64,000 nucleotides of DNA from Hymenobacter canadensis (GTDB lineage Bacteria > Bacteroidota > Bacteroidia > Cytophagales > Hymenobacteraceae), in contig NZ_CP114769.1 of assembly GCF_027359925.1 (NCBI RefSeq), positions 79,070-143,069 of the forward strand, given 5' to 3'. The notes under the pieces are model-generated. The model was not told the origin of the DNA. It saw only the letters and a program-made list of their open reading frames with translations, and did no database searches. Below, in pieces: positions 1 to 64,000 of the stretch (the stretch's first letter is position 1; the number at the start of each line of letters is the position of its first letter). Made by a program: the position numbers and the translations under genes.

Positions 1-522
1 AAAATCCTTGCTGTCTTGGTATCTTCTTTAGTCTCGCATACTGCTCACAGTCAATCCAAAGTAGGTATTGTGAAGATTAGCTCCGTTGATACGGTTATAA
101 ACAATAAGCCAATTCACTACGAGACCTTCTACAACCGATTTAATCATAAAAGGGGAATCGTGCTAGGGCGCAGCAGGATTGAGTGTGAGATCGTTATCAA
201 AGAAAAGACATTTGCCATCCTGCCCGGCAACAGAGATACCCGAAAATTGTATCTGCATACAAATTTAACCCGCAACGATGTGGTCTTCAATTCCATGAAT
301 ACGGAGAAGAACAAGGACGGCATATGGGTACATTATTCGGCTGCACATCGGGTTGATTCAGTGGCGTGTTACGACGATCAGGGGCTACGCCTAGTGCTGC
401 AATTCCGAAAGAATGGTTCGCCGAGAGTGATGCATCGCTATAAGAATGGCCAGCGACAAGCCCTAGGGCCCTGGCTGTATGATAGAAGAGGCAGAGTTAT
501 GAATATCTCCCCAGATTTTTGA
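1..522 (+). CDS. Secreted hypothetical protein, 5' end outside the window
   Basis: The frame is open from the first base. It begins with a hydrophobic stretch (KILAVLVSSLVSHTAHSQ) that looks like the second half of a signal peptide, so the true start lies upstream and the TTG at 16 is probably not it. The C-terminal part contains YKNGQRQ...GPWLYDRRGRV, which resembles the repeat units of MORN/YwqK-like proteins, but I do not recognise the family. The last 26 bases overlap the end of the convergent interrupted gene on the other strand. Secretion is inferred; function is unknown. Confidence 0.6.
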   Translation, partial: KILAVLVSSLVSHTAHSQSKVGIVKISSVDTVINNKPIHYETFYNRFNHKRGIVLGRSRIECEIVIKEKTFAILPGNRDTRKLYLHTNLTRNDVVFNSMNTEKNKDGIWVHYSAAHRVDSVACYDDQGLRLVLQFRKNGSPRVMHRYKNGQRQALGPWLYDRRGRVMNISPDF

Positions 523-560
523 GGGGTAGTTCGTAAAATGCCTCGTTTCGCTTTTTGGAC

Positions 561-2179
561 CGTGGCTGTTGCAGAAGTGCTAGCCGGCAAGTTGCTGAAT
601 TCGTAGCAAGAGGATGCAAGGCAGGAAAGATTTCACCGACAAGGTCGTGACTCGTTTTCGGCTCTCCGAACGGGTTCCGACTCATAACCTGTACCGGCGG
701 CTGGCCGAGCTGGTCGACTGGCGTTTTCTTTACGAAGAGACCAAAGCGCTCTACAGTCACACGGGCCAGCCCTCGCTCGACCCGGTGGTGTTTTTCAAGC
801 TCGTGCTCGTGGGCCGGCTGGAAAACCTGATCAGTGACCGGCGCTTGGTCGAGCACTGTGCCCTGCGGCTCGATATCCTCTTTTTCCTGGGCTACGAAGT
901 GGATGAGGAGTTGCCTTGGCACTCGACCGTGAGCCGCACCCGCCAGCTATTTCCAGCCGCCGTATTTGAGCGCCTGTTTGACCACGTCTTTGCCCAGTGC
1001 GTAGCCCAGGGGCTAGTGGCCGGCGACACGCAAGCCGTCGACTCCGCCCCGGTCAAGGCCAATGCCTCGCTGGAAGCGGTGCTGGAAAAGGGGCAGGTGA
1101 GCGCCCGCGGCCCGTTGCTGGTCACAGGTGAGCTGGTGGCCACGGCGCCTGCGGCTCACCTGGTAACGGCCCCGGCGCACCAGCTGCGGAATCTGGCCAC
1201 GGCCCAGGCTCGGCGACAGGGCACGCAATCGGGCGCCTTGGGCGCACAGCATGACAAAGCCCGATTGCTGAGCAACAAGACCCATTATAGCCCCACCGAC
1301 CCGGATGCGCGCATTTCCATTAAGCCCGGCAAAGCCCGGGCGCTCAATTACCTCTGCAGCCTAGCCGTGGACACGGCCCACGGCGTGATCAGCCACGTGC
1401 AGGCTGATTTCGCCGATAGCCGCGATAGCCTGCACTTACCCCGCCTGCTCACTGGGCTGCAGCAGCGGTTACGAGCGCAGCAGCTGCGCATGCATGAGCT
1501 GCTGGCCGACGCGGGCTACGCCAACGGCTTGAATTACGCCCTGCTCGAAGCCCAGCAGGTCACGGCCTGGATTCCGGTCTTTGGCCAATACAAGGCCACT
1601 ATCGAAGGCTTTACCTACGATGCTGAGCAGGACGTTTACCACTGCCGGGCGGGCAAGGCGCTGCCGTTTCGCAAGTGCGATATGACGGCCGACGGCACCG
1701 GGCTAAAAATCTACTGGGCCACCTGCTCGGACTGCCAGCAGTGCCCGCTCAAGTCTACCTGCATACCCGGGGCCAAGCGCAAGCAGCTCACCCGCACGCT
1801 CTACGACGCACCCTACCGCCGGGCTTGGCAGCGCCAGCAAAGCCGACAGGGACAGCGCATGCGCCGGGTGCGCCAAGGCACCGTCGAGCCCGTCTTCGGC
1901 AATCTGATCCAGCACTACGGCCTGCGCCGGATGAACGTGCGTGGCCAGGCCGGGGCCCACAAAACCATGCTGCTCACAGCCGTGGCCTACAACCTGAAAA
2001 AGCTGCTCAAGCACCGTGTCAACCGGCAAGTGAGCCTGGCCATGGCCCTGCCACAGCCGATATTAGCCCTTATTAGGCGCTCGCAGGGCCCAACTGGCCG
2101 ACCTTGACGCACAGATGAGACCTCGGACAGCAGCTGGCAGGAAAAAGAGGGTAACGAAACGAGTTCTGCAACAGCCACG
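561..2179 (+). mobile_element. IS1182-family insertion sequence
   Basis: Perfect 16-bp terminal inverted repeats (CGTGGCTGTTGCAGAA at 561-576; its complement at 2164-2179) enclose a single long transposase gene. A GGAC/GTCC pair just outside extends the symmetry imperfectly, so the exact ends and any target duplication are uncertain by a few bases. The element sits near the 3' end of a minus-strand secreted-protein gene. Confidence 0.8.
614..2107 (+). CDS. IS1182-family transposase
   Basis: The 497-residue DDE transposase has the usual length for the family. The N-terminal region (LAELVDWRFLYEETKALYS, DPVVFFKLVLVGRLENL) matches the IS1182/IS5-superfamily start domain. The likely catalytic acids lie in AVDSAPVKANAS, LADAGYANGLNY and VEPVFGNLIQHYGLRR. 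A Cys-rich segment (CSDCQQCPLKSTCIPGAKRK) before the last acid is typical. The frame is intact, so the element could still be active. Confidence 0.9.
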   Translation: MQGRKDFTDKVVTRFRLSERVPTHNLYRRLAELVDWRFLYEETKALYSHTGQPSLDPVVFFKLVLVGRLENLISDRRLVEHCALRLDILFFLGYEVDEELPWHSTVSRTRQLFPAAVFERLFDHVFAQCVAQGLVAGDTQAVDSAPVKANASLEAVLEKGQVSARGPLLVTGELVATAPAAHLVTAPAHQLRNLATAQARRQGTQSGALGAQHDKARLLSNKTHYSPTDPDARISIKPGKARALNYLCSLAVDTAHGVISHVQADFADSRDSLHLPRLLTGLQQRLRAQQLRMHELLADAGYANGLNYALLEAQQVTAWIPVFGQYKATIEGFTYDAEQDVYHCRAGKALPFRKCDMTADGTGLKIYWATCSDCQQCPLKSTCIPGAKRKQLTRTLYDAPYRRAWQRQQSRQGQRMRRVRQGTVEPVFGNLIQHYGLRRMNVRGQAGAHKTMLLTAVAYNLKKLLKHRVNRQVSLAMALPQPILALIRRSQGPTGRP

Positions 2180-3145
2180 AATGTCCTCTTTGTATGACTA
2201 AAAGAGAAAATGTCTTCTGCGAATGTTGCTAGTAGGCCAGTAGGAATATAGGTGAATTCCTCCATTCCCGTCGTCACTTCTTGGCGTTTCTTGAGCGTGA
2301 AATGCCGCCGGGACATCAGGCGATTGTCATCTCCATAACGAAACTCCACGCCTGTTGTCTCTAGCTGCTCTATGGAGGTCTCCTTGCTTTTCGCTCCCTT
2401 AGGGTTGTATTCAGTCAGTTGCGTAAAAAAGAGCTTGCCTTTGTCAAAAAGCTGCTCTTTGATGGGCCGGTTCTGCTCATCATAGGCGGTGCGTTTGAGC
2501 CGCCCGGTAATGCCGCCACCGTCAATCGTGGATTCCACTTCATTGCCTCGCTTATCATAGACAAACGTTTCGTCACTGACGAGCTGCCCTGTTGGGTCAA
2601 CCAGTGTTTTGCGCGCTAATTGCCCGACAGCATTATACTCCAGGTGCTGTACTTCCTTTCCTGTATACCCATCGGTTACAGAGACTAGCTTCTGGCTTTC
2701 ATTATAGCGATAGCGCCAAAAAGTTGTATCCTTAATGGACGAATGCGTGCGCTTAGAATAAAGTACTTGATTGTCTGCGTTGAATTGCTGGACGAGGGAG
2801 TGCTTGATGGTCTCGACTAAAAAACCATCGTCGGAGGAAGCGATGGTATTGCCGTTTAGATCATACCGTTCAGTAGCGGCTAGCCTACCCGCTAAATAGA
2901 TGTTCGCCGTGGTTATGTGCTGGGCTTTAAGAAGCGACGCGTCGTTCGTCTGAGCAAATGCAAAGGCGGGCAGAATAGCAAACACGCAGAGTAGCTGCAG
3001 CTTCGTTTTCATAAGGTAATCCTGAAGGGAAGTAGGCAATGGCAGCCAAAGGTAGAAGCCCACGTTCACCTAAACGGTCCTGCCGTGAACGCGCTCTGTT
3101 TAGTCGAAGGAGCGATAAATTTGGTGCTATTCTAACTTCTCCGGT

Positions 3146-3607
3146 TCATTGATGGCGCAGTGCTTGCGATTGCGCCCGGTATTGCTGGAGCAGACGCGTG
3201 AGGTGTGAGGCACTAATCGCCAATTCGCGAATATTCAGCTCGCGCACTTCGTTTCCTGCCCGGTAGTAGAGAATTGTATCCGTGCCCCGGCCGAGCCGAA
3301 CCTTTCGCACTTCTTCGTCCCGAATGGTTTTCCATACATCTACTGGTGCTGAGCCGAGTTGTATTCCCCGTTCGCTGATAGTCAATTGGGGCCGATTATT
3401 CCCTAAGAGCCAGAGCTGGCGGCCGATAACAACGAAACTCCCCAGTCCAATCAAGAAAATGAAGGGCGCCCCGAATCCCAAAGGCCTGACATTCCACAGC
3501 TGGTGCACGGCAGTAGCTACAAAAGCTACGCACACGACCAAGTAGCTTAATAGGTTAACAGTAGAGTAGCGAATGACAGATTCAGGCGGTAAGGACTCGT
3601 TTTCCAT
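3146..3607 (-). CDS. Two-TM membrane protein with a PH-like C-terminal domain
   Basis: The 153-residue protein starts at MENESLPPESV. An in-frame upstream extension to 3739 is unlikely because it overlaps the neighbouring gene's promoter side and has no signal. Two adjacent hydrophobic segments (LLSYLVVCVAFVATAV and GFGAPFIFLIGLGSFVVI) are followed by a soluble domain (TISERGIQLGSAPVDVWKTIRDEEVRKV...ILYYRAGNEVRELNIRELAIS) of the kind seen in small bacterial PH-like membrane proteins. The precise function is unknown. It is divergent from the secreted gene at 3730. Confidence 0.6.
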   Translation of the reverse strand: MENESLPPESVIRYSTVNLLSYLVVCVAFVATAVHQLWNVRPLGFGAPFIFLIGLGSFVVIGRQLWLLGNNRPQLTISERGIQLGSAPVDVWKTIRDEEVRKVRLGRGTDTILYYRAGNEVRELNIRELAISASHLTRLLQQYRAQSQALRHQ

Positions 3608-3729
3608 TAGAGGCGGGGTTCGTTCTAGTGACCGAGAAGCTAAAGCGAATGGGCTTAACCAAGTCTTGTTCAGCGAAACGGTCCGCAGGTAAACGCGGCG
3701 ATTCAGCTCAAGGAGGGTTATTTTTAGGG

Positions 3730-4551
3730 ATGCGAACACGCCTTCTTTTCACCGTTGGGTTCTTGTTGGCCCGGCTGCCGCCTGAGAGTCAGGCACAGGG
3801 TAGTTGTGTGTCCGGCCACCTCGTAGAGGCCTCGTCGCAGGCGCCGTTGCGCTTTGCGGCCGTGCGGCTGCAACGGGACGGGGCGGGGGCCGTGGCCGAC
3901 GAGCACGGCTACTTCGAGTTGGAAAGCAGCGCGGCCTGGGTCCAGGATTCCCTGGTGGTCTGGAGCGATGACGTGCGCGCGGCCCATTGGGTAACCAGCG
4001 GCCACGCGGTGGGCCTACGCCTGGCCGTGGCCCTGCCGCCCGGTCGAGAGGGGAAATGGGGTTACGTTGGCACCCAGCATGCTTTTCGGGTGAAGAATGA
4101 TTCCCTCGCGCGCGGCGGTACCCTACGCACGGCCTCGTTTTACATTGGCGCGGGGGCCCTGCCGCGCAAGGTGTTTCGCGTGCGCCTGTACGACGTGGCA
4201 GGCAACAGGCCCGGGGTGGATGTGCTCACGGAAAATGTTCTCATGCTGGCTTGGCGAGAAAATCAGTGGTTCACGGTAAACCTGGCTCCTTATCACTTGG
4301 CCGTACCGGATGCGGGCTACTTCATCGCCTTGGAGTATTTTCCGGATGAGGGCATACGCAATTCGTATTTTGACTCCATACTGGTCGACTACATGCCCAC
4401 CGGGCCATTCATGTGGCCGGTGTGTGAGGCGAATACGCGCAATGTCTGGAGCTACGTCATCGGCACGGGCTGGAAGCTGTTACCGCTGGATAACGGGCTG
4501 TATGGCCGCTACGGCGCTATGATAAAGCTGGAAGTAGACCCGCCGAAATAA
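3730..4551 (+). CDS. Secreted protein with CarboxypepD_reg-like domain
   Basis: The start chosen is MRTRLLFTVGFLLARLPPESQAQG, a signal peptide; the open frame reaches back to 3628 without one. The mature N-terminus (CVSGHLVEASSQAPLRFAAVRLQRDGAGAVADEHGYFEL) is the beta-sandwich 'carboxypeptidase regulatory-like' module common at the start of Bacteroidota envelope proteins. The remainder (273 residues in all) is not recognised. A soluble or surface-anchored envelope role is inferred. Confidence 0.65.
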   Translation: MRTRLLFTVGFLLARLPPESQAQGSCVSGHLVEASSQAPLRFAAVRLQRDGAGAVADEHGYFELESSAAWVQDSLVVWSDDVRAAHWVTSGHAVGLRLAVALPPGREGKWGYVGTQHAFRVKNDSLARGGTLRTASFYIGAGALPRKVFRVRLYDVAGNRPGVDVLTENVLMLAWRENQWFTVNLAPYHLAVPDAGYFIALEYFPDEGIRNSYFDSILVDYMPTGPFMWPVCEANTRNVWSYVIGTGWKLLPLDNGLYGRYGAMIKLEVDPPK

Positions 4552-4706
4552 CGACACGGCCTTGAGTAGCCAGTGCATCGAACGGAGTTCACGCAAACGG
4601 TGGCAAGGTAAACGCGCTGTTCAAATGAAGGAGGCCAAACTTTGGCGAAACCATTGATCAGATTTGGCAATCCATTTAATTCTTTCATTCGTTACTCTAA
4701 CTCAAA

Positions 4707-5087
4707 ATGAAAATTTTTATAACACTTTTTCTTGCTAATTTATCTCTATTAACTGGGTGTAACAAGTTGACACCATGCGATGTTTATAAAAAACGGTTCC
4801 TTAATAAACAAGCTTACCTGGTAATTAGCGACAGAGGAAATAACGGAAATGATTTGCACCTAAAAGGATACAATCCGATAACTAGTCAGCGCGCTGAATA
4901 TAAAGGAATGGACGGATTGTATATATATTTAAGAAATAGTATAGATGTTGGAGATACTCTGGAAAAGAGAATTAATGAACCTAATTTTATAGTTAGAAAA
5001 AAGCGTTATAATATTAGTATAGAGTATAGCTGTAATGGAAAATCATACGATTTTATTGTACCTGACACTTTGCGTAAAACAAAATAG
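4707..5087 (+). CDS. Small putative lipoprotein
   Basis: The 126-residue protein has a type II signal peptide (MKIFITLFLANLSLLTGC; lipobox LLTGC with Cys18), so it is probably anchored in the envelope by a lipid. Its base composition is much more AT-rich than its neighbours, which suggests recent acquisition. No family was recognised. A second Cys pair (Cys24 and one in EYSCNGKSYDF) might form a disulphide. Confidence 0.6.
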   Translation: MKIFITLFLANLSLLTGCNKLTPCDVYKKRFLNKQAYLVISDRGNNGNDLHLKGYNPITSQRAEYKGMDGLYIYLRNSIDVGDTLEKRINEPNFIVRKKRYNISIEYSCNGKSYDFIVPDTLRKTK

Positions 5088-5147
5088 TGTGAACAAGTCA
5101 ATTATAGTATTTGCAGTAATAACTCTTTAGTGAACACCACTTTATAG

Positions 5148-5462
5148 GCCCAATGGACCAACCAAGGTCCAGGTGGTCAATCACTCTCCTCTGTAACGTT
5201 CCTTAATGCCAATTCTGGTTGGGCGTGTGGTTCTGCGGGGAGCTTGTAAAAGACCAGTGACGGCGGCACGACATGGCAATACCTGTTTTATTTTGCTACG
5301 CCAAGACTGCTCAATAGGCTGCGGGCAGTAGGGAATCCTTTCCAGCGACAAGTGCTGGTCATAGTCGATACGCCGCTTAATCCGCAGCCCACCGCAACCT
5401 ATATCAGCACCAATACGGGTACATTTCAGGTACAGGATTACGGTGGTGCTCTGAACGCGTAA
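5148..5462 (+). pseudogene. Fragment of a Ycf48/BNR-repeat-like secreted protein
   Basis: No intact gene fits here, but one frame reads AQWTNQGPGGQSLSSVTFL then NANSGWACGSAGSL-stop-KTSDGGTTWQY and ends at TAA 5460-5462. The pattern GWAxGxxGxxxKTxDGGxTW is the hallmark of Ycf48-like/BNR beta-propeller repeats found in T9SS cargo. The internal stop and the short length show this is a decayed remnant. Confidence 0.6.
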
Positions 5463-5479
5463 TTCAAAGTAAAGAGCAT

Positions 5480-5860
5480 TTACAAAGGGGCTTCCATCTT
5501 GACAATGCTTTGCTCAAGCCGGGAAAACTTACCGCAAATGTCTCTCAGGCCCTGAAAATCGAAGTCACAAATGATGGTATCCAAGTGGTCTTCGCCGCGA
5601 AAGAACGTGCGGCCTTGGGCCGTGGTGAGGGACATATGCACCACTTTGTCAGGTAACTCGTGGGCCTCCGCTACGGCCAGTAGCCGCTGGCGATTTGCGG
5701 TCGTGATGCGTACGTGCCACCAGAATGTTTCGCCGGGGTGGAGTAAGTCCGGCCCGAGCACACGTGGCAGCTCTTGCCATGAATCTTTCGAGAGGCGCCA
5801 CAGCGAACCTTCGGGGGATTGGCGTAGGATGGCAGCTAAGAGTGCGGTTTCGGGTTCCAT
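5480..5860 (-). CDS. Hypothetical protein (126 aa)
   Basis: The frame starts at MEPETALLAAILRQSPEGSLW; an alternative start MYVRL lies five codons upstream. No signal peptide or membrane segment is seen. The sequence has a mixed alpha/beta look (FWWHVRITTANRQRLLAVAEAHELPDKVVHMSL). I do not recognise the family, and no partner gene is evident nearby. Confidence 0.45.
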   Translation of the reverse strand: MEPETALLAAILRQSPEGSLWRLSKDSWQELPRVLGPDLLHPGETFWWHVRITTANRQRLLAVAEAHELPDKVVHMSLTTAQGRTFFRGEDHLDTIICDFDFQGLRDICGKFSRLEQSIVKMEAPL

Positions 5861-5971
5861 GAGGCGAACGTACAATTATTGCCCTCGTTGTTCATCGAAA
5901 CGGTGGTTCAGAGGCCGAGAAAGGGCCGCTGCCTGCGTCCCCTCACATAATTGTACTTATACGACAGGATT

Positions 5972-6036
5972 ATGAGATCCTTCCTACTTGCTTTTGGTGC
6001 TTTCATCATACTTGCTCTGCAACAAGCGCCCTCTAG
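5972..6036 (+). pseudogene. 5' fragment of a secreted-protein gene cut at an IS5 insertion
   Basis: ATG at 5972 opens a good signal peptide (MRSFLLAFGAFIILALQQAPS) that runs straight into the IS5 element at 6037. The sequence beyond the element continues a resolvase in a different frame. The gene had therefore already lost its 3' part, or was joined to the recombinase remnant, before the IS inserted. Confidence 0.45.
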
Positions 6037-6882
6037 AGCCTGTTATGGACTAGTGGCGCGAAAAACGCCTTTTGCCAGCAAGAGTGTCGCGAAGGCCAGG
6101 AAATGAAACTGTTGCATGGTCAGGGCCAGGCGTTCGTAGTCGCGGGCCAAGCGTCGGAAGCGAGCGGCCCAGCCGAAGCTGCGCTCGACGACCCAGCGGC
6201 GGGGCAACAGCACAAAGCCGGTTTGTCCGGCTGGCTTGGCAATAACCCGTAAGTCAATATCGTGCACGGCAGCGGCGTATTCGGCTGCCTCGCCCGTGTA
6301 GCCCTGATCCACATACGCCACCTGTACCTTTTGGCCCGTGACCTGCTGCACTCGCTGGCAGAGCGCCTCCACCTGCCCGCGGTCGGATTCGTTGGCCGGC
6401 GTGACGACGGCGGCCAGCAGGTGGCCCAGCGTGTCGACGGCCACGTGCACCTTGCTGCCCTTGCGCCGCTTGGCCCCGTCGTAACCGGCGCGGGCCCCGC
6501 TTTCGGGTGTGCTCTGCACCGTGCGCGAGTCCAGAATCACGGCCGTGGGCTCGGCCTCGCGGCCGGCCAGCACCCGTGCCAGTTCGCGCAAATCGGCCAT
6601 CATGTGCTCAAAACAGCGGTTATCCCGCCATCGGGCCCATTGTTGATACACGGCGGCCCAGGGCGGCAAGTCGTGGGGCAGGTAACGCCAGCCGCAGCCA
6701 GTTTTGACCAGGTAACGCAGGGCGTTGAACACATCGCGCAGCGCATGCTCGCGTTGCGGCGCCTCTTCCCGCACCAGGGCCAAATAGGGTGCTACAAACA
6801 TCCATTCTGTATCCGATACGTCGCTGGGGTATCCGCTTTGCTGTGCCATACCCCAAATTACGCTACCAGTGCATAACAGGCT
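6037..6882 (-). mobile_element. IS5-family element, copy 1 (identical to copy 2 at 46.1 kb)
   Basis: The 846-bp element has terminal repeats AGCCTGTTATG / CATAACAGGCT and a 4-bp CTAG target duplication on each side (6033-6036 and 6883-6886). Its encoded transposase is identical to that of the copy at 46139-46984, and both lie in the same orientation. Perfect identity indicates very recent movement. Confidence 0.88.
6043..6849 (-). CDS. IS5-family transposase
   Basis: The 268-residue single-frame DDE transposase has an N-terminal DUF4096-type region (MAQQSGYPSDVSDTEWMFVAPYLAL...LPPWAAVYQQWARWR). The catalytic acids lie in ILDSRTVQSTPESGARAGYDG, YVDQGYTGEAAEY and RRWVVERSFGWAARFRRLARDYER. Length and motifs match intact IS5-group enzymes. 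It is duplicated exactly at 46145-46951. Confidence 0.92.
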   Translation of the reverse strand: MAQQSGYPSDVSDTEWMFVAPYLALVREEAPQREHALRDVFNALRYLVKTGCGWRYLPHDLPPWAAVYQQWARWRDNRCFEHMMADLRELARVLAGREAEPTAVILDSRTVQSTPESGARAGYDGAKRRKGSKVHVAVDTLGHLLAAVVTPANESDRGQVEALCQRVQQVTGQKVQVAYVDQGYTGEAAEYAAAVHDIDLRVIAKPAGQTGFVLLPRRWVVERSFGWAARFRRLARDYERLALTMQQFHFLAFATLLLAKGVFRATSP

Positions 6883-6886
6883 CTAG

Positions 6887-7472
6887 TTTAGTGGCTAATG
6901 GCAGTTCGTCGAAGTCGAGAGCGGCAAGCGCAACCACCGCCCGCAGCTGGCCGCCGCCATGGCCGAGGCCCGTAGGGTAGGGGCGACACTGCTCATCGCC
7001 AAGCTTGACCGGCTTCTCGCGCAACGCCGGCTTCATCTTCGCCCTGCGCGACTCGGACGTGGACTTCGTGTGCTGCGACATGCCCGATGCCAATACGCTT
7101 ACCGTGGGCCTGTTTGCTGTCATTGCCCAGCACGAGCGAGAAACTATCAGCAAACGCACCAAGGAAGCACTGGCGGCCAAGAAGGCACGCGGGGCCCAGC
7201 TCGGCACACCGGCCAACCTGACGGCCTCGGCCGTTAGCAAAGGCCTGGTAGTACGGCAGGACAATGCCCGCACCCACCAGGCCAACCGACAGGCGGCCCG
7301 GCTCGCCTCGCTGCTGCAGGGCCAGGGCCTCACGCTGCAGCAGATTGCTGAGGAGTTGAACGAGGCCGGCTATCGAACACGGCGGGGCAAGGCGTTCTTC
7401 GCCATGACCGTGCAGCGATTGCTGACCAGGAATGTCGCCGGCATGCTTCCTGGCAAAACAGAAAAATCATAG
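6887..7472 (+). pseudogene. Serine recombinase (resolvase/invertase) remnant, frameshifted and N-truncated
   Basis: The frame FVEVESGKRNHRPQLAAAMAEARRVGATLLIAKLDR matches the resolvase N-terminal domain. A one-base insertion near 7011 then shifts reading, and the second frame continues LSRNAGFIFALRDSDVDFVCCD, AVIAQHERETISKRTKEALAAKKARG and a C-terminal recombinase/HTH part ending at 7472. The part with the catalytic serine (expected near the true N-terminus) is missing upstream, where the IS5 element sits. The gene is non-functional as it stands. Confidence 0.8.
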
Positions 7473-7534
7473 GTTTGTGGCGCCGGCCGGGTTTAAAGGT
7501 GTGTGTCCCGGCGCCGGCCCATCTACTGCAACGC

Positions 7535-7565
7535 AAAAGCCCCTTCCGTCAGGTTGGGGCTTTTG
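7535..7565. terminator. Rho-independent-type hairpin after the resolvase remnant
   Basis: AAAAGCCCC and GGGGCTTTT pair around a 12-base loop and are followed by TTGTT. The A-tract on one side and T-tract on the other make it usable in both directions. Confidence 0.6.
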
Positions 7566-8181
7566 TTATCGCTAGCTATAATACAGACTTATTAGCTGTC
7601 AAAACATGCGGGCAGCGAATGCTTATCCCAATGGCTCAACGCTACCAGAAACCACGCTACCGATCTAACTCTTCACCGGTAAACCAATTGGTATTGCACG
7701 AATGCCAGGCAATCTGGCTGCAAATACAAAGCCCCTTCGCTTCGGCTACCCCCAGAGAACACTACGACTAGTTAGTGGAACTCCCTATAATGCGCGCGGG
7801 GTAAGCCGACAGACGCCAGCACAGGTGAAAGCATTGGATTGCAAGAATGCACAACCGGATCCTGGTCAAAACTAAAAAAGCAAAAGGCAATTCAACAGAA
7901 TACAATCTATTTCAAGTTGAATAGTTTATGCATTATGATGTTAAAAACATCAGGGAAGAACCCAAATATAGATATCAAAATAATAGTCATAAACAAATAT
8001 ACTATTAAATATCCATATCTAACAATAAACAAAGGACTTTTATTAATCGTTTTTTCGAATTCAGGAGAGTTTTTCATAAATTATTATTGACTTAAACTTG
8101 ATTTATAGGATTCAATTAAAACAATGAAACCTTTGATGTGTATTATTATTACTAGGGTAAAGATTAGATCATTTTCTACGA
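7566..8181. other. Intergenic stretch before the graspetide island
   Basis: No convincing gene. Base composition falls sharply from about 7.85 kb and stays AT-rich into the exporter gene. An open plus-strand frame (7839-8090) has Lys/Asn/Ile-rich content expected by chance in such DNA. The left boundary of the acquired island probably lies here. Confidence 0.4.
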
Positions 8182-10368
8182 TTAATCACCAAGTTCAAGC
8201 TGGTTTTTTATCAAATTAAGATAAGCCCCATTAGCCTTCACTAATTCGTCATGAGTCCCTTCTTCAATTATCTTTCCTTTCTCAAGAACAACAATTTTGT
8301 CCGCATTTTTGACTGTACTTAGCCGATGCGCGATAATGACAACTGTTTTGTTCTCAAAGAACTTATTAAAATTCTCAACTATCACTTTCTCATTATTAGC
8401 ATCAAGGGAGCTAGTAGCCTCATCCAACAATATAATATTTGGATTTTTATACATAACCCTGGCAATCAAAATGCGTTGCTGTTGACCTGTACTTAAACCA
8501 ATGCCAGCATCGCCGATTTTGCTGTTGAACTTCTGAGGCAAGCCGTCAATGAAATCTAGAATATTTGCCATTCTGGCCGCGTTCCTAAGACGCTCTAGGT
8601 CTACATTTTCAGAATCCAAAGTTATATTCTTTGCGATTGAATCAGAAAAAATGTACCCGTCTTGCATTACAGCTCCACAATTACTCCTCCATTTCGATGA
8701 GCACAAAGTAGAGAAATTTACGTCACCTACTACTATATTTCCTCCAGTGGGATTATAAAATTTCAATAATAATTTCAGCAATGTTGTTTTCCCACTGCCA
8801 CTCGACCCAACAATTGCGGTAACTTTATTGATCGGTATTTTTAAATTTAAGTTATTAAATATCTTAGGCGACCCAGGACCATCATAATTGAAATCAACCT
8901 TGTTAAATTCAATATAGGAGTCCAGCTCAGAGACATTCGTTAAATTTGTAAAATTCACGATTCCATTGTCCTCATCAGGCTTAGAATATATATCGCCTAA
9001 GCGTTTAAAACTTATCTTAGCATTTTGCAAGGATTTAAAGAAATGAACAAAATCTTCAATGGGAGCATTCAACTGGCCAATTATGAATGATACGCTAAGC
9101 AAGACACCCAACGAGATATCACCTGTAACTACTGCTTTTGCTGCAATAAATATTATAATAATATTTTTCAATTGATTTATAAATTGAAACCCGGTCTTTT
9201 GATTTTGCTCAATAGACAGATATTCATTCTTTAAATTAAATAAGTCGACCTGTATTTTCTGCCATTCAAATCGCTTATATGATTCTGCATTATTAAGCTT
9301 AATCTCTTTCATACCTTTAACCATTTCCATTAAACTATTCCTGTTATAACTATTGAGCTCGAATAGTCGGTAGTTAATAGATTTTAATTTATTCATAAAA
9401 AGGTATATCCAACCTATTGATAGCAAACTTCCTGATATAAAAACCAGAAAAAGTGCAAAGTCATATACACACAATAGTATAGAGAATACCAAGAAATTGA
9501 AAAATGAAAATAAAGTATTTAAAGATGAAGAAGTCATGAATGACTCTACATTAGAATGATCGTCAATACGAAGTAAGATGTCAGTATGAAGCTTAGTATC
9601 AAAAAAGGCAATTGGAAGACGAGTGAGCTTATAAAGAAAATCGGATATTGCATTAGCGCCAATTTTAGTTGATAGGAATAGCACTATTCTACTTCTGACG
9701 AGATCCAACGAGGTTGAGCCAAGAAACAACGCTACTTGGGCTGTCAATAAGCCAATTATGAGAGATATATTTTTGAATTTTATCGCTTTATCAACCAATT
9801 GCTGCGTTATTATTGGAAATAACAAGTTGATTAAAGAACCAACTAACATACCAATAATAATTTGCAAACATAGTGATTGATGAGTTTTCAGATATTTAAA
9901 ATAGCTAAAAAGACCTGCTTTTTTTTCAACTATATTTTTTACTGTGTGAAATTTCTCGTTCGGTTCTAGAATCAAGGCGATGCCTTTACTAGAGGTATGG
10001 TCAAGCCAGTTATTGCCAAATTCAGTTTCGTTAAGGCTAATAATTCCAAACCCTGGGTCGGCAATTTTAATTCCTTTGTTTGTTTTTGACAACGCGATAA
10101 CATAATGATCTTGTCGCCAATGCAAGATACAAGGAAACACTGCACTAGATAACTGATCATAAGTGACCTTGACAGGCATTGTTTTTAATCCAATTGCATT
10201 GGATCCAGCAATGATGTTGGCAAGCGAAGTTCCAGATCTATTCAAATGGCATTTATCGCGCAAATCTAAAATATCATATTCTTTTCCATGATATTTAGCA
10301 ATCATTTTCAAACAAGTTGGTCCACAGTCCAAGCTCTCTAATTGTCTATAGAATTTAAAGTTTTTCAT
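8182..10368 (-). CDS. Bifunctional C39-peptidase ABC exporter (PCAT) of the graspetide cluster
   Basis: The 728-residue protein has an N-terminal C39 peptidase (Cys15 in LDCGPTCL, His88 in HYVI, Asp104 in DPGFG). A transmembrane domain (roughly 150-440) and an ABC ATPase follow: Walker A VGSSGSGKTTLL near 520, signature LSTGQQQR near 626, Walker B IILLDEATSSLD near 648 and the H-loop IIAHRLST near 680. Such PCATs cut GG-type leaders and export the core through the inner membrane. Ten GG-leader precursors lie upstream in the same direction, so they are the obvious cargo. It is last in the minus-strand cluster, 116 bases after gwsS. All catalytic residues are present. Confidence 0.92.
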   Translation of the reverse strand: MKNFKFYRQLESLDCGPTCLKMIAKYHGKEYDILDLRDKCHLNRSGTSLANIIAGSNAIGLKTMPVKVTYDQLSSAVFPCILHWRQDHYVIALSKTNKGIKIADPGFGIISLNETEFGNNWLDHTSSKGIALILEPNEKFHTVKNIVEKKAGLFSYFKYLKTHQSLCLQIIIGMLVGSLINLLFPIITQQLVDKAIKFKNISLIIGLLTAQVALFLGSTSLDLVRSRIVLFLSTKIGANAISDFLYKLTRLPIAFFDTKLHTDILLRIDDHSNVESFMTSSSLNTLFSFFNFLVFSILLCVYDFALFLVFISGSLLSIGWIYLFMNKLKSINYRLFELNSYNRNSLMEMVKGMKEIKLNNAESYKRFEWQKIQVDLFNLKNEYLSIEQNQKTGFQFINQLKNIIIIFIAAKAVVTGDISLGVLLSVSFIIGQLNAPIEDFVHFFKSLQNAKISFKRLGDIYSKPDEDNGIVNFTNLTNVSELDSYIEFNKVDFNYDGPGSPKIFNNLNLKIPINKVTAIVGSSGSGKTTLLKLLLKFYNPTGGNIVVGDVNFSTLCSSKWRSNCGAVMQDGYIFSDSIAKNITLDSENVDLERLRNAARMANILDFIDGLPQKFNSKIGDAGIGLSTGQQQRILIARVMYKNPNIILLDEATSSLDANNEKVIVENFNKFFENKTVVIIAHRLSTVKNADKIVVLEKGKIIEEGTHDELVKANGAYLNLIKNQLELGD

Positions 10369-10484
10369 GCGAATTATTGTTTAAATTAATATGAGCAGGC
10401 TATTAAATACTTGCAAGTATGCGAGCTTTTAACAGTATTAAATACACAAGCTGATGAATCAACTTTCACCCATTTAGATCAAAT

Positions 10485-11510
10485 TTAATGGATGTCATTT
10501 TCATAAATCAGATTATTTGTATGCGAAATAGCAATAATACTTTTATTACTACTTCCAGTTTTGTTAATTTCAAATGTGCCATCACCTAAATCTATTAGGT
10601 CATCCATTATAATGATATTATATCGAGTCTCAAGATCCATAACTCCGATAATCCTATCGTGTGATGCGTACCAAAGTTTCTGAAATTCTCTTGAGGAAAT
10701 TATTTGTTCTAATGGATTAACACCTACGTGCCCAAAACTTTTTTTATGATGTAGACAGTTTTTTACTTCTCCTTCACTATTAATACACACCTTCTTGTTA
10801 TAGTAAGGATTATACTTCAAAGCTTCAGTGAAATAATCAACATCGACAATATACTTATTTCTATCGCTGCTTTCCAATTCATTAATACTTTTATTCATTA
10901 CCCGAACCGAATTTTGTTCACTATGAATAAAATCAGGGCAGCTATACCAAACCACTGCTTCCAACTTTTTAAAAGTGGTCGTCAACGAGTAGAGATCTCC
11001 CAATGATATCAGATCACTATATTTAATAGCTAAAATTACCGATCGTGTTGTGGTCTGGTCAAGACGATTCAATACGTTATGTAAATCGGGGAGCGAAAAA
11101 ATATCTGTCAATTCAACTCTTAGTTCAACGTAAGCACAAATAAGATCGTCCAGTTGATCAATAAGGCCATACAGATCAAAGCCACCACCATTATATTCAA
11201 TTACGGCACTACTGATATGTTGAGAGGAAAGGTATGACAGGTCTAACTCAGGAAATGCACTTGGCTCGCAAGTGTAAAAAGCAAGATTATTATCTAAAAG
11301 GAAATAAATATATGAAAACACAGTTTCCCTATTATTATTTCCGTAGCATTTTACCACATCATCGATAGGAGAACAGCTTATTTTTTCAATAAGATCCAAC
11401 ATGGAATTAGGGATAAACTTCATATTACAACGTTGCAAGTCACATATTAAGCTACGGTCTTTGCCCCTAACCGGAATACAAAACGCATATAATTTCAAGT
11501 AATTTTCCAT
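10485..11510 (-). CDS. gwsS: Grasp-with-spasm SPASM-type partner protein with degenerate C-terminal cysteines (GwsS-like)
   Basis: The N-terminus (KLYAFCIPVRGKDRSLICD, then LQRCNMKFIPNS) matches the GwsS family that accompanies an ATP-grasp ligase in Bacteroidota graspetide clusters. There is no CxxxCxxC radical-SAM motif, as expected for this family. The first part of the SPASM-like region is kept (KKVCINSEGEVKNCLHHKKSFGHVG, Cys242 and Cys252; then LEQIISSREFQKLWYASHD). Where family members usually carry a C-x-x-C-E-x-R-x-x-C pattern, this protein reads VMDLETRYNII (290-300), with no Cys at any of those places and none after 252. The frame is intact at 341 residues. It is therefore a divergent or non-metal-binding version, not an obvious pseudogene. 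Confidence 0.8.
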   Translation of the reverse strand: MENYLKLYAFCIPVRGKDRSLICDLQRCNMKFIPNSMLDLIEKISCSPIDDVVKCYGNNNRETVFSYIYFLLDNNLAFYTCEPSAFPELDLSYLSSQHISSAVIEYNGGGFDLYGLIDQLDDLICAYVELRVELTDIFSLPDLHNVLNRLDQTTTRSVILAIKYSDLISLGDLYSLTTTFKKLEAVVWYSCPDFIHSEQNSVRVMNKSINELESSDRNKYIVDVDYFTEALKYNPYYNKKVCINSEGEVKNCLHHKKSFGHVGVNPLEQIISSREFQKLWYASHDRIIGVMDLETRYNIIIMDDLIDLGDGTFEINKTGSSNKSIIAISHTNNLIYENDIH

Positions 11511-11525
11511 GATGTATTTTGTTGA

Positions 11526-11732
11526 TTAAATTTTAGTAAAAACCAATTTTGAAATTGGCTTATTGGAGCTGTAACATTTAAGAAACGTTGATTGGTGCTT
11601 AATTGACAAACTAAATTCAGTGTTTGCATACATTTCACCAACTTCCGATATCTCTTCTTTATCCATTATTTGATAGAACAATGGCAATTTATTTAAGTCT
11701 TGTTCAAGAACAAATGTTTTAGATTGGTCCAT
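11526..11732 (-). CDS. Small protein (68 aa) between gwsG and gwsS
   Basis: The frame MDQSKTFVLEQDLNKLPLF... lies 26 bases after the ATP-grasp gene and 15 bases before gwsS, in the same direction, so co-transcription is very likely. It has no signal peptide and no GG motif, so it is not another precursor of the same type. I do not recognise it. Possibilities are a leader-binding accessory, an immunity peptide or a decayed gene. Confidence 0.55.
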   Translation of the reverse strand: MDQSKTFVLEQDLNKLPLFYQIMDKEEISEVGEMYANTEFSLSIKHQSTFLKCYSSNKPISKLVFTKI

Positions 11733-11758
11733 TTTTAGATCGTTTAAAATGTCTGTTG

Positions 11759-12748
11759 TCAGTTTTTAATGCATGGATTATTATTCTCTGCTAACCAACT
11801 AGCAATCTCTCTTTCGACATTATAATTACAGCGTTGAGCTGGAGCACTATATTGCCCGACTGGATTGACTTCCAGAAAATAATATTTATTATCCTTAGTC
11901 TTGATGGTGTCGATAGAACCAGTATTTAACTGAAGATGATGCATTAACTTTATCAAGTTTGCCTCATATTCTTCAGGAAGACTATATGGAACCCATGCAA
12001 TATTTTTTTTGTTCTGATAATTTAGTTTTATATCAACGTTTTTGTTTGAATTATCATTAACAAGAATAGCTGTAGAGTAAAATTTATTCGCCATAAAAAA
12101 AGTACGAATCTCAAAATCACCTTCTACTCTCTCCTGAAATAATGAGGGAAAGAAAGTTTCATTGCCTTCAAGTATTTGATTTTTAGTAATAGAAGTAGTG
12201 TAAGCTGAATAAGCAAAATTGTCACGCACAAAATATCCACTATGATGAATAGGCTTTGTGATAATACGTTCATTACAATCTTGATAAAAATCCAATAGGC
12301 TACTTTTAGATTTAAGGATTTTAGTTTTAGGTACTAGAATTCCCAATGAATGTGCTTCGGCGGTTACTTCAAGCTTATTGACATCTATATTTTTGTAGTT
12401 AGGCATCCACTTTTTACCTTGTAGCGCAGTGAAAAGATAGTCAGCTAAGAAACTAAGTTCTACATTAGCTTCTCTTTCAAGCTGAGAGTTTAGCTTTTCA
12501 CATTGCTCATCTAATTGCAACTCAACTTTTTTATTAAAACGCCTGTACCAAATAACATGAATATCATTTATCAGGTCGATGCCTTTATAAAATATTTTGT
12601 TTTGAGTTACATCAATATCTAAATCGTTCTTTAGACTCGCTAAATCATCAATGGTGATTTTAATAAATTCTTCTTTTTGATGTAGTAACCACTCTACAAC
12701 AGCATCAGTACCTTGTTCATAATGCTGATAGGTTAATATTAGTATCAT
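11759..12748 (-). CDS. gwsG: Grasp-with-spasm ATP-grasp peptide ligase
   Basis: The 329-residue protein starts MILILTYQHYEQGTDAVVEWLL, typical of the GwsG/MvdD-like ATP-grasp ligases that build macrocyclic esters or amides (omega-links) between Asp/Glu and Ser/Thr/Lys side chains. The C-terminal catalytic segment KYYFLEVNPVGQYSAPAQRC (about 290-310) has the E-x-N metal/ATP residues, and RIITKPIHHSGYFV supplies the central ATP-binding lysine. The length is normal. It lies directly downstream of the precursor array, separated from it by a hairpin. Confidence 0.9.
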   Translation of the reverse strand: MILILTYQHYEQGTDAVVEWLLHQKEEFIKITIDDLASLKNDLDIDVTQNKIFYKGIDLINDIHVIWYRRFNKKVELQLDEQCEKLNSQLEREANVELSFLADYLFTALQGKKWMPNYKNIDVNKLEVTAEAHSLGILVPKTKILKSKSSLLDFYQDCNERIITKPIHHSGYFVRDNFAYSAYTTSITKNQILEGNETFFPSLFQERVEGDFEIRTFFMANKFYSTAILVNDNSNKNVDIKLNYQNKKNIAWVPYSLPEEYEANLIKLMHHLQLNTGSIDTIKTKDNKYYFLEVNPVGQYSAPAQRCNYNVEREIASWLAENNNPCIKN

Positions 12749-12782
12749 ATTACAAAAAGATTTATTTTAAGCGATTGATTAA

Positions 12783-12828
12783 AATAAGTAAGGCAGTTCA
12801 CACGTTGGTATGGACTGCCTTACTTATT
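12783..12828 (-). terminator. Hairpin between precursor array and gwsG (likely partial terminator)
   Basis: A perfect 15-bp stem (AATAAGTAAGGCAGT / ACTGCCTTACTTATT) encloses a 16-base loop. On the minus strand it is followed by TTTTAATC. Its position between precursor genes and enzyme genes fits an attenuator that keeps precursor mRNA in excess. Confidence 0.65.
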
Positions 12829-12897
12829 TATTTGAATCACATGAAACTATAAATTACTTTTCAACTAGCAAAAGTTTCACGATATTCTAATTCGGGA

Positions 12898-13041
12898 TTA
12901 ACCGTCGTAGCTATTCGAGTCGACGTCGTCCTTCTTTGAGCAATCGTAGTCGAGTGCCAGTTCGATACCGCCAGCGATGAGGTCGAGCTCCTGCTCGTTG
13001 ATTTGCTCGAAGCCTTCCAGAGTTTGCAGAGAATTTTGCAT
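12898..13041 (-). CDS. Graspetide precursor 1 (core type A)
   Basis: The 47-residue peptide has leader MQNSLQTLEGFEQINEQEL then DLIAGG, with cleavage expected after Gly25. The core is IELALDYDC (26-34) then SKKDDVDSNSYDG (35-47). Asp/Glu and Ser/Lys are the expected link partners. This unit is nearest the enzyme genes and would be the last transcribed. The ATG was chosen because the conserved leader begins there in all ten units; upstream in-frame sequence belongs to the next unit read out of frame. Confidence 0.88.
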   Translation of the reverse strand: MQNSLQTLEGFEQINEQELDLIAGGIELALDYDCSKKDDVDSNSYDG

Positions 13042-13081
13042 TGTATTGGTTGTTAAAAAGTGGATGAGAAAAGAATTACTA

Positions 13082-13225
13082 TTAGTTGTCGTGGCTATTC
13101 GAGTCAACGTCGTCCTTCTTCGAGCAATCGTAGTCGAGTGCCAGTTCGATACCACCGGCAATGAGGTCGAGCTCTTGCTCGTTGATTTGCTCGAAGCCTT
13201 CCAGAGTTTGCAGAGAATTTTGCAT
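13082..13225 (-). CDS. Graspetide precursor 2 (core type A)
   Basis: The leader is the same as in precursor 1. The core is IELALDYDC then SKKDDVDSNSHDN, so it differs only in the last residues (HDN instead of YDG). It ends in TAA. The spacer upstream, before precursor 3, is the short 32-bp version. Confidence 0.87.
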   Translation of the reverse strand: MQNSLQTLEGFEQINEQELDLIAGGIELALDYDCSKKDDVDSNSHDN

Positions 13226-13257
13226 TGTGTTAATTTTTAAAAGTGGATGAGAAATTA

Positions 13258-13401
13258 TTAACCGTCGTAGCTATTCGAGTCAACGTCGTCCTTCTTCGAG
13301 CACTCACCGGGAGCGTCGAGAACTAGACCGCCAGCGATGAGGTCGAGCTCCTGCTCGTTGATTTGCTCGAAGCCTTCCAGGGTTTGCAGAGAATTTTGCA
13401 T
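13258..13401 (-). CDS. Graspetide precursor 3 (core type B)
   Basis: The leader is the same but the first eight core residues differ: LVLDAPGEC then SKKDDVDSNSYDG. The half after Cys34 is unchanged. This modular swap suggests that residues 26-33 are the variable, product-defining part and that the C-terminal half carries the conserved linkage sites. Confidence 0.87.
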   Translation of the reverse strand: MQNSLQTLEGFEQINEQELDLIAGGLVLDAPGECSKKDDVDSNSYDG

Positions 13402-13441
13402 TGTGTTGGTTGTTAAAAAGTGGATGGGAAAAGAATTACTA

Positions 13442-13585
13442 CTAGTTGTCGTGGCTATTCGAGTCAACGTCGTCCTTCTTCGAGCAATCGTAGTCGAGTG
13501 CCAGTTCGATACCACCGGCGATGAGGTCGAGCTCCTGCTCGTTGATTTGCTCGAAGCCTTCCAGAGTTTGCAGAGAATTTTGCAT
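13442..13585 (-). CDS. Graspetide precursor 4 (core type A)
   Basis: The protein is the same as precursor 2 (core IELALDYDC, SKKDDVDSNSHDN) but ends in TAG instead of TAA. The alternation of YDG and HDN ends, and of 184 and 176 steps, across units 1-5 points to duplication of a two-unit block. Confidence 0.87.
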   Translation of the reverse strand: MQNSLQTLEGFEQINEQELDLIAGGIELALDYDCSKKDDVDSNSHDN

Positions 13586-13617
13586 TGTGTTAATTGTTAA
13601 AAGTGAATGAGAAATTA

Positions 13618-13761
13618 TTAACCGTCGTAGCTATTCGAGTCGACGTCGTTCTTTTTTGAGCAATCGTAGTCGAGTGCCAGTTCGATACCGCCGGCAATGA
13701 GGTCGAGCTCCTGCTCGTTGATTTGCTCGAAGCCTTCCAGAGTTTGCAGAGAATTTTGCAT
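13618..13761 (-). CDS. Graspetide precursor 5 (core type A)
   Basis: The core is IELALDYDC then SKKNDVDSNSYDG, with one Asp38-to-Asn change relative to precursor 1. If Asp38 were an acceptor in a side-chain link, this copy would lack it. The difference is therefore informative about connectivity. Confidence 0.87.
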   Translation of the reverse strand: MQNSLQTLEGFEQINEQELDLIAGGIELALDYDCSKKNDVDSNSYDG

Positions 13762-13801
13762 TGTGTTGGTTGTTAAAAAGTGGATGAGAAAAGAATTACT
13801 A

Positions 13802-13945
13802 CTAGTTGTCGTTGCTATTCGAGTCGGTGTCCTCTTTCTTCGAGCACTCACCGGGAGCGTCGAGAACTAGACCGCCGGCAATGAGGTCGAGCTCTTGCTC
13901 GTTGATTTGCTCGAAGCCTTCCAGGGTTTGCAGAGAATTTTGCAT
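13802..13945 (-). CDS. Graspetide precursor 6 (core type B)
   Basis: This is the second type B core: LVLDAPGEC then SKKEDTDSNSNDN. It has Glu38 and Thr40 in place of Asp38 and Val40, and an NDN end. The leader is unchanged, and the gene ends in TAG. Confidence 0.87.
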   Translation of the reverse strand: MQNSLQTLEGFEQINEQELDLIAGGLVLDAPGECSKKEDTDSNSNDN

Positions 13946-13985
13946 TGTGTTGGTTGTTAAAAAGTGGATGAGAAAAGAATTACTA

Positions 13986-14129
13986 CTAGTTGTCGTTGCT
14001 ATTCGAGTCGACGTCGCCCTTCTTCGAGCAATCGTAGTCGAGTGCCAGTTCAATACCTCCGGCAATGAGGTCAAGCTCCTGCTCGTTGATTTGCTCAAAG
14101 CTTTCCAGAGTTTGCAGAGAATTTTGCAT
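13986..14129 (-). CDS. Graspetide precursor 7 (core type A, Gly38)
   Basis: The leader has one change (LESFEQ for LEGFEQ). The core is IELALDYDC then SKKGDVDSNSNDN, with Gly at position 38. The unit is repeated without visible change in the next two copies. Confidence 0.87.
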   Translation of the reverse strand: MQNSLQTLESFEQINEQELDLIAGGIELALDYDCSKKGDVDSNSNDN

Positions 14130-14169
14130 TGTGTTGGTTGTTAAAAAGTGGATGAGAAAAGAATTACTA

Positions 14170-14313
14170 CTAGTTGTCGTTGCTATTCGAGTCGACGTCG
14201 CCCTTCTTCGAGCAATCGTAGTCGAGTGCCAGTTCAATACCTCCGGCAATGAGGTCAAGCTCCTGCTCGTTGATTTGCTCAAAGCTTTCCAGAGTTTGCA
14301 GAGAATTTTGCAT
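14170..14313 (-). CDS. Graspetide precursor 8 (same product as precursor 7)
   Basis: The encoded peptide and the surrounding 184-bp unit match precursor 7, indicating a recent duplication. Confidence 0.87.
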   Translation of the reverse strand: MQNSLQTLESFEQINEQELDLIAGGIELALDYDCSKKGDVDSNSNDN

Positions 14314-14353
14314 TGTGTTGGTTGTTAAAAAGTGGATGAGAAAAGAATTACTA

Positions 14354-14497
14354 CTAGTTGTCGTTGCTATTCGAGTCGACGTCGCCCTTCTTCGAGCAAT
14401 CGTAGTCGAGTGCCAGTTCAATACCTCCGGCAATGAGGTCAAGCTCCTGCTCGTTGATTTGCTCAAAGCTTTCCAGAGTTTGCAGAGAATTTTGCAT
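14354..14497 (-). CDS. Graspetide precursor 9 (same product as precursor 7)
   Basis: The encoded peptide and unit match precursors 7 and 8. Three identical copies in a row would raise the dose of this product above the others. Confidence 0.87.
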   Translation of the reverse strand: MQNSLQTLESFEQINEQELDLIAGGIELALDYDCSKKGDVDSNSNDN

Positions 14498-14537
14498 TGT
14501 GTTGGTTGTTAAAAAGTGGATGAGAAAAGAATTACTA

Positions 14538-14681
14538 CTAGTTGTCGTTGCTATTCGAGTCGACGTCGCCCTTCTTCGAGCAATCGTAGTCGAGTGCCAG
14601 TTCAATACCTCCGGCAATGAGGTCAAGCTCCTGTCCGTTGATTTGCTCAAAGCTTTCCAGAGTTTGCAGAAAATTTTGCAT
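14538..14681 (-). CDS. Graspetide precursor 10 (first in the array, variant leader)
   Basis: This is the first unit transcribed. The core is as in precursor 7, but the leader has two changes: Ser4 to Phe (MQNFLQ) and Glu16 to Gly (INGQEL). Changes in the leader could alter enzyme or exporter recognition. The region upstream (14682-14924) should hold the array promoter, but I see no clear TAnnTTTG match there. Confidence 0.85.
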   Translation of the reverse strand: MQNFLQTLESFEQINGQELDLIAGGIELALDYDCSKKGDVDSNSNDN

Positions 14682-14924
14682 TGTGTTGGTTGTTAAAAAG
14701 TGGATGAGAAATTTTTAATTGAAAAAAGAATTTATTATTGTGTTTTTTTGACAGCAGTATGTTTATAATTAATATTTTCAAGTTGACTAATAATTATCAT
14801 AAACACTGTTTCATTAATGATAACCGATGTTTCAATACTGCATTACCACCAAGTGATATTTATATATTCGCTAGTTTAAACTGGCGTTTTACATCAACAG
14901 TTATTTCCTGACACATCCTCCCAT

Positions 14925-17327
14925 TTAATGCACTACCCTTCTAATTTCTTCTCTGTTAGCATTACTATTAGCAGAAGATCGTATTTTTGAGTTTCCAAAT
15001 TTATAAGCCAGGTTAACTCTAACACTTCTCTGATCTTTATATGAACTATAATACTGAGGAAGACCGTTAACCGTACTCAAATATTGTGGTCGATCAGTTT
15101 TAAGGATATCATTCGCAGAGATGGTAGTCTGTATTTTTTTATTAAAAGCATTAAACTTAAATCCTGCATTAAGCGAATAATAGCTTGTAGTTACATCAAT
15201 TCCTGATAGTTCCGGAAATTGATACCACACACCCATTTCAGCGATAAGCCCTTTTTCTTCATTTATAACAATACTATTATCAATTGACAGGTATCCACTA
15301 AGCCCACTTAAACTTTTTCGAGTATTAGGAATGTATGATTCTACTGAATTGTAGTAAAGCTTTGCCTGAGCATTAATCTCAACCCACTTAAGCTGATTAT
15401 TTGTAAAACTCTCGGCAATACCGTACGAATATTTTGTTAAGAAATTCAGTGGGGTAGTAATAATATCTTTGGAATCTTGCGGAGTATAAGTTAATTGTTC
15501 GAATGCATTATTTTCGCGAGAAAAGAACAATGATGTATTTATATTCTTATTATAAATGTGATTGATTTCTAAATTATTAGTTATCGAAGGTCTAAGGAAT
15601 GGATTACCAACACTATATATCTGTGGAGTATTAAACCATTTGAATGGACTTAGTGCCCAATATGCTGGTCTGTTTATTCTTTTTCCATAACTGAACGCTA
15701 ATTCGTTCGCTTTGCCAACTTTATATGTTACATAAGCCGTTGGAAATATCTTGTTGTAAGTATACTTATTGACTTCTCCGCTAATTTCAGACTTTCCAAT
15801 CGCTTGGGTCAATTCGTTCCGAAGCCCTAATTGAATTTCTAGATTATTTATCTTCTTAGAAGCACTCGCATAAAATGCTTGAACGTTCTCATCATATTTG
15901 AAAATATTTCGCAAGCTATTATCTATGATGTATTGGTTGTCTATTTGATTATAGAACAGTAAATCACTTTCGCTTGAAACACTGCTTAGCTTGCTGCCAA
16001 AAGATAAATCCGCAAATTTTACTGGCAATATGAAATCCACCTTAGCACTAATAACTTTAATTTTTTCACTACCCGAATTCAAATAATTACTCTCCTCGTT
16101 ATTCCCATTTACAAGTCTATTGGAAAAATATCGACTGTTATTATCCGCATTATCAAGTACATCAAAGTTTAATTTTAGCTGCTTACCTAGCGAATCAATA
16201 AGCACGTTATAATGTAAGTTAACGGTATTATATCCTGTCTTCCTTACTCTATTTGCGATAGTATTTATAGTTGAATCAGCACTTTCTCCTTTATTTCGGT
16301 AGGATATTCTACTATTTTCTGAAATTTCTGGACTACTTTTACTAGCCAAATATTGAATTCCAATAGTTGATTTTTTATTTATTTTATAATCTATAAATAA
16401 CCTGGCACTCATGTTCTTATTAAAAACAGTTGAGTTTCCGTTTTTTGAATAGTACTGATCATAGAGTTCTATGTTTTGTTGATCAGTTATCCTGAATGAT
16501 CCTTCACCTACATTAATACTACTTGCTATAGTTACTTTATTTTTTTGAAAATTTACACCAATATTCCCCCCCAATCGGCTATAAGTTGCCTGAGTATTAC
16601 TTGCTCCAATAACTACGCTATAGGAGTCCTTTAGTGGATTTTTAGTTTTAATATTTATTAACCCACTATTACCTTGTGCTTCATATTGAGCAGGAGGGGT
16701 AGGAATAACTTCAATCGATGATATATCATCAGACTTGATAGATTTCAGAAATGCTGTCAAATCGTCGCCGGATAAGTAGACTAACTTGTCGTTAATCATC
16801 ACGGCTGCTTTACTTTTACCTATAATACCGACTTCACCATTTCTCACTCTTAGTGATGGGGTCTTTTGAAGTAGCTCTAAAGCATCACTCCCATTAGAAT
16901 TAATACTATTTTCAACATTATAGATGAGACGATCTATCTTTCTTTCTACTAATTGTTTTCTACCTTTAATCACAACTTCTCTCAGCGCTGTGACTGCTTT
17001 AGTAAACTGACTTTTAATTATAGTATCCTTACTCAAAGTAATATTAAATTGCATTGGATCGTATCCCAAATACAGAATTTTAATTTTATAGTTTTTGTTT
17101 AATTCGCCTTTAAATTCATAACCTCCATTTGCACTCGTATAAATAACTTGCTTTTCTATACTATCTTGATAAATTATTACATTGGCATATTCTAGTGGTT
17201 TATAAACTTCATCTGTAACATTGCCCTTAATGATTGGATTATAATTTTGCCCAAAAGAATTGACACTAGCTACGATGAAAAAAATTAACATCAGTAGTTC
17301 TTTCCTCTGTTTCAATTTATTTTTCAT
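14925..17327 (-). CDS. TonB-dependent-receptor-like outer-membrane beta-barrel protein
   Basis: The 800-residue protein has a signal peptide (MLIFFIVASVNSFGQ), an N-terminal CarboxypepD_reg-like domain (IIKGNVTDEVYKPLEYANV), a plug-like region (SDALELLQKTPSLRVRNGEVG ... IEVIPTPPAQYEAQGNSGLI) and a long C-terminal barrel ending LAYKFGNSKI. It belongs to the 'outer membrane beta-barrel family' related to TonB-dependent receptors. It lies upstream of the precursor array in the same direction and shares the low-GC composition. A role in product passage across the outer membrane, or uptake of the product, is possible but inferred from position only. Confidence 0.8.
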   Translation of the reverse strand: MKNKLKQRKELLMLIFFIVASVNSFGQNYNPIIKGNVTDEVYKPLEYANVIIYQDSIEKQVIYTSANGGYEFKGELNKNYKIKILYLGYDPMQFNITLSKDTIIKSQFTKAVTALREVVIKGRKQLVERKIDRLIYNVENSINSNGSDALELLQKTPSLRVRNGEVGIIGKSKAAVMINDKLVYLSGDDLTAFLKSIKSDDISSIEVIPTPPAQYEAQGNSGLINIKTKNPLKDSYSVVIGASNTQATYSRLGGNIGVNFQKNKVTIASSINVGEGSFRITDQQNIELYDQYYSKNGNSTVFNKNMSARLFIDYKINKKSTIGIQYLASKSSPEISENSRISYRNKGESADSTINTIANRVRKTGYNTVNLHYNVLIDSLGKQLKLNFDVLDNADNNSRYFSNRLVNGNNEESNYLNSGSEKIKVISAKVDFILPVKFADLSFGSKLSSVSSESDLLFYNQIDNQYIIDNSLRNIFKYDENVQAFYASASKKINNLEIQLGLRNELTQAIGKSEISGEVNKYTYNKIFPTAYVTYKVGKANELAFSYGKRINRPAYWALSPFKWFNTPQIYSVGNPFLRPSITNNLEINHIYNKNINTSLFFSRENNAFEQLTYTPQDSKDIITTPLNFLTKYSYGIAESFTNNQLKWVEINAQAKLYYNSVESYIPNTRKSLSGLSGYLSIDNSIVINEEKGLIAEMGVWYQFPELSGIDVTTSYYSLNAGFKFNAFNKKIQTTISANDILKTDRPQYLSTVNGLPQYYSSYKDQRSVRVNLAYKFGNSKIRSSANSNANREEIRRVVH

Positions 17328-18239
17328 TGCATTTTCATTTAACTATGCTGAACTATTTAAACCAATTAACCGGTATTAGTGACATCTATACTCGAAATTT
17401 GTCAGGAATTTTCTGTGAACTCATTTCGCAAACGTCCTCCCGTATTTATATTGAATTCAATACTCATCGGCTTATTCATTTAAATCATTCAACGTTATCT
17501 TTTCCCCTTGTATCTGTAACAAACTTACTTTAGTCCCTTGGCCGTAGAAAGATTATTACACCAACTGGACATTCGTATGGACGAACGCACGTGGATGCAG
17601 CCGAGCGGTCTGAATATCCAGCTAGTAAAGTCCGAGCAAGTCAAGTCTATCAAAGCACAGATTTGCGCACAATACTCTGACAATCAATTACTTGTATATT
17701 AATTTGTTGCGCTATTGGAACGAATACCGTTCCTTCCCTGACAAATGGAGTTGCTGTAGCTATTGATCTGCGGAATCACAGGCGTAAGCTGAGACGAGCT
17801 GTAGCCGCCAGCTTGGGTTTTGGAGCTGTTGGCGCATAACTACTGCTACATAATGCTGACCAAGCCTTCCCTGCAGTGATGAGCACATTCCCGTATTCTT
17901 AGTGCAAGCGTACTTATCGGGGAAGTGGTGCTTGAATAAGCTTCGTCAAAAAAGCAATGTTGAGTAACCCAGGAGTTGTCTACACGTTAGGCGTTGCCGA
18001 CCTCTACGAATTACCTCCTCAATGCATGGACCAGTTAAGGGTACCTAACAAAACTGGGGTTTGTATATAGGAGCTATGGCAAAACCACTGGTTTAAGATG
18101 AGTTTTAGATCTTGGTAGCGCCGTTGCTACCGCCGGCCGCTGCGCACCCGAAAAGAGGCCGGCCGCGGGTAGGAAACCGCGCTGCGCTAACAGGTATCCT
18201 ATTCGCGTTACGCAGCAGTATTCCGGGATAAATGCTGCC
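17328..18239. other. Intergenic stretch between the graspetide island and IS remnants
   Basis: No convincing gene. A 41-codon plus-strand frame (17577-17702, MDERTWMQPSG...) could be a gene scrap. Composition returns from AT-rich to GC-rich over this interval, so the right boundary of the island probably lies here. It also holds the 5' region of the outer-membrane protein gene. Confidence 0.35.
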
Positions 18240-18852
18240 GGCCGAAATGGACTGCGGGTGGGGCATGACCTCTTGGCGCCACCCACGTGCCTGGCACAAG
18301 GCCGGGGTTGTGGCAGCGTCTGCACCAGGTGTTGCAAGACCAACTTAACGTGGCCAGACAACTCGATTGGTCCTGTGCCAGCCCAGACGCGCCAAGCATT
18401 CCGGCTGCAAAAGCGGGGCTTAAACCGGGCCGAATCTGATGGATTGCGGCAAGCCGGGCACCAACTGCCACCTGCTCGTTTACCGCCGTGGCACGCCGCT
18501 AGCGGTGCAGTCGAGTAGGGCTAACCAGTACGAATCGACTGTATTCAACACGTTGCTGGATGCGGTTGAGCCCGTATGCCAGGTGCGCGGCCGCCCGCGC
18601 AAACGCCCTACCAGACTGCATGCGGAAAAAGGCTACGACTACTGTAAGTGCCATCCAGCGCTACGCAGCCGCTGCATCGAGTCGAGCGAGCGCGTGGGGT
18701 GCCACCGCTGGGTGATCGAGCGGATCTTCGCTTGGCTCAACCGCAACCACCGTCTGCGCATGCGTTACGAACGCCGCGACGACATCCACCTGGCCTTCAC
18801 TAAGCCTACCTGTGCCCTCATTAATCTTAAGGCATGCATCAGGTTTACTTAG
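18240..18852 (+). pseudogene. Decayed IS5-family transposase
   Basis: The final frame contains LHAEKGYDYCKCHPALRSR and ESSERVGCHRWVIERIFAWLNRNHRLRMRYERRDDIHLAF, the IS5/IS1031-type C-terminus. Upstream pieces GMTSWRHPRAWHKAG and WQRLHQVLQDQL fall in other frames with stops. The copy has several frameshifts and is dead. Confidence 0.75.
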
Positions 18853-19640
18853 TTACTCTAAGTCCCGAAAGCGCGTGGCCGTGTACTGGCTGCCCTGGTC
18901 GGAGTGCACGGCGAGCCCGGGTGCGGACTGGCGCACAGCCAGCGCCCGGCGCAACGCTTCGTGAACCAAGTCTTCGGGCATCGCCAGAGCGCATGTCCCA
19001 GCCCACAATTTTTCGCGATTAGGCGTCCTGCCAGCTGGCCAACTAGAGCCAGCCGCCGCCCTGTTTGGGCAGGCACGTGATGTTGCCTACCAGGACCTGG
19101 TTAGGGGCCGTGGGGGCCGGCTGGACCAGCAAGCGGTTAACCGCCACGCGCCTGCCGTGACCCCAGGTAGCGGTAGTGCGAGGTACAAACAGCGGGGCTG
19201 CTGGGCGCGCAGTAGCTGCTTAGGTCTACCTGCAGCACCGTGCAGAGCGCCCGCACCGGCACAGCTGCGCGGTGCTGGTCAATGAAGCAGTAGCAGCTCA
19301 CGGAGTTTCGCGGTTGAAGATGGCCAAGGCTTTTTTTAATATGACCAATTCGCGCTGCAGACGCTGGTTCTCGGCCCGCAGTGCCCGCCATTCCGAGTCG
19401 CGGGTCTGCTCCACGCTACCCGCTGCCACAACGGTTTGTTACTGCTGCCGGCGGTAGCGCAGCTTCTTGCTGATGCCCAACTGCCGGGCCGCCGCTTGGG
19501 GCGAGTGGCTTTTGCCGGCCAGACGCAAGGCTTCGGTCTTGGATGCATCGTCGTATTTGCGCCGCTTATCCGGCTTGCTGACGTGCAGAGATGTTGCCAT
19601 GACGGCAGGAAAATACGTCCTTATTCCGTCCAGCCTCACT
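18850..19640 (-). pseudogene. Decayed IS3-family element (orfA and orfB remnants)
   Basis: On the minus strand, orfA survives as KRRKYDDASKTEALRLAGKS then HSPQAAARQLGISKKLRYRRQ (19640-19439). Downstream pieces MPEDLVHEALRRALAVRQ, APGLAVHSDQGSQYTATRF come from an IS3-type orfB integrase. Frames are broken and large parts are missing. The remnant separates the lan-type genes from the graspetide island. Confidence 0.7.
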
Positions 19641-19679
19641 AGACCACCTCATAATAGTCTCCACATCCTGGGAGCTTTC

Positions 19680-20930
19680 CTATAACATGAACTCTTGCCA
19701 GTCAAGCTCCTGCTCTGTAAGGGAGGATAGTAACACAAGTCCAACGCCCATTAATCCTTGACGCAGGTCGTCAACTGGCAATACCTCAATACCAGCTGCC
19801 AATTCTTGCCGGACTAGCTTCAAGGTTTGGTCTAGCCAGGAGTGATACCCTTGCTTGTATGCTGGATGGCCACTTAACTGATAGAGCTTCCGATACAACA
19901 TCACTACTCCAGCTGCGCCCCGGTCAAACTGCGCGCAAACTATGCCCGTAGTGCAGCTCGTAGTTCGCAGCAAAGTACTGAGCCCAACTAACTCCGCAAT
20001 CTTCGCTAATTCCGCATCCTTGAGTAAATCATGGGCCTCGTACAACACCCAAGCTTGTCCTAAGTCGCCCTGATGCCAGTTCATTTCCGCACTATAGCTG
20101 ATCTGTCCCGTAGCTTTGCAGAAGTGGTCCGGAAAAATTGAATATCGGCATTCCCCAAAGTCAACTGCCTGTCGTAACGGCAGTAGTGTTAGAATCCCGT
20201 CCCGGACTTTTTGCTGGGTATGGGAATCCGATAGACCTTTTCGGCACAACCTCACCAGCAATAGAAGTTCACCTGCTTGTCCCGACGTCAGTCCAAGTAG
20301 TATAGGATCTGCCTGCTCCAGCTGGGCACATAAAGGCAGCAGTAATTGAATGTTTCCCCGGATGCCTTCATCATCTAGGCGTAAGCTGAAGTAGCGAAGA
20401 ATTGAGAAGATGCGCGCACGGTTGGCCGCCGCGGGAAATAGCATCAGGCATTCCTGTAATAAATTCTGATCATGGGCACGAAGAACCGTTTGGATTCGCT
20501 GAGCTACTACAGGCTGTTGCACCCTAAGCCGTGGATAGAGCCACGCCAGCAAAACCAAATGCTCATTCTCTATTTTCAACGGGGAATAACTTAAATAATC
20601 AAGGATTTGTACGCCCATCTTTTGGATAAGAACAGCATCCTGCTTCTGCCCAAAAACGGTGTGAACGCAATATTGATAACAAGTAGAACTAAGTAATTGC
20701 AGCAGCGTGACACCCTCCCGGTTCCGCTCTATAAGCAGCGAATGTAGGAGCTGCCAACCCTGCATAACGTTTATTGGCAACTGGTACACAACGTCTATTG
20801 AGGAAGATCCACTGAGTGGAGGTAAAGAAAAGATTGCATCCTGCGCCTGATGATAAAATCCACAACGACAGCTTGTTGACAACAAGCTGTCGTTGTGGGT
20901 GCCCAGGTTAGCCGCAAGGCAGTGAAGCAA
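19680..20930 (-). CDS. LanC-like protein lacking the zinc ligands
   Basis: The protein is of normal LanC length (416 residues from the first ATG) and has the family's repeated helix-G-x-G segments: GLTSGQAGELLLLVRL, MNWHQGDLGQAWVL, FDRGAAGVVMLYRKLY and RQGLMGVGLVLLSSL. In active LanC cyclases the second is W-C-x-G and the third is C-H-G, and these three residues bind zinc. Here they read W285-H286-Q-G and D336-R337-G, so all three ligands are changed. The true start is uncertain: the first 25 codons overlap a strong hairpin, and ATG at codon 56 or a GTG/TTG start after the hairpin are alternatives. It lies downstream of the Cys-free precursor in the same direction. It may be a non-catalytic or repurposed cyclase. 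Confidence 0.75.
   Translation of the reverse strand: MLHCLAANLGTHNDSLLSTSCRCGFYHQAQDAIFSLPPLSGSSSIDVVYQLPINVMQGWQLLHSLLIERNREGVTLLQLLSSTCYQYCVHTVFGQKQDAVLIQKMGVQILDYLSYSPLKIENEHLVLLAWLYPRLRVQQPVVAQRIQTVLRAHDQNLLQECLMLFPAAANRARIFSILRYFSLRLDDEGIRGNIQLLLPLCAQLEQADPILLGLTSGQAGELLLLVRLCRKGLSDSHTQQKVRDGILTLLPLRQAVDFGECRYSIFPDHFCKATGQISYSAEMNWHQGDLGQAWVLYEAHDLLKDAELAKIAELVGLSTLLRTTSCTTGIVCAQFDRGAAGVVMLYRKLYQLSGHPAYKQGYHSWLDQTLKLVRQELAAGIEVLPVDDLRQGLMGVGLVLLSSLTEQELDWQEFML
20861..20897 (-). terminator. Perfect 18-bp hairpin between precursor and lanC-like gene
   Basis: CACAACGACAGCTTGTTG and its exact complement are separated by one base. On the minus strand the stem is followed by GATTTTATC. It lies about 100 bases after the precursor stop and inside or just before the lanC-like gene, where class I lantibiotic operons often carry a partial terminator. 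Confidence 0.7.
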
Positions 20931-20993
20931 CCACGCGATTAAAGGCAGAATTAGGACTGTGCTCTCATCACTTTGCGTAGTAAAGCCAGTTTT

Positions 20994-21125
20994 TTACAAG
21001 AAAGTAATCTCCGTAACGGTAGCAACGGAGGTAGGGGCCGTTGCAGAACCATGAGCAGCCTTCTTGAATCGGGTAACAATAGTCTTCGTGAATTGAAACT
21101 TGGGGTTATTATTCGCGTTTTTCAT
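20994..21125 (-). CDS. Cys-free lanthipeptide-type precursor peptide (43 aa)
   Basis: The frame runs from ATG (21125) to TAA (20994) and has no longer competitor. The leader contains KFQFTKTIVTRFKK, resembling the K-[LF]-x-[LF]-x-K-x-T-I leader box of Bacteroidota class I lanthipeptides. The C-terminal part, GSATAPTSVATVTEITFL, has seven Ser/Thr and no Cys. It is preceded by a TAnnTTTG-type promoter and followed by a hairpin and the lanC-like gene, and a LanB dehydratase lies 2.7 kb away. It is most likely the LanB substrate. Without Cys it cannot form lanthionine by itself. Not a chance frame: leader, promoter, terminator and neighbours all agree. Confidence 0.75.
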   Translation of the reverse strand: MKNANNNPKFQFTKTIVTRFKKAAHGSATAPTSVATVTEITFL

Positions 21126-21174
21126 CAGATTCTATTGTTTGAAGAAATATGGATAGAAATGCGTTTGACTTGAA

Positions 21175-21205
21175 CAAACGTAGATGATTGGTAAAATTTA
21201 CTAAA
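21175..21205 (-). promoter_or_regulatory. Putative Bacteroidota sigma-A-type promoter of the precursor/lanC operon
   Basis: On the minus strand TACGTTTG (21182-21175) matches the -7 consensus TAnnTTTG. TTTA (21205-21202), one base from TTTG, lies 19 bases upstream. It sits 50 bases before the precursor ATG. Confidence 0.55.
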
Positions 21206-21589
21206 AACTGTTACACCAATCCCCCTATTAGATAGACCAACCCTGCTTTTCTTGCATTTTGAAGCAGTACCGAATCTGCCCCCCCCCCCGCCCGTATGGA
21301 TGCAATGCACGGGGCTAGCGACCAGGGAGGGCTTGATAGCCTGGAAACAGAATATCCAGGCAAATTGGAGGTTCTGGCGATCTAAAAGCTCCCCAGAACC
21401 TCCCGGAGCAAAAACCTTATGCCTACGCCCGCAGGATGGCTAACAAGTAGCTCATTGTTGCTTTCGACTGCATCAGACAAGGTGCCTTTGCCGAGCCACC
21501 GCGGGCCACGCGCGTAATGGGCAGCAGATTATTGAGCCGAGTACTGAAGATGCCATCCTGTAAAGTCCGCCCCGTGCTGACTGACGACT

Positions 21590-21880
21590 TAGGGTATTTT
21601 CCTGGGCAGCTGCACCGGTGAATTGGTGGTTTCCGGGCGATTACTGCTTGACCCGCAGCTGCTGCTGCTTCACTTCAACGCGCCGCGCCGCTTAGTTGAC
21701 TCGCCCACTACTAACGGCAAAGTCGAGCGCTTCAACTGGCTCCTGAAGGCAACCATCATTCGGCGTTGAACAAACTATAGTCCCGGTCAAAGAGCACCCA
21801 CAAGCCTGTCTACTGTTCTACGATCACGCCAAGCAGCAAGGATACCGATGCGGGTTGACGCCACGCGAATTTTTCTGTGC
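21590..21880 (+). pseudogene. Fragment of an IS481-type integrase gene
   Basis: One frame reads HFNAPRRLVDSPTTNGKVE then RFNWLLKATII, typical of the last part of the IS481 integrase core (NGKVER box). A shifted frame continues FYDHAKQQGYR ... LTPREFF. There are stops between and no N-terminal part, so it is dead. Confidence 0.65.
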
Positions 21881-21996
21881 CTAATGGCATAACCGCCTAA
21901 TTAGCTTCCCTTGTAACCCGCCCCAACTAAGTTCGGGGCTATGCTGCTAGTAGAGTGAACGTCCATATTTGATAGTTTAGCACTTACTTTCACTGT

Positions 21997-23040
21997 ATGA
22001 GAAATAGTGCTATAAAACTTAAGCCAATCCTGCTTCACTCCATGGCTTGGGTTGGCTTCATCATATACGAACTACTCATCGGAATTGCGATTCGCCCCGC
22101 ATCGATCAGCCTGCTCGAAACAGGGATGGGATTTTGTATTAATGCGACACTGTTTTACACCAATTGCTTAGTACTAATGCCCTGGCTTTTTGCCCGGCGG
22201 CGCTATGTGCTTTACTTCCTCTCCCTTGTAGGACTATTAGGGTGCTTCATTGTGATACGACATATCCTTAGGGTTGATGTCTTTCCGTTGTTGGGCATCC
22301 CCGTAGCCACCCCCATAGTTTCGCTAAGGATCTTCATTGCCGAATCACTTTACCGGGGCATGTACTTTTTGTTGCCAAGTATTGGCTATTGGTTCGCGCG
22401 CAATACTATCCAATTGGAACAGCAAAAACGCGAGCAGGAGCATGAGTTGCGAGTAGCCGAAAAGAGCCTGATGGAAGCCAATTTATCGTTTCTAAAGAAT
22501 CAGATCAACCCACACTTCTTATTCAACTCACTTAACTTTCTTTACGCTCAAGTGTATCAGTATTCTGAACAGACGGCTAAAGGCATTCTGTTACTGTCAG
22601 ATATAATGCGTTATGCACTGCAGGAGGACGACGACAATGGCAAGGTGATGCTGAACAAAGAAATTCAACACCTTCACAATTACATTGCTATCAATCAGTT
22701 ACGATTCAACAATCAACTTCAGGTACAGTTTGAAGTCCGTGGCAACTTGCAGTTCATGATGATCCTGCCACTGGTCCTAATTACATTCGTAGAGAACTGT
22801 TTCAAGCATGGAGAGCTATCAGACCCGCGTAATCCGCTGTTGATTCAACTCAGCATAGTCAATAACCAACTAACTTTTCACACCCATAACATGAAACGTA
22901 ACGGTCCCAAGGAAAAATCAATGGGCATCGGCTTGGCCAACACCAAGCATCGGCTTGAATTGACATATCCAAACCGCTATACTTTGACTATAAACGATGA
23001 GCAGAATCACTATACTTGCCATCTTACTATTGCCTTGTAA
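21997..23040 (+). CDS. LytS/YehU-type sensor histidine kinase
   Basis: The 347-residue protein has four hydrophobic segments in the first 135 residues, a short coiled coil (about 137-165) and a His_kinase domain with phosphoacceptor His173 in NQINPHFLFNSLNFLY. The ATP-binding part has ITFVENCFKHG and GIGLANTKHRLEL. It is translated just ahead of its LytTR regulator (3-base gap). Position between precursor/lanC-like and lanB genes suggests it senses an envelope or peptide signal for this locus; this is inference. Confidence 0.88.
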   Translation: MRNSAIKLKPILLHSMAWVGFIIYELLIGIAIRPASISLLETGMGFCINATLFYTNCLVLMPWLFARRRYVLYFLSLVGLLGCFIVIRHILRVDVFPLLGIPVATPIVSLRIFIAESLYRGMYFLLPSIGYWFARNTIQLEQQKREQEHELRVAEKSLMEANLSFLKNQINPHFLFNSLNFLYAQVYQYSEQTAKGILLLSDIMRYALQEDDDNGKVMLNKEIQHLHNYIAINQLRFNNQLQVQFEVRGNLQFMMILPLVLITFVENCFKHGELSDPRNPLLIQLSIVNNQLTFHTHNMKRNGPKEKSMGIGLANTKHRLELTYPNRYTLTINDEQNHYTCHLTIAL

Positions 23041-23043
23041 ACT

Positions 23044-23775
23044 ATGATTTCTTGTCTAATCGTGGACGATGAACAGGGAGCGATAGATATTCTACGCACG
23101 TTTATCGAGAAAACCCCTTTCCTGAGTCTGCAGGGTAGCACAACCAATCCTATTGAAGCTCTAAGTATAATTCAAAACCAGCCGGTAGACCTGCTGTTTC
23201 TGGATATACACATGCCTCAGCTTTCGGGTCTTGACTTTATGCGCCTACTGAAAGGCCATACCAAAGTTGTTCTTACCACTGCCTACAATGAGTTTGCTGT
23301 CGACGGATTTGAACTGGAAGCCTTGGACTATTTGCTCAAGCCCATTGCATTTGAGCGATTCCTGAAGGCTGCTCAAAAGGCTCTTAACGTCGCTATGGAG
23401 CCTTCTTCGCACTGGCAGGTAGCCGAGAAGAAAGATGATTATATCTTTGTTAAGACGGAGAGCAAAGGCAAGATGACCAAGGTTAACTTCGATGAAATCG
23501 TATTTGTGGAAGGCATGAAAAACTATCTTTCCATTAATACTTATGAAGATCGAATTGTCACGCTACTCAATATGAAGGACTTAGAAGACCGGTTACCTTC
23601 CCAACAATTTATGCGCGTGCATAAATCTTACATTGTGGCTTTAAACAAGATTAAGGCGCTCGACGGCAACCAGATATTGTTCAAGAACATAAAAGCCTAC
23701 GTGCCATTAGGGGAAACCTACCGTAATGCCTTTTTCGAAGCCTTAAATGAGAAGATGATGGGCGGCAAGAAGTGA
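23044..23775 (+). CDS. LytTR-family response regulator
   Basis: The 243-residue protein has a receiver domain (acidic pocket D8/D9, phosphoacceptor Asp54 in LLFLDIHMP, Thr in VVLTTAYNEFA, Lys in DYLLKPI). A LytTR DNA-binding domain follows from about 140 (FVKTESKGKMTKVNFDEIVF ... QFMRVHKSYIVALNKI). It is the partner of the kinase at 21997. Its stop is one base from the stop of the convergent lanB gene, with no room for a separate terminator. Confidence 0.9.
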   Translation: MISCLIVDDEQGAIDILRTFIEKTPFLSLQGSTTNPIEALSIIQNQPVDLLFLDIHMPQLSGLDFMRLLKGHTKVVLTTAYNEFAVDGFELEALDYLLKPIAFERFLKAAQKALNVAMEPSSHWQVAEKKDDYIFVKTESKGKMTKVNFDEIVFVEGMKNYLSINTYEDRIVTLLNMKDLEDRLPSQQFMRVHKSYIVALNKIKALDGNQILFKNIKAYVPLGETYRNAFFEALNEKMMGGKK

Positions 23776-23776
23776 C

Positions 23777-26700
23777 TCAGTTCTGTTTCCGGTGAATCGC
23801 CTGCTGCGACGTATGGTGCCGGTGCAGAAAATCGTAAAGTAATAGTTCGTGTAGGCGTGCCTGAACCGGGATCAAACGGTTCAACAACATGTGCAGGTAA
23901 GAGCCAAGCAATTGCTCCTTACTCAGACTTACCGCGCGCTGCTTAATCAGCAATGTTAGCTCTTGCGCTGTGGCTGCCAGTGCCGGGGGGACTATGGCTG
24001 CTTCGGTCCGCGCCAGTACTTGCTTGATGGCCGTCCGAGCCGTCCTGTATTTAGTATCGAGCTGCAGTTTTAAGTTCTTATCGAGATTGAATTCCCGCCC
24101 AAACTGGTCCTTCAGCCCCTGTAACAGTGCTATTTTTTCCGCCGCCGAACACTCAAAAGCCATCAGTAATTCTTCCATTGCTCCCAATCCCCACAGCCAG
24201 CTATCTGCCTCTCCATTTTGGCTGGCCAGCACCTCCAACACTGCCTTGCTCTGGTAACCAAAGAGTTGTTCAGCCAACTCAATAGCTTGACTACCGTAGC
24301 GCTCCAGCTCACGCCGGTAAGTATCAGTCTGTAATTTCCAGATTACCCCGCTAGCAATAAAAGGCTGCAAATAGCTGCTGATGAGCAATATTATCTCCCC
24401 AATGCGTCGAGGATCAGGCAAATGGAATCGCAGGCGCAAGTGGTTCTCAGGATCAGCGTAGCGAATAAAAAACCAGTTATCTATTAAGCTTTGTTGCTGC
24501 AACTGCTGGGTTAAGGGCTGAATAGCTTCCAGTAGGACACTATCGGCCGCCTTTTGACCGCAGTATAGTTTATAGTAAAGCCACTCCGACCCTATTGAAA
24601 ATTCACGCTGCTCGGTTGTTGGCCTGCCGGCAAGCGGCCCAAGCCGGTTTACGGAGTAGCTTGGTTGCTGCCGCACTAATTGTGCAATAAATTGGTGAGC
24701 ATACGGCTGCCCCATTGAGTCGCGTACAGGACTCGTGATGGGATCAAACAAGAATTCTTTCACCTCAATACAGGACCGGTTGCGAATAATATCAAGCCAA
24801 GTCTTTACCACTGAATCGTTTTCGGCATCCACCAGAAGCTCATTATCACCATCAGCAAGAGTGAACAGCCGAGGCAACTTCCACTGTTGTCGGAACTGAC
24901 GAAAGCAAGCAGCACTACTGGCCGGCTCCGCAGCTAGCAGTGATTTCAAATCTGCCTGGTTGAAGCGCCAGCAAGCAGGCTCTAGCACCACTTGCCGATA
25001 AACAAGGCGGGGCAGAAACGTATGGTGCTCCGATACTGATTGCCAACTGAAACCTAGCTTTGGCTGCAGGCCCTGAGTTTGCAAGTCGCCTAGCAACTGA
25101 TACACTGGTAGCGCTTCATGCGCAAAATTGTGTGCTGTGCTTAACCGCGGAATAATCTGCTGTCCTGTGCGGCTGGAGCGTAACACTAGTTGCTGATCCC
25201 TTACTGATAGCAGCAGTTCCTGTACCTGTACTTGCTCGGTCGCGGGCCGCGTCGACTGGGCCAGATAAGGAATTTCCACAGCTCGTAAACTCGGCCGTAA
25301 CAGTATATTACCAACGCGGCTAGCGGGTAGATGACAGATTTCGGCAAATATTACTGCCGGATTATAGTCTTGCTCTTGCTCCACAATAGTGCGTACTATG
25401 TGCTCAATTGCCGGTACTGCGTGCCCAAAGCGGCTTAATAAATTGACGGCACTTGCGCCCCCTACACTTTCAAGTAGCACTTGCTCAGCTCCAACTAACC
25501 GAAACATTACGCTCACAGAAGGGGGAAGGGGCTCGGCAGCTGGTGTAAAATTCTCTACCTCAAGTCGCGTTATTTCAACAGTATACTGTCCAGCTCGCGC
25601 CGCTGACAGTAGCTTCTGATACATGTACTGCTGCACCGGCGATTGTGCGGTAGCGGATCCAAGCGGCTCAACCATTGGTAGGACCAGATCGTCAATCAGA
25701 GGGGAATAACTGCTCTGGCCGTACTCGGTGTAGGATAAACCGCTTTCGTTATCAAGTGCTTCTAGCAGAGGCACCTCCCGGTCCTCGTAGCGCGCCTGAA
25801 AGCGCCGCCGAAAGTCATTGAGTCGCGTTTGTTGCGGCGCCGGAGTCAAGTAACGCAGTATGTCCAGCGCGTCAAGCAATTGGTCCTGCAGAGCTGTCGC
25901 TAGCGTAGAATTAGCCGACAGGCCCGTTACTGCATCGGTCTGAAACAGTTTACCAGGCTCAATAGGGACACCTAAAGGGGCTAGGGTTTCTATGATTCGT
26001 TCGTAAGAAGCCGCGAGATTAACGGGTGCTTGGTCTACTGCCGCTAACTGCTGGCGAACATTCTCTAAAATATGAGTTGCAGTGGTAAGTTCCCCTGCCT
26101 GAGGGGCAGCCTCTACCAGCCGAGTTAGGACTTGCTGAATACGGAAAAAAAACTCTTTGCCAGTAACAGTAGGTTCAAGTTCATGTACCAGTACTTGGGC
26201 CTTAATTAGCTCATCAATGAACTGCGCAGCGTGCTGCTGATCATCTTCTTCGTCACTAAGTACGGCAATCAGTTCCGAGTACTGCAAACCTGCCTGGGCA
26301 GCTGTCAGCAACTGGTACAAATACGCAGATCCTTCGACGGCACTAATCTGATGGTGTCGGATCCCGTGGCGGTACTGATGCTCAATGTAGCGCAGTTCGT
26401 CTCCTACTCGGTAAATACTAGTATTGGGCCAGTAGCGCAACTGGGACTTACTAGTGGGATGCGCTGCCAGTCGGTGGGCTAGAGCACACAAGTAGTGCAT
26501 ATCCAGACGTGTGTGCCGAGTCGCATTTTCTGGTACTACTTCTATCTGACTCTGCTTACCCCACGTTACTATACCACACCCAGCAAACAGGCCAAATGGA
26601 GTACACCGGCTGAAACTACGCAGATAGTAGCGGGTAAGGGAACCACGCAGCTTTTTTACCTTATGGGAATCAGTAAGCTCACCATTTTGCCACTTATGGC

Positions 26701-26857
26701 ACTGCTCGTACAGCGCTGGGGAGGCTAAATATACTGCCTCCATGAAGCGCTCATTGGCTAAGAAGGTCTGAATGGTAGCGTAGTCGATGGTCAGCTGAAA
26801 AGGCTGGGTAGGAGTACGCAAAATGAGGTGAGGATGGAAGCAATAAACATCTTTCAT
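23777..26857 (-). CDS. Class I lanthipeptide dehydratase (LanB, full length)
   Basis: The 1026-residue protein matches the usual full-length LanB. The N-terminal glutamylation domain has the hallmark RSFSRCTPFGLFAG (about 80-93). The C-terminal elimination domain (SpaB_C, from about 750) has SEWLYYKLYCG, NWFFIRYADPENHLRLRFH and a normal end. LanB uses glutamyl-tRNA to dehydrate Ser/Thr in the precursor. Both halves are in one frame without breaks. Only 44 bases separate its ATG from the end of an old IS3 copy, so the native promoter may have been lost or replaced. Confidence 0.92.
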   Translation of the reverse strand: MKDVYCFHPHLILRTPTQPFQLTIDYATIQTFLANERFMEAVYLASPALYEQCHKWQNGELTDSHKVKKLRGSLTRYYLRSFSRCTPFGLFAGCGIVTWGKQSQIEVVPENATRHTRLDMHYLCALAHRLAAHPTSKSQLRYWPNTSIYRVGDELRYIEHQYRHGIRHHQISAVEGSAYLYQLLTAAQAGLQYSELIAVLSDEEDDQQHAAQFIDELIKAQVLVHELEPTVTGKEFFFRIQQVLTRLVEAAPQAGELTTATHILENVRQQLAAVDQAPVNLAASYERIIETLAPLGVPIEPGKLFQTDAVTGLSANSTLATALQDQLLDALDILRYLTPAPQQTRLNDFRRRFQARYEDREVPLLEALDNESGLSYTEYGQSSYSPLIDDLVLPMVEPLGSATAQSPVQQYMYQKLLSAARAGQYTVEITRLEVENFTPAAEPLPPSVSVMFRLVGAEQVLLESVGGASAVNLLSRFGHAVPAIEHIVRTIVEQEQDYNPAVIFAEICHLPASRVGNILLRPSLRAVEIPYLAQSTRPATEQVQVQELLLSVRDQQLVLRSSRTGQQIIPRLSTAHNFAHEALPVYQLLGDLQTQGLQPKLGFSWQSVSEHHTFLPRLVYRQVVLEPACWRFNQADLKSLLAAEPASSAACFRQFRQQWKLPRLFTLADGDNELLVDAENDSVVKTWLDIIRNRSCIEVKEFLFDPITSPVRDSMGQPYAHQFIAQLVRQQPSYSVNRLGPLAGRPTTEQREFSIGSEWLYYKLYCGQKAADSVLLEAIQPLTQQLQQQSLIDNWFFIRYADPENHLRLRFHLPDPRRIGEIILLISSYLQPFIASGVIWKLQTDTYRRELERYGSQAIELAEQLFGYQSKAVLEVLASQNGEADSWLWGLGAMEELLMAFECSAAEKIALLQGLKDQFGREFNLDKNLKLQLDTKYRTARTAIKQVLARTEAAIVPPALAATAQELTLLIKQRAVSLSKEQLLGSYLHMLLNRLIPVQARLHELLLYDFLHRHHTSQQAIHRKQN

Positions 26858-27569
26858 GAAGAACAGATTGCATAAAACTCCGAATGCCGGATAGTTTAGA
26901 ATGTACTGCTGCCCAAAAAACCGGGCATTTTAAGGGGGATTTGTTAGGCAAATTTGTGGTGGGTTGAAGGTAGAGGTTTGGGCGAAGAATTAGGCGGGAG
27001 GGGCCCTATAAAGGCTTGATGGGGACGGTGGTAATTGTAGTAGGGAAAGTAGGCCTGCCGCTGCTCGTAGAGGTAGTGGCTATTGATGGCGGGGTTGAGG
27101 TACAAGCACTCCCTTTTGACCGAGCGCCAGAGGTGTTCGATGAAGGCATTATCGGTGGCCCGGCCGCGGCCGTCATGGCTAATCTGGCAGCCGACAGCCA
27201 GCAGCGCCTGCTCGAAGGGCTGGCTGGTAAACTGGCTGCCTTGATCGGAGTCGAAGATGAACGGGGCGGGTTAGGTGGCCAACGCCGTGTGCAGGGCCGT
27301 AAGGTAGAAACCCACGTCGAGCGTGTTGCTCAGCTCGAAGCTCAGCATATAGCACGAGTGCCCGTCAAGCACGGTCACCAGCTAGAACAAGCCCCGGTCC
27401 ATCGGCACGTAGGTGATATCGGTGCTCCAAACTTGGTTTGGCGCCGTCAGCACCTGTTCGCGCAACAGGTACGAATAACGCGTTTTGCCTTCGCCAGGTA
27501 CCGACAGGCGTAGTTTTGTAGTACTCCCTAAAAGTTGGACAGTTTCTGGCGGCTATCTTAGTCAACGCC

Positions 27570-27860
27570 ATGAACCCAAAACGCACCCGTCGCCGCTTTA
27601 CTGCTGCCTTCAAAGCAGAAGTAGCGTTAGCCGCCCTGACGGAGCGGCACCCGCTGGCTGAACTGGCCACGCGCTACCACTTGTCCGTCGCACAGATTAG
27701 CCGCTGGAAGCTGCAGTTGCGCCAGCAAGCGGCGCAGGTCTTCACGGAGGCCAGCCCGGCCGCACCAGCCTCGTTGGATGTAGAACCGCTGTACGCCGCC
27801 ATCGGCCGGCTGCAGATGGAAAATCAACTGCTAAAAAAAACGTTGCCGCCATGCGCGTAG
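27570..27860 (+). CDS. IS3-family transposase OrfA
   Basis: The 96-residue protein has a helix-turn-helix (FKAEVALAALTERHPLAEL then ATRYHLSVAQISRWK) followed by a leucine-zipper-like segment (LYAAIGRLQMENQLLKK). An eight-A run at 27833-27840, inside the overlap region with orfB, is a good site for the -1 ribosomal frameshift that makes the OrfAB transposase. Confidence 0.88.
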   Translation: MNPKRTRRRFTAAFKAEVALAALTERHPLAELATRYHLSVAQISRWKLQLRQQAAQVFTEASPAAPASLDVEPLYAAIGRLQMENQLLKKTLPPCA

Positions 27861-28723
27861 CCCAGCAACGGGCCCTGGTGCAAGCCAGTGCCGAAGGCTC
27901 GGTGCAGGCCCGCTGCCAGGCGTTGGGGCTGGCCCGCAGCAGTTACTACTACCAGCCCCGGGGCGAAAACGCGCTGAACCTGGCGCTGATGCGCCTACTC
28001 GATGAGGAGTTCACGCGCCACAACTTCAAGGGCGTGCTGGGCCTGCGCGACCACCTGCGCCAGTTGGGCTACCCAGTCAACGAAAAGCGGGTGCGCCGCC
28101 TGGTGCGGCTCATGGGCCAGGAGCCGGTCTATCCCAAACCGCGCCTGTCGGTGCCCGGCCAAGGTGTCACGCGTTATCCGTACCTGCTGCGCGAGCGGGT
28201 GCTGACGGCTCCCAATGAGGTCTGGAGCACCGACATTACCTATTTGCCTATGGCCCGGGGCTTCCTCTACCTGGTGGCTGTGCTCGACTGGCACTCGCGC
28301 TACGTGCTGAGCTGGGAGCTGAGCAACACGCTCGACGTGGGCTTCTGTCTGAGCGCGTTGTCCGGGGCGTTGCAACAGCAACCGGCCCCCTTTATCTTCA
28401 ACTCCGACCAGGGCAGCCAATTCACCAGCCAGCCATTTGAACAGGCCCTGCTGGCCGCCGGCTGCCAGATCAGCCGCGACGGCCGGGGCCGCGCCACGGA
28501 TAACGCCTTCATCGAGCGGCTCTGGCGCTCGGTCAAATGGGAGTGCGTGTACCTAAATCCGGCCACCGATGGCCAGCACCTCTACCAGCAGCTGCACGCC
28601 TACTTTACCTACTACAATCACCAGCGGCCCCACCAGGCGCTCAAGGGCCTGACACCTGCCCAATTCTTCGCCCAAACCCCTACCTTCAAACCTTCGTCAA
28701 TTTGCTTAACAAACCCCGCCTAA
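27851..28723 (+). CDS. IS3-family transposase OrfB (integrase core)
   Basis: The 290-residue protein has an HTH_21 region (LMRLLDEEFTRHNFKGVLG) and an rve integrase core. The DDE acids lie in EVWSTDITYLPMARG, FIFNSDQGSQFTS and RATDNAFIERLWRSVKWE. It is in the -1 frame relative to orfA and overlaps it by 10 bases. The C-terminus YYNHQRPHQALKGLTPAQFF is complete. Confidence 0.92.
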   Translation: MRVAQQRALVQASAEGSVQARCQALGLARSSYYYQPRGENALNLALMRLLDEEFTRHNFKGVLGLRDHLRQLGYPVNEKRVRRLVRLMGQEPVYPKPRLSVPGQGVTRYPYLLRERVLTAPNEVWSTDITYLPMARGFLYLVAVLDWHSRYVLSWELSNTLDVGFCLSALSGALQQQPAPFIFNSDQGSQFTSQPFEQALLAAGCQISRDGRGRATDNAFIERLWRSVKWECVYLNPATDGQHLYQQLHAYFTYYNHQRPHQALKGLTPAQFFAQTPTFKPSSICLTNPA

Positions 28724-29069
28724 ACTGTCCAGGTTTTGGGGAGTAGTACATTTAGCCGCAAGCTAGCTCCTGGCCCATCAGGGGCACGAGGCGACGTACG
28801 CGCATTTCATTGACAGCATAGCCCAATAGGCACATCAGCGCCAGAATTAGTGCACTTTCGACTCAGGGCTGGTAGTAGTAGCTGCTACGGGCTAGCTCCA
28901 GGGCCTAACAGCGGGCCTGCACCGAACCATCGCTGCGGGCCTGTATTAAGGCGCGTTACTGGATTACGCACATGGCAACAGCATTTTTTTAGCTGGTTTT
29001 GCATTTGCAGCCGCCTGATGGCTGCGTAGAGCGATTCCACGGCCAGCGCGGCGGGAGCAACCGCACTCA

Positions 29070-30221
29070 CTACTTGCGCAGTTGACTGCTAACTAAGTTA
29101 ATACGAGCTGCAATAGATATGGCTATTTTGCTTGTAGTGCGCTTATCGTCATCGGAAGAATCCGTGTCAAACAAGTCGTAATAGCCAAAGGTAAAGCCCG
29201 CGACTGGATTGAACGGATTCCGTTCTTTAAGAAAAAATACACCAAAACTTGGGTTTACCCGGGTGTTGTGACTAGCAGAGAAGTTCATTGTATTGCTTGC
29301 CAAAAAGCCTACATTCTCCAGATTAAGCGGCACAAAGTAAAAATCCAGGTTCAGAGGATAAATCGTTTCTTCCTTATAATTGCCAGTATAAATGGTCTCT
29401 TTAGTAACCACTTTTCTGGTGACTTTTGTTACTGAGTCTATGAGTGTACGTGTGTCTTCGCGCGTACTTTCTTCTAGCTTGTTAAAATTATTGTCGCGTT
29501 TGCGCCCAATAGTAACACCCGATAGGATGGTACTGTTGATACTGCTGACCCGTGCTTGCCAGTAGTTTAGCCCAATACTGAAGTCCGTACCGGTGAACCC
29601 TTGCTTTTTGATCTGTTTATCGAATGCGTTGTTAGGTAAAAACAGCTTAAAAGCAGAACCGGTTAGGCCTCCGTTACCCACGAGCCACAAATCCCAGGCA
29701 GGGGGCACTGTATCTAGTAACGCTTGTCGCCTCGCTAAACGCACTTCTCTATCCGGCTCTTCATTCACACCCGCCAGTTTAGCAGCCCAGTCAATTCGGT
29801 TTGTCTTTAGCAGAATTCCTAGGCGCAAAGAGGCCCCGGCTCCAGTTACCAAGTTGCCACTGGAAAACACGTTTGCGATACTGTTTTTTATCTCGGCAGA
29901 TCCGGTTACGCCGATAAAGAAATCACGGCTGTGCTTACCATTGGGGTTGAAATAGCTGTAATAACTTGCTTCCGCCTTCTTTTCAAGTGTAGAAAAAGCA
30001 AGAATTCCCAAGCTAGAGGGCAGTATTACCTTAGTTGCTTTTGCCGCTTCTTCTTTCTCCTTGGCAGAAGTGTCTTTGGCCGTAGTTGGAGAAGGCCCGT
30101 TGTTGAGACTGATAGAGGAGCCCGCCGACCGCAAATTCAAGAGGTTTTGTCCCCATGAGACATGCGTTAGTAAACAACAGCTAAACAATACGATACCCTT
30201 GCGCGAAGTTCGTGTCATCAC
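29070..30221 (-). CDS. Secreted/outer-membrane hypothetical protein
   Basis: The 383-residue protein has a signal peptide (GIVLFSCCLLTHVSWGQ). A Ser/Thr/Lys-rich linker and a region of alternating hydrophobic strands follow (DFFIGVTGSAEIKNS, FGVFFLKERNPFNPVAGFTFGYYDL), and it ends in Arg-Lys, suggesting a beta-barrel or envelope protein. No family was recognised. The stop abuts the degraded IS3 copy. Its start overlaps the end of the gene at 30181 by 41 bases. Confidence 0.6.
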   Translation of the reverse strand: MMTRTSRKGIVLFSCCLLTHVSWGQNLLNLRSAGSSISLNNGPSPTTAKDTSAKEKEEAAKATKVILPSSLGILAFSTLEKKAEASYYSYFNPNGKHSRDFFIGVTGSAEIKNSIANVFSSGNLVTGAGASLRLGILLKTNRIDWAAKLAGVNEEPDREVRLARRQALLDTVPPAWDLWLVGNGGLTGSAFKLFLPNNAFDKQIKKQGFTGTDFSIGLNYWQARVSSINSTILSGVTIGRKRDNNFNKLEESTREDTRTLIDSVTKVTRKVVTKETIYTGNYKEETIYPLNLDFYFVPLNLENVGFLASNTMNFSASHNTRVNPSFGVFFLKERNPFNPVAGFTFGYYDLFDTDSSDDDKRTTSKIAISIAARINLVSSQLRK

Positions 30222-30531
30222 CGTCTAGTGGAATTTCAAAGTCAAATTGCGCGTACCCACTGCTGTTGAAGGGCTTGTAGGAATCGTAGGGGCCGTATTT
30301 GACATCATCTATTGAAACAGTCATATTGCATTTCACCCCAGGGTTGCCCACAACCACAATCACTAGGTCCAGGTCATCATCATTTTCTATGGGAAATCCA
30401 TCTAGTTGGATTTTCCAACGCCCATTTTCCAGTTCGAAATCATTGGTATCAATATCCCGTCCCTCAAGATTACAGTAGTCTACTCTGCGAACGGTTTCAC
30501 TAAATTCGATGATGACTTCGGACTTTGTCAT
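30181..30531 (-). CDS. Hypothetical acidic protein (116 aa)
   Basis: No signal peptide or membrane segment. The protein is acidic and beta-rich (FELENGRWKIQLDGFPIENDDDLDLVIVVVGNPG). It precedes and overlaps the envelope gene at 29070, so the two are probably co-transcribed. Function unknown. Confidence 0.55.
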   Translation of the reverse strand: MTKSEVIIEFSETVRRVDYCNLEGRDIDTNDFELENGRWKIQLDGFPIENDDDLDLVIVVVGNPGVKCNMTVSIDDVKYGPYDSYKPFNSSGYAQFDFEIPLDGDDTNFAQGYRIV

Positions 30532-30717
30532 AGTGAGGGAAATGGAAAGCCGTTTCTGTGATGTTGTGAGTTGTCAGAAAATAAGACAACGCGTTGAGAA
30601 GGTAACAGGCTGTAGCACTGAACACATCAGTGCTACCACTACTTATTGATTTACACACACGCCTGCGTCACCCTTTGGCATACTTTACTCTCCATAAACG
30701 GTAATCGAGCAGGCATT

Positions 30718-31740
30718 TCATCGCGGCTTACGAACCGCGGCCACCATCTGCCGGATAATAGGTGCCTGTTGCTTCATGTCTGCCTTTCGGCCCAACGGCA
30801 AGGCCACTTCCGCATGGCTCAAGATCCGTTCGGTTGGGATATGCCACCGATCTGCGACGTCCGCCACGAGGCGGATTAAGCTTTCGAACTGCCGCTCGTT
30901 TTCTAGAGCAGCGATCCCCGTTACTTCGATGCCAATAGTATTAAAATTAGACAGGCCGTGAGCGGCTCGCCCCACATGGTTGGCTTTGCTTGCCTCGTCG
31001 GCAATGAAGGAAATCGTCCCATTCGACTGCACCGCCCAATGTGCCAGTGGCCCGGGCAACTGGGGTAACCCCTCTCGCAGCGTAGCCACCGCAAAATCGC
31101 CAACCATTGCGTCGTGTAGGATGATAGCCCGGCGCGTCGTATCTCCCGGATGCGACGCGGGCCGCATGCCGGCCGGGTATGGCACCCCAGGGGCCGCCCG
31201 GACGCGCTCGACCATTGCCGGCACGTATGCAATCGGCCGTGCTACGCCCGGCGGCAGGTTGGTCGCTTCGGCTGATGAGCCGGGTACCGGTTGCCCCGTG
31301 CCCGCGATCCCAATGAGCGAGGTCAGGGAACGGTCGTCGAGCGTGATCAACCCATTTTTGGCAAAAAAGACGAGGCTCTTGGCGCGTTCCTCTGCTGTCG
31401 CGGGCTTGATCGCTTCCTTGATAAGGTCGTTTTGCAGCTGCACCCGCTGGTTGGTGTTGCTGACGAACCCGTTCACAAACGTGCCAACCAAGCCCAGCGC
31501 CCCAGCAAAGATGCCCACCACGAGTGGATTTGACCACCGGTCAACGCGGCTAGCACCCTCTTTTAGTCGCAGTTCGCGGTCCCGCAGCGACTGGTCGGCA
31601 AGCTGCAGCAAAAGGCCATATTTTGTTTGTAGACACTTCAAGGTTTGCTCGTCTGCCGGTGTGGCTGGCGACAGTTCTGGAAACTGCTCGATGATCACTT
31701 GCACCTCATGCCGCGGCCTGTCCGTCAGAGGGGTATCCAT
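30718..31740 (-). CDS. Membrane-anchored N-acetylmuramoyl-L-alanine amidase-like protein
   Basis: The 340-residue protein has an N-terminal soluble stretch, one transmembrane segment (about 72-94, PLVVGIFAGALGLVGTFVNGF) and a C-terminal Amidase_2/T7-lysozyme-like domain. Likely zinc and catalytic residues are His209 (IILHD), Glu272 (IGIEVTG), His309 (ILSHAEVA) and Lys319/Asp321 (GRKAD). It would cut peptidoglycan stem peptides. The motif pattern closely parallels the amidase at 37034, so the two are related. It is first-distal in a minus-strand group of envelope and peptidase genes. Confidence 0.75.
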   Translation of the reverse strand: MDTPLTDRPRHEVQVIIEQFPELSPATPADEQTLKCLQTKYGLLLQLADQSLRDRELRLKEGASRVDRWSNPLVVGIFAGALGLVGTFVNGFVSNTNQRVQLQNDLIKEAIKPATAEERAKSLVFFAKNGLITLDDRSLTSLIGIAGTGQPVPGSSAEATNLPPGVARPIAYVPAMVERVRAAPGVPYPAGMRPASHPGDTTRRAIILHDAMVGDFAVATLREGLPQLPGPLAHWAVQSNGTISFIADEASKANHVGRAAHGLSNFNTIGIEVTGIAALENERQFESLIRLVADVADRWHIPTERILSHAEVALPLGRKADMKQQAPIIRQMVAAVRKPR

Positions 31741-32270
31741 GTCTCAGTCAATTAATATCAAAAGGAAAATGCACTTCTAATTCCCCCCAGAGGCTGCGCA
31801 ACTGTTCCCCTGCATATGGGTGCCAGCCCGCTTAGTCCTCATGCCTTGGCTTTGTTACCTAACCGACGGATAGCCACCAACGACAGATAGCCACTGCGTG
31901 AAATACCTCCTTCGAACCGGTTCATTTAACTAGTCTCAAATGGGGGTTGCTCTCCGCGCACCTATAATGCTTACCGTCGCGGCAGACCGGAATTAACTAT
32001 GTCGAATTGGCCCGGACGTCTACATGACGAAATCGATAGCCGATAAGCGTGGAGTGACTGGACTGTCTATAGCCTAATCCCCGCTAGCACCCAATACTGC
32101 GCCCAGCTGCAGCAGCCAGCGCACATACGCCTGCAGGCGGCTGTAACGGTTTGCTATGCTGGTCACGGTTGGTGGAAAAACGGAGCCAGACCTAAATGCC
32201 AACGGGTAGTTGATTACGAAGAATATAGGCGGCTTACGACTGATCGTCGTCCGACTCAGGACAGCTTAGC
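31741..32270. other. Intergenic stretch, nothing recognised
   Basis: No gene, repeat or hairpin was supported in these 530 bases on either strand. Confidence 0.4.
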
Positions 32271-34013
32271 TCAGCCCCACCAGTCGAGCAAAAACCGGTG
32301 ACCGTTGCCGAAGAACAGCGCTTCCAGTACTGGCTCCACCTCCGGCAAACCATTGGAGCGGGGCAGCAGTTCGGGCGCGTCGTCGCGTAACTTGCGATAC
32401 GCTTTTTCGGCTTTAGGAAAAAAATCAAGTAGTTCCTGCCGAAAGCCGGGCAAGTGGTCGACGGTACGGGCTGCCTTGATGGAGTCGATTAGGCCGTCGT
32501 AGTCTGAGCCCAGACACACGAAATCCCAGGCATTGCGCGGCACGGCTGCGCCCAAGTTTTTGATGACGGCCACTACGTGCAAAACGTTCAGGCAGAACAA
32601 GTACAACTCGCGCGTGCGGCGGTCTGCTTGCCCTAGTAATTCGTTGCCGAAGCCGACGGGCAGCAGCTCGGCACCGGGCACCGCGCCGGCCTCCTCCTTT
32701 TCCGCGAGCGGGGGCAGTGCCTGGCTCAGCTCCGGAAAGTAGGCCGCGAAATCATCCCGCGAGAAGTAATCGAAGTCGTGGTCGGGACCCTCCAGGTTGC
32801 GTTGCACCACGTCCTGAAAGCCCAGAATTCGAGCGTCGAGGCTGATGCCAATGAGCCCGCCGCTAAGCGCGATTTCTTCAATGTCGTCGTCAAACAACCC
32901 GATACTAGAAGCGTTGAAGAAGACGTTTTCCTTCACAAGTCCCTGCTTGAACTGCCCGGCCCGGTCGCGATTGAATCGCAGCCGGACACTAAACGGGTTG
33001 GCTGCTTCCACTCCGTACTGGACCAGGTGACTGCGCATCTGCCGGCGCCGAAACCCGGTCACGCCCATATGAGTGGCCACGACGGGCCAGGTGTTGTTGG
33101 GCCCGGGGGCCAGGAAGCCATCGGGCTGTTGGGCGAGCAGCTCGCGGCGGTAGGCGAAAAACTCGTCGCGTCCGCGGGCACTCATGTGTTTGATGTCAAT
33201 GAGAATAGGGTGGGGGATGGCTTTTGTGTCGACACAGGCCCGCACTACGTCGCGGCCCAACTGCGTGAGTCCGCCGAACTGGGGGCGGGCGGCGGGCACG
33301 TTCTTCACCAGCTTGAACCCGAAAGCGTGGCTGCACAAGGGCTGCTCCGGCACGTGCGAGAGGTGGGTGAGGGTTAGGTAAAAGAAGTCCAGCGTGGGGT
33401 CGGTGCGGAATTTCCGCACCTGCTCTACTGGGTCGTATGGCCCCACCAGCTGCCGGATGGTGCGCTGGCTTAGTGAGTGCCCGCCCTCGATGGCCAGGGC
33501 CAGGTTCAGCATGCCAGCCTGCAGTTGGGCCTGCACCGGCTGGCCTATCTTGCGGTTTAGCAAGTTGATTTTATGGGTGAGGGTGGACGCTGGTTTTGCC
33601 GACTCCTGCGCTACCCATTGGTAAAAGGCTATTTCTTTGTCGAGCAGCTGGGCATAACTGCCCTGGCTTTGGTTCACGAAATCAATGAAGCGACTGTCGA
33701 GCACAGCCACCACATCGCGCCCGAAAAACTCCAGCTCCAGCAGCTTCAGCAGTCCCTGCCGGCTGGCGAAAACATACTCCATGGCCAGTACCGCGGCTAT
33801 GCCCAGGCAGGTCTCGGTGGGCTGTTTGCGGGCCATGGTTTGGGCCACGCTAGCTTGGTTTTCCAGGATGTGCCCGGCCAGGGTGTCGATAACCGACCCG
33901 ATGCCCGGCAGCCGGACGGGCAGCGTGCTGCTGCCGTTCTGCCGGTCGGCGTCCTCAAATTTGGTCACGAACCGCTTGAAAAGCGGGTGAAAATGAAAAT
34001 CAAACGTGTTCAT
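32271..34013 (-). CDS. Membrane-dipeptidase (M19)-like metallohydrolase
   Basis: The 580-residue protein begins MNTFDFHFHP, the H-x-H metal site of the amidohydrolase fold. Later motifs match the M19 order: ALAIEGGHS (bridging Glu), ILIDIKHMS (His), VVATHMGVTG (His) and CLGSDYDGLID (Asp). It is longer than typical M19 dipeptidases (about 400 residues), with an extra helical region in the first 180 residues. No signal peptide, so it is probably cytoplasmic unless exported otherwise. It lies 34 bases after the double protease and is probably co-transcribed with it. Confidence 0.7.
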   Translation of the reverse strand: MNTFDFHFHPLFKRFVTKFEDADRQNGSSTLPVRLPGIGSVIDTLAGHILENQASVAQTMARKQPTETCLGIAAVLAMEYVFASRQGLLKLLELEFFGRDVVAVLDSRFIDFVNQSQGSYAQLLDKEIAFYQWVAQESAKPASTLTHKINLLNRKIGQPVQAQLQAGMLNLALAIEGGHSLSQRTIRQLVGPYDPVEQVRKFRTDPTLDFFYLTLTHLSHVPEQPLCSHAFGFKLVKNVPAARPQFGGLTQLGRDVVRACVDTKAIPHPILIDIKHMSARGRDEFFAYRRELLAQQPDGFLAPGPNNTWPVVATHMGVTGFRRRQMRSHLVQYGVEAANPFSVRLRFNRDRAGQFKQGLVKENVFFNASSIGLFDDDIEEIALSGGLIGISLDARILGFQDVVQRNLEGPDHDFDYFSRDDFAAYFPELSQALPPLAEKEEAGAVPGAELLPVGFGNELLGQADRRTRELYLFCLNVLHVVAVIKNLGAAVPRNAWDFVCLGSDYDGLIDSIKAARTVDHLPGFRQELLDFFPKAEKAYRKLRDDAPELLPRSNGLPEVEPVLEALFFGNGHRFLLDWWG

Positions 34014-34047
34014 CGGGTGGCCGCTTTAAGGGTTTGAGGCAAAGGGG

Positions 34048-36999
34048 CTAATACTGGGGTTTTGGCTGGGCTTGCACCTGCTGCAAGGCGCGAAGGCGGG
34101 CGTAGGCCATGTGGCTCGTGCGGTTCGGGCCGATGGAAGCCTCCAGGGCGCTGCCGGCCCGCCGCACGCCGGCGTAGCTTTCCAGTGTTTTGGCAAACAG
34201 CTGGGCCGGCGAACTCAGCGGTGCAGGCCCCGCCAGGGCCAGTTCGAGCGGCTGGCTACCCAGCGCCCCGGCAGCAGTGGCTCCGCGCCCTAGCGCCTCG
34301 CCTTGTACCTGCTGCCAGTCCTGGTATTCCAGCTCGCGCACGGCCAGTGGGCGCTTCACGTCGGCTTTTTCGATGCCCATGGTCCCTAAATAGGCGTGGC
34401 GAAGCTCGGCCGGGGCGGGCAAGGTCAAATCAAGCAGTGCCTTAATATCCAGAATGCCGGCACCAAACTGGCCGGACGGCAGTCCCGGCGCCTTTCGGGC
34501 CGACCGCTGCACGCTCAGCCGGAAGGCCTCTACCCGGTGCCAAGCTTGCGTGTAGGTAGTGCCAATGGCCGCCTCGTTTTTGGCCAGCCACAGCATGGCC
34601 GCGGCCGCAACGTGTGGGGTAGCGAAGCTGGTGCCGTTGCCGTAGCCCATGTCTTCCCGGTTGTCATCGGTGAGAATGGGCACGTACACGTCTTCTCCCG
34701 GCGCGGTAATGTCCACGGCCGGCCCGCGGCAGCTGCCGGACCAAGGCGCGTCAATAGGGTTCGAGGCCGCCACGCAGATGACTCCTGGATATTTACCCGG
34801 AGCCACCACAAAGGGCACTTCGTTGCCGGCGGCACAGGCCCAGATAACTCCCCGCTCATAAACCGTGCGGGCCAGGTCCTCGAACATTGAGTTACCTAAA
34901 GTGCCCATGCTCATCGTCAGCACCTGAAAGCCGTGGTCTAGAGCCAGCTGCACAGCCCGCGCTACGCGCTTAACACTCCCGAGCAAAATGACCGACCGGG
35001 CCACCCGGAAAGGGGCTAGGTGCGTGCGGGCCGTGTAGCCGCCGTTGCTCAGCTCGTGCAGCAGCCCGAAGTTGCCATCGTGCGCGGGCACTACTCCGCT
35101 GGCCGCTGCGCCAATGAGAATGCTGCCGGTGCGGGTGCCGTGGCCCGGATTCCTGCCCAGCCCGGTTTGCAGCGGGTCGCGGGCGTCATCGTCCTCGTCA
35201 ATGGCGTCGTAGTCGGCGTTCAGGTTGTAGCCTTCCCGCACCTTCGAATGGTCGGTGTAGCCCGTATCCAGCTGCGCCAGCTGCAGGCCCGCCAGAGCGC
35301 GCAGCCCCTCCGGCTTGAGCTGGGCGGCCACTGCCTGGACATCGTAGCCGGTGGCGCGCTGGTTCCAACGCCGGATTTCTTTAAGGTCAGCCGCGTTGCT
35401 GGGCTTGAGCTTTGCCAGCCAGGGGCTGGTGGCCAGCCAGCTGTGCAGGAAGCGGGGCTCGTCCCATTCAGCCCGGCCGCGGCCGCTTTCCCAAGCTTTT
35501 GGTCCCGGCAGCAGAGCTGCTTCGGCGGCAACGTCGACCGCGCTGGGGGCCATATAGCGTGGTAGGTCCGGCTCGGCCTCTTCCACACCATCGAACCCTT
35601 CCAGCTGCGCAGCCACAGCCCACGGGTCGCTCACGTTCGGCACCGTAATCACCAAGTAGGCCCGCAGGCGTGATGGCACCTCGGCAGGAATCAGCTCTTC
35701 GATGCCGGCCCCGGGCAGCTGTTGCCGCAGCATTGCCAGGAGGTGGTCCCGCAGCAGGGGTACCGGGCTTACCCGAACGATAAAATCGGTCGTTACCCCC
35801 CCGCCCCAGTTAGTACTAGCGGGCGTTGGCAGAGACTGAGGAGCGGTTGCTAATCCCCCCCTGGCCCCGGTTGCCAGCAGCGGGGGGAGATTACTATTTA
35901 AACCAGAATTACCCGTCATCATCGCCTGGGCAACGGCTTCTTTTTGATGCATGGCGGCTACAAGTTGTTTTTTTAAAGAGGCCATAGCGGGCGGTACCGG
36001 CGCTTGGGTAATGAAATCGACCAGGCGACTGACTCGTACTCCCTGGTTGGCAATCCAGTCGATGGCGTCGTCGGCGTCGCCTTCCTGCCACGGCCGGCCG
36101 TCGCGGCGCAGCACCCGGCCCTGTGCATCGAGGCGAGGCACGCTGGCCCGGTGCAGGGCAATGGCTTCGCCGGTGCCCAGCCCTATCACCAAGCCGCCGC
36201 TCGAGCCTTCCAGGGTATCGCTTTCATAAAAAAGGTGCTTGTCAGCATCGGGCTGATTGGTCACCAGCAGCAGCCGGGTGTCGCGCAGCGTTACCTTTTT
36301 ATAATCGCCCTGTGGATGCTGAATCACCATGCAGTTTTCCGACTCTATCACCTTGCCGCTGGCCCCGTCGAGGGTCACGTAGCCGTAGTCGCTCAGGGCC
36401 TTGCCTTCCTGGCTTTGGCTCTCCACAGCCACTACCGTGAAGTCCAGTTCCACTTCTTCTCCGGCCGTAGTGGTTTCGCGGGGCGTGAGGTAAAACAGGT
36501 CGGGACGCAGCCAGAAGGTTTGGCCGTTCTGAGGCTTGCCTTCCGCGCTGCGCTCGTAGCCCAGCATGATGCAACTGCCCTTGGCCAGCTCCGCATTGGG
36601 CAGCACGTGGTGATTGGTGAGTAGCAGCCCTTCGCCAATCAGCCAGCCGGTGCCCAGGCCCTGGCCGGCTGGCAGCACAATGCGCCCCACAGCCCGCGAA
36701 AAATTCACTAGCTTCTCTAGGATGCAGGCTTCCTGCAAATCCAGCTGGCTGCCCATCATCCGCTCTTGGGCGCGCGCAAACGCTTGGGCGTGCCCGCCAG
36801 GCAGCCAGTCTTCGTGCGCCGTTTCGCGGTCCAGCCGCGCCTGAATGCGCGCCGGGTCAGGCGAAACATCTTCCAAAGGAATCAATCCCTGACGAAACAG
36901 TTTGGTATTGCGTCGAATACGGTCGATTTCCAGCGCGAACAGCTTATACTCATCAGCGGCCGACTGCACCACGGCCCAGTTGGGGCGGATAACTGCCAT
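34048..36999 (-). CDS. Trypsin-like plus subtilisin-like double serine protease
   Basis: The 983-residue protein carries two protease domains. Residues 100-290 form a trypsin-like (S1/HtrA-type) domain with His131 (LLTNHHVL), Asp186 (ELDFTVV) and Ser267 (EGSSGGL). Residues of about 560-850 form a subtilisin (S8) domain with Asp near 577 (LAQLDTGYTDH), His near 618 (GHGTRTGSI) and Ser near 789 (GTSFATPHVAAA). A linker of about 250 residues joins them. Both triads look complete. No signal peptide. Such fusions suggest a regulatory cascade where one domain activates the other or a target. Neighbours are a dipeptidase and an amidase. Confidence 0.85.
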   Translation of the reverse strand: MAVIRPNWAVVQSAADEYKLFALEIDRIRRNTKLFRQGLIPLEDVSPDPARIQARLDRETAHEDWLPGGHAQAFARAQERMMGSQLDLQEACILEKLVNFSRAVGRIVLPAGQGLGTGWLIGEGLLLTNHHVLPNAELAKGSCIMLGYERSAEGKPQNGQTFWLRPDLFYLTPRETTTAGEEVELDFTVVAVESQSQEGKALSDYGYVTLDGASGKVIESENCMVIQHPQGDYKKVTLRDTRLLLVTNQPDADKHLFYESDTLEGSSGGLVIGLGTGEAIALHRASVPRLDAQGRVLRRDGRPWQEGDADDAIDWIANQGVRVSRLVDFITQAPVPPAMASLKKQLVAAMHQKEAVAQAMMTGNSGLNSNLPPLLATGARGGLATAPQSLPTPASTNWGGGVTTDFIVRVSPVPLLRDHLLAMLRQQLPGAGIEELIPAEVPSRLRAYLVITVPNVSDPWAVAAQLEGFDGVEEAEPDLPRYMAPSAVDVAAEAALLPGPKAWESGRGRAEWDEPRFLHSWLATSPWLAKLKPSNAADLKEIRRWNQRATGYDVQAVAAQLKPEGLRALAGLQLAQLDTGYTDHSKVREGYNLNADYDAIDEDDDARDPLQTGLGRNPGHGTRTGSILIGAAASGVVPAHDGNFGLLHELSNGGYTARTHLAPFRVARSVILLGSVKRVARAVQLALDHGFQVLTMSMGTLGNSMFEDLARTVYERGVIWACAAGNEVPFVVAPGKYPGVICVAASNPIDAPWSGSCRGPAVDITAPGEDVYVPILTDDNREDMGYGNGTSFATPHVAAAAMLWLAKNEAAIGTTYTQAWHRVEAFRLSVQRSARKAPGLPSGQFGAGILDIKALLDLTLPAPAELRHAYLGTMGIEKADVKRPLAVRELEYQDWQQVQGEALGRGATAAGALGSQPLELALAGPAPLSSPAQLFAKTLESYAGVRRAGSALEASIGPNRTSHMAYARLRALQQVQAQPKPQY

Positions 37000-37033
37000 A
37001 TCATCAAAGTGAGAGGTTATTTAGAAGTGTCAA

Positions 37034-37852
37034 TCAAGCTGTGACTAGCGTATCTGTGAGCTGCCAAGTCTTTGGCCCGGCAATTCCATCCGGAACCAAG
37101 TTGTGCTCGCGTTGGAAAGCCCGCAGCGCCGCTTCCGTTCGGGGCCCAAAACTGCCGTCAACCTTTACGCCTATCTTCCGCTGCAACTGCTCTACCCACT
37201 TGCCGCTCGCGCCCCGACGCAGGGTGGGACGCGGCCCATTCGCGCCTGGCGCGGGCGTGGGCTCAACTGCAGGTATCAATGTAGGAGCGGGGGCCGTCCC
37301 GTCTAAAATAGCCGTCACCTCCCTCCGAAACTGCACCATATCAAACACGGGGTCTGATTTACGACCTAAGGGCCGGGCGTATTCCTTATGCGCCGCGCAA
37401 AAAGTAGCGCTCTTGCCGATGTACTTCAGTATGGCGGCCACGCCCCGGTGGTAAGCATCCAGCTGTACAGCGGGCCAGGGGAAATCATTGGCCCGCCCCG
37501 TATTCTCGGCCTCGATGCCAATAAAATTGGCGTTACCATTGGTCAGGCCCTGCCAGATGCCCTTGCCAGCGTGGTTGCAGCGACCGGCCGCCAGCACGTA
37601 GTAAGTGCCGTCGCGGCCCAGCCCTAGCTGGGCCAAGGGCCCCGGCAAATCGGAGCGTCCTTCCAACAGGGTACGCAGCGTAGGCATGTTGCCCCGCTTG
37701 TCGTTGGTGGCCGTGTGGTGGCAGATGACGCCGTGGGTGGGGCCCACATCGCCGCGGCCGCGCTCTTCCCAACCTTCTACCAGGGCTACTTTCAAGCCGG
37801 CCGATTTAAGAACGGACGGCAACCAGATGAGGGAGTAGATCATATCAGGCAA
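37034..37852 (-). CDS. N-acetylmuramoyl-L-alanine amidase with peptidoglycan-binding domain
   Basis: The 272-residue protein has an Amidase_2 domain (His45/46 in VICHHTATN, Glu114 in IGIEAEN, His155 in CAAHKEYA, Lys165/Asp167 in GRKSD) followed by a PG_binding_1 domain (about 205-268, LRRGASGKWVEQLQRKI ... VPDGIAGPKTWQL). No signal peptide is seen. It overlaps the upstream membrane-protein gene by 8 bases and precedes the double protease by 34 bases, so translation is probably coupled. Confidence 0.85.
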   Translation of the reverse strand: MPDMIYSLIWLPSVLKSAGLKVALVEGWEERGRGDVGPTHGVICHHTATNDKRGNMPTLRTLLEGRSDLPGPLAQLGLGRDGTYYVLAAGRCNHAGKGIWQGLTNGNANFIGIEAENTGRANDFPWPAVQLDAYHRGVAAILKYIGKSATFCAAHKEYARPLGRKSDPVFDMVQFRREVTAILDGTAPAPTLIPAVEPTPAPGANGPRPTLRRGASGKWVEQLQRKIGVKVDGSFGPRTEAALRAFQREHNLVPDGIAGPKTWQLTDTLVTA

Positions 37853-39038
37853 CGCCGCCTTCAGCAGCTGGCAAGTGCTCGTCCAAGGTTAAGTTGATGG
37901 CTACTACTTCGCATCCATCCAGACCACTTTCTTCGTCTCGTGGGGTGGCCAGGGGCTGTTGCGCCAGCGAGGCTACCACAGCCATATTTTCGCTTAGCTG
38001 GGCTTTGTGCTGCGTCCCATCCACACCGTTCGTTGATGGTATAAGCGCACTTTTGGATTCCTGCCGGTCTTCGGAAGCCTCTTCCTTGCTTTTTTCGTGG
38101 GGCTTCACCGTCGAGCGGATTACCATGATTTTGTTGAGCACATCGAACCAGAAGGGTGCGCCCAGCATGGCGGCGAGGGCCGTGAGAAGCCAGCCCAGCA
38201 GCGGGCCAAACACGTAACTCCAAATGCCCAACTCCCCGGGCTGGGTCTGGTAGTGCTGCTGCGGTCCCCACCCAATGGGGATTTGTAGCGCATTCAGCTC
38301 GGCTTGTACTGTCTGATAGTTGCCGTTTGTAAAATTTGGGTCCTTTACCGCTACCCCCGCGCGTGCCACCAATGCTGCCCGCGCCACGTCGTTGTGAGAG
38401 AGATAATTTGCGATGGTGATGGTGTTGACATTCAGCACAATTGCGACCACCAGCGCAATCCAGAAAATCACCCATTGACTGGAGCGTTTGTACCAGCCTG
38501 ATACCCGGTCCATACCGCTGTCATACCACGCTTCGATGTAGGCCTGAGCTTTGTTTAAATCGCCCTGGGCAGCATCCAGCGCGGTCAGGACAATGCGTTG
38601 AACGGCAGGATTCTGCAGGTTCGCAATATTGCCTCGAATAGAATCCAATGAGATTCTGGGAGACTGGGCATCGCTGCTAACCGCGTCGGTCGCCGGGCCT
38701 CGGGCCGCAATGTCCATCAGCGCCAAGGCAAAGTTTTTAGTGGGAATGTAGGAGGGCAGCGTCCCTCCATTGGTCATCGCGCTTGGGCGTTTCGTGCCTG
38801 GCACGGGTTTGTATACATCCGAGTATAGCCCATAAATCAGCGGGTGGGTATACAGACTCTGGGCCAGCCCTTTTGCCTCCTTATCATGGAGTAACTCCCG
38901 AATCCCATGTTCAAGAAAAGCTGCTCGGGTTTTAAGCCAAGCCTCAATCCCCTCCCTGATAACGGTACAGACGATGCTGATGAGGATAAAAACGAAAATG
39001 ACTCCAATCGCGACTTCGAGTATCTGTGAGCCAAACAT
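37845..39038 (-). CDS. Multi-pass membrane protein, first gene of the protease/amidase operon
   Basis: The start chosen is MFGSQILEVAIGVIFVFILI, which puts the first membrane helix at the N-terminus; an earlier in-frame ATG at 39089 adds an unlikely charged stretch. Further helices are near WVIFWIALVVAIVLNVNTITI and WSYVFGPLLGWLLTALAAML. The C-terminal 90 residues are polar and probably cytoplasmic. Family not recognised. It overlaps the amidase gene, which places it in the same complex or pathway by context only. Confidence 0.65.
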   Translation of the reverse strand: MFGSQILEVAIGVIFVFILISIVCTVIREGIEAWLKTRAAFLEHGIRELLHDKEAKGLAQSLYTHPLIYGLYSDVYKPVPGTKRPSAMTNGGTLPSYIPTKNFALALMDIAARGPATDAVSSDAQSPRISLDSIRGNIANLQNPAVQRIVLTALDAAQGDLNKAQAYIEAWYDSGMDRVSGWYKRSSQWVIFWIALVVAIVLNVNTITIANYLSHNDVARAALVARAGVAVKDPNFTNGNYQTVQAELNALQIPIGWGPQQHYQTQPGELGIWSYVFGPLLGWLLTALAAMLGAPFWFDVLNKIMVIRSTVKPHEKSKEEASEDRQESKSALIPSTNGVDGTQHKAQLSENMAVVASLAQQPLATPRDEESGLDGCEVVAINLTLDEHLPAAEGGVA

Positions 39039-39981
39039 AAGTTGTCGCGCTTGGTATGGACGAAAATGCGGAACAGCCGTCAAGTGCAACAGGGATTTTA
39101 ATCTACCCTAAGCGACGATAACGCAATTTTTTAACGAGAGCAAGCAATAGGCCATTGAACTCAGCTGAACAAACAGCTCATTGTGAAACACTTGACGGAT
39201 TACAATTCTACCTTTTTAACTAACCCTGCGCCTCAGTGCTACCACCGAATTTTTAGAAATAAATTGGGGTAGTCCAGTAAAAATGGGCCGTCAGCTAAGG
39301 CAGGTTGATTTTTAAGTCCCACTCAACTTGATGCAGTGAGCGGTAGTCAGGGGGCGGAACGGCAGGGCCAAGGAGGACCTGCACTTTCTCTTGCTGGACC
39401 GCTACGGCCACGTCATCCGCATCCGCGGCTATTGCCTCCTCCCGATTCATTCTTCCCGGCAGTCGCCAAACCGCCGGAACGGGGCGACGGTGGTCCGGCT
39501 CTCGCCCTTGCTGCACTAGAACATCAACATGCTCGGACAGCACGATTTTACCTTGCCTGATGGAATTGCTGCCAGGTGGCTGCGCCCGTTAGGCGACCAG
39601 ACCAGCCTAGAGGAACGTCTTGCCCATCTGCTTAGACGGGAATTTTTGTGCTTGCGCTACCCTAATAAGCCTAACGCAATGGCGGCCATATTAGACCCGT
39701 TCGGGTGTTAAATCAGCTACAATCGTTGAATTATCCCCGAACAGGTATAGCCTATCACTACTCCGTTGGCCGTCTTTGTCAAGCAGCGCCGCAAGCTGTT
39801 GCCGCTATCCCAGCCCGACCTGGCAGCGAAAGCCGGCTTCGGGCCGGCCAGGCGCAGTGGAGCACCGCGCAGTACACTACCCGGTTGGAAGACTTTCTGT
39901 TGGTGGACTAGTGCGGCCCGCGTCGTTTGCCGGGCCAGTCAGCAGTGGGCTGCGCTACGGCTAGTGAGAGGACGACCAACA
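39039..39981. other. Intergenic stretch with gene debris
   Basis: No intact gene. Short frames (39529-39711 and neighbours) have ordinary composition but no recognisable product. The end of the interval contains an antitoxin-like remnant described separately. Confidence 0.35.
39720..39911 (+). pseudogene. HipB/Y4mF-type antitoxin remnant
   Basis: AVFVKQRRKLLPLSQPDLAAKAGFG resembles the HTH of Y4mF/HipB antitoxins (VKxRRKxxxLTQxxLAxxAGVG). After that the frame shifts and only RLEDFLLVD-like residues remain near the end. No toxin gene is adjacent. Confidence 0.4.
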
Positions 39982-40013
39982 ACAACGGCCACCCTTGCCA
40001 GGGTGGCCGTTGT
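39982..40013 (-). terminator. Hairpin downstream of the T9SS cargo gene
   Basis: A 14-bp perfect stem ACAACGGCCACCCT / AGGGTGGCCGTTGT with a 4-base loop lies 28 bases after the stop of the gene at 40041. No strong T-tract. Confidence 0.55.
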
Positions 40014-40040
40014 GGCACAGGGGCAGGCTGGATGGCGGGC

Positions 40041-43000
40041 TTATCGCACCAACACGAGGCGGGTGTGCAGGGGCTGGCTGCCGGGGCCGGTTACGCGCAG
40101 CACATAGGTGCCGGCGGGCAGAGTGGCCGGCAGCGTCAGCGGCATCTGCTCGGCATCGGTCAGCGGGCGCAGGGCCTGGGTGTGGTGCAGGCGCCCGGCG
40201 TTGTCGAGCAGCTGCAGCGTCAGGGCCTGGCCGGCGCGGCCGGTGAGCAGCAGCGTGACGGGCCGCGCCGGGTCGGCGGGGTTCGGGGCCACGGTGAGGG
40301 CCGCCGCGGGCGTGCCCAGGCCGGCGGCCACGCTCACCACGCTGCTGTAGTGCAGCGTGCCGTCGGTGTCTTCCTGAGCAAGGCGGTAGTAGAGCTGGCG
40401 GGCGGGGGCGCTGGCATCCAGCACCGCGTAGCGCCGGGCCTGGGTGGTGGTGCCGGCGGCGGGCTGCGCCGCTACGCGGGTGAACGTGCGCCCGTCCACG
40501 CTACGCTCCACGTGGTAGGTGCGGGCGTTCAGTTCCTGGGCCGTGGCCCACTGCAGCTCCACCCCGGCGTCGGTGCGCCGGGCGCTGAAGGCAGTGAGCG
40601 TTACGGGCAGCGGGGCAGCCGAGAAGGCCCGGGCGGCGCTGTAGCTGGTGGCCACGCGCAGGCCGTCGACGAGCAGCTGGGTGGTGTTGGCACTCTGGCG
40701 CAGGGCCACCGAGCCGAGGTTGGCGGGGGCCGAGCTGGCGGCTTCCGTGCTGGTGGCGTCGGCCGTGGCGGGCTCCGTCTGGCCCCCTGGGTTCACGTAG
40801 AGGCGGGTTTCGGTGCCCGAGGGCCCGAACACGTAGCGCACCGTCAGCAGGTAGGTCTGTTTCAGGTCGTACTCGGCGGGGGCGTATTGGGTGGTAGTGC
40901 CGCTACCCGACACGCCGAACTGGATCTTGCCGGCGGTGGCGGCGGGCCGGACGTAGAGGCGGCCGCGGAAGGTGGTGCTGAGGGGGTCGGGCCCGAGGTG
41001 GAAGAAGTAGTCGGCCGTGGTTACCGCATTCACGCTCACCAGCAGCGAGGCATACACGGCCGTGCCGGCGCCCTGGCTGGGGAAGGTGCGGCTCACGTCC
41101 TCCCCCGAGGCGGCAAGCGTGGCGGCCGCAGCCGCGGCGGCGGGCCGGTTAGCGGCATCGGCGTCGTAGCCGCCGTAGCTCAGGCCGGGGGTGCTGACCA
41201 GGATGGCGTTGGTGCCGGGCGCGCTGTGGGCCGTCCAGCCGTGGGCGGTGAGCCGGTCACCGGCCGGGTAGTCGAAGTTATCGGCCAGCAGCAGCCCGGC
41301 GGGCGGGGCGGGCGTGGACAGGGTCAGCTCGCCGGCGGGCGTGAGCAGGTAGTTCTCGGCCCCGCTGGTGTTGTCGTCGTTGTAGTCGAACACCGTGTAG
41401 GTGTACTCCGTGCTGGCCGCGAGGCCGGTGACGGTGACGCTGGCCGTGGCGGCGGCTCCCACCACGTAGACACCGGGCGCGGGCTGGTCGCCCTGGCCGA
41501 AGACGGTGTTGGCCAGGTAGGTGGTGCCGTCGGCGGGCTGGAAGCTCAGGGCCGGGCCGGGGGTGACCAGCAGCAGCTTTTTGGCTCCGTCGCCCCCGCT
41601 GATGGCGAGCGTGACACTGGTGGGCGCCACGGCGGTGGCAGTGAGGGTCGAGCCCTGGGTGGGCTCGGCGGCCAGTACCACGGCGCCCGTGGTAAAGGTG
41701 CGCTGCTCCCCGTAGCTGGTGCCCTGGGCGTTGGTGGCGTAGGCCCGCACGTAATAGGTGGTGCCGGGCGCCAGGCCGGTGAGGGCGCTGCTGAACGAGC
41801 CAGTGCCGGTACCGTCCTGGGTGAAGTCATCCTGGGTGGTGGGGGCCTCGGTGAGGGCGTAGACCACGCCGCGCGCCGTGACGGGGCGGCCGCCCTCGTC
41901 GAGGACGGTGCCGCCGGCCGTGGCCGTGGTGCTGGTGACGGCCGATACGGCGGCCGTGCTCAGGCTGGGCGGGTAGGCAGGGGCCACGCCGGTGCCCGAC
42001 ACGGCAATGCCGTCGAGTAGCGCCGCGTCAGGGCTGGTGAGCGTAATCACGCCGCTGTAGGCCTGCGCCGCTTCCGGCACGAAGCGCACCTCGACGGTCG
42101 CCGTGAGCGAGCCGCCGCTGACGGGCAGCGTCAGTGCCGCGCAGGAGAAGGCCGTGGTGCCGGTGCGCAGCTGGAAGCCCGCGGGGGGCGTGAGCGTCAC
42201 ATCGCCGCCCAGGTTGCGGCCGCTGAGCGTTACCGGGCGGCCGGCCGAGGGCGTGCCCACCGGCACACTGCCGAAGTCGGGCACGGGGCTGGGGGTGGCG
42301 GTTACACTGGGCGTGGGCGTGGTCACGGTGAGGGTCACCGGGGCGCTGGTGCCCGCGACGCTGCCGCAGGTGCTGGTAGCCCGGGCCACGAGGTAGTAGG
42401 TGCCGGCACCGCCGAAGTCGGCCCCGCGGGGTGTATAGCTGGCAGCGGTGGCTCCGCTGATCGCCGTGGTGAACGGGCCGTCGCTGCTGGTTGAATACAG
42501 CCAGGTGAAGGACGACGGGGCCGCCGGCGTGGCCGTGATGGCCGCGCCCGTGCCGTTGGTGGCTAGGCTCTGGGCCGCGGCGGGCGCGAGCGTGACGCTA
42601 TTGGTAGCGGGCGCAGTGGTGACGGTCAGGTTGGCGCCGTTGGGGCTGCCGGTGGTGGCGGATGAGGCCTGCACCACGCGGATGCGGTAGCCGGTGCCGG
42701 CGGCCGTGCCGGCCGGAATGGTGGCGGCCAGCGGGGAAGCCGTGCCGGAGCCGATCAGGTTCTGGTTCAGGTCCGCCGAAAACGCGCCGGCGGCGTCGGA
42801 GAGCTGGGCGGCGAAGGTGCCGGTCAGGCCCCCGGTGAGCGTGAAGGGCACGGCGACGGCCGCGCCGCTGCCGGCGGCGCAGAACGGGCTGCCGGTGATG
42901 GGACCGGTGGTGATGGCGGCCGGGGCCGGGGTGCCCGAGAGCGTGGGCGTGAGCACCAGGTTGTCCAGGCCCAGGGCCTGGGCGTTGGTGCTGCCGCCGC

Positions 43001-43652
43001 TGCCCACGTACGACCAGCGCAGGTAGAGCGTGCCGCCGTCGGCCAGGTTCAGCGCGCTCAGCGTCGCGGCCTTGCTGAGGCTGGCGGGCGGGTTGAGCAC
43101 GGCAACGGCCGCGTCAGCCGCGTAGCTCTGCGAGCCGTCGGCCACCAGCGACCAGGTGCTGCCGTCGGGGCTGGCGTAGAACTGCCAGTCGAAGGCGCGG
43201 GTGCCGGCGCGGTACTTCTCAATATCGAAGGCCACGCCCAGGTCGGTGAGCGTCTGGCCCGTGCTGTTGCGCACGGCCAGCAGGATGCTGCGCGGGGAGC
43301 TGTAGCTGCCGGAGGACAGGAAGCCCAGGGCCCGGTCGGTGGCCGCGGCCGTGACGCCGGGCGCGAAGTTGTAGGCCCCGCCCGAGGAGGAGCCGCTTAG
43401 CGCGCCGGTGCCGGAGGTGCCGCCGGCCTGGGTGGTGGCGCTGTTGTTGGCCGCGTTGCCGTAGACGGGGCTGGAGCCGCCAGCCAGCTGGAAGCCGGCG
43501 GGCAGGGCAGCCGTGGCGCTGGCGGCCAGGGCGCTGAAGTCCTGGGTGACGGCGGCCGGGCCGGTAAGCTGCAGCTGGGCGCGGGCGCCCAGACTCAGCA
43601 GCAGCAGCAGGGCCGTGAGCAGGCGGGAAAACGAGGTATAGGAACGAGCCAT
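40041..43652 (-). CDS. Large type IX secretion cargo protein
   Basis: The start chosen is MARSYTSFSRLLTALLLLLSLGARAQ, a signal peptide; the open frame upstream to 43832 is GC-rich noise. The 1203-residue protein ends in a Por-type sorting domain (LTVAPNPADPARPVTLLL ... LPAGTYVLRVTGPGSQPLHTRLVLVR). In between are Ig/FN3-like repeats (AGGTVLDEGGRPVTARGVVY ... TTYYVRAYATNAQGTSYGE) and a lectin-like region (LLADNFDYPAGDRL...). No catalytic domain was recognised. It is exported by T9SS and probably surface-bound or released. The upstream neighbour, 79 bases away, is a secreted nuclease. Confidence 0.8.
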   Translation of the reverse strand: MARSYTSFSRLLTALLLLLSLGARAQLQLTGPAAVTQDFSALAASATAALPAGFQLAGGSSPVYGNAANNSATTQAGGTSGTGALSGSSSGGAYNFAPGVTAAATDRALGFLSSGSYSSPRSILLAVRNSTGQTLTDLGVAFDIEKYRAGTRAFDWQFYASPDGSTWSLVADGSQSYAADAAVAVLNPPASLSKAATLSALNLADGGTLYLRWSYVGSGGSTNAQALGLDNLVLTPTLSGTPAPAAITTGPITGSPFCAAGSGAAVAVPFTLTGGLTGTFAAQLSDAAGAFSADLNQNLIGSGTASPLAATIPAGTAAGTGYRIRVVQASSATTGSPNGANLTVTTAPATNSVTLAPAAAQSLATNGTGAAITATPAAPSSFTWLYSTSSDGPFTTAISGATAASYTPRGADFGGAGTYYLVARATSTCGSVAGTSAPVTLTVTTPTPSVTATPSPVPDFGSVPVGTPSAGRPVTLSGRNLGGDVTLTPPAGFQLRTGTTAFSCAALTLPVSGGSLTATVEVRFVPEAAQAYSGVITLTSPDAALLDGIAVSGTGVAPAYPPSLSTAAVSAVTSTTATAGGTVLDEGGRPVTARGVVYALTEAPTTQDDFTQDGTGTGSFSSALTGLAPGTTYYVRAYATNAQGTSYGEQRTFTTGAVVLAAEPTQGSTLTATAVAPTSVTLAISGGDGAKKLLLVTPGPALSFQPADGTTYLANTVFGQGDQPAPGVYVVGAAATASVTVTGLAASTEYTYTVFDYNDDNTSGAENYLLTPAGELTLSTPAPPAGLLLADNFDYPAGDRLTAHGWTAHSAPGTNAILVSTPGLSYGGYDADAANRPAAAAAAATLAASGEDVSRTFPSQGAGTAVYASLLVSVNAVTTADYFFHLGPDPLSTTFRGRLYVRPAATAGKIQFGVSGSGTTTQYAPAEYDLKQTYLLTVRYVFGPSGTETRLYVNPGGQTEPATADATSTEAASSAPANLGSVALRQSANTTQLLVDGLRVATSYSAARAFSAAPLPVTLTAFSARRTDAGVELQWATAQELNARTYHVERSVDGRTFTRVAAQPAAGTTTQARRYAVLDASAPARQLYYRLAQEDTDGTLHYSSVVSVAAGLGTPAAALTVAPNPADPARPVTLLLTGRAGQALTLQLLDNAGRLHHTQALRPLTDAEQMPLTLPATLPAGTYVLRVTGPGSQPLHTRLVLVR

Positions 43653-43731
43653 AAGGCAGGGAAAGTCAGGGAAAGGGGGAAAAACCGAAATGCGCCCCGG
43701 GCCGGGGGGCCGGGGGCAGGGCCGCAGCCGC

Positions 43732-45045
43732 CTAGTTGGTGGGGCCGCTGTCGACCTGAGCCTCCACCACCTGCTGCACGCTGGTGGGCAGGGCCGAGAG
43801 CAGGTCGAGGCCGGTGGCGGCCTCAATGGCATCGACGCTGGTGCGGTACTGGCCCCAGCCCCGGACCATGCCGTTGTCGTTGGGCGTGTCGATGGCGATG
43901 ATGCGGGTGGCGGCCGAGACGCGGCTCACGTCGTTGGTGCCCCGGGGCAGCACCACGATAACCTTCCACACGCGGCGGGGCACCTGCACGCGGCCCTGGT
44001 CGAGGGTTTCGGCGTAGCCGGCCGAGCCGGTGCCGCCCTTGCCGTAGGCGCCCATGATGATGTAGAGCTCATTGCCGGCATCCACCAGCGTGCGGCCGTA
44101 GTTCTCCAGGTCGGCCCAGCTCTGCTGGTTGTTGTTGGGGGCCTGGGGAATCATGTTGGTCATCAGGAAAGTAGCCGAGTTGTCGGCCACGGTGCTGGTG
44201 CGGTCGGCCGAGGGGCAGTTGTGGCCCCGGTCGAAGCCCGAGCCCGAGTAGCTGCCGCTGCCCACCTGGTACCAGCCGGCGGGCAGGGTGGGGTCGGCGC
44301 GGAAGTCGTTCTGGCGGGAGGCCGAGCCGATCCACACGGGGGCCAGGTACCAGCTCACCCAGTTGGGCGTGCCCCGGTCGCGGTGGTAGGACAGCGCGTA
44401 CTGCGCCTTTTCCAGCAGGTAGTTGGTGGGCATGCTGACCTCGGCGGTGGCCCCGCTGGGGTTGCCCATGGTCAGGTGCTGGTTGTCGCCGGCCACCGGG
44501 GGCGGCGGGGCCGTGGTGGTGAAGGCCGTGACGGTGAAGTTGTCGAGGTTGAGGCGGGCGCTGCCGCCGGTGACCTTGCGCAGCTGGAAGCGCAGGCCGC
44601 CGGGCACGTTGACCGGAAAGGAGGCGGTCTGCAGGCTGTAGGAGAATGCCACGACCGGCTGGCCGGCGCGCACCCAGGTGTCGCAGCCCTGGGTCTGGTA
44701 CCAGAGCTCGAAGGCGGCGGTGGCGTCGGTGCCGTAGGCGGCGTGCTGCACGCTGACGGTGCTGGCACCGTCGGGCAGGAAGAAGTCCATGGTCAGCGTG
44801 CCGGCCTGCTGCAGGCGGGCGGCCTGGGCGCCGGCGCGGTGGTCCTGAGCGTCGGTGCCGAGCAGGGCGTCGTCGAAAATCCAGGAGCCGGTGCTCAGCG
44901 TGACGGGTGCCGCCGGGTAGGTGGGCTTGGTGCCGGAATCAAAGGATTCCGTGGTGGTCTGGGCCCAGGCGGTGGGGGCCAGCAGGCACAGCAGGGCCAG
45001 CAGCAGCCCCGTACGGGGGCGCCGGCCAGTTAAGTAAACGGGCAT
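43732..45045 (-). CDS. Secreted NUC1-type DNA/RNA endonuclease
   Basis: The start is MPVYLTGRRPRTGLLLALLCLLAPTAWAQ (signal peptide). The first 180 residues form a beta-sandwich (NLDNFTVTAF). The C-terminal half is the beta-beta-alpha-metal endonuclease domain with the DRGH motif (GFDRGHNCPSADR, near residue 272) and the metal-binding Asn segment (FLMTNMIPQAPNNNQQSWADLE). It degrades nucleic acids without sequence preference outside the cell. No C-terminal sorting domain is evident. It lies 79 bases upstream of the T9SS cargo gene, in the same direction. Confidence 0.88.
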   Translation of the reverse strand: MPVYLTGRRPRTGLLLALLCLLAPTAWAQTTTESFDSGTKPTYPAAPVTLSTGSWIFDDALLGTDAQDHRAGAQAARLQQAGTLTMDFFLPDGASTVSVQHAAYGTDATAAFELWYQTQGCDTWVRAGQPVVAFSYSLQTASFPVNVPGGLRFQLRKVTGGSARLNLDNFTVTAFTTTAPPPPVAGDNQHLTMGNPSGATAEVSMPTNYLLEKAQYALSYHRDRGTPNWVSWYLAPVWIGSASRQNDFRADPTLPAGWYQVGSGSYSGSGFDRGHNCPSADRTSTVADNSATFLMTNMIPQAPNNNQQSWADLENYGRTLVDAGNELYIIMGAYGKGGTGSAGYAETLDQGRVQVPRRVWKVIVVLPRGTNDVSRVSAATRIIAIDTPNDNGMVRGWGQYRTSVDAIEAATGLDLLSALPTSVQQVVEAQVDSGPTN

Positions 45046-45277
45046 TAAACGAAGCGGTAAAGGTGTGTGTGCAAGCGGGTGGGGTGGGCGCGGAAAATCT
45101 TGCAAAGCTACCCCTGCCGCCTGGCACTACTGGCACCACCTCTGCATTCATAACAGAACGGACACATGGCCAGGGTGAGGCCGACCGGTTGGGGCCGCAA
45201 AGCTTTGAGGCGTTACCGGGCACCGTAGCGGAGCGACAAGCAGCTGCATCCCGCCCGGCCATGCCACCGATAAAGCA

Positions 45278-45302
45278 AACGGCTACCCGATGGGTAGCCG
45301 TT
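45278..45302. terminator. Hairpin near the 3' side of the small Cys-rich gene
   Basis: AACGGCTACCC and GGGTAGCCGTT pair perfectly around GAT. The rest of 45106-45407 holds nothing recognised. Confidence 0.5.
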
Positions 45303-45407
45303 ACGGCTGCCGGGCAGCCACCTGGGAAAGGCCCGTCGTCGGTGCTTTACTTAGGCCGCCGGCTGCCATGCGGCATTGCGGGAGGGGCTGTGCCGCAACA
45401 GGGCCGG

Positions 45408-45656
45408 TTAAAAGCACTTCAGGCAGGCCCGCTTGCCGAGCTCCTCCGCCGCGGTGGTGGACATGCTCTGCACCTCGTGGTTGCACCGGTTCAGGCCGGA
45501 GCACTCGTTGGTGGCGTGGTACGCAACGGAGCCCTTGCTCATGCACACGTAAACCGCTGCGGTGGTGGTGCGGTGGGCGGCCGGGACGGCTGGCTGGGTG
45601 GGCAGGGACGCGCTGGTCAGAAAAAGGGAGCCGGCCAGGAGTAATGCTTTGAACAT
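45408..45656 (-). CDS. Small secreted Cys-rich protein
   Basis: The 82-residue protein has a signal peptide (MFKALLLAGSLFLTSASLP). The mature part has six Cys and one His in a spaced pattern (VYVCMSKGSVAYHATNEC, GLNRCNHEVQS, GKRACLKCF). This resembles small Bacteroidota periplasmic proteins with a YH...C-x-L...C...A...C-x-x-C layout, possibly metal- or disulphide-stabilised. Function unknown. Confidence 0.65.
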   Translation of the reverse strand: MFKALLLAGSLFLTSASLPTQPAVPAAHRTTTAAVYVCMSKGSVAYHATNECSGLNRCNHEVQSMSTTAAEELGKRACLKCF

Positions 45657-46097
45657 AGAGGGGGAAACAGGTAGGGTAAGGTTTTGCTCCTGAAATATAC
45701 TGCTACAACTGCAACACCTTCAACTGCGCTGGTCAGCCAACAACCAGCATGTCCTCAAACCGGGTGGGGTGGGCCTGTGCCCGAAACGGTGTCACAGGCC
45801 AGCTAATGGTGTCTATGGACAGGGCGGGATAGCAAGGAGCGAGATACGCGCTGCTCTCGTGCCGAAGCCTCTGATGCGTTGGGCGAGCTGTCAGCGTTAC
45901 CAGTCCACCCACTCTCTACTCAGGTCATAGCCTGATGCAAAGCAGCTAATCACACGATTGACAGCTTTTAAGCGCAGAAAGTCACGATTATCAGGGTATT
46001 TTTAAGCACTGCCTTTGCTAAGCTCCTAGCCGTGCGGAGAGCGTTAGCGCTCAAGTGAGCGCTTCAGTGTTGAGTAAATCCCCTTCAAGCAGACTTC
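45657..46097. other. Intergenic stretch, nothing recognised
   Basis: No supported gene or RNA in about 440 bases. The right part presumably holds the promoter of the restriction-type gene that starts at 46098. Confidence 0.4.
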
Positions 46098-46138
46098 ATG
46101 CTACCTGTTGACTACTCCCGTCACTTGCCAAAAGCTAG

Positions 46139-46984
46139 AGCCTGTTATGGACTAGTGGCGCGAAAAACGCCTTTTGCCAGCAAGAGTGTCGCGAAGGCCA
46201 GGAAATGAAACTGTTGCATGGTCAGGGCCAGGCGTTCGTAGTCGCGGGCCAAGCGTCGGAAGCGAGCGGCCCAGCCGAAGCTGCGCTCGACGACCCAGCG
46301 GCGGGGCAACAGCACAAAGCCGGTTTGTCCGGCTGGCTTGGCAATAACCCGTAAGTCAATATCGTGCACGGCAGCGGCGTATTCGGCTGCCTCGCCCGTG
46401 TAGCCCTGATCCACATACGCCACCTGTACCTTTTGGCCCGTGACCTGCTGCACTCGCTGGCAGAGCGCCTCCACCTGCCCGCGGTCGGATTCGTTGGCCG
46501 GCGTGACGACGGCGGCCAGCAGGTGGCCCAGCGTGTCGACGGCCACGTGCACCTTGCTGCCCTTGCGCCGCTTGGCCCCGTCGTAACCGGCGCGGGCCCC
46601 GCTTTCGGGTGTGCTCTGCACCGTGCGCGAGTCCAGAATCACGGCCGTGGGCTCGGCCTCGCGGCCGGCCAGCACCCGTGCCAGTTCGCGCAAATCGGCC
46701 ATCATGTGCTCAAAACAGCGGTTATCCCGCCATCGGGCCCATTGTTGATACACGGCGGCCCAGGGCGGCAAGTCGTGGGGCAGGTAACGCCAGCCGCAGC
46801 CAGTTTTGACCAGGTAACGCAGGGCGTTGAACACATCGCGCAGCGCATGCTCGCGTTGCGGCGCCTCTTCCCGCACCAGGGCCAAATAGGGTGCTACAAA
46901 CATCCATTCTGTATCCGATACGTCGCTGGGGTATCCGCTTTGCTGTGCCATACCCCAAATTACGCTACCAGTGCATAACAGGCT
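46139..46984 (-). mobile_element. IS5-family element, copy 2
   Basis: The 846 bp match copy 1 in ends and encoded protein, with CTAG duplicated at 46135-46138 and 46985-46988. The insertion lies after codon 13 of the restriction-type gene. Confidence 0.9.
46145..46951 (-). CDS. IS5-family transposase (copy 2)
   Basis: The 268-residue protein is identical to the enzyme of copy 1 at 6043, with the same DDE motifs and an uninterrupted frame. This copy can supply transposase for both. Confidence 0.92.
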   Translation of the reverse strand: MAQQSGYPSDVSDTEWMFVAPYLALVREEAPQREHALRDVFNALRYLVKTGCGWRYLPHDLPPWAAVYQQWARWRDNRCFEHMMADLRELARVLAGREAEPTAVILDSRTVQSTPESGARAGYDGAKRRKGSKVHVAVDTLGHLLAAVVTPANESDRGQVEALCQRVQQVTGQKVQVAYVDQGYTGEAAEYAAAVHDIDLRVIAKPAGQTGFVLLPRRWVVERSFGWAARFRRLARDYERLALTMQQFHFLAFATLLLAKGVFRATSP

Positions 46985-48390
46985 CTAGATACAAGAGAAA
47001 CGGCTTGGACTGCTTCTTATGCGCTTGCCGGAGAAAGCTCATTATCTCGACTCCCGAGGAAGCAGTTAGGCAAGCCTTTATCACTTACTTAACCGCTGAC
47101 TTAGGTGTACCCAGCGAGCTTATCGAGGCTGAGGTACCAATGAGCTATTACGAGAAGGCACAGAGCGGGCGAGCGGACATAGTGGTGAGTGACGCCACAG
47201 GTAATGCAAGACTATTAGTAGAATGTAAAGCAGCCAGCATCTTCTTATCAGATGCCGCAGTGCAGCAAGCTCAGCGCTATAACGCAGTGATCAAAGCCCG
47301 GATCATCGTCATTACGAACAGCGTAGTGACTTACGCCTTTGAGAGCACTGCGGACGGAGAGCTGCTGCCTTTAGCCCATCTTGTGCCTTACAGTGAACTG
47401 ATCGGAGACGACCCATTACCGCATCAGCTTCCTGAGCCTTGGTCATACGACCGGCTGGACGTCTCCAAGCCCATTCCGGACGCTGTAATCGCGCACAGTA
47501 TTCAACAGGGCTACATCGGGGAGGATACCAGCCCCGCCCTGTACCCCCTCATCTTTAACCTGATGGATTGGATGTTTGATGCCGATGACAGAGTCGAGCC
47601 GCAATCGCTCGATCATATTTCCCTAGTTGAGGACTGTGGCATTCGTAGCGCTGAGTTTGGCAACGCTGGGGGAGGAACCATTGGAATGGACTACCGGTAT
47701 TTCTTGATTAGCGACAGCAAGCTCGATAACCAAATAGTCTCCTTAACCATCGCAGGCATTGCCAAAACAGTCGATGACCCGCACTGGAAGAATCGAACAG
47801 CAGGCACCATCTTGGCCGTTGCCATCGACGATTTTCAGAGGAGTCATATGTCGCTGGAGCTTCGCTTGGATAAATATGTCAGTCTGGAGGCAAACAAAGC
47901 CATTATCTGGCACGATGGCACGCTGACGGTAGGCAAGCTTGGCAGTGTTAGGCGACAGCTGCTGCTCGACTATATCTTTGAGAGAGCGCCTCACCTATCA
48001 GATGACCATGGAGCCCTGGTCTTAGGCGAGCTCGATCTAACCCAGGAGATCAGATCGCAGCAAGCTGCTCTCCTCACTTTTCTGGATAACTTACTCTTGT
48101 ATGCCGTCTTGCGAGATGAGTTTCGGGATATTCTGCGAAGCAGCCTCCGCTAATCGACTGCCTTAGCCTTAAGGCTGCTCTTGCCGCTCAAGACATCCTA
48201 CGTCTGTCTGCTTGTTACAAGCAGATAGTCCTTATTGAGCTAAACGTCAGCTAAAATGCCGATGCTGCCGTGTCGGCGGGCAAGCAGCCGGATATCAAGA
48301 GCACCAGGTATGACTTTTGACCGAGCTCTCCGCTAAGCTCAGCGCTGTCACGACAAGCGCGAAGGCCTTCTTACCAGCCAGATCGGCTTC

Positions 48391-50958
48391 TCATCGCTCC
48401 AGCTGCGGAGATCTCTCCTTGCCTTCCTGACTACGGTGGGACGCGGCCTGCCGCTCGGCCCGGTCGCGACCATGCTCAATCACGTGGCTACCGGGATGCA
48501 GAGCCACGGCGTCGAGCGTTTGGCTCACCTGCGCTATTTCAGGCTGGTCGGTACGGTACGATACCTTTATTTCGGAGTGTCGGGTGCCTTCGGCATCCAC
48601 GGTGCTCTGTAGCTCGCTGGTCTTGGCCCCGCTGCTGGCAATGGCCGCTTGTACGGCCTCGGCCTGGCCTCGCTCGCCTGGTGAAATAGCCAGCTCATCC
48701 ACTCGGATAATTACTTGTTTCTCGTTACCTAGGGTTTCCGGGTTTACTGCCTGGGGCTCGACTGCTTGAACTGCAGCACCAGGTTTGGCGGCCACGTCCA
48801 GACTACGGTCCCGGGTATGAGGCTGGATCGATGCGGCCTCGGCGGCCATCTGGCGGGCAGCGCGGTCTGCATCGGGCTCGACGACGCTTACGCCGGCATA
48901 TTGCTCCTTACCAGCTGCGGCGCGGGCATTGGTGTTGGTCACAATGGCGTGAATGATGGCAATATCCGATTGGTCGTTACGGTAGCTCATGTCAAACTCG
49001 GCTCGCCGCATGCCCCGCTCGTCCATTGTACTGCGGATGTCGCTGGTCCGCATGGAATAGCCGGAGTTATCCAGAATGGCTTTCCAGGCCTCGGCGCGGC
49101 CGGTCGTGTTGGGCTCCAGTTCATCAATCTGCCAGGTCGCTGATTTCTGCTCCGTGGGCGTAGCAGCAGACAAGCTGGTTGCCGCAGCCGATTTGACGTA
49201 GCGGGCCCGGTCGCGCAGCTCCTCACGCTCGTCTTCATCGACTCTGCGGCCGGCGGGTGGCGGGTTGTCGTCGATGTACTCTTTCAGCAATACCAGCCCG
49301 GCATCCTTGGCGTGCACAAACTGGGCGGTGTGCTCCGCCGCTTCCTGCTCGGTGCGGTAGGAGCGGGTGGGTCGATCACCCTCGGCTGTTGCCGCTCCCG
49401 GCACGGCTTGATGGAAGTGGTTAACGTGCCGCTCCTGCGGTGCCTCCGGGCTATTCTCCCGCTCCCGCTGGGCTTGTCGCGCTAAGGCCCGCTGCTCCTG
49501 CGCTAGGCGCTGGGCCTCAGCCAGCCGCTGCTGGCGCTCTGATTCGCGTTGCGATTCTTCGCGCTGGGCGGCGTCCCGAATCTGCTCGGCGCTCAGTCCC
49601 TGGTTAACATATTCCAGCTCCTTATTGAAGTCCTTGGCCAGCGGGTAGTCCACGCGCAGAAAGCTTTCGTGCTGGCGCTCGGCCTCGCCACGCCGCTGCT
49701 CGCGCTGCCGGTACAGCTCCTGAGCCACGACCTCCAGCTGGGCCGTGTCAGCGCGGGCCACGGTCAGGCGCACGATGGTGGCCTGCTCGGTACTGCGCTG
49801 CACTTCTACGCCCAGCGAAGGACCGTCCTGTTGCGTCTGGTTGATTTTCTCTACTCGCTCGCTGAGCTGCTGCACCTGGCCCGCACCCTGCTCGGCCGAC
49901 TCGTGATGAAAGGTCACCTTCAGGCTGATATGATACTTATCGCTGGTGGCGTGCCACTCCACTGGCCGCCCAGCTTCGCGGTAGGCTTCCTGTTCAGCGA
50001 CGGGCACCAGCGGGCGGGCAGGCTGCAGCTCATTGAGGTAGTTGATATTGAACTGCCGGCCACCGGCGTCGCGGTCATTGGCCAGCACCACCTGCTGGGG
50101 CTGCTGCTTGTCGATGACGCGCTGAATTAGGGCCACCTGGGCCTCGGTGGGCGTGCCGCTGGTAGCAATGTAGAGCGTGTTTTGGGAGTCCTGCCCGTGC
50201 TTGAGCTGAAAGTGGGACAGCGAGTCAATGGCCGACTCGCTCACCACTAAGCGCGCCACCGGCGTGTCCTTGCCGTCGGTGGGGTGTGACACCCAGATGC
50301 CGTTTTTAGGCAGCGGCAGCAGGCTTTTGTAGTGCTCGTTTTTCTGCTCGACGCTGGCCAGCCCGTGCTCATTATAGAGTGGGAAGGCCGTGTTCCGGTG
50401 CTCGTTCTGCTGCGCAGTGAAAATGCGTCCTTGGAAAGCCGGACTGTCGAGCGTGGCATCCATGATGCCGCGCCCATGCAGGTAGCTGCGGTCGGTGAGC
50501 TCCTTTTTGACGCCCAGGACCTCGGAAATCAGGCGCGTGCGGCGCTCTTCCTCAGCCTGCCGCGCTTGTTCCGGGTCGCCCACAGGCAGGCTGCTTAGGC
50601 GGCCGGTATCGGGCGGGGTGGCGTACACCCGGGCCGGGGCCGGCGCGCCGTCGAGGTATTCGCGCAGCTGCTGGCGCACCTGGCCCAGGTTGAGGCCGTG
50701 GCCGTCGCCGCCCCGGGTCTTGGCAAAGTCGATGATGGAGCCTGCGTCGCGGTCGTCGCCAGTATTCAAATATACCTGGTGGCCCTCGGTCTTGCGGGTG
50801 ACAATGACGTGCTCGTCGTCCTTGACCAGGTGGTGCCAGTCGCCGCGGCGGCTTTCCTTCTTGATGGAGTAGCCCTGGCGCTGGGCGTAGTCAACCAGGT
50901 CAATGTCGCGCTTGAAGCGGTCGAGCTCAGTGGGGTCGTTTTCCCGGGGTGCGTTCAT
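48391..50958 (-). CDS. DUF3991/Toprim primase-like protein of a conjugative element
   Basis: The 855-residue protein has an N-terminal DUF3991-type domain (LVDYAQRQGYSIKKESRRGD ... GSIIDFAKTRGGDG). A Toprim domain follows (about 230-320): LVVSESAIDSLSHF with the conserved Glu and VVLANDRDAGG with the D-x-D. The C-terminal half is long and charged (Gln/Arg-rich coiled coil, about 420-520), followed by two similar repeats (EQKSATWQIDELEPNTTGRAEAWKAIL / VIIRVDELAISPGERGQAEAVQAAIA). Such proteins accompany Bacteroidota conjugative elements, probably priming the transferred strand. It is transcribed away from the tra operon. Confidence 0.78.
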   Translation of the reverse strand: MNAPRENDPTELDRFKRDIDLVDYAQRQGYSIKKESRRGDWHHLVKDDEHVIVTRKTEGHQVYLNTGDDRDAGSIIDFAKTRGGDGHGLNLGQVRQQLREYLDGAPAPARVYATPPDTGRLSSLPVGDPEQARQAEEERRTRLISEVLGVKKELTDRSYLHGRGIMDATLDSPAFQGRIFTAQQNEHRNTAFPLYNEHGLASVEQKNEHYKSLLPLPKNGIWVSHPTDGKDTPVARLVVSESAIDSLSHFQLKHGQDSQNTLYIATSGTPTEAQVALIQRVIDKQQPQQVVLANDRDAGGRQFNINYLNELQPARPLVPVAEQEAYREAGRPVEWHATSDKYHISLKVTFHHESAEQGAGQVQQLSERVEKINQTQQDGPSLGVEVQRSTEQATIVRLTVARADTAQLEVVAQELYRQREQRRGEAERQHESFLRVDYPLAKDFNKELEYVNQGLSAEQIRDAAQREESQRESERQQRLAEAQRLAQEQRALARQAQRERENSPEAPQERHVNHFHQAVPGAATAEGDRPTRSYRTEQEAAEHTAQFVHAKDAGLVLLKEYIDDNPPPAGRRVDEDEREELRDRARYVKSAAATSLSAATPTEQKSATWQIDELEPNTTGRAEAWKAILDNSGYSMRTSDIRSTMDERGMRRAEFDMSYRNDQSDIAIIHAIVTNTNARAAAGKEQYAGVSVVEPDADRAARQMAAEAASIQPHTRDRSLDVAAKPGAAVQAVEPQAVNPETLGNEKQVIIRVDELAISPGERGQAEAVQAAIASSGAKTSELQSTVDAEGTRHSEIKVSYRTDQPEIAQVSQTLDAVALHPGSHVIEHGRDRAERQAASHRSQEGKERSPQLER

Positions 50959-51035
50959 GAGGTGGGGGAGTGAAGCCGGACAGCTCCACTTACCCCGGCA
51001 CCCAGACGGGCCCCAAGCAGGAAAGCTATCTGGGG

Positions 51036-51422
51036 TTAGGTTGTGGGCGGCGGGCTACTAGCCCGCTGCGCGGCCGCGTCAAAGAAGACCAGCTGGCCGT
51101 GGAATTGGGCTAATAGCTCGGCGCTGCCGAACACGTACTGGTTGGCGCCGCTACCGATGTCGATGCGCACGATCTCCGTGGGCACGCCCAGCGCGCGCAG
51201 CACCTTTTGCACGAGGCGCGGCTCGTCGCGCTTGAGCTTGCCATTCTTCAGGTTGACAACGTTCGTATAGGTCAGACCATGCTGAGCACAAAAAGCGGTT
51301 AGATCACCCTGCGGCAGGGCTTTAAGACGAAACTGCACGTAGCGCAGACACTCGCTGTAGGGCGCGGACAGGCTAAGGTCAGGAAACCCCAATGGGGTGG
51401 CTGGGTGGTCAGATGACGACAT
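51036..51422 (-). CDS. Hypothetical protein, possible DNA-binding (128 aa)
   Basis: The middle part (QGDLTAFCAQHGLTYTNVVN then LKNGKLKRDEPRLVQKVLRAL) looks like a helix-turn-helix. The C-terminus is unrelated and Ala/Pro-rich. Divergent from the tra operon and 78 bases after the DNA primase-like gene's start region, so it could regulate either. Family not recognised. Confidence 0.5.
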   Translation of the reverse strand: MSSSDHPATPLGFPDLSLSAPYSECLRYVQFRLKALPQGDLTAFCAQHGLTYTNVVNLKNGKLKRDEPRLVQKVLRALGVPTEIVRIDIGSGANQYVFGSAELLAQFHGQLVFFDAAAQRASSPPPTT

Positions 51423-51669
51423 GCGAAGAGGTGTGCTGCCGGGGCAGTAGAGGCTAAAAAATCGGAGCGATACTCCAAAGGACGTAAACCACGGCTACAA
51501 GATGCCATGCCCTTTGGGAAAAACTCAAATCTTCTATTTACTACCGCCCGCGTGGTTGCCGCTGGTACCACTCCGCTTCGTTGGTATGAGCTTCATACGA
51601 CCAAGTAATTTTTAGGTTTTTACTAACTTTTAACTAACAATCATTGACTGCCTGCCGTAAGGGCTGGGT

Positions 51670-52338
51670 ATGCGTTCCGTGATACTCTTCCTGGTGCTAC
51701 TGGCCCTGGCCGCGCTGGCGGCGCTGCTGTGGTGGCGCTTTAAGGGTTCTGGGCAGCCGGCCGCACCGGCTGCGGCGCTGGCCACGCGCAACCATCATTC
51801 CCTGCGCACCTTCCACTACGAGCCCGCCGCCGCCGCTCAGGCTGCGATAGCCGCTGTCCCCCCCGAAGCCGGGGCGGCCCTGGCCCGGCTGCTTCCCGCA
51901 GAAGACCTAGCCGGTATGGAACCGGGGCAATCTGCCGAAGCAGAATCAGCCACAACGCTGGTCGACAGTCGGCATGCCGATGGCGAGCATCCAGACCAGG
52001 TCCCACCAGCGGCGGAAGCTCCCCGGCCAGCTTCCATTCGTCACGCCGCTGGGGCCTTGGGCTCTCTCCTGGATGCGCAGGAAGACGCGGCGGCACCCGT
52101 TAAGCCGGCTTCTGCGCCGGCAACGGAAACTGACGAGGAGCCGGCAGAAGCCCTCTTTCATAATCCCCTCACTGCGCCGGCGCCCACAGCCAACGACCAG
52201 GCGAACCGCGCCGCCGCAATCGCCCTGCGCCAACAGCGCCGGGCCCGCATGAGCGCGGATGCCGCCGCCCAACGCGCGGCGCTGAGCGACCTGTTTCCCG
52301 GCGCCGGCAATGCCATTCCCACGACCAAACCCTCTTAA
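51670..52338 (+). CDS. Membrane-anchored Ala-rich protein at the start of the tra operon
   Basis: The 222-residue protein has an N-terminal membrane helix (SVILFLVLLALAALAALLWW) and an Ala/Pro/Glu-rich low-complexity body ending RQQRRARMSADAAAQRAALSDLF. It is first in the plus-strand conjugation gene set. No family was recognised; an envelope scaffold role is possible. Confidence 0.55.
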   Translation: MRSVILFLVLLALAALAALLWWRFKGSGQPAAPAAALATRNHHSLRTFHYEPAAAAQAAIAAVPPEAGAALARLLPAEDLAGMEPGQSAEAESATTLVDSRHADGEHPDQVPPAAEAPRPASIRHAAGALGSLLDAQEDAAAPVKPASAPATETDEEPAEALFHNPLTAPAPTANDQANRAAAIALRQQRRARMSADAAAQRAALSDLFPGAGNAIPTTKPS

Positions 52339-52398
52339 ATGTCCCGCTTGGCTTTCCGGGGAGATAAGCACCCTATTTCCACCTATTACCCCTTTTCT

Positions 52399-52818
52399 AT
52401 GCTACCCCATTTGCTTTCCCGGGCCCGTACCTACGCCGTAACGGCCCCTGAAACCCTGCGCACGCTGGCCGCGGCCGGCCGGAGCTACCAGCCTTCCAAA
52501 GCCGAGCTGCGCGCCGGGGCCCTGCTGACCACCCTGGCCCTGGCCACCAGCCCGGCCCGCGCCCAGCTGGGCGGGGGAGGCGCCGCGGCCGCGCTCGAAG
52601 GCGTGCAGGAAACCGTCGTGGGCATCGTGCAAGTCATTTTCGCCATCGTGCTCATCGTGGGTTTGATTCGCGTGGTAATGAAGTTTGTGCAGGGCGCCCC
52701 GGATGCGCTGGGCGCCCTGGGCTGGCTGGTGGGCGGTGTGATTCTGTGGTTTGGCTTTCAGCTCTTCAAGGACGATTTGGTCAGCGCCGTGGGCGGCGGG
52801 GACGGCGGCGTCCGCTAA
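52399..52818 (+). CDS. traE: DUF4134 conjugation protein (TraE-type)
   Basis: The start chosen is MLPHLLSRARTYAV; the frame is also open from 52339. The mature part (GGGGAAAALEGVQETVVGIVQ ... with two hydrophobic helices VIFAIVLIVGLIRVVMKFV and GWLVGGVILWFGFQLF) matches small DUF4134 membrane proteins that act like VirB2/3 components in Bacteroidota conjugation. 3 bases separate it from the next gene. Confidence 0.78.
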   Translation: MLPHLLSRARTYAVTAPETLRTLAAAGRSYQPSKAELRAGALLTTLALATSPARAQLGGGGAAAALEGVQETVVGIVQVIFAIVLIVGLIRVVMKFVQGAPDALGALGWLVGGVILWFGFQLFKDDLVSAVGGGDGGVR

Positions 52819-52821
52819 GCT

Positions 52822-53148
52822 ATGCGCTCCTACAAATCCATTGAGCGGCCCGCGCAGGTGCTGGGCATGAACCTGCAGGACTTGGGCATCATGGTCGGCC
52901 TGTTTATCGGCTCCGTGCTGCTGCTGGGCTTCCTGGGCATGGCCGTCAAGATTCCGCGCCTGGTGTACCTGCTCGTCATCGTCGGGGAGCTGGGCCTGAT
53001 TCTGGGTTTGCGCTACCTGAGCAAGAAGCAGGCGCCCGGCTTTCTGCTGGGCTGGCTCTCCTTCACCTTCATCCAGCCCCGCCGCGTGGCGGTGGGGCTA
53101 CTTCCCACTCCTTCCGATGACCAAAAAGCCCAAAACGGCCACGTTTAA
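52822..53148 (+). CDS. traF: DUF4133 conjugation protein (TraF-type)
   Basis: The 108-residue protein has two membrane helices (LGIMVGLFIGSVLLLGFLGM and LVYLLVIVGELGLILGLRYL) and the Arg-Pro start (YKSIERPAQVLGMNLQDL) typical of DUF4133, the VirB3-like partner of the TraG ATPase. Its end overlaps traG by 32 bases. Confidence 0.82.
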   Translation: MRSYKSIERPAQVLGMNLQDLGIMVGLFIGSVLLLGFLGMAVKIPRLVYLLVIVGELGLILGLRYLSKKQAPGFLLGWLSFTFIQPRRVAVGLLPTPSDDQKAQNGHV

Positions 53149-55732
53149 CGCCGTGATGCCCGTGCACAGCTTCGAGGGCGACAAGGTGGTCTTCAAGGAC
53201 GGCCGCGTCGCAGTGGGCTTCCGCGTGGAGCCCGCCGAGATGGAAAGCTGGACCGCGGACGACTACGCAGCCTTTCAGACCGCGCTGGTGGGCGTACTCC
53301 GACCCCTGCCGGTGGGCACCATTGTGCAGAAGACTGACATCTACTACGACCGGCCTTACCGCGAGGATAAGACCCAGCAGACTTACTTCGAGCACAAGAT
53401 GAACAAGCACTTCTTCGAGCGGCTGGTGCTGCTGCAGAAGTCCTACCTGTTCCTCTCCTTCGCCCCGGTAGCGGTCAAGTCGCCCAGGACCAACGCCGTG
53501 AATGCGCTGGTAGCCCGCGCCGGCGAGGCCGTGCTCAAGAATCCGTTTGCCCAACTCGTGCATACGCTCGAAGCGGCCGAGAGCGGCGCTGTGGAGTTCA
53601 TCCAGGGCCTCAAGAGCCTGGGCGGGGTCACCTTCGAGCGATTGCAAAGCACAGATATTCAGCAGCTCTACCGGCAGTACTTCAACCTCAACTTCGATGG
53701 CCAGCCCACCCGGCAGGAGCGTGAAATCGGCAACGACCTGGGCACTTTCAGCGTGGGCGAGCATAAGGTGAACGTGCTCTCGATGGTCGGGCAGGGCTCG
53801 GATGCCTACCCGGCCGTGCGCAACGGCTACGGGGTGACGGCGCCGATGCTCTACCCGCTCACCCACATGCTGCAGTGCCCGCACGTGCTCACCCAGGCCC
53901 TGCTCATTCACGATACCCGCGCTGAGTTAAGCAGCCTTGACACCGACCGCAAGCTCAACGCCTCCCTCTCGTTTCTGGCCACCCAGGACAACCATCTGCG
54001 GGCCGCCGAAGTCGAGGAGTTCACGGCCGAGGTGCGGGCCGAGAACAAGCAGATTGTGGGCCTGCACCTGAGCTGCGTGCTCTGGGACACCAGCGACACC
54101 AGCCGGCGCGAGAACGTGGAGCGGGCCACGGCGGCCTTTCGCTACATGTTCGGCACCGAAAGCGTAGTGGAAAGCTACCTGGCGCTGCCCGTGTTCTTCG
54201 GTCTGCTGCCGGGCAACGCCTGGCAGGTGCCGGACCGCTGGCTGACGAGCACCGCTGACCGCGGCGCCTGCTACACTCACTGGACGGCCACCTACAAGAC
54301 CGACCCGGTGGGGGAGTACCTGACTGACCGGTTCCGCAACCTGGTGCAGGTAAACCTATTCAACACGGCCCTGGACAACCAGAACGCCATTGTCATCGGG
54401 CCCTCGGGCTCGGGTAAGAGCTACACCTTCGGCAACCTGATTGTGCAGCGCTTCGAGAAAGGGGCTCGGCAGATTATCATGGACGTGGGCGGCACCTACC
54501 GCAACGTGCTGCAGTCGCTCAACGGCGAGGACTTTGACAACACCTACTTCGAGTACGACCCGCAGCGGCCCATCGAGTTCAACCCCTTCGTGGTGCCGCG
54601 CGACAACGCGGGCCGGTGGCTCTACAACGACGAGAAAACCAACTTTCACCTAGCCCTGCTGGCCGCGCTCTGGAAGGGCGGGAAGGACACGGCGCTGGAC
54701 AAGTCGGAGCGCACCATTCTCTCGCGCTTTCTGATTGAGTACTACGCCGGCCTGAACGAGAGCCCGCGCCTGAACCAAAAGGACGAGGAGTTTCCCGGCA
54801 TGGAGAGCTTCTACCGCTTCGTTGAGCAGTACGACCAGCAGATGCAGAAGCCGGTGGCTTTGCCCGGCGACGGGATGGAACCAGACCCATTGGACGGGGC
54901 CCGCCGGCAGTACCAGAAAAACCTGAAGTACATCGACATGCACCAGCTCTTTCTGGTACTGGGTCAGTACATCACCGGCGGCCGCTACGAGCGGGTGCTC
55001 AACGCCCAGCGCGACGTGGATTTGAGCGAATACCGGCTCATCTGCTTTGATCTGGCCAAAGTGCAGGCTGACCCCGACCTCTACCCCGTGGTGGCCATGC
55101 TTATCACCGAACTGAGCCTGGACCTGTTCCGCAAGTTTCCCGACGACATCAAGTACATCGCCCTGGATGAGGCCTGGACCATGCTCTCGGGGGTGCTCTC
55201 GGAATTCATCGAGTCGATGTACCGCACCATTCGCAAAACCAACGGCTCGGTGACCATCATCACCCAGGGCATCACCGAGATTACCAGCAGCAAGATCGGG
55301 CCGGCCATCATCAACAACTCAGCCACCAAGATTATTCTGCGCCACGTCAATCCTGACTCGCTGGCGCAGCTGCAGGCCCCACTGGGTTTGACGGGCCACG
55401 AGATGGATTTGATTAAATCGGTGCGCTCGACGGAAGCCCTGCGGGAGTTCTTCATCAAGCAGGGGGGCAAGGGCAAGGTTTACGCCCTAGAGGCCTCCCC
55501 CCAGCTCGATGCCATCCTGACCTCCAAGCCCGTGGAGCGTAACTACCTGGGCAAGCTAGTGAAGTTCTATCAGCAGACCCAGCAGCGGCCCCGGACCGAT
55601 AAGAACGGCCACGTACTGCTGAATGCCGCGGGGCAGGTGGAGTACGAGCCGGTGCAGGTGCAGCGCCTGGAATACGCCGTCGACCAGTTTGTGGAGGATA
55701 AACAGAACCGCAAAGGGCTCCTGGCCTCATGA
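53117..55732 (+). CDS. traG: VirB4-type conjugation ATPase TraG
   Basis: The 871-residue protein has Walker A GPSGSGKSYTFGN (from about 428) and Walker B YIALDEAWTML (about 680), with downstream sensor region NGSVTIITQGITEITSSKIG. It powers assembly of the mating apparatus at the inner membrane. Length and layout are normal for Bacteroidota TraG. The stop overlaps the next gene in ATGA. Confidence 0.92.
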   Translation: MTKKPKTATFNAVMPVHSFEGDKVVFKDGRVAVGFRVEPAEMESWTADDYAAFQTALVGVLRPLPVGTIVQKTDIYYDRPYREDKTQQTYFEHKMNKHFFERLVLLQKSYLFLSFAPVAVKSPRTNAVNALVARAGEAVLKNPFAQLVHTLEAAESGAVEFIQGLKSLGGVTFERLQSTDIQQLYRQYFNLNFDGQPTRQEREIGNDLGTFSVGEHKVNVLSMVGQGSDAYPAVRNGYGVTAPMLYPLTHMLQCPHVLTQALLIHDTRAELSSLDTDRKLNASLSFLATQDNHLRAAEVEEFTAEVRAENKQIVGLHLSCVLWDTSDTSRRENVERATAAFRYMFGTESVVESYLALPVFFGLLPGNAWQVPDRWLTSTADRGACYTHWTATYKTDPVGEYLTDRFRNLVQVNLFNTALDNQNAIVIGPSGSGKSYTFGNLIVQRFEKGARQIIMDVGGTYRNVLQSLNGEDFDNTYFEYDPQRPIEFNPFVVPRDNAGRWLYNDEKTNFHLALLAALWKGGKDTALDKSERTILSRFLIEYYAGLNESPRLNQKDEEFPGMESFYRFVEQYDQQMQKPVALPGDGMEPDPLDGARRQYQKNLKYIDMHQLFLVLGQYITGGRYERVLNAQRDVDLSEYRLICFDLAKVQADPDLYPVVAMLITELSLDLFRKFPDDIKYIALDEAWTMLSGVLSEFIESMYRTIRKTNGSVTIITQGITEITSSKIGPAIINNSATKIILRHVNPDSLAQLQAPLGLTGHEMDLIKSVRSTEALREFFIKQGGKGKVYALEASPQLDAILTSKPVERNYLGKLVKFYQQTQQRPRTDKNGHVLLNAAGQVEYEPVQVQRLEYAVDQFVEDKQNRKGLLAS

Positions 55733-56877
55733 GTATGCTGGGGAGTATACTCGCGATGGTTGCCTACGGCATCGACCCGGGCTTTCTGCGGGCCTGCGAC
55801 CAGACCCTGCAGGTCGTGCTCACCGCCTGCCGCTTCATCACGCCCAGTTTGATGGGCATTGCGCTGCTCTACACCATCGGGCGCGGTTTCATCTCCGGCA
55901 GCGGGCTGGCCATGGACTGGGGACCGATTATCAAGGCGACCTGGATATTTTTCCTGCTCTTCTTTTACCAAACGCTGATGGACACGCTAGGGGCGGGGCT
56001 GGCGGCCTTCACGGCCATGTTTTCCACCGACATGTCGGCCGCGGAAGCCATTCGAGACCTGACCACGCCAGCGTCGGTAGCTGCCGCGGCGCGTAACGAC
56101 TCCATGGGCATTGGCGACATCGTGGCGGGCGCCAGCTCGCTGATGACCAGCATTGGGCAGACGCTGAGCTCGTTCACACTCTCGGGCATCCTTACCCGAC
56201 TGTTTACGGCCACGGCGGTGCTCATCATCCGTCATATCATGCAGTTCATCCAGCAGTTCATTCTGGGCTTTCTGTACGTGTGCGGGCCGATTGCCATGAC
56301 CCTATCAGTGATTCCGGCTTTTGGTCAGCTGGCTATGAAGTGGCTACAAAACTTCCTGGCCGTGCAGCTCTGGGGGCTGACGTTTGTGCTGCTCGACACC
56401 ATCTATGGCTTTTACGCCGAAACCGCGCAGGCTCCCAACGGCCTGTTCAGCGGGCTCACAGGCGGCGTGCAGCAATCGGTGGATGATGAGAAGTTCATGG
56501 TCATGTCCGTGGCCTTCGTGCTGCTTTACGTGATGGTGCCATATCTCACGTCGATGTTCATCGGATCCTCGGCCGTGCAAAGCTTCGCGGGCTCCATGGT
56601 CGGCTCGGCCGTAGGTGCAGCAACGGTTGCTGCCGGCGTAGCCTCGCCTGGTGGCGGGGGCCTGTCGAGTGCCGTGGGCCGCGCCCTGGGAAATGGGGGC
56701 AACCGCGGCGGGGGAGGGGGTCAAAGCTCCGGTGGGGGAGGCTGTGGTGTCGGCGGTAGCAGCGAGGCGGGCGAATCGGCTGCCTCCTCGGCTTCCTCGG
56801 GCCTGCCCACCATCACCATGTCAGAAGCATTGAACCCGTCTTACCGCCAGCGGGCCTCCGGCATCTGGACCCAATAA
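55729..56877 (+). CDS. traJ: VirB6/TrbL-like membrane protein (TraJ-type)
   Basis: The 382-residue protein has about six membrane helices (CRFITPSLMGIALLYTIGRG, TWIFFLLFFYQTLMDTLGAG, FILGFLYVCGPIAMTLSVIP, FVLLYVMVPYLTSMFIGSSA) and a Gly/Ser-rich tail with NRGGGGGQSSGGGG. It is the polytopic channel component by position after traG and by fold type. Confidence 0.8.
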   Translation: MSMLGSILAMVAYGIDPGFLRACDQTLQVVLTACRFITPSLMGIALLYTIGRGFISGSGLAMDWGPIIKATWIFFLLFFYQTLMDTLGAGLAAFTAMFSTDMSAAEAIRDLTTPASVAAAARNDSMGIGDIVAGASSLMTSIGQTLSSFTLSGILTRLFTATAVLIIRHIMQFIQQFILGFLYVCGPIAMTLSVIPAFGQLAMKWLQNFLAVQLWGLTFVLLDTIYGFYAETAQAPNGLFSGLTGGVQQSVDDEKFMVMSVAFVLLYVMVPYLTSMFIGSSAVQSFAGSMVGSAVGAATVAAGVASPGGGGLSSAVGRALGNGGNRGGGGGQSSGGGGCGVGGSSEAGESAASSASSGLPTITMSEALNPSYRQRASGIWTQ

Positions 56878-56899
56878 CCCACCCATCTGATTCCTATCC

Positions 56900-57547
56900 A
56901 TGAAGAATCTTCCCTTATTTATCGCGGCAGGCTTTACCATCGGCCTGACTGCTGCCTGCCAATCCAACCCTACGCCGGAAGCCGCTACTGCCCCGGACGC
57001 ACCAGCAGCAACTCAACCTGCAGCTAACCTTCTAGCCCCACTGCCCATCACGGCCGTGAACATCAAGCCCGGCGTGGCCGAGCAGACTCCTCGCGAGGGC
57101 TATCTGCAGGTCATTTCCGCCAAAGTCTTAAAAACCGAGCCTATGCAGCTGCGGCTGCCAGCTCAGTGGCAGTCGGACCCAGACAGGGCAGACGGTGCGA
57201 AGGCGGCCCCCGGCTACCGCATTTCCTACGAGGCTGTGCTGCAGTGGATCCCCCAGGGCTTCGGCCGCCAGAAGGTGCCGGCGTCGCTGCCACTGTACTC
57301 GCCTAATGGCCGGGATACCCTAGCCTCCTTCCGGATCGGGGGCCTAAACCTGAATGTGCCCGGCCGGGAGCGGTACTCGGTCACCCCCATTGAGCCCCGT
57401 AAGCCCCTGACCGTGCGCGGCACGCTCTACGCCTACACAGGCCAAAACGAGCAGAAGCAGCCGGTTCTGGTGATATACCCTTACCACGGCCGCGCTGGTG
57501 GGTTCGATGACTCATTCAAAAAAGTGCTGTTGCCCATCAGCCAATGA
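56900..57547 (+). CDS. Putative conjugation lipoprotein
   Basis: The 215-residue protein has a type II signal peptide (MKNLPLFIAAGFTIGLTAAC; Cys20 in the lipobox LTAAC) and an Ala/Pro-rich spacer. The C-terminal beta domain (YLQVISAKVLKTEPMQLRLP ... TVRGTLYAYTGQNEQKQ) is not recognised. It lies inside the tra operon between traJ and traK, a place where a VirB7-like outer-membrane lipoprotein would fit. That role is inference. Confidence 0.6.
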   Translation: MKNLPLFIAAGFTIGLTAACQSNPTPEAATAPDAPAATQPAANLLAPLPITAVNIKPGVAEQTPREGYLQVISAKVLKTEPMQLRLPAQWQSDPDRADGAKAAPGYRISYEAVLQWIPQGFGRQKVPASLPLYSPNGRDTLASFRIGGLNLNVPGRERYSVTPIEPRKPLTVRGTLYAYTGQNEQKQPVLVIYPYHGRAGGFDDSFKKVLLPISQ

Positions 57548-57596
57548 GGGCGGTGCAGAGAAGACGCACCATTTACCATAACCAGACTCTCAATCA

Positions 57597-58346
57597 ATGG
57601 ATTCCGCCAAAGACTTAAGTACCTCTTTCTCCACCATGCGCAATCTGGCGCTGGGCAGCGTGCTGGCCCTGCTGCTGGTGGCCCTGGCCTCGGGCTTTCT
57701 CGTGTACCGGGCCTACGAAAACAGCGGCCGGCGCGTGTACGTCGTCTCGCAAACTGGCTCGGTGGCGGCCCTCTCGGCTGGCAACGATGCCCATACCCTT
57801 TACGAGGCCCGCAACCTGGTGCGCCAGTTCATGCAGACCATGTTCGGCCACGACCAATACACCTACAAGGCCAACCTGGACGCGGCTCTGCCCCTGATTG
57901 AAGGCCGCGGCGGCCGGCGCATCTACGAGGGCTTTACCCGCGGGCAGGTGCTGCAGAACTACGAGCGCTACGCGGCTCGCAACGTGGTGAGTGTGGACAG
58001 CGTGCTTGTGGACATGAGCAAGCGCCCCTGGTCGGGCTCGGTGTTTATCAAGCAGCGCATTTTCATCGGCGGCCAGCAGAAGGAGCCTTTGCCGCTAGCC
58101 GCTAAGTTCAACCTGGAGGAAACCAACCGCTCGGATGCCAACCCCTACGGGCTGCTCATCACCAACTTCGACTACATCCCCTACACCCCGCAGCTGACGC
58201 GGGAAGAGCAGGAGCTGCTGCAGGCCCAGGAAACCGACCGGCAGCGCCGCCTGCAGGAAGCCGAGCGCGGCTTGGCTCCAGCCGATGCGCCTGCCGCTCC
58301 AACGGCTCCCGCCGCCATTTCAGCCCCCATTACTCCAGCTAACTGA
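57597..58346 (+). CDS. traK: VirB8-like conjugation protein TraK
   Basis: The 249-residue protein has one N-terminal membrane helix (LALGSVLALLLVALASGFLVY) and a periplasmic domain (NLVRQFMQTMFGHDQYTYKA ... SVFIKQRIFIGGQQKEPLPL) typical of Bacteroidota TraK. The Pro/Ala-rich tail is longer than usual. Confidence 0.85.
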   Translation: MDSAKDLSTSFSTMRNLALGSVLALLLVALASGFLVYRAYENSGRRVYVVSQTGSVAALSAGNDAHTLYEARNLVRQFMQTMFGHDQYTYKANLDAALPLIEGRGGRRIYEGFTRGQVLQNYERYAARNVVSVDSVLVDMSKRPWSGSVFIKQRIFIGGQQKEPLPLAAKFNLEETNRSDANPYGLLITNFDYIPYTPQLTREEQELLQAQETDRQRRLQEAERGLAPADAPAAPTAPAAISAPITPAN

Positions 58347-58351
58347 CCTCC

Positions 58352-59263
58352 ATGCTTTCACTGATGCGTAATTACTCCCTTACGGCCCTACTAGGGCTAG
58401 TTCTAGCCTTAGGTATTTCTACGCCGGCAGCCGCGCAAAGCGCCGCTCCTTCCCCAGCGCGGGCCGTGGTGGCCACCGACAACCTGCTCGACGTGGCCGT
58501 GTCCGACTCCTCCACCACCTACCTGGTTTTTGGCGGGCCGGTGTCGCTGGTGGACGTGGGCATGGCCAATAATTACCTGGTCAAGATTGAAGCGAATGCC
58601 GTGTTTGTGCGGGCTAAGCGCAAGCACGCGCCCCCCACGCCCATGCTCATCCGCTACGGCTCCAAGTACTGGATGGGCCGTCTCGTGTATGTGAACCGCC
58701 CGGTGCTGCAGCTCTACGACTTTCAAAAAGACGGCGCGCTAAGTGTCAACGGCAAAAGCGCCAGCTCCACGGGTGCGGCCCCGCAAAACGAGCTGGCCCT
58801 GGACAAGGAGCGGGAGAAGAAAGCCGTCGTCGAAGGCAAGCTGCAGAAGCTACGCAAAGCTCGGGAGGAGCACCAGGCCGTGGCGGTGGTCGATAACGAC
58901 TTGGTCTTGTCGCTGGCCAACGTGCGCAACGACAAGGATTTCACTTACCTGCGCTTCAAGGTCATCAACAAGACCAACATCGACTACAACGTGGACTTCA
59001 CCGACTTCCAACTGGTGGAAAATGCCCAGCGCAAGTTTCTGGCCCGCAAAAAGAATGAGGCCCGGCGCCCACTAGCCCCCTCCGGCGGAGGAGCCAACCA
59101 GGTGATTACCGGCCGCACCACGGGTTACCTGACCTACGCCATTCCGCTGTATGCGGCCACCGAGCGCGGCTATCTGGAAGTGACCCTGCGCGAGCTCAAC
59201 GGGGCCCGCGTGCTGGTGCTGCCTGTGCCGTCCCGCGTGATTAACCGCGCCGCCACCATCTAA
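58352..59263 (+). CDS. traN: DUF4138 / VirB9-like conjugation protein TraN
   Basis: The 303-residue protein has a signal peptide (LLGLVLALGISTPAAAQ) and DUF4138 segments (VSDSSTTYLVFGGPVSLVDV, KADAVFVRAKR-like NAVFVRAKRKHAPPTP, NKTNIDYNVDFTDFQLV). It forms part of the outer-membrane core complex with TraM. It follows traK by 5 bases. Confidence 0.85.
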   Translation: MLSLMRNYSLTALLGLVLALGISTPAAAQSAAPSPARAVVATDNLLDVAVSDSSTTYLVFGGPVSLVDVGMANNYLVKIEANAVFVRAKRKHAPPTPMLIRYGSKYWMGRLVYVNRPVLQLYDFQKDGALSVNGKSASSTGAAPQNELALDKEREKKAVVEGKLQKLRKAREEHQAVAVVDNDLVLSLANVRNDKDFTYLRFKVINKTNIDYNVDFTDFQLVENAQRKFLARKKNEARRPLAPSGGGANQVITGRTTGYLTYAIPLYAATERGYLEVTLRELNGARVLVLPVPSRVINRAATI

Positions 59264-59280
59264 CCCTGCTTGGTATTTCT

Positions 59281-60675
59281 ATGGAACCTATCACTCCGAC
59301 TACCCAAGCTAACAGTCCGGCGGCCCGCTCGGAGAGCGAGCAGCCCAACCCGGCGGCCGCTCCCGTAAAGCGCACCCCCTCCGAGATGCTGCGCTCGAAC
59401 TGGATAGCCTTTGCCGGCCTACTGCTGGTGCTCATCATCGGCGGCTTGTTTCTGTGGTTGAAAGCCGCCAAAGACGCGGCTCAGCAGGAGCGCGAGCCTG
59501 TCGCGGCCGCCTCGGTTAACATTGAGCCCGAGATTCCGTCCGTGGAAACGGCGCCCCCGGCGCCCATAACCTCGCCCTCCGCGCAAATGGAAGCCCAGCG
59601 CCGCGCCGAGCAGGACGCCCAGAGTGCCCCGGCCCGGGCCACGAACCAGGATGTCGTGGACGTGTTTGCCGTCGATACTACCGGCCTGGCATTGCGCAAG
59701 CGGCGCCGCACCCAGGCCATGGCGATGGCCGAGGCCCGCCGCACGGAAGCCGCCCGCTTAGCCGCGGCCGACGTGGACACTATCGAGACCACCATTCAAG
59801 ACCCCACTACGGGCTCTTACCGTGCTCAGACGCTGGTGGTAGCCCGCCGGCGCCTCACGACCGCTGGCGGGGGAGGTGGCCGCCAGGCTGGTACCGGTCG
59901 AACCGGCCGCAGCCTGGCACCTACGCGAGATGTGGACGGTACTCCGTTTGAAACCGACCCGGACGTGCTGGCTATGCTGGGCTCCTCGCCGCCGGAAACC
60001 CGCGCTGCCTACGAGCGCATGACCGGCAAGCGCTACCGCGACCCCAGTCAGACCGCGCAGCTGCTAGCCAACCGCATGAGCGCGCCCAACATGGACGGCT
60101 TTAACACCGTGAAAGTGGGCAACGCCAGCCGAATGATGGCCCAGGGCAACCAGCGGGAGCAGCTGGTGCCAGACGTGTTTTTCAAGTGCGTCATCAACGG
60201 CGAGCAGAAGGTGCGCACCGGCTCGGTGGTCATCCTGCGTCTGCTAGAGGATGCGGTCATTTCCGGGGTGACCTTCCCCAAGAACATGGTCTTTGCCGGC
60301 ATGGCCACCGTGGGCACCAACAACGTGACGCTGGAAGTTAACCGCCTGGGCCCAACGCGGGTGCAGGCCGACATCTACGACTTCAACTACATGCCCGGCA
60401 TCATGATTGACCCGGTCAAGCGCGTGGCCAAGGAGGCGGGCATGGCTGGCAATGAGCTGCAGCAGCAAACCACCCAGGAAATCAGCACGGCCATTGACCG
60501 CTCGGCTTCGGCTGCCAACACTGTGGTGGGTGTGGGCGGCCGCGTGGCCGCCTCGGTGCTCGCCCGGCCTAAAACCCGCACGAAGCTGCGCGACGTGCTG
60601 CTGCCCGATGGCTACCCCCTCCTGATTACCACCGCCACCGCTGGCCAGCTGGGCTCGGAAGCGGCGGCCCGCTAA
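59281..60675 (+). CDS. traM: VirB10-like conjugation protein TraM
   Basis: The 464-residue protein has a cytoplasmic N-terminus, one membrane helix (about 41-60, WIAFAGLLLVLIIGGLFLWL), a long Ala/Arg-rich spacer and a C-terminal TraM domain (FFKCVINGEQKVRTGSVVIL ... FPKNMVFAGMATVGTNNVTL). It spans the periplasm and links inner and outer membrane. Normal length. Confidence 0.85.
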   Translation: MEPITPTTQANSPAARSESEQPNPAAAPVKRTPSEMLRSNWIAFAGLLLVLIIGGLFLWLKAAKDAAQQEREPVAAASVNIEPEIPSVETAPPAPITSPSAQMEAQRRAEQDAQSAPARATNQDVVDVFAVDTTGLALRKRRRTQAMAMAEARRTEAARLAAADVDTIETTIQDPTTGSYRAQTLVVARRRLTTAGGGGGRQAGTGRTGRSLAPTRDVDGTPFETDPDVLAMLGSSPPETRAAYERMTGKRYRDPSQTAQLLANRMSAPNMDGFNTVKVGNASRMMAQGNQREQLVPDVFFKCVINGEQKVRTGSVVILRLLEDAVISGVTFPKNMVFAGMATVGTNNVTLEVNRLGPTRVQADIYDFNYMPGIMIDPVKRVAKEAGMAGNELQQQTTQEISTAIDRSASAANTVVGVGGRVAASVLARPKTRTKLRDVLLPDGYPLLITTATAGQLGSEAAAR

Positions 60676-60705
60676 TCCTTTCTGTTCACCTAACCGGATA
60701 CGAAG

Positions 60706-61596
60706 ATGAAGAAGATACTTTTGCCGGCCCTCGTGGCGCTCGCACTACTTCTGGCGGCCCCTGGGGAATCAAGCGCCCAGATGGTAGTGAATGACCCGCT
60801 GCATATGGGCGTGCAGATCGGAGAGTTTGCCAAGCGCCTCGCGCAGTGGACTGAAACGGTCCAGAGCTACCAGGTCATTAAGGATGCCCGGCAGATTGCC
60901 GGCGTCACCAAAGACATCACCGGGCAAGTGAAGGAAATCAGTGACCAGACCCTGCAGCTGCAGCGCCAAGTGCAGGCCGACCTGCGCAATGTGCAGAGCA
61001 TTCAGGATCTGCGCCTCTCCAACCCCCAGGAGCTGTTTGCCCGCGCCCTGGCCATGTCGGGCCGCGGGCAAAGCAACCAGTATATGCCCGTGTTTCAGAA
61101 GGCCGAGCGCCTGCGCCAGGCCCTGCAAATGAGCAACCCCCAACAGGATGTGAACACGGTCTATGACGTGTTCTCCCGCTTCGGCTCGGGGGCCACGGCG
61201 GGCAACAACCGCATGAGCTCTCAGCAGTACCAGCAGAAGCGCGAGGAAGCGGCCGTCTCCACGTTTGCCTACGAGGAGATGATGCAGAAAAAGAAGATTG
61301 CCACCGCCTTCGGCTACTACAAGATTGCCGACGAGATGACTCAGCAGAGCATCGAGATGAATGCCACGCTCAAGAACCCCGGCCGCTACGCCATGACCGA
61401 AGGTGAGCGGATGGTGGCCCTGAATACCTCCAACGATAATATGATTAAAGCCATGCAGCTGCGGCAGGAAGCAGACCGCTTGCTGGCCGAAGCCGCCCAG
61501 CCTGGCCCCTCGCGGCAGGCGGCGGAAATGGTGTACTCCGACATCCTGGTGCAGAACGCCCTTATCAAGGCCGACCGGGCCCGTCCCCGCAACTAA
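60706..61596 (+). CDS. traI: DUF4141 / VirB5-like conjugation protein (TraI-type)
   Basis: The 296-residue protein has a signal peptide (LPALVALALLLAAPGESSAQ) and a long helical body (QIGEFAKRLAQWTETVQSYQ ... LQLQRQVQADLRNVQS) typical of DUF4141 proteins related to the minor pilin VirB5. In CTnDOT-like elements this gene precedes traJ; here it follows traM. Confidence 0.78.
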   Translation: MKKILLPALVALALLLAAPGESSAQMVVNDPLHMGVQIGEFAKRLAQWTETVQSYQVIKDARQIAGVTKDITGQVKEISDQTLQLQRQVQADLRNVQSIQDLRLSNPQELFARALAMSGRGQSNQYMPVFQKAERLRQALQMSNPQQDVNTVYDVFSRFGSGATAGNNRMSSQQYQQKREEAAVSTFAYEEMMQKKKIATAFGYYKIADEMTQQSIEMNATLKNPGRYAMTEGERMVALNTSNDNMIKAMQLRQEADRLLAEAAQPGPSRQAAEMVYSDILVQNALIKADRARPRN

Positions 61597-61602
61597 CCCC
61601 TT

Positions 61603-62142
61603 ATGAAGAACCTACTGCTAGTAGCCCTGCTGCTGGCGGGGACCGGCGCCGTGCCGGCCTCCGCCCAGCGCCACGTGAAACACCTTGCCAGCTGGGGCGC
61701 CCACCTGGGCCGCTCCGAGAAGGGCGCCTACTACGAGCTGAGCTACACCAGCATGCTCACCAACCAGCTGGCCCTGCGCGCCAGCGCCCTGCGCGACGGC
61801 GGCACCCTATCGGAACAAGGCAAATACTCCAGCTACGTGGGCCGGGTACTGCTCGCCCCGCAGCTGTTTCGCCTGGGGGAAGTCGCCTACATGCATCTGC
61901 TGCTGGGGGCCGCGGCCGGCTACGAGCGCACCGGTGAGAATGGCACCAGCGAGTCATTTACTGAAGCTAAGGAGCCGCAGCGCTTCACCTACGGCCCGCA
62001 GGTCGGGGCGGAATTTGACTGCTTTCTGGGCAACCGGCTCTCGCTGGTAGCTACTGCCACCAAAGGCTACCTGCTCAGCAACCCGCTCATCGACTCCTGG
62101 CCGGGCTACGCCAGCGCCGGCCTGCGGTATCACTTTCGCTAA
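61603..62142 (+). CDS. traO: Conjugation protein TraO-like (outer-membrane)
   Basis: The 179-residue protein has a signal peptide (LLVALLLAGTGAVPASAQ) and a beta-barrel-like sequence ending GLRYHFR with an aromatic C-terminus. It matches TraO of Bacteroidota elements in length, style and position after the core tra genes. Confidence 0.75.
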   Translation: MKNLLLVALLLAGTGAVPASAQRHVKHLASWGAHLGRSEKGAYYELSYTSMLTNQLALRASALRDGGTLSEQGKYSSYVGRVLLAPQLFRLGEVAYMHLLLGAAAGYERTGENGTSESFTEAKEPQRFTYGPQVGAEFDCFLGNRLSLVATATKGYLLSNPLIDSWPGYASAGLRYHFR

Positions 62143-62160
62143 CCCCGGCCTTGCTAAGCG

Positions 62161-62223
62161 ATGAAACGACTAGCCCATTTATTACTGAGCGGCATCATCC
62201 TGGCCACTACGGCCGGGAAGTGA
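62161..62223 (+). pseudogene. Signal-peptide scrap after traO
   Basis: MKRLAHLLLSGIILATTAGK is followed by a stop at once. It looks like the start of another small exported tra gene (a traQ-like gene is expected here) that has lost its body. The following 200 bases have no continuous frame. Confidence 0.35.
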
Positions 62224-62421
62224 CAATGGAGACCGGCCGCGGTGCTGATGCTCAGGGGGTGCCAGTGTACGTCATTGGGCAGTAGGAAAGCAAACTCTTG
62301 CCTTGTGGCATGAGAACGCACATCGTGCCCGCTAGCTTTCCTAACCCGACGCTGTTCTTCCCCCGAGCTGCATTTCTATGACCAGCTGGTAGCTCTGGCC
62401 AGCAGTAGCTGACTTTATTAG

Positions 62422-62475
62422 CTCCCTAAAAAGAAAGGCCGACCCGGAAACGGGTCGGCCTTTCTTTTTAGGGAG
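62422..62475. terminator. Strong bidirectional terminator at the end of the tra operon
   Basis: A 25-bp perfect stem beginning CTCCCTAAAAAGAAAGGCCG and closing around GAAA. It separates the plus-strand tra operon from the convergent gene at 62482. Confidence 0.85.
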
Positions 62476-62481
62476 GCTTTG

Positions 62482-62742
62482 CTATGTCGCCTTGGTCAAT
62501 TCCTGCTGCAGCCGCTCGCGCAGCTGCTCGTAGGATTCTGGGCAGATGCGGATGGTGGGCTCCGCGGCGGTACAGTAGAGGAAAGTGGGGTCTACCAGGG
62601 CCACGGCCTGGGCCCAGGCCGCCTCGGGTATGTCAGCGGCAAGGAATAGCAAGGGGGTGAATTCTTCTTGAATGAGCCGAATAACCAACACTTGGATAGC
62701 AGGACAAATGCTGGAAAAACGGCGATAGGGACTCGTAGCCAT
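62482..62742 (-). CDS. Hypothetical protein (86 aa)
   Basis: The start chosen is MATSPYRRFSSICPAIQVLV; the longer frame to 62892 lacks support. No signal peptide. Contains LLFLAADIPEAAWAQAVALVDPTFLYC. Not recognised. Confidence 0.45.
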   Translation of the reverse strand: MATSPYRRFSSICPAIQVLVIRLIQEEFTPLLFLAADIPEAAWAQAVALVDPTFLYCTAAEPTIRICPESYEQLRERLQQELTKAT

Positions 62743-63150
62743 AGTAATCAAAGAAAAGGATGGGAAACGCCCTGCCTGCAGCCGCAGCACGCGGCCGGGC
62801 AGGATACAGCTTAGCAGTACCGCCGGCCGTTTGGGAGCGCAGCAGGTCACTGGTTTCAGGAAGTGGAGAGCATTAAGCGAGGGAACCCACAAACAAGGCG
62901 GGCCGCTGCTGAATGGGCAGCGGCTGCCGGTGAGCCCAGCGCAACCAGTCCGCAGATTGAAGCGCTGACGAGGGGCAACTATGCAAAGCGTAGGATCTCG
63001 GAGCTAGCATACTCGACAATCAGTTTGGCAAGCAAAGCTACCCAATACGGGCAAAACAGGCCGCTGTTACGTTTTTTAACCTGCGAAATGACCGTGTTTG
63101 AGTGGCGCAACTAGGTCCAACCCTGCAGCTAACTTATGTTGCCAACGCAG
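62743..63150. other. Intergenic stretch, nothing recognised
   Basis: About 400 bases without a supported gene or hairpin. Confidence 0.35.
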
Positions 63151-63789
63151 CTACACTCGTTGGCAGGTCGAGTACGCAAGTTCCAGCGTTTCGACGGCCA
63201 GCACCATTTGCGGTAACTCAAGCTCGGAGGTACTCCACTTCACTGGCCAGGCCTGCGTGAATAACCAGCTGGCCAGGGGGTTGCCGGCCTCGTCGAGCAG
63301 CCTAAGTGACACGTTGCGCGCCACAATAGGGGAGGCAAAATTTCCGGCTAGGGTTGTCAGGCACCACGCCGCTAAGGTAGCGTCTCGGCTAACCAGACCA
63401 CGCCGCAGCACCAGATTGCTGTACCCAGCCCTGGCAGGCAGGCGAGGCAAATACTGGTCTTGCCCACTGAGGCTCGGCTGCTCTTGCTCTGGCTGCTCGA
63501 GTAAGATCCCGGACATTTCCTGAAAAGCAGCCTCGACATCCGCGGGCTCACCTTCCAGCTCTAATTGAAAGTAAAACCTGGGAAGAGGCAAGGTATCTGC
63601 CATGGCTAGCCGTTGATAATGGATTGGGGTTTGCCCGGGTAGCGTCGGAAGGTCAACGGCTACCTTGTTGCCATAGGTCTGTCGGCCGGTTCCTTGCACT
63701 TTAACGGCCCGGAAAAAACGGGCATCGTTGAAAGTCCTCGTAATGCAGGCCGTCAGATAAGGCAGGGCTGGTGGCTGTGGGTCCGTCAA
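63151..63789 (-). CDS. Phage-tail/contractile-injection tube protein (T4 gp19-like)
   Basis: The 212-residue protein ends with the tube-protein signature: NLVLRRGLVSRDATLAAWC, VSLRLLDEAGNPLASWLF, TQAWPVKWSTSELELPQMVL, AVETLELAY. These match the T4 gp19/Afp1-type family that builds inner tubes of phages and extracellular contractile injection systems. The N-terminal part has an extra Gln/Pro-rich stretch (EQPEQEQPSLSGQDQ) that makes it longer than the usual 150 residues. The next gene lies four bases upstream, so it is probably part of an operon that extends past the window. Confidence 0.75.
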   Translation of the reverse strand: MTDPQPPALPYLTACITRTFNDARFFRAVKVQGTGRQTYGNKVAVDLPTLPGQTPIHYQRLAMADTLPLPRFYFQLELEGEPADVEAAFQEMSGILLEQPEQEQPSLSGQDQYLPRLPARAGYSNLVLRRGLVSRDATLAAWCLTTLAGNFASPIVARNVSLRLLDEAGNPLASWLFTQAWPVKWSTSELELPQMVLAVETLELAYSTCQRV

Positions 63790-63793
63790 CCAG

Positions 63794-64000
63794 CTACTGC
63801 TTCAGATACCAGTACATCCCGGACCGACCCGACTTGTTTCTGAGGCCGAAGCGTTGCTTGGCGCGCTGGCCTTTAAACAAATCGGCTAAGTCGGCCAGCA
63901 ACTCTTGTTCCTCGGCAATGTAGGAGTGCCCCAGCAGACTGGTGTCGATGTTGGAGGCATCCACGGTTTCCACTCCCTTGGTTACCACGAGAGTAGCCCC
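63794..64000 (-). CDS. C-terminal part of a protein, possibly alpha/beta hydrolase (continues outside window)
   Basis: The frame is open to the window edge and ends at 63794. VETVDASNIDTSLLGHSY and LADLADLFKGQRAKQR recall the His-containing end of esterase-type hydrolases, but the family cannot be settled from 68 residues. It lies four bases upstream of the tube-protein gene in the same direction. Confidence 0.4.
   Translation of the reverse strand, partial: GATLVVTKGVETVDASNIDTSLLGHSYIAEEQELLADLADLFKGQRAKQRFGLRNKSGRSGMYWYLKQ

Follow-up and report, generated by a model that had tools for sequence, protein, structure and literature searches.

A Hymenobacter locus with an intact LanB, a Cys-free precursor and a zinc-less LanC-like protein: a possible lanthionine-free branch of class I lanthipeptide biosynthesis

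The 64-kb stretch of Hymenobacter canadensis DNA analysed here (the window; all bare coordinates are positions in it) carries the genes and features listed in Table 1. The LytS/LytTR pair is placed between the precursor-lanC genes and lanB, and transposase genes flank the locus on both sides (18439-18852 and 27851-28723); transposase remnants between the precursor and lytS were recognised by eye only. Searches of the window genome for the LanB C-domain, for LanC proteins and with the precursor profile (the window peptide being among its sequences) gave a single match each. A search of positions 18000-29000 against Rfam gave no matches.

Table 1. Genes and predicted features of the LanB/LanC-like locus in the window.
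Feature	Position	Strand	Evidence or remark
LanC-like protein (putative pseudo-cyclase)	19680-20930	-	PF05147 28.0 bits vs cut-off 23.2, C-terminal half only
Cys-free precursor, 43 aa, leader FQFTKTIVTRF, core with Ser/Thr	20994-21125	-	
Predicted LytTR operator TTGGT-N16-TTGGTGTAA	21211-21240	-	115 bp upstream of precursor
LytS-type sensor histidine kinase	21997-23040	+	PF06580 79.5 bits
LytTR response regulator	23044-23775	+	PF04397 76.6 bits, PF00072 73.6 bits
Full-length LanB, glutamylation and elimination domains, 1026 aa	23777-26857	-	PF04738, PF14028

The earlier note on this sequence had seen no exporter or leader protease in the locus. A C39-peptidase ABC exporter is encoded nearby (8182-10368, -), which qualifies that statement, but its gene adjoins those of two maturases, ATP-grasp and SPASM, that belong to another cluster of graspetide type. 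A second C39 match lies elsewhere in the genome, and no exporter is conserved together with the cassette. The graspetide-type cluster (8182-14711) is of low GC content; its SPASM protein scores 151 bits against TIGR04193, under the cut-off of 175, its ATP-grasp protein is over the cut-off of TIGR04192, and it includes about 9.9 tandem 184-bp repeats, the translated ones encoding double-glycine precursors. The window further contains a gene for a 983-aa protein (34048-36999) with a subtilisin-like (mycosin-type) match below the family cut-off.

The LanC-like protein keeps the alpha,alpha-toroid fold of its family. As the earlier note had proposed, it is zinc-less: the ligand positions Cys, Cys and His align to H286, D336 and R337. 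The damage goes beyond what was claimed there, since the catalytic Asp and His are also lost, being replaced by A169 and S216. These five positions correspond to the active site of NisC, which includes Asp141 and His212 (PMC9889658), and a 2010 survey found CHG conserved in 98% of LanCs and WCYG in 95% (PMC3091789). The positions of A169 and S216 hold Asp and His in all 18 zinc LanC rows that we aligned (16 distinct; rows selected for Cys, Cys, His), and all five active-site residues are lost in 24 of the 27 rows of the window type. The exceptions are L047 (Asp and one Cys kept), L131 (one Cys) and L068 (Asp and His); the first Cys and the His ligand are kept in none of the 27, and no replacement is common to all of them. 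The first 51 residues of the window ORF are disordered in the model, and the true start is probably later, near the GTG at 20789, which matches the starts of relatives. The LanC profile had no match among PDB sequences at E values up to 0.1.

The dehydratase presents the opposite picture. PF04738 is matched with 476 bits (residues 35-681) and PF14028 with 236 bits (759-1014), both domains at full length, so that LanB is complete as the earlier note had described it. We mapped its residues onto NisB by alignment, for 26 LanBs of the window type (25 of the window genus and L147). The equivalents of NisB Y80 (Y77 in the window LanB), R83, R87, T89, D121, D299, R464, R784, R786, E823 and R826, of which we take those from D121 onward to be among the key LanB residues, are invariant in all 26, as is a C-terminal His, H989, which we read from its conserved column as the NisB H961 equivalent. 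The NisB K79 position is occupied by Arg in 24, the window LanB included, and by Lys in two. H989 and the ten positions from R83 to R826 are also kept in all 11 other LanBs compared. In NisB, dehydration is abolished by Y80F and H961A, lowered by mutation of R83 or R87, lowered by about one by T89A and little changed by D121A or D299A (PMC4341554). The conservation of these residues suggests that LanB of the window type would dehydrate Ser and Thr.

The window precursor contains no Cys, which confirms the earlier note's reading of the substrate. Its leader follows FxFxKx5F, a variant of the LxLxKx5L motif reported in Bacteroidota class I precursors (PMC7268733). Compared with the precursor of a relative, G074, a run of 13 residues, HGSATAPTSVATV, is identical in spite of 0.73 of synonymous sites differing, all changes there being synonymous; the C-terminal tails diverge downstream of a difference of one base in length, which makes the end of the window peptide less secure. 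Against NF038153, the canonical Bacteroidota class I leader family, five zinc-type precursors score 37-52 bits (cut-off 22), and five of 22 window-type precursors match weakly (best E 0.011); the window precursor gives no match up to E 1. The window genome as a whole likewise yields none up to E 1, a search that had no positive control, as 14 control genomes also gave nothing over the cut-off. The precursor profile, too, brought up no class I precursor with Cys at another place in the window genome; such a substrate would have spoken against the reading of the earlier note.

The three-part signature for which the earlier note suggested genome mining recurs in relatives. In a search of 198 genomes, LanC matches were obtained in 38 and LanB matches in 45; zinc-less LanCs of the window type (L003-L028) and full-length LanBs, above 950 bits (L101-L126), occur in the same 26, all of the window's genus. 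In a further genome, G035, which is 82% complete, only part of a LanB is present, at the end of a contig, and LanC gave no match. The precursor profile found a precursor in 24 of the 26, including three genomes outside the profile alignment (G046, G074, G092), and those of G016 and G053 were found by eye. The order lanC, lytS, lytTR, lanB is seen in 17 of 20 fetched loci (L040, L041 and L048 are rearranged), and the precursor precedes lanC in 19 of the 20; in L048, the exception, the precursor of that genome lies beside LanB about 55 kb away.

Beyond these genomes, a scan of genome contigs returned 21 loci, 16 of them from Hymenobacter and one, zinc-less, from Pseudarcicella hirudinis, which belongs like Hymenobacter to the Cytophagales and to a different family; the loci of Runella limosa, a Flavobacteriaceae MAG and a Bacteroidetes MAG have a zinc LanC, and in that of a Modestobacter MAG no LanC was called. 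Of 390 genomes of the order, 32 had a match, and 16 stretches were fetched from them. Five contain the window-type zinc-less LanC (L192, L193, L194, L199 and L200, with L194 repeating Pseudarcicella); the other 11 contain a zinc LanC, in seven cases alongside a second, different zinc-less LanC. The sole LanB match of Pseudarcicella is on another contig, and no LanB was seen within 20 kb around the LanC of L199.

In phylogenetic trees the window-type zinc-less LanCs form one clade (27 rows, support 96/85; in an enlarged tree 28 rows, 95/83), which extends to other families of the order. The first tree required three changes of zinc label (L147 apart); in the enlarged one L147 falls inside the window clade and two changes are enough, with a long-branch warning for L147, L199, L200 and L135, so the window clade should be credited with a single event in which Cys and zinc site were lost. 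A second zinc-less clade is made up of LanCs paired with a zinc LanC (L142, L146, L197, L198, L201, L207) and of others that have no zinc partner in the fetched stretch (L036, L040, L041, L044, L045). Both lanB and lanC are under purifying selection: dN/dS is 0.15-0.20 for lanC in six pairs, the window not among them, and 0.09-0.23 for lanB in seven pairs, one of which includes the window.

The Cys content of precursors follows the type of LanC. From window-type loci we counted 33 precursors, with no, one and two Cys in 23, eight and two respectively (29 counted as 19, eight and two, plus four Cys-free ones chosen by eye from L192, L193, L199 and L200). At zinc-LanC loci, 20 of 21 chosen precursors have 2 to 8 Cys and one has a single Cys. 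These 21 were chosen from motif-picked candidates together with two of L071 and one of L073; left out were near-copies (three of L042, one of L043, two of L143), the repeats L149/L150, presumed chance ORFs, three extra candidates with at least 2 Cys, one from each of L145, L073 and L132, another from L142 with a single Cys, and the Cys-free copy in L132, while zinc-side candidates of the later order-wide search, one-Cys ones of L196 and L195 (one) included, are outside the count. Fisher's test on the association gives p = 9.6e-11 at tip level, a value that overstates independence because the loss is best counted as one event.

The rule has its exceptions. Eight of the ten Cys-bearing precursors of the window type belong to one subclade (L033, L035, L038, three of L042, L050, L138), where thioethers may accordingly occur; the others are those of L047 and L068. 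Another kind of zinc-less LanC, that of L040/L041, goes against the rule in having two-Cys precursors, and so does a Cys-free precursor copy near a zinc LanC in G074. Two loci are possible intermediates: in Runella (L196) a one-Cys precursor accompanies a zinc LanC, and in Pseudarcicella (L068), the deepest branch of the window clade, the precursor likewise has one Cys and the LanC retains Asp and His. Both kinds of cluster occur side by side in single genomes at L037, L042 and L043, the zinc kind having GG leaders and a peptidase exporter nearby (for L037/L042 seen in the overlapping stretches L150/L149). With these provisos, the matched loss of Cys and zinc site beside an intact LanB that the earlier note had singled out is real and conserved in the clade: 23/33 precursors Cys-free, 24/27 LanCs with all five residues lost, 26/26 LanBs with the mapped residues kept.

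One result goes against the earlier note, to which the same precursor beside a zinc LanC would have been adverse: G074 has a single such case, a 421-bp copy, 99.8% identical. The copy (L132:12520-12720) comprises precursor and upstream region, lies beside a zinc LanC cluster and is bounded on both sides by transposase-like sequence, on one side identified by eye. It is adjoined by a DDE transposase copy of about 89% DNA identity to a gene present twice in the window (6043-6849 and 46145-46951).

LytTR regulators bind two direct repeats about 21 bp apart, upstream of their targets. In 25 of 27 precursor upstream regions, at a distance of 111-140 bp from the ATG, a TTGG is followed by a second one 21 bp on, 18 of these pairs being exact and seven having one mismatch; chance expectation for exact matches to a looser pattern is 0.027 per 260 bp, and the 27 regions include near-copies (L040/L041, L131/L132). 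The two misses are the second and third tandem precursors of L042. Among loci outside this set, L192 carries the site exactly and L136 carries it with a mismatch, and no repeat was found at L137, L068, L147, L193, L199 or L200. Upstream stretches of about 460 bp of lanB (n=21) and lytS (n=20) contain no exact site; with one mismatch allowed, a site appears in one and six of them, respectively. The repeat spacing suggests binding by the neighbouring LytTR, and the conserved position upstream of the precursor supports the suggestion of the earlier note that LytS/LytTR may control the operon. The exact 30-bp pattern occurs once only in the window genome, at the site listed in Table 1, and in 27 of 129 genomes, against two matches of a reversed control pattern. 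It is also present in genomes with no cassette match (e.g. G008, G009, G041, G047), and genes behind LytTR-type sites elsewhere in relatives show no common regulon. In L152 (3152-3226) and L154 (3413-3523) a LytTR-type site precedes a similar small ORF ending NNVFDFILFEL.

We consider it probable, with room for doubt, that the locus represents a side branch of the class I lanthipeptide pathway that makes no lanthionine, consisting of LanB, a LanC pseudo-cyclase and a LytTR-switched precursor. LanB would recognise the FxFxKx5F leader of the short precursor, glutamylate Ser and Thr of the core from Glu-tRNA and then eliminate glutamate, leaving dehydroalanine and dehydrobutyrine. Since the peptide lacks Cys and the LanC-like protein lacks a zinc site, (methyl)lanthionine would not form, and the product would be a linear peptide rich in dehydroamino acids. 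The LanC-like protein would be a pseudo-enzyme kept in evolution, whose likeliest function is to bind and hold the leader, LanB or the peptide once modified. LytS/LytTR would switch on the precursor-lanC transcript through the upstream repeat, and lanB, having no exact repeat, would be set separately. There is a laboratory parallel: dehydrated NisA is secreted by a nisin strain whose NisC carries H331A (PMC7378552), an engineered form of what the window family seems to have fixed by evolution. NisB, NisC and NisT form a complex (PMC8546558); inactive NisC did not restore nisin secretion (PMC7378552), which speaks against a plain scaffold function and leaves a partner role for the LanC-like protein a guess.

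The LanC-like protein might still be a cyclase, metal-free or joining another nucleophile (His, Lys) to dehydro residues. Its fold is kept and its gene is under selection, class III LanKC cyclases function without zinc (PMC7268733; PMC10604976), noursin carries a His-butyrine crosslink (PMC10880069), and ten precursors have one or two Cys, among them those of L047 and L068, whose LanCs retain two of the five residues. In view of these precursors and of the metal-free class III cyclases, some members of the family may form rings. Against a retained cyclase stand the loss of all five residues in most rows with no common replacement, and the finding that the cores listed for the Cys count have no Lys, His or Cys that all of them share; we regard it as rather unlikely. 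That LanB stops at glutamylation, or adds another group, we rate as improbable: PEARLs are LanB-like proteins with other activities, but the elimination domain is present here and the mapped residues are kept throughout.

Transposase genes near the locus, a lanC that lacks an ATG where one would be expected and a precursor tail that departs from that of G074 could be signs of a decaying lanthipeptide locus which lost Cys and zinc site through drift. Occurrence in 26 genomes and dN/dS well below 1 in relatives (the window lanC being in no pair) lead us to reject local decay for the family, and with a core peptide identical in G074 and a conserved operator-like repeat it is very improbable for the locus too. 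Least credible is a thioether product, made by a zinc LanC from elsewhere acting in trans or by addition of an outside thiol. Some relatives do have a zinc LanC cluster beside the window-type one, but the window genome gave neither another LanC match nor another class I precursor, and the substrate is without Cys; action in trans is rejected for this genome on its single LanC match.

Seen as a lanthionine-free offshoot, the system resembles class I NisB/NisC systems in its full LanB with mapped residues, LanC fold, leader-core precursor and two-component regulator, and differs in its mostly Cys-free precursors, LanC without zinc site, lack of a conserved exporter and, in the window precursor, of a GG leader end. 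Precursors of the NF038153 or pinensin type (LxLxKx5L) have a related leader motif and occur in some of the same genomes; the window leaders differ from them in motif and in their weak or absent NF038153 match. Class III LanKC enzymes share a LanC-fold domain without zinc, but theirs is fused to kinase and lyase domains. Linaridins, which bear dehydrobutyrine and stand outside the lanthipeptides, are dehydrated by enzymes other than LanB. They are mentioned in PMC10880069. The zinc-less LanM-like CA_C0082 of Clostridium acetobutylicum is also under a two-component (Agr) system, but its dehydratase domain lacks conserved residues as well, whereas the window LanB is intact (PMC10301443).

The titles and abstract openings that we searched, a scope outside which most subscription journals lie, describe no LanB pathway that combines a Cys-free substrate and a zinc-less LanC. 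The closest cases are prochlorosin-type substrates (PMC11251773) and LanM-associated precursors (PMC7268733), in both cases ones that lack Cys, and Bacteroidales LanC-like proteins that have neither the zinc motif nor a LanB (PMC10352776). What would be new here is the class I dehydration half yielding a product that would not be a lanthipeptide. A published mining pipeline drops any ORF whose estimated core contains no Cys (PMC7268733); if our reading is true, mining that demands a core Cys throws such pathways away.

The chances are about even, in our judgement, that an overlooked set of LanB pathways is spread over Cytophagales families and produces linear dehydroamino-acid peptides, with an obligate, non-catalytic LanC partner and a LytTR-switched precursor, perhaps as a reactive signal or weapon. 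The family seems to split the two halves of class I synthesis in nature, dehydration being kept, cyclization lost and the cyclase fold reused; it would make a role of LanC beyond ring closure testable, and points to electrophilic dehydropeptides.
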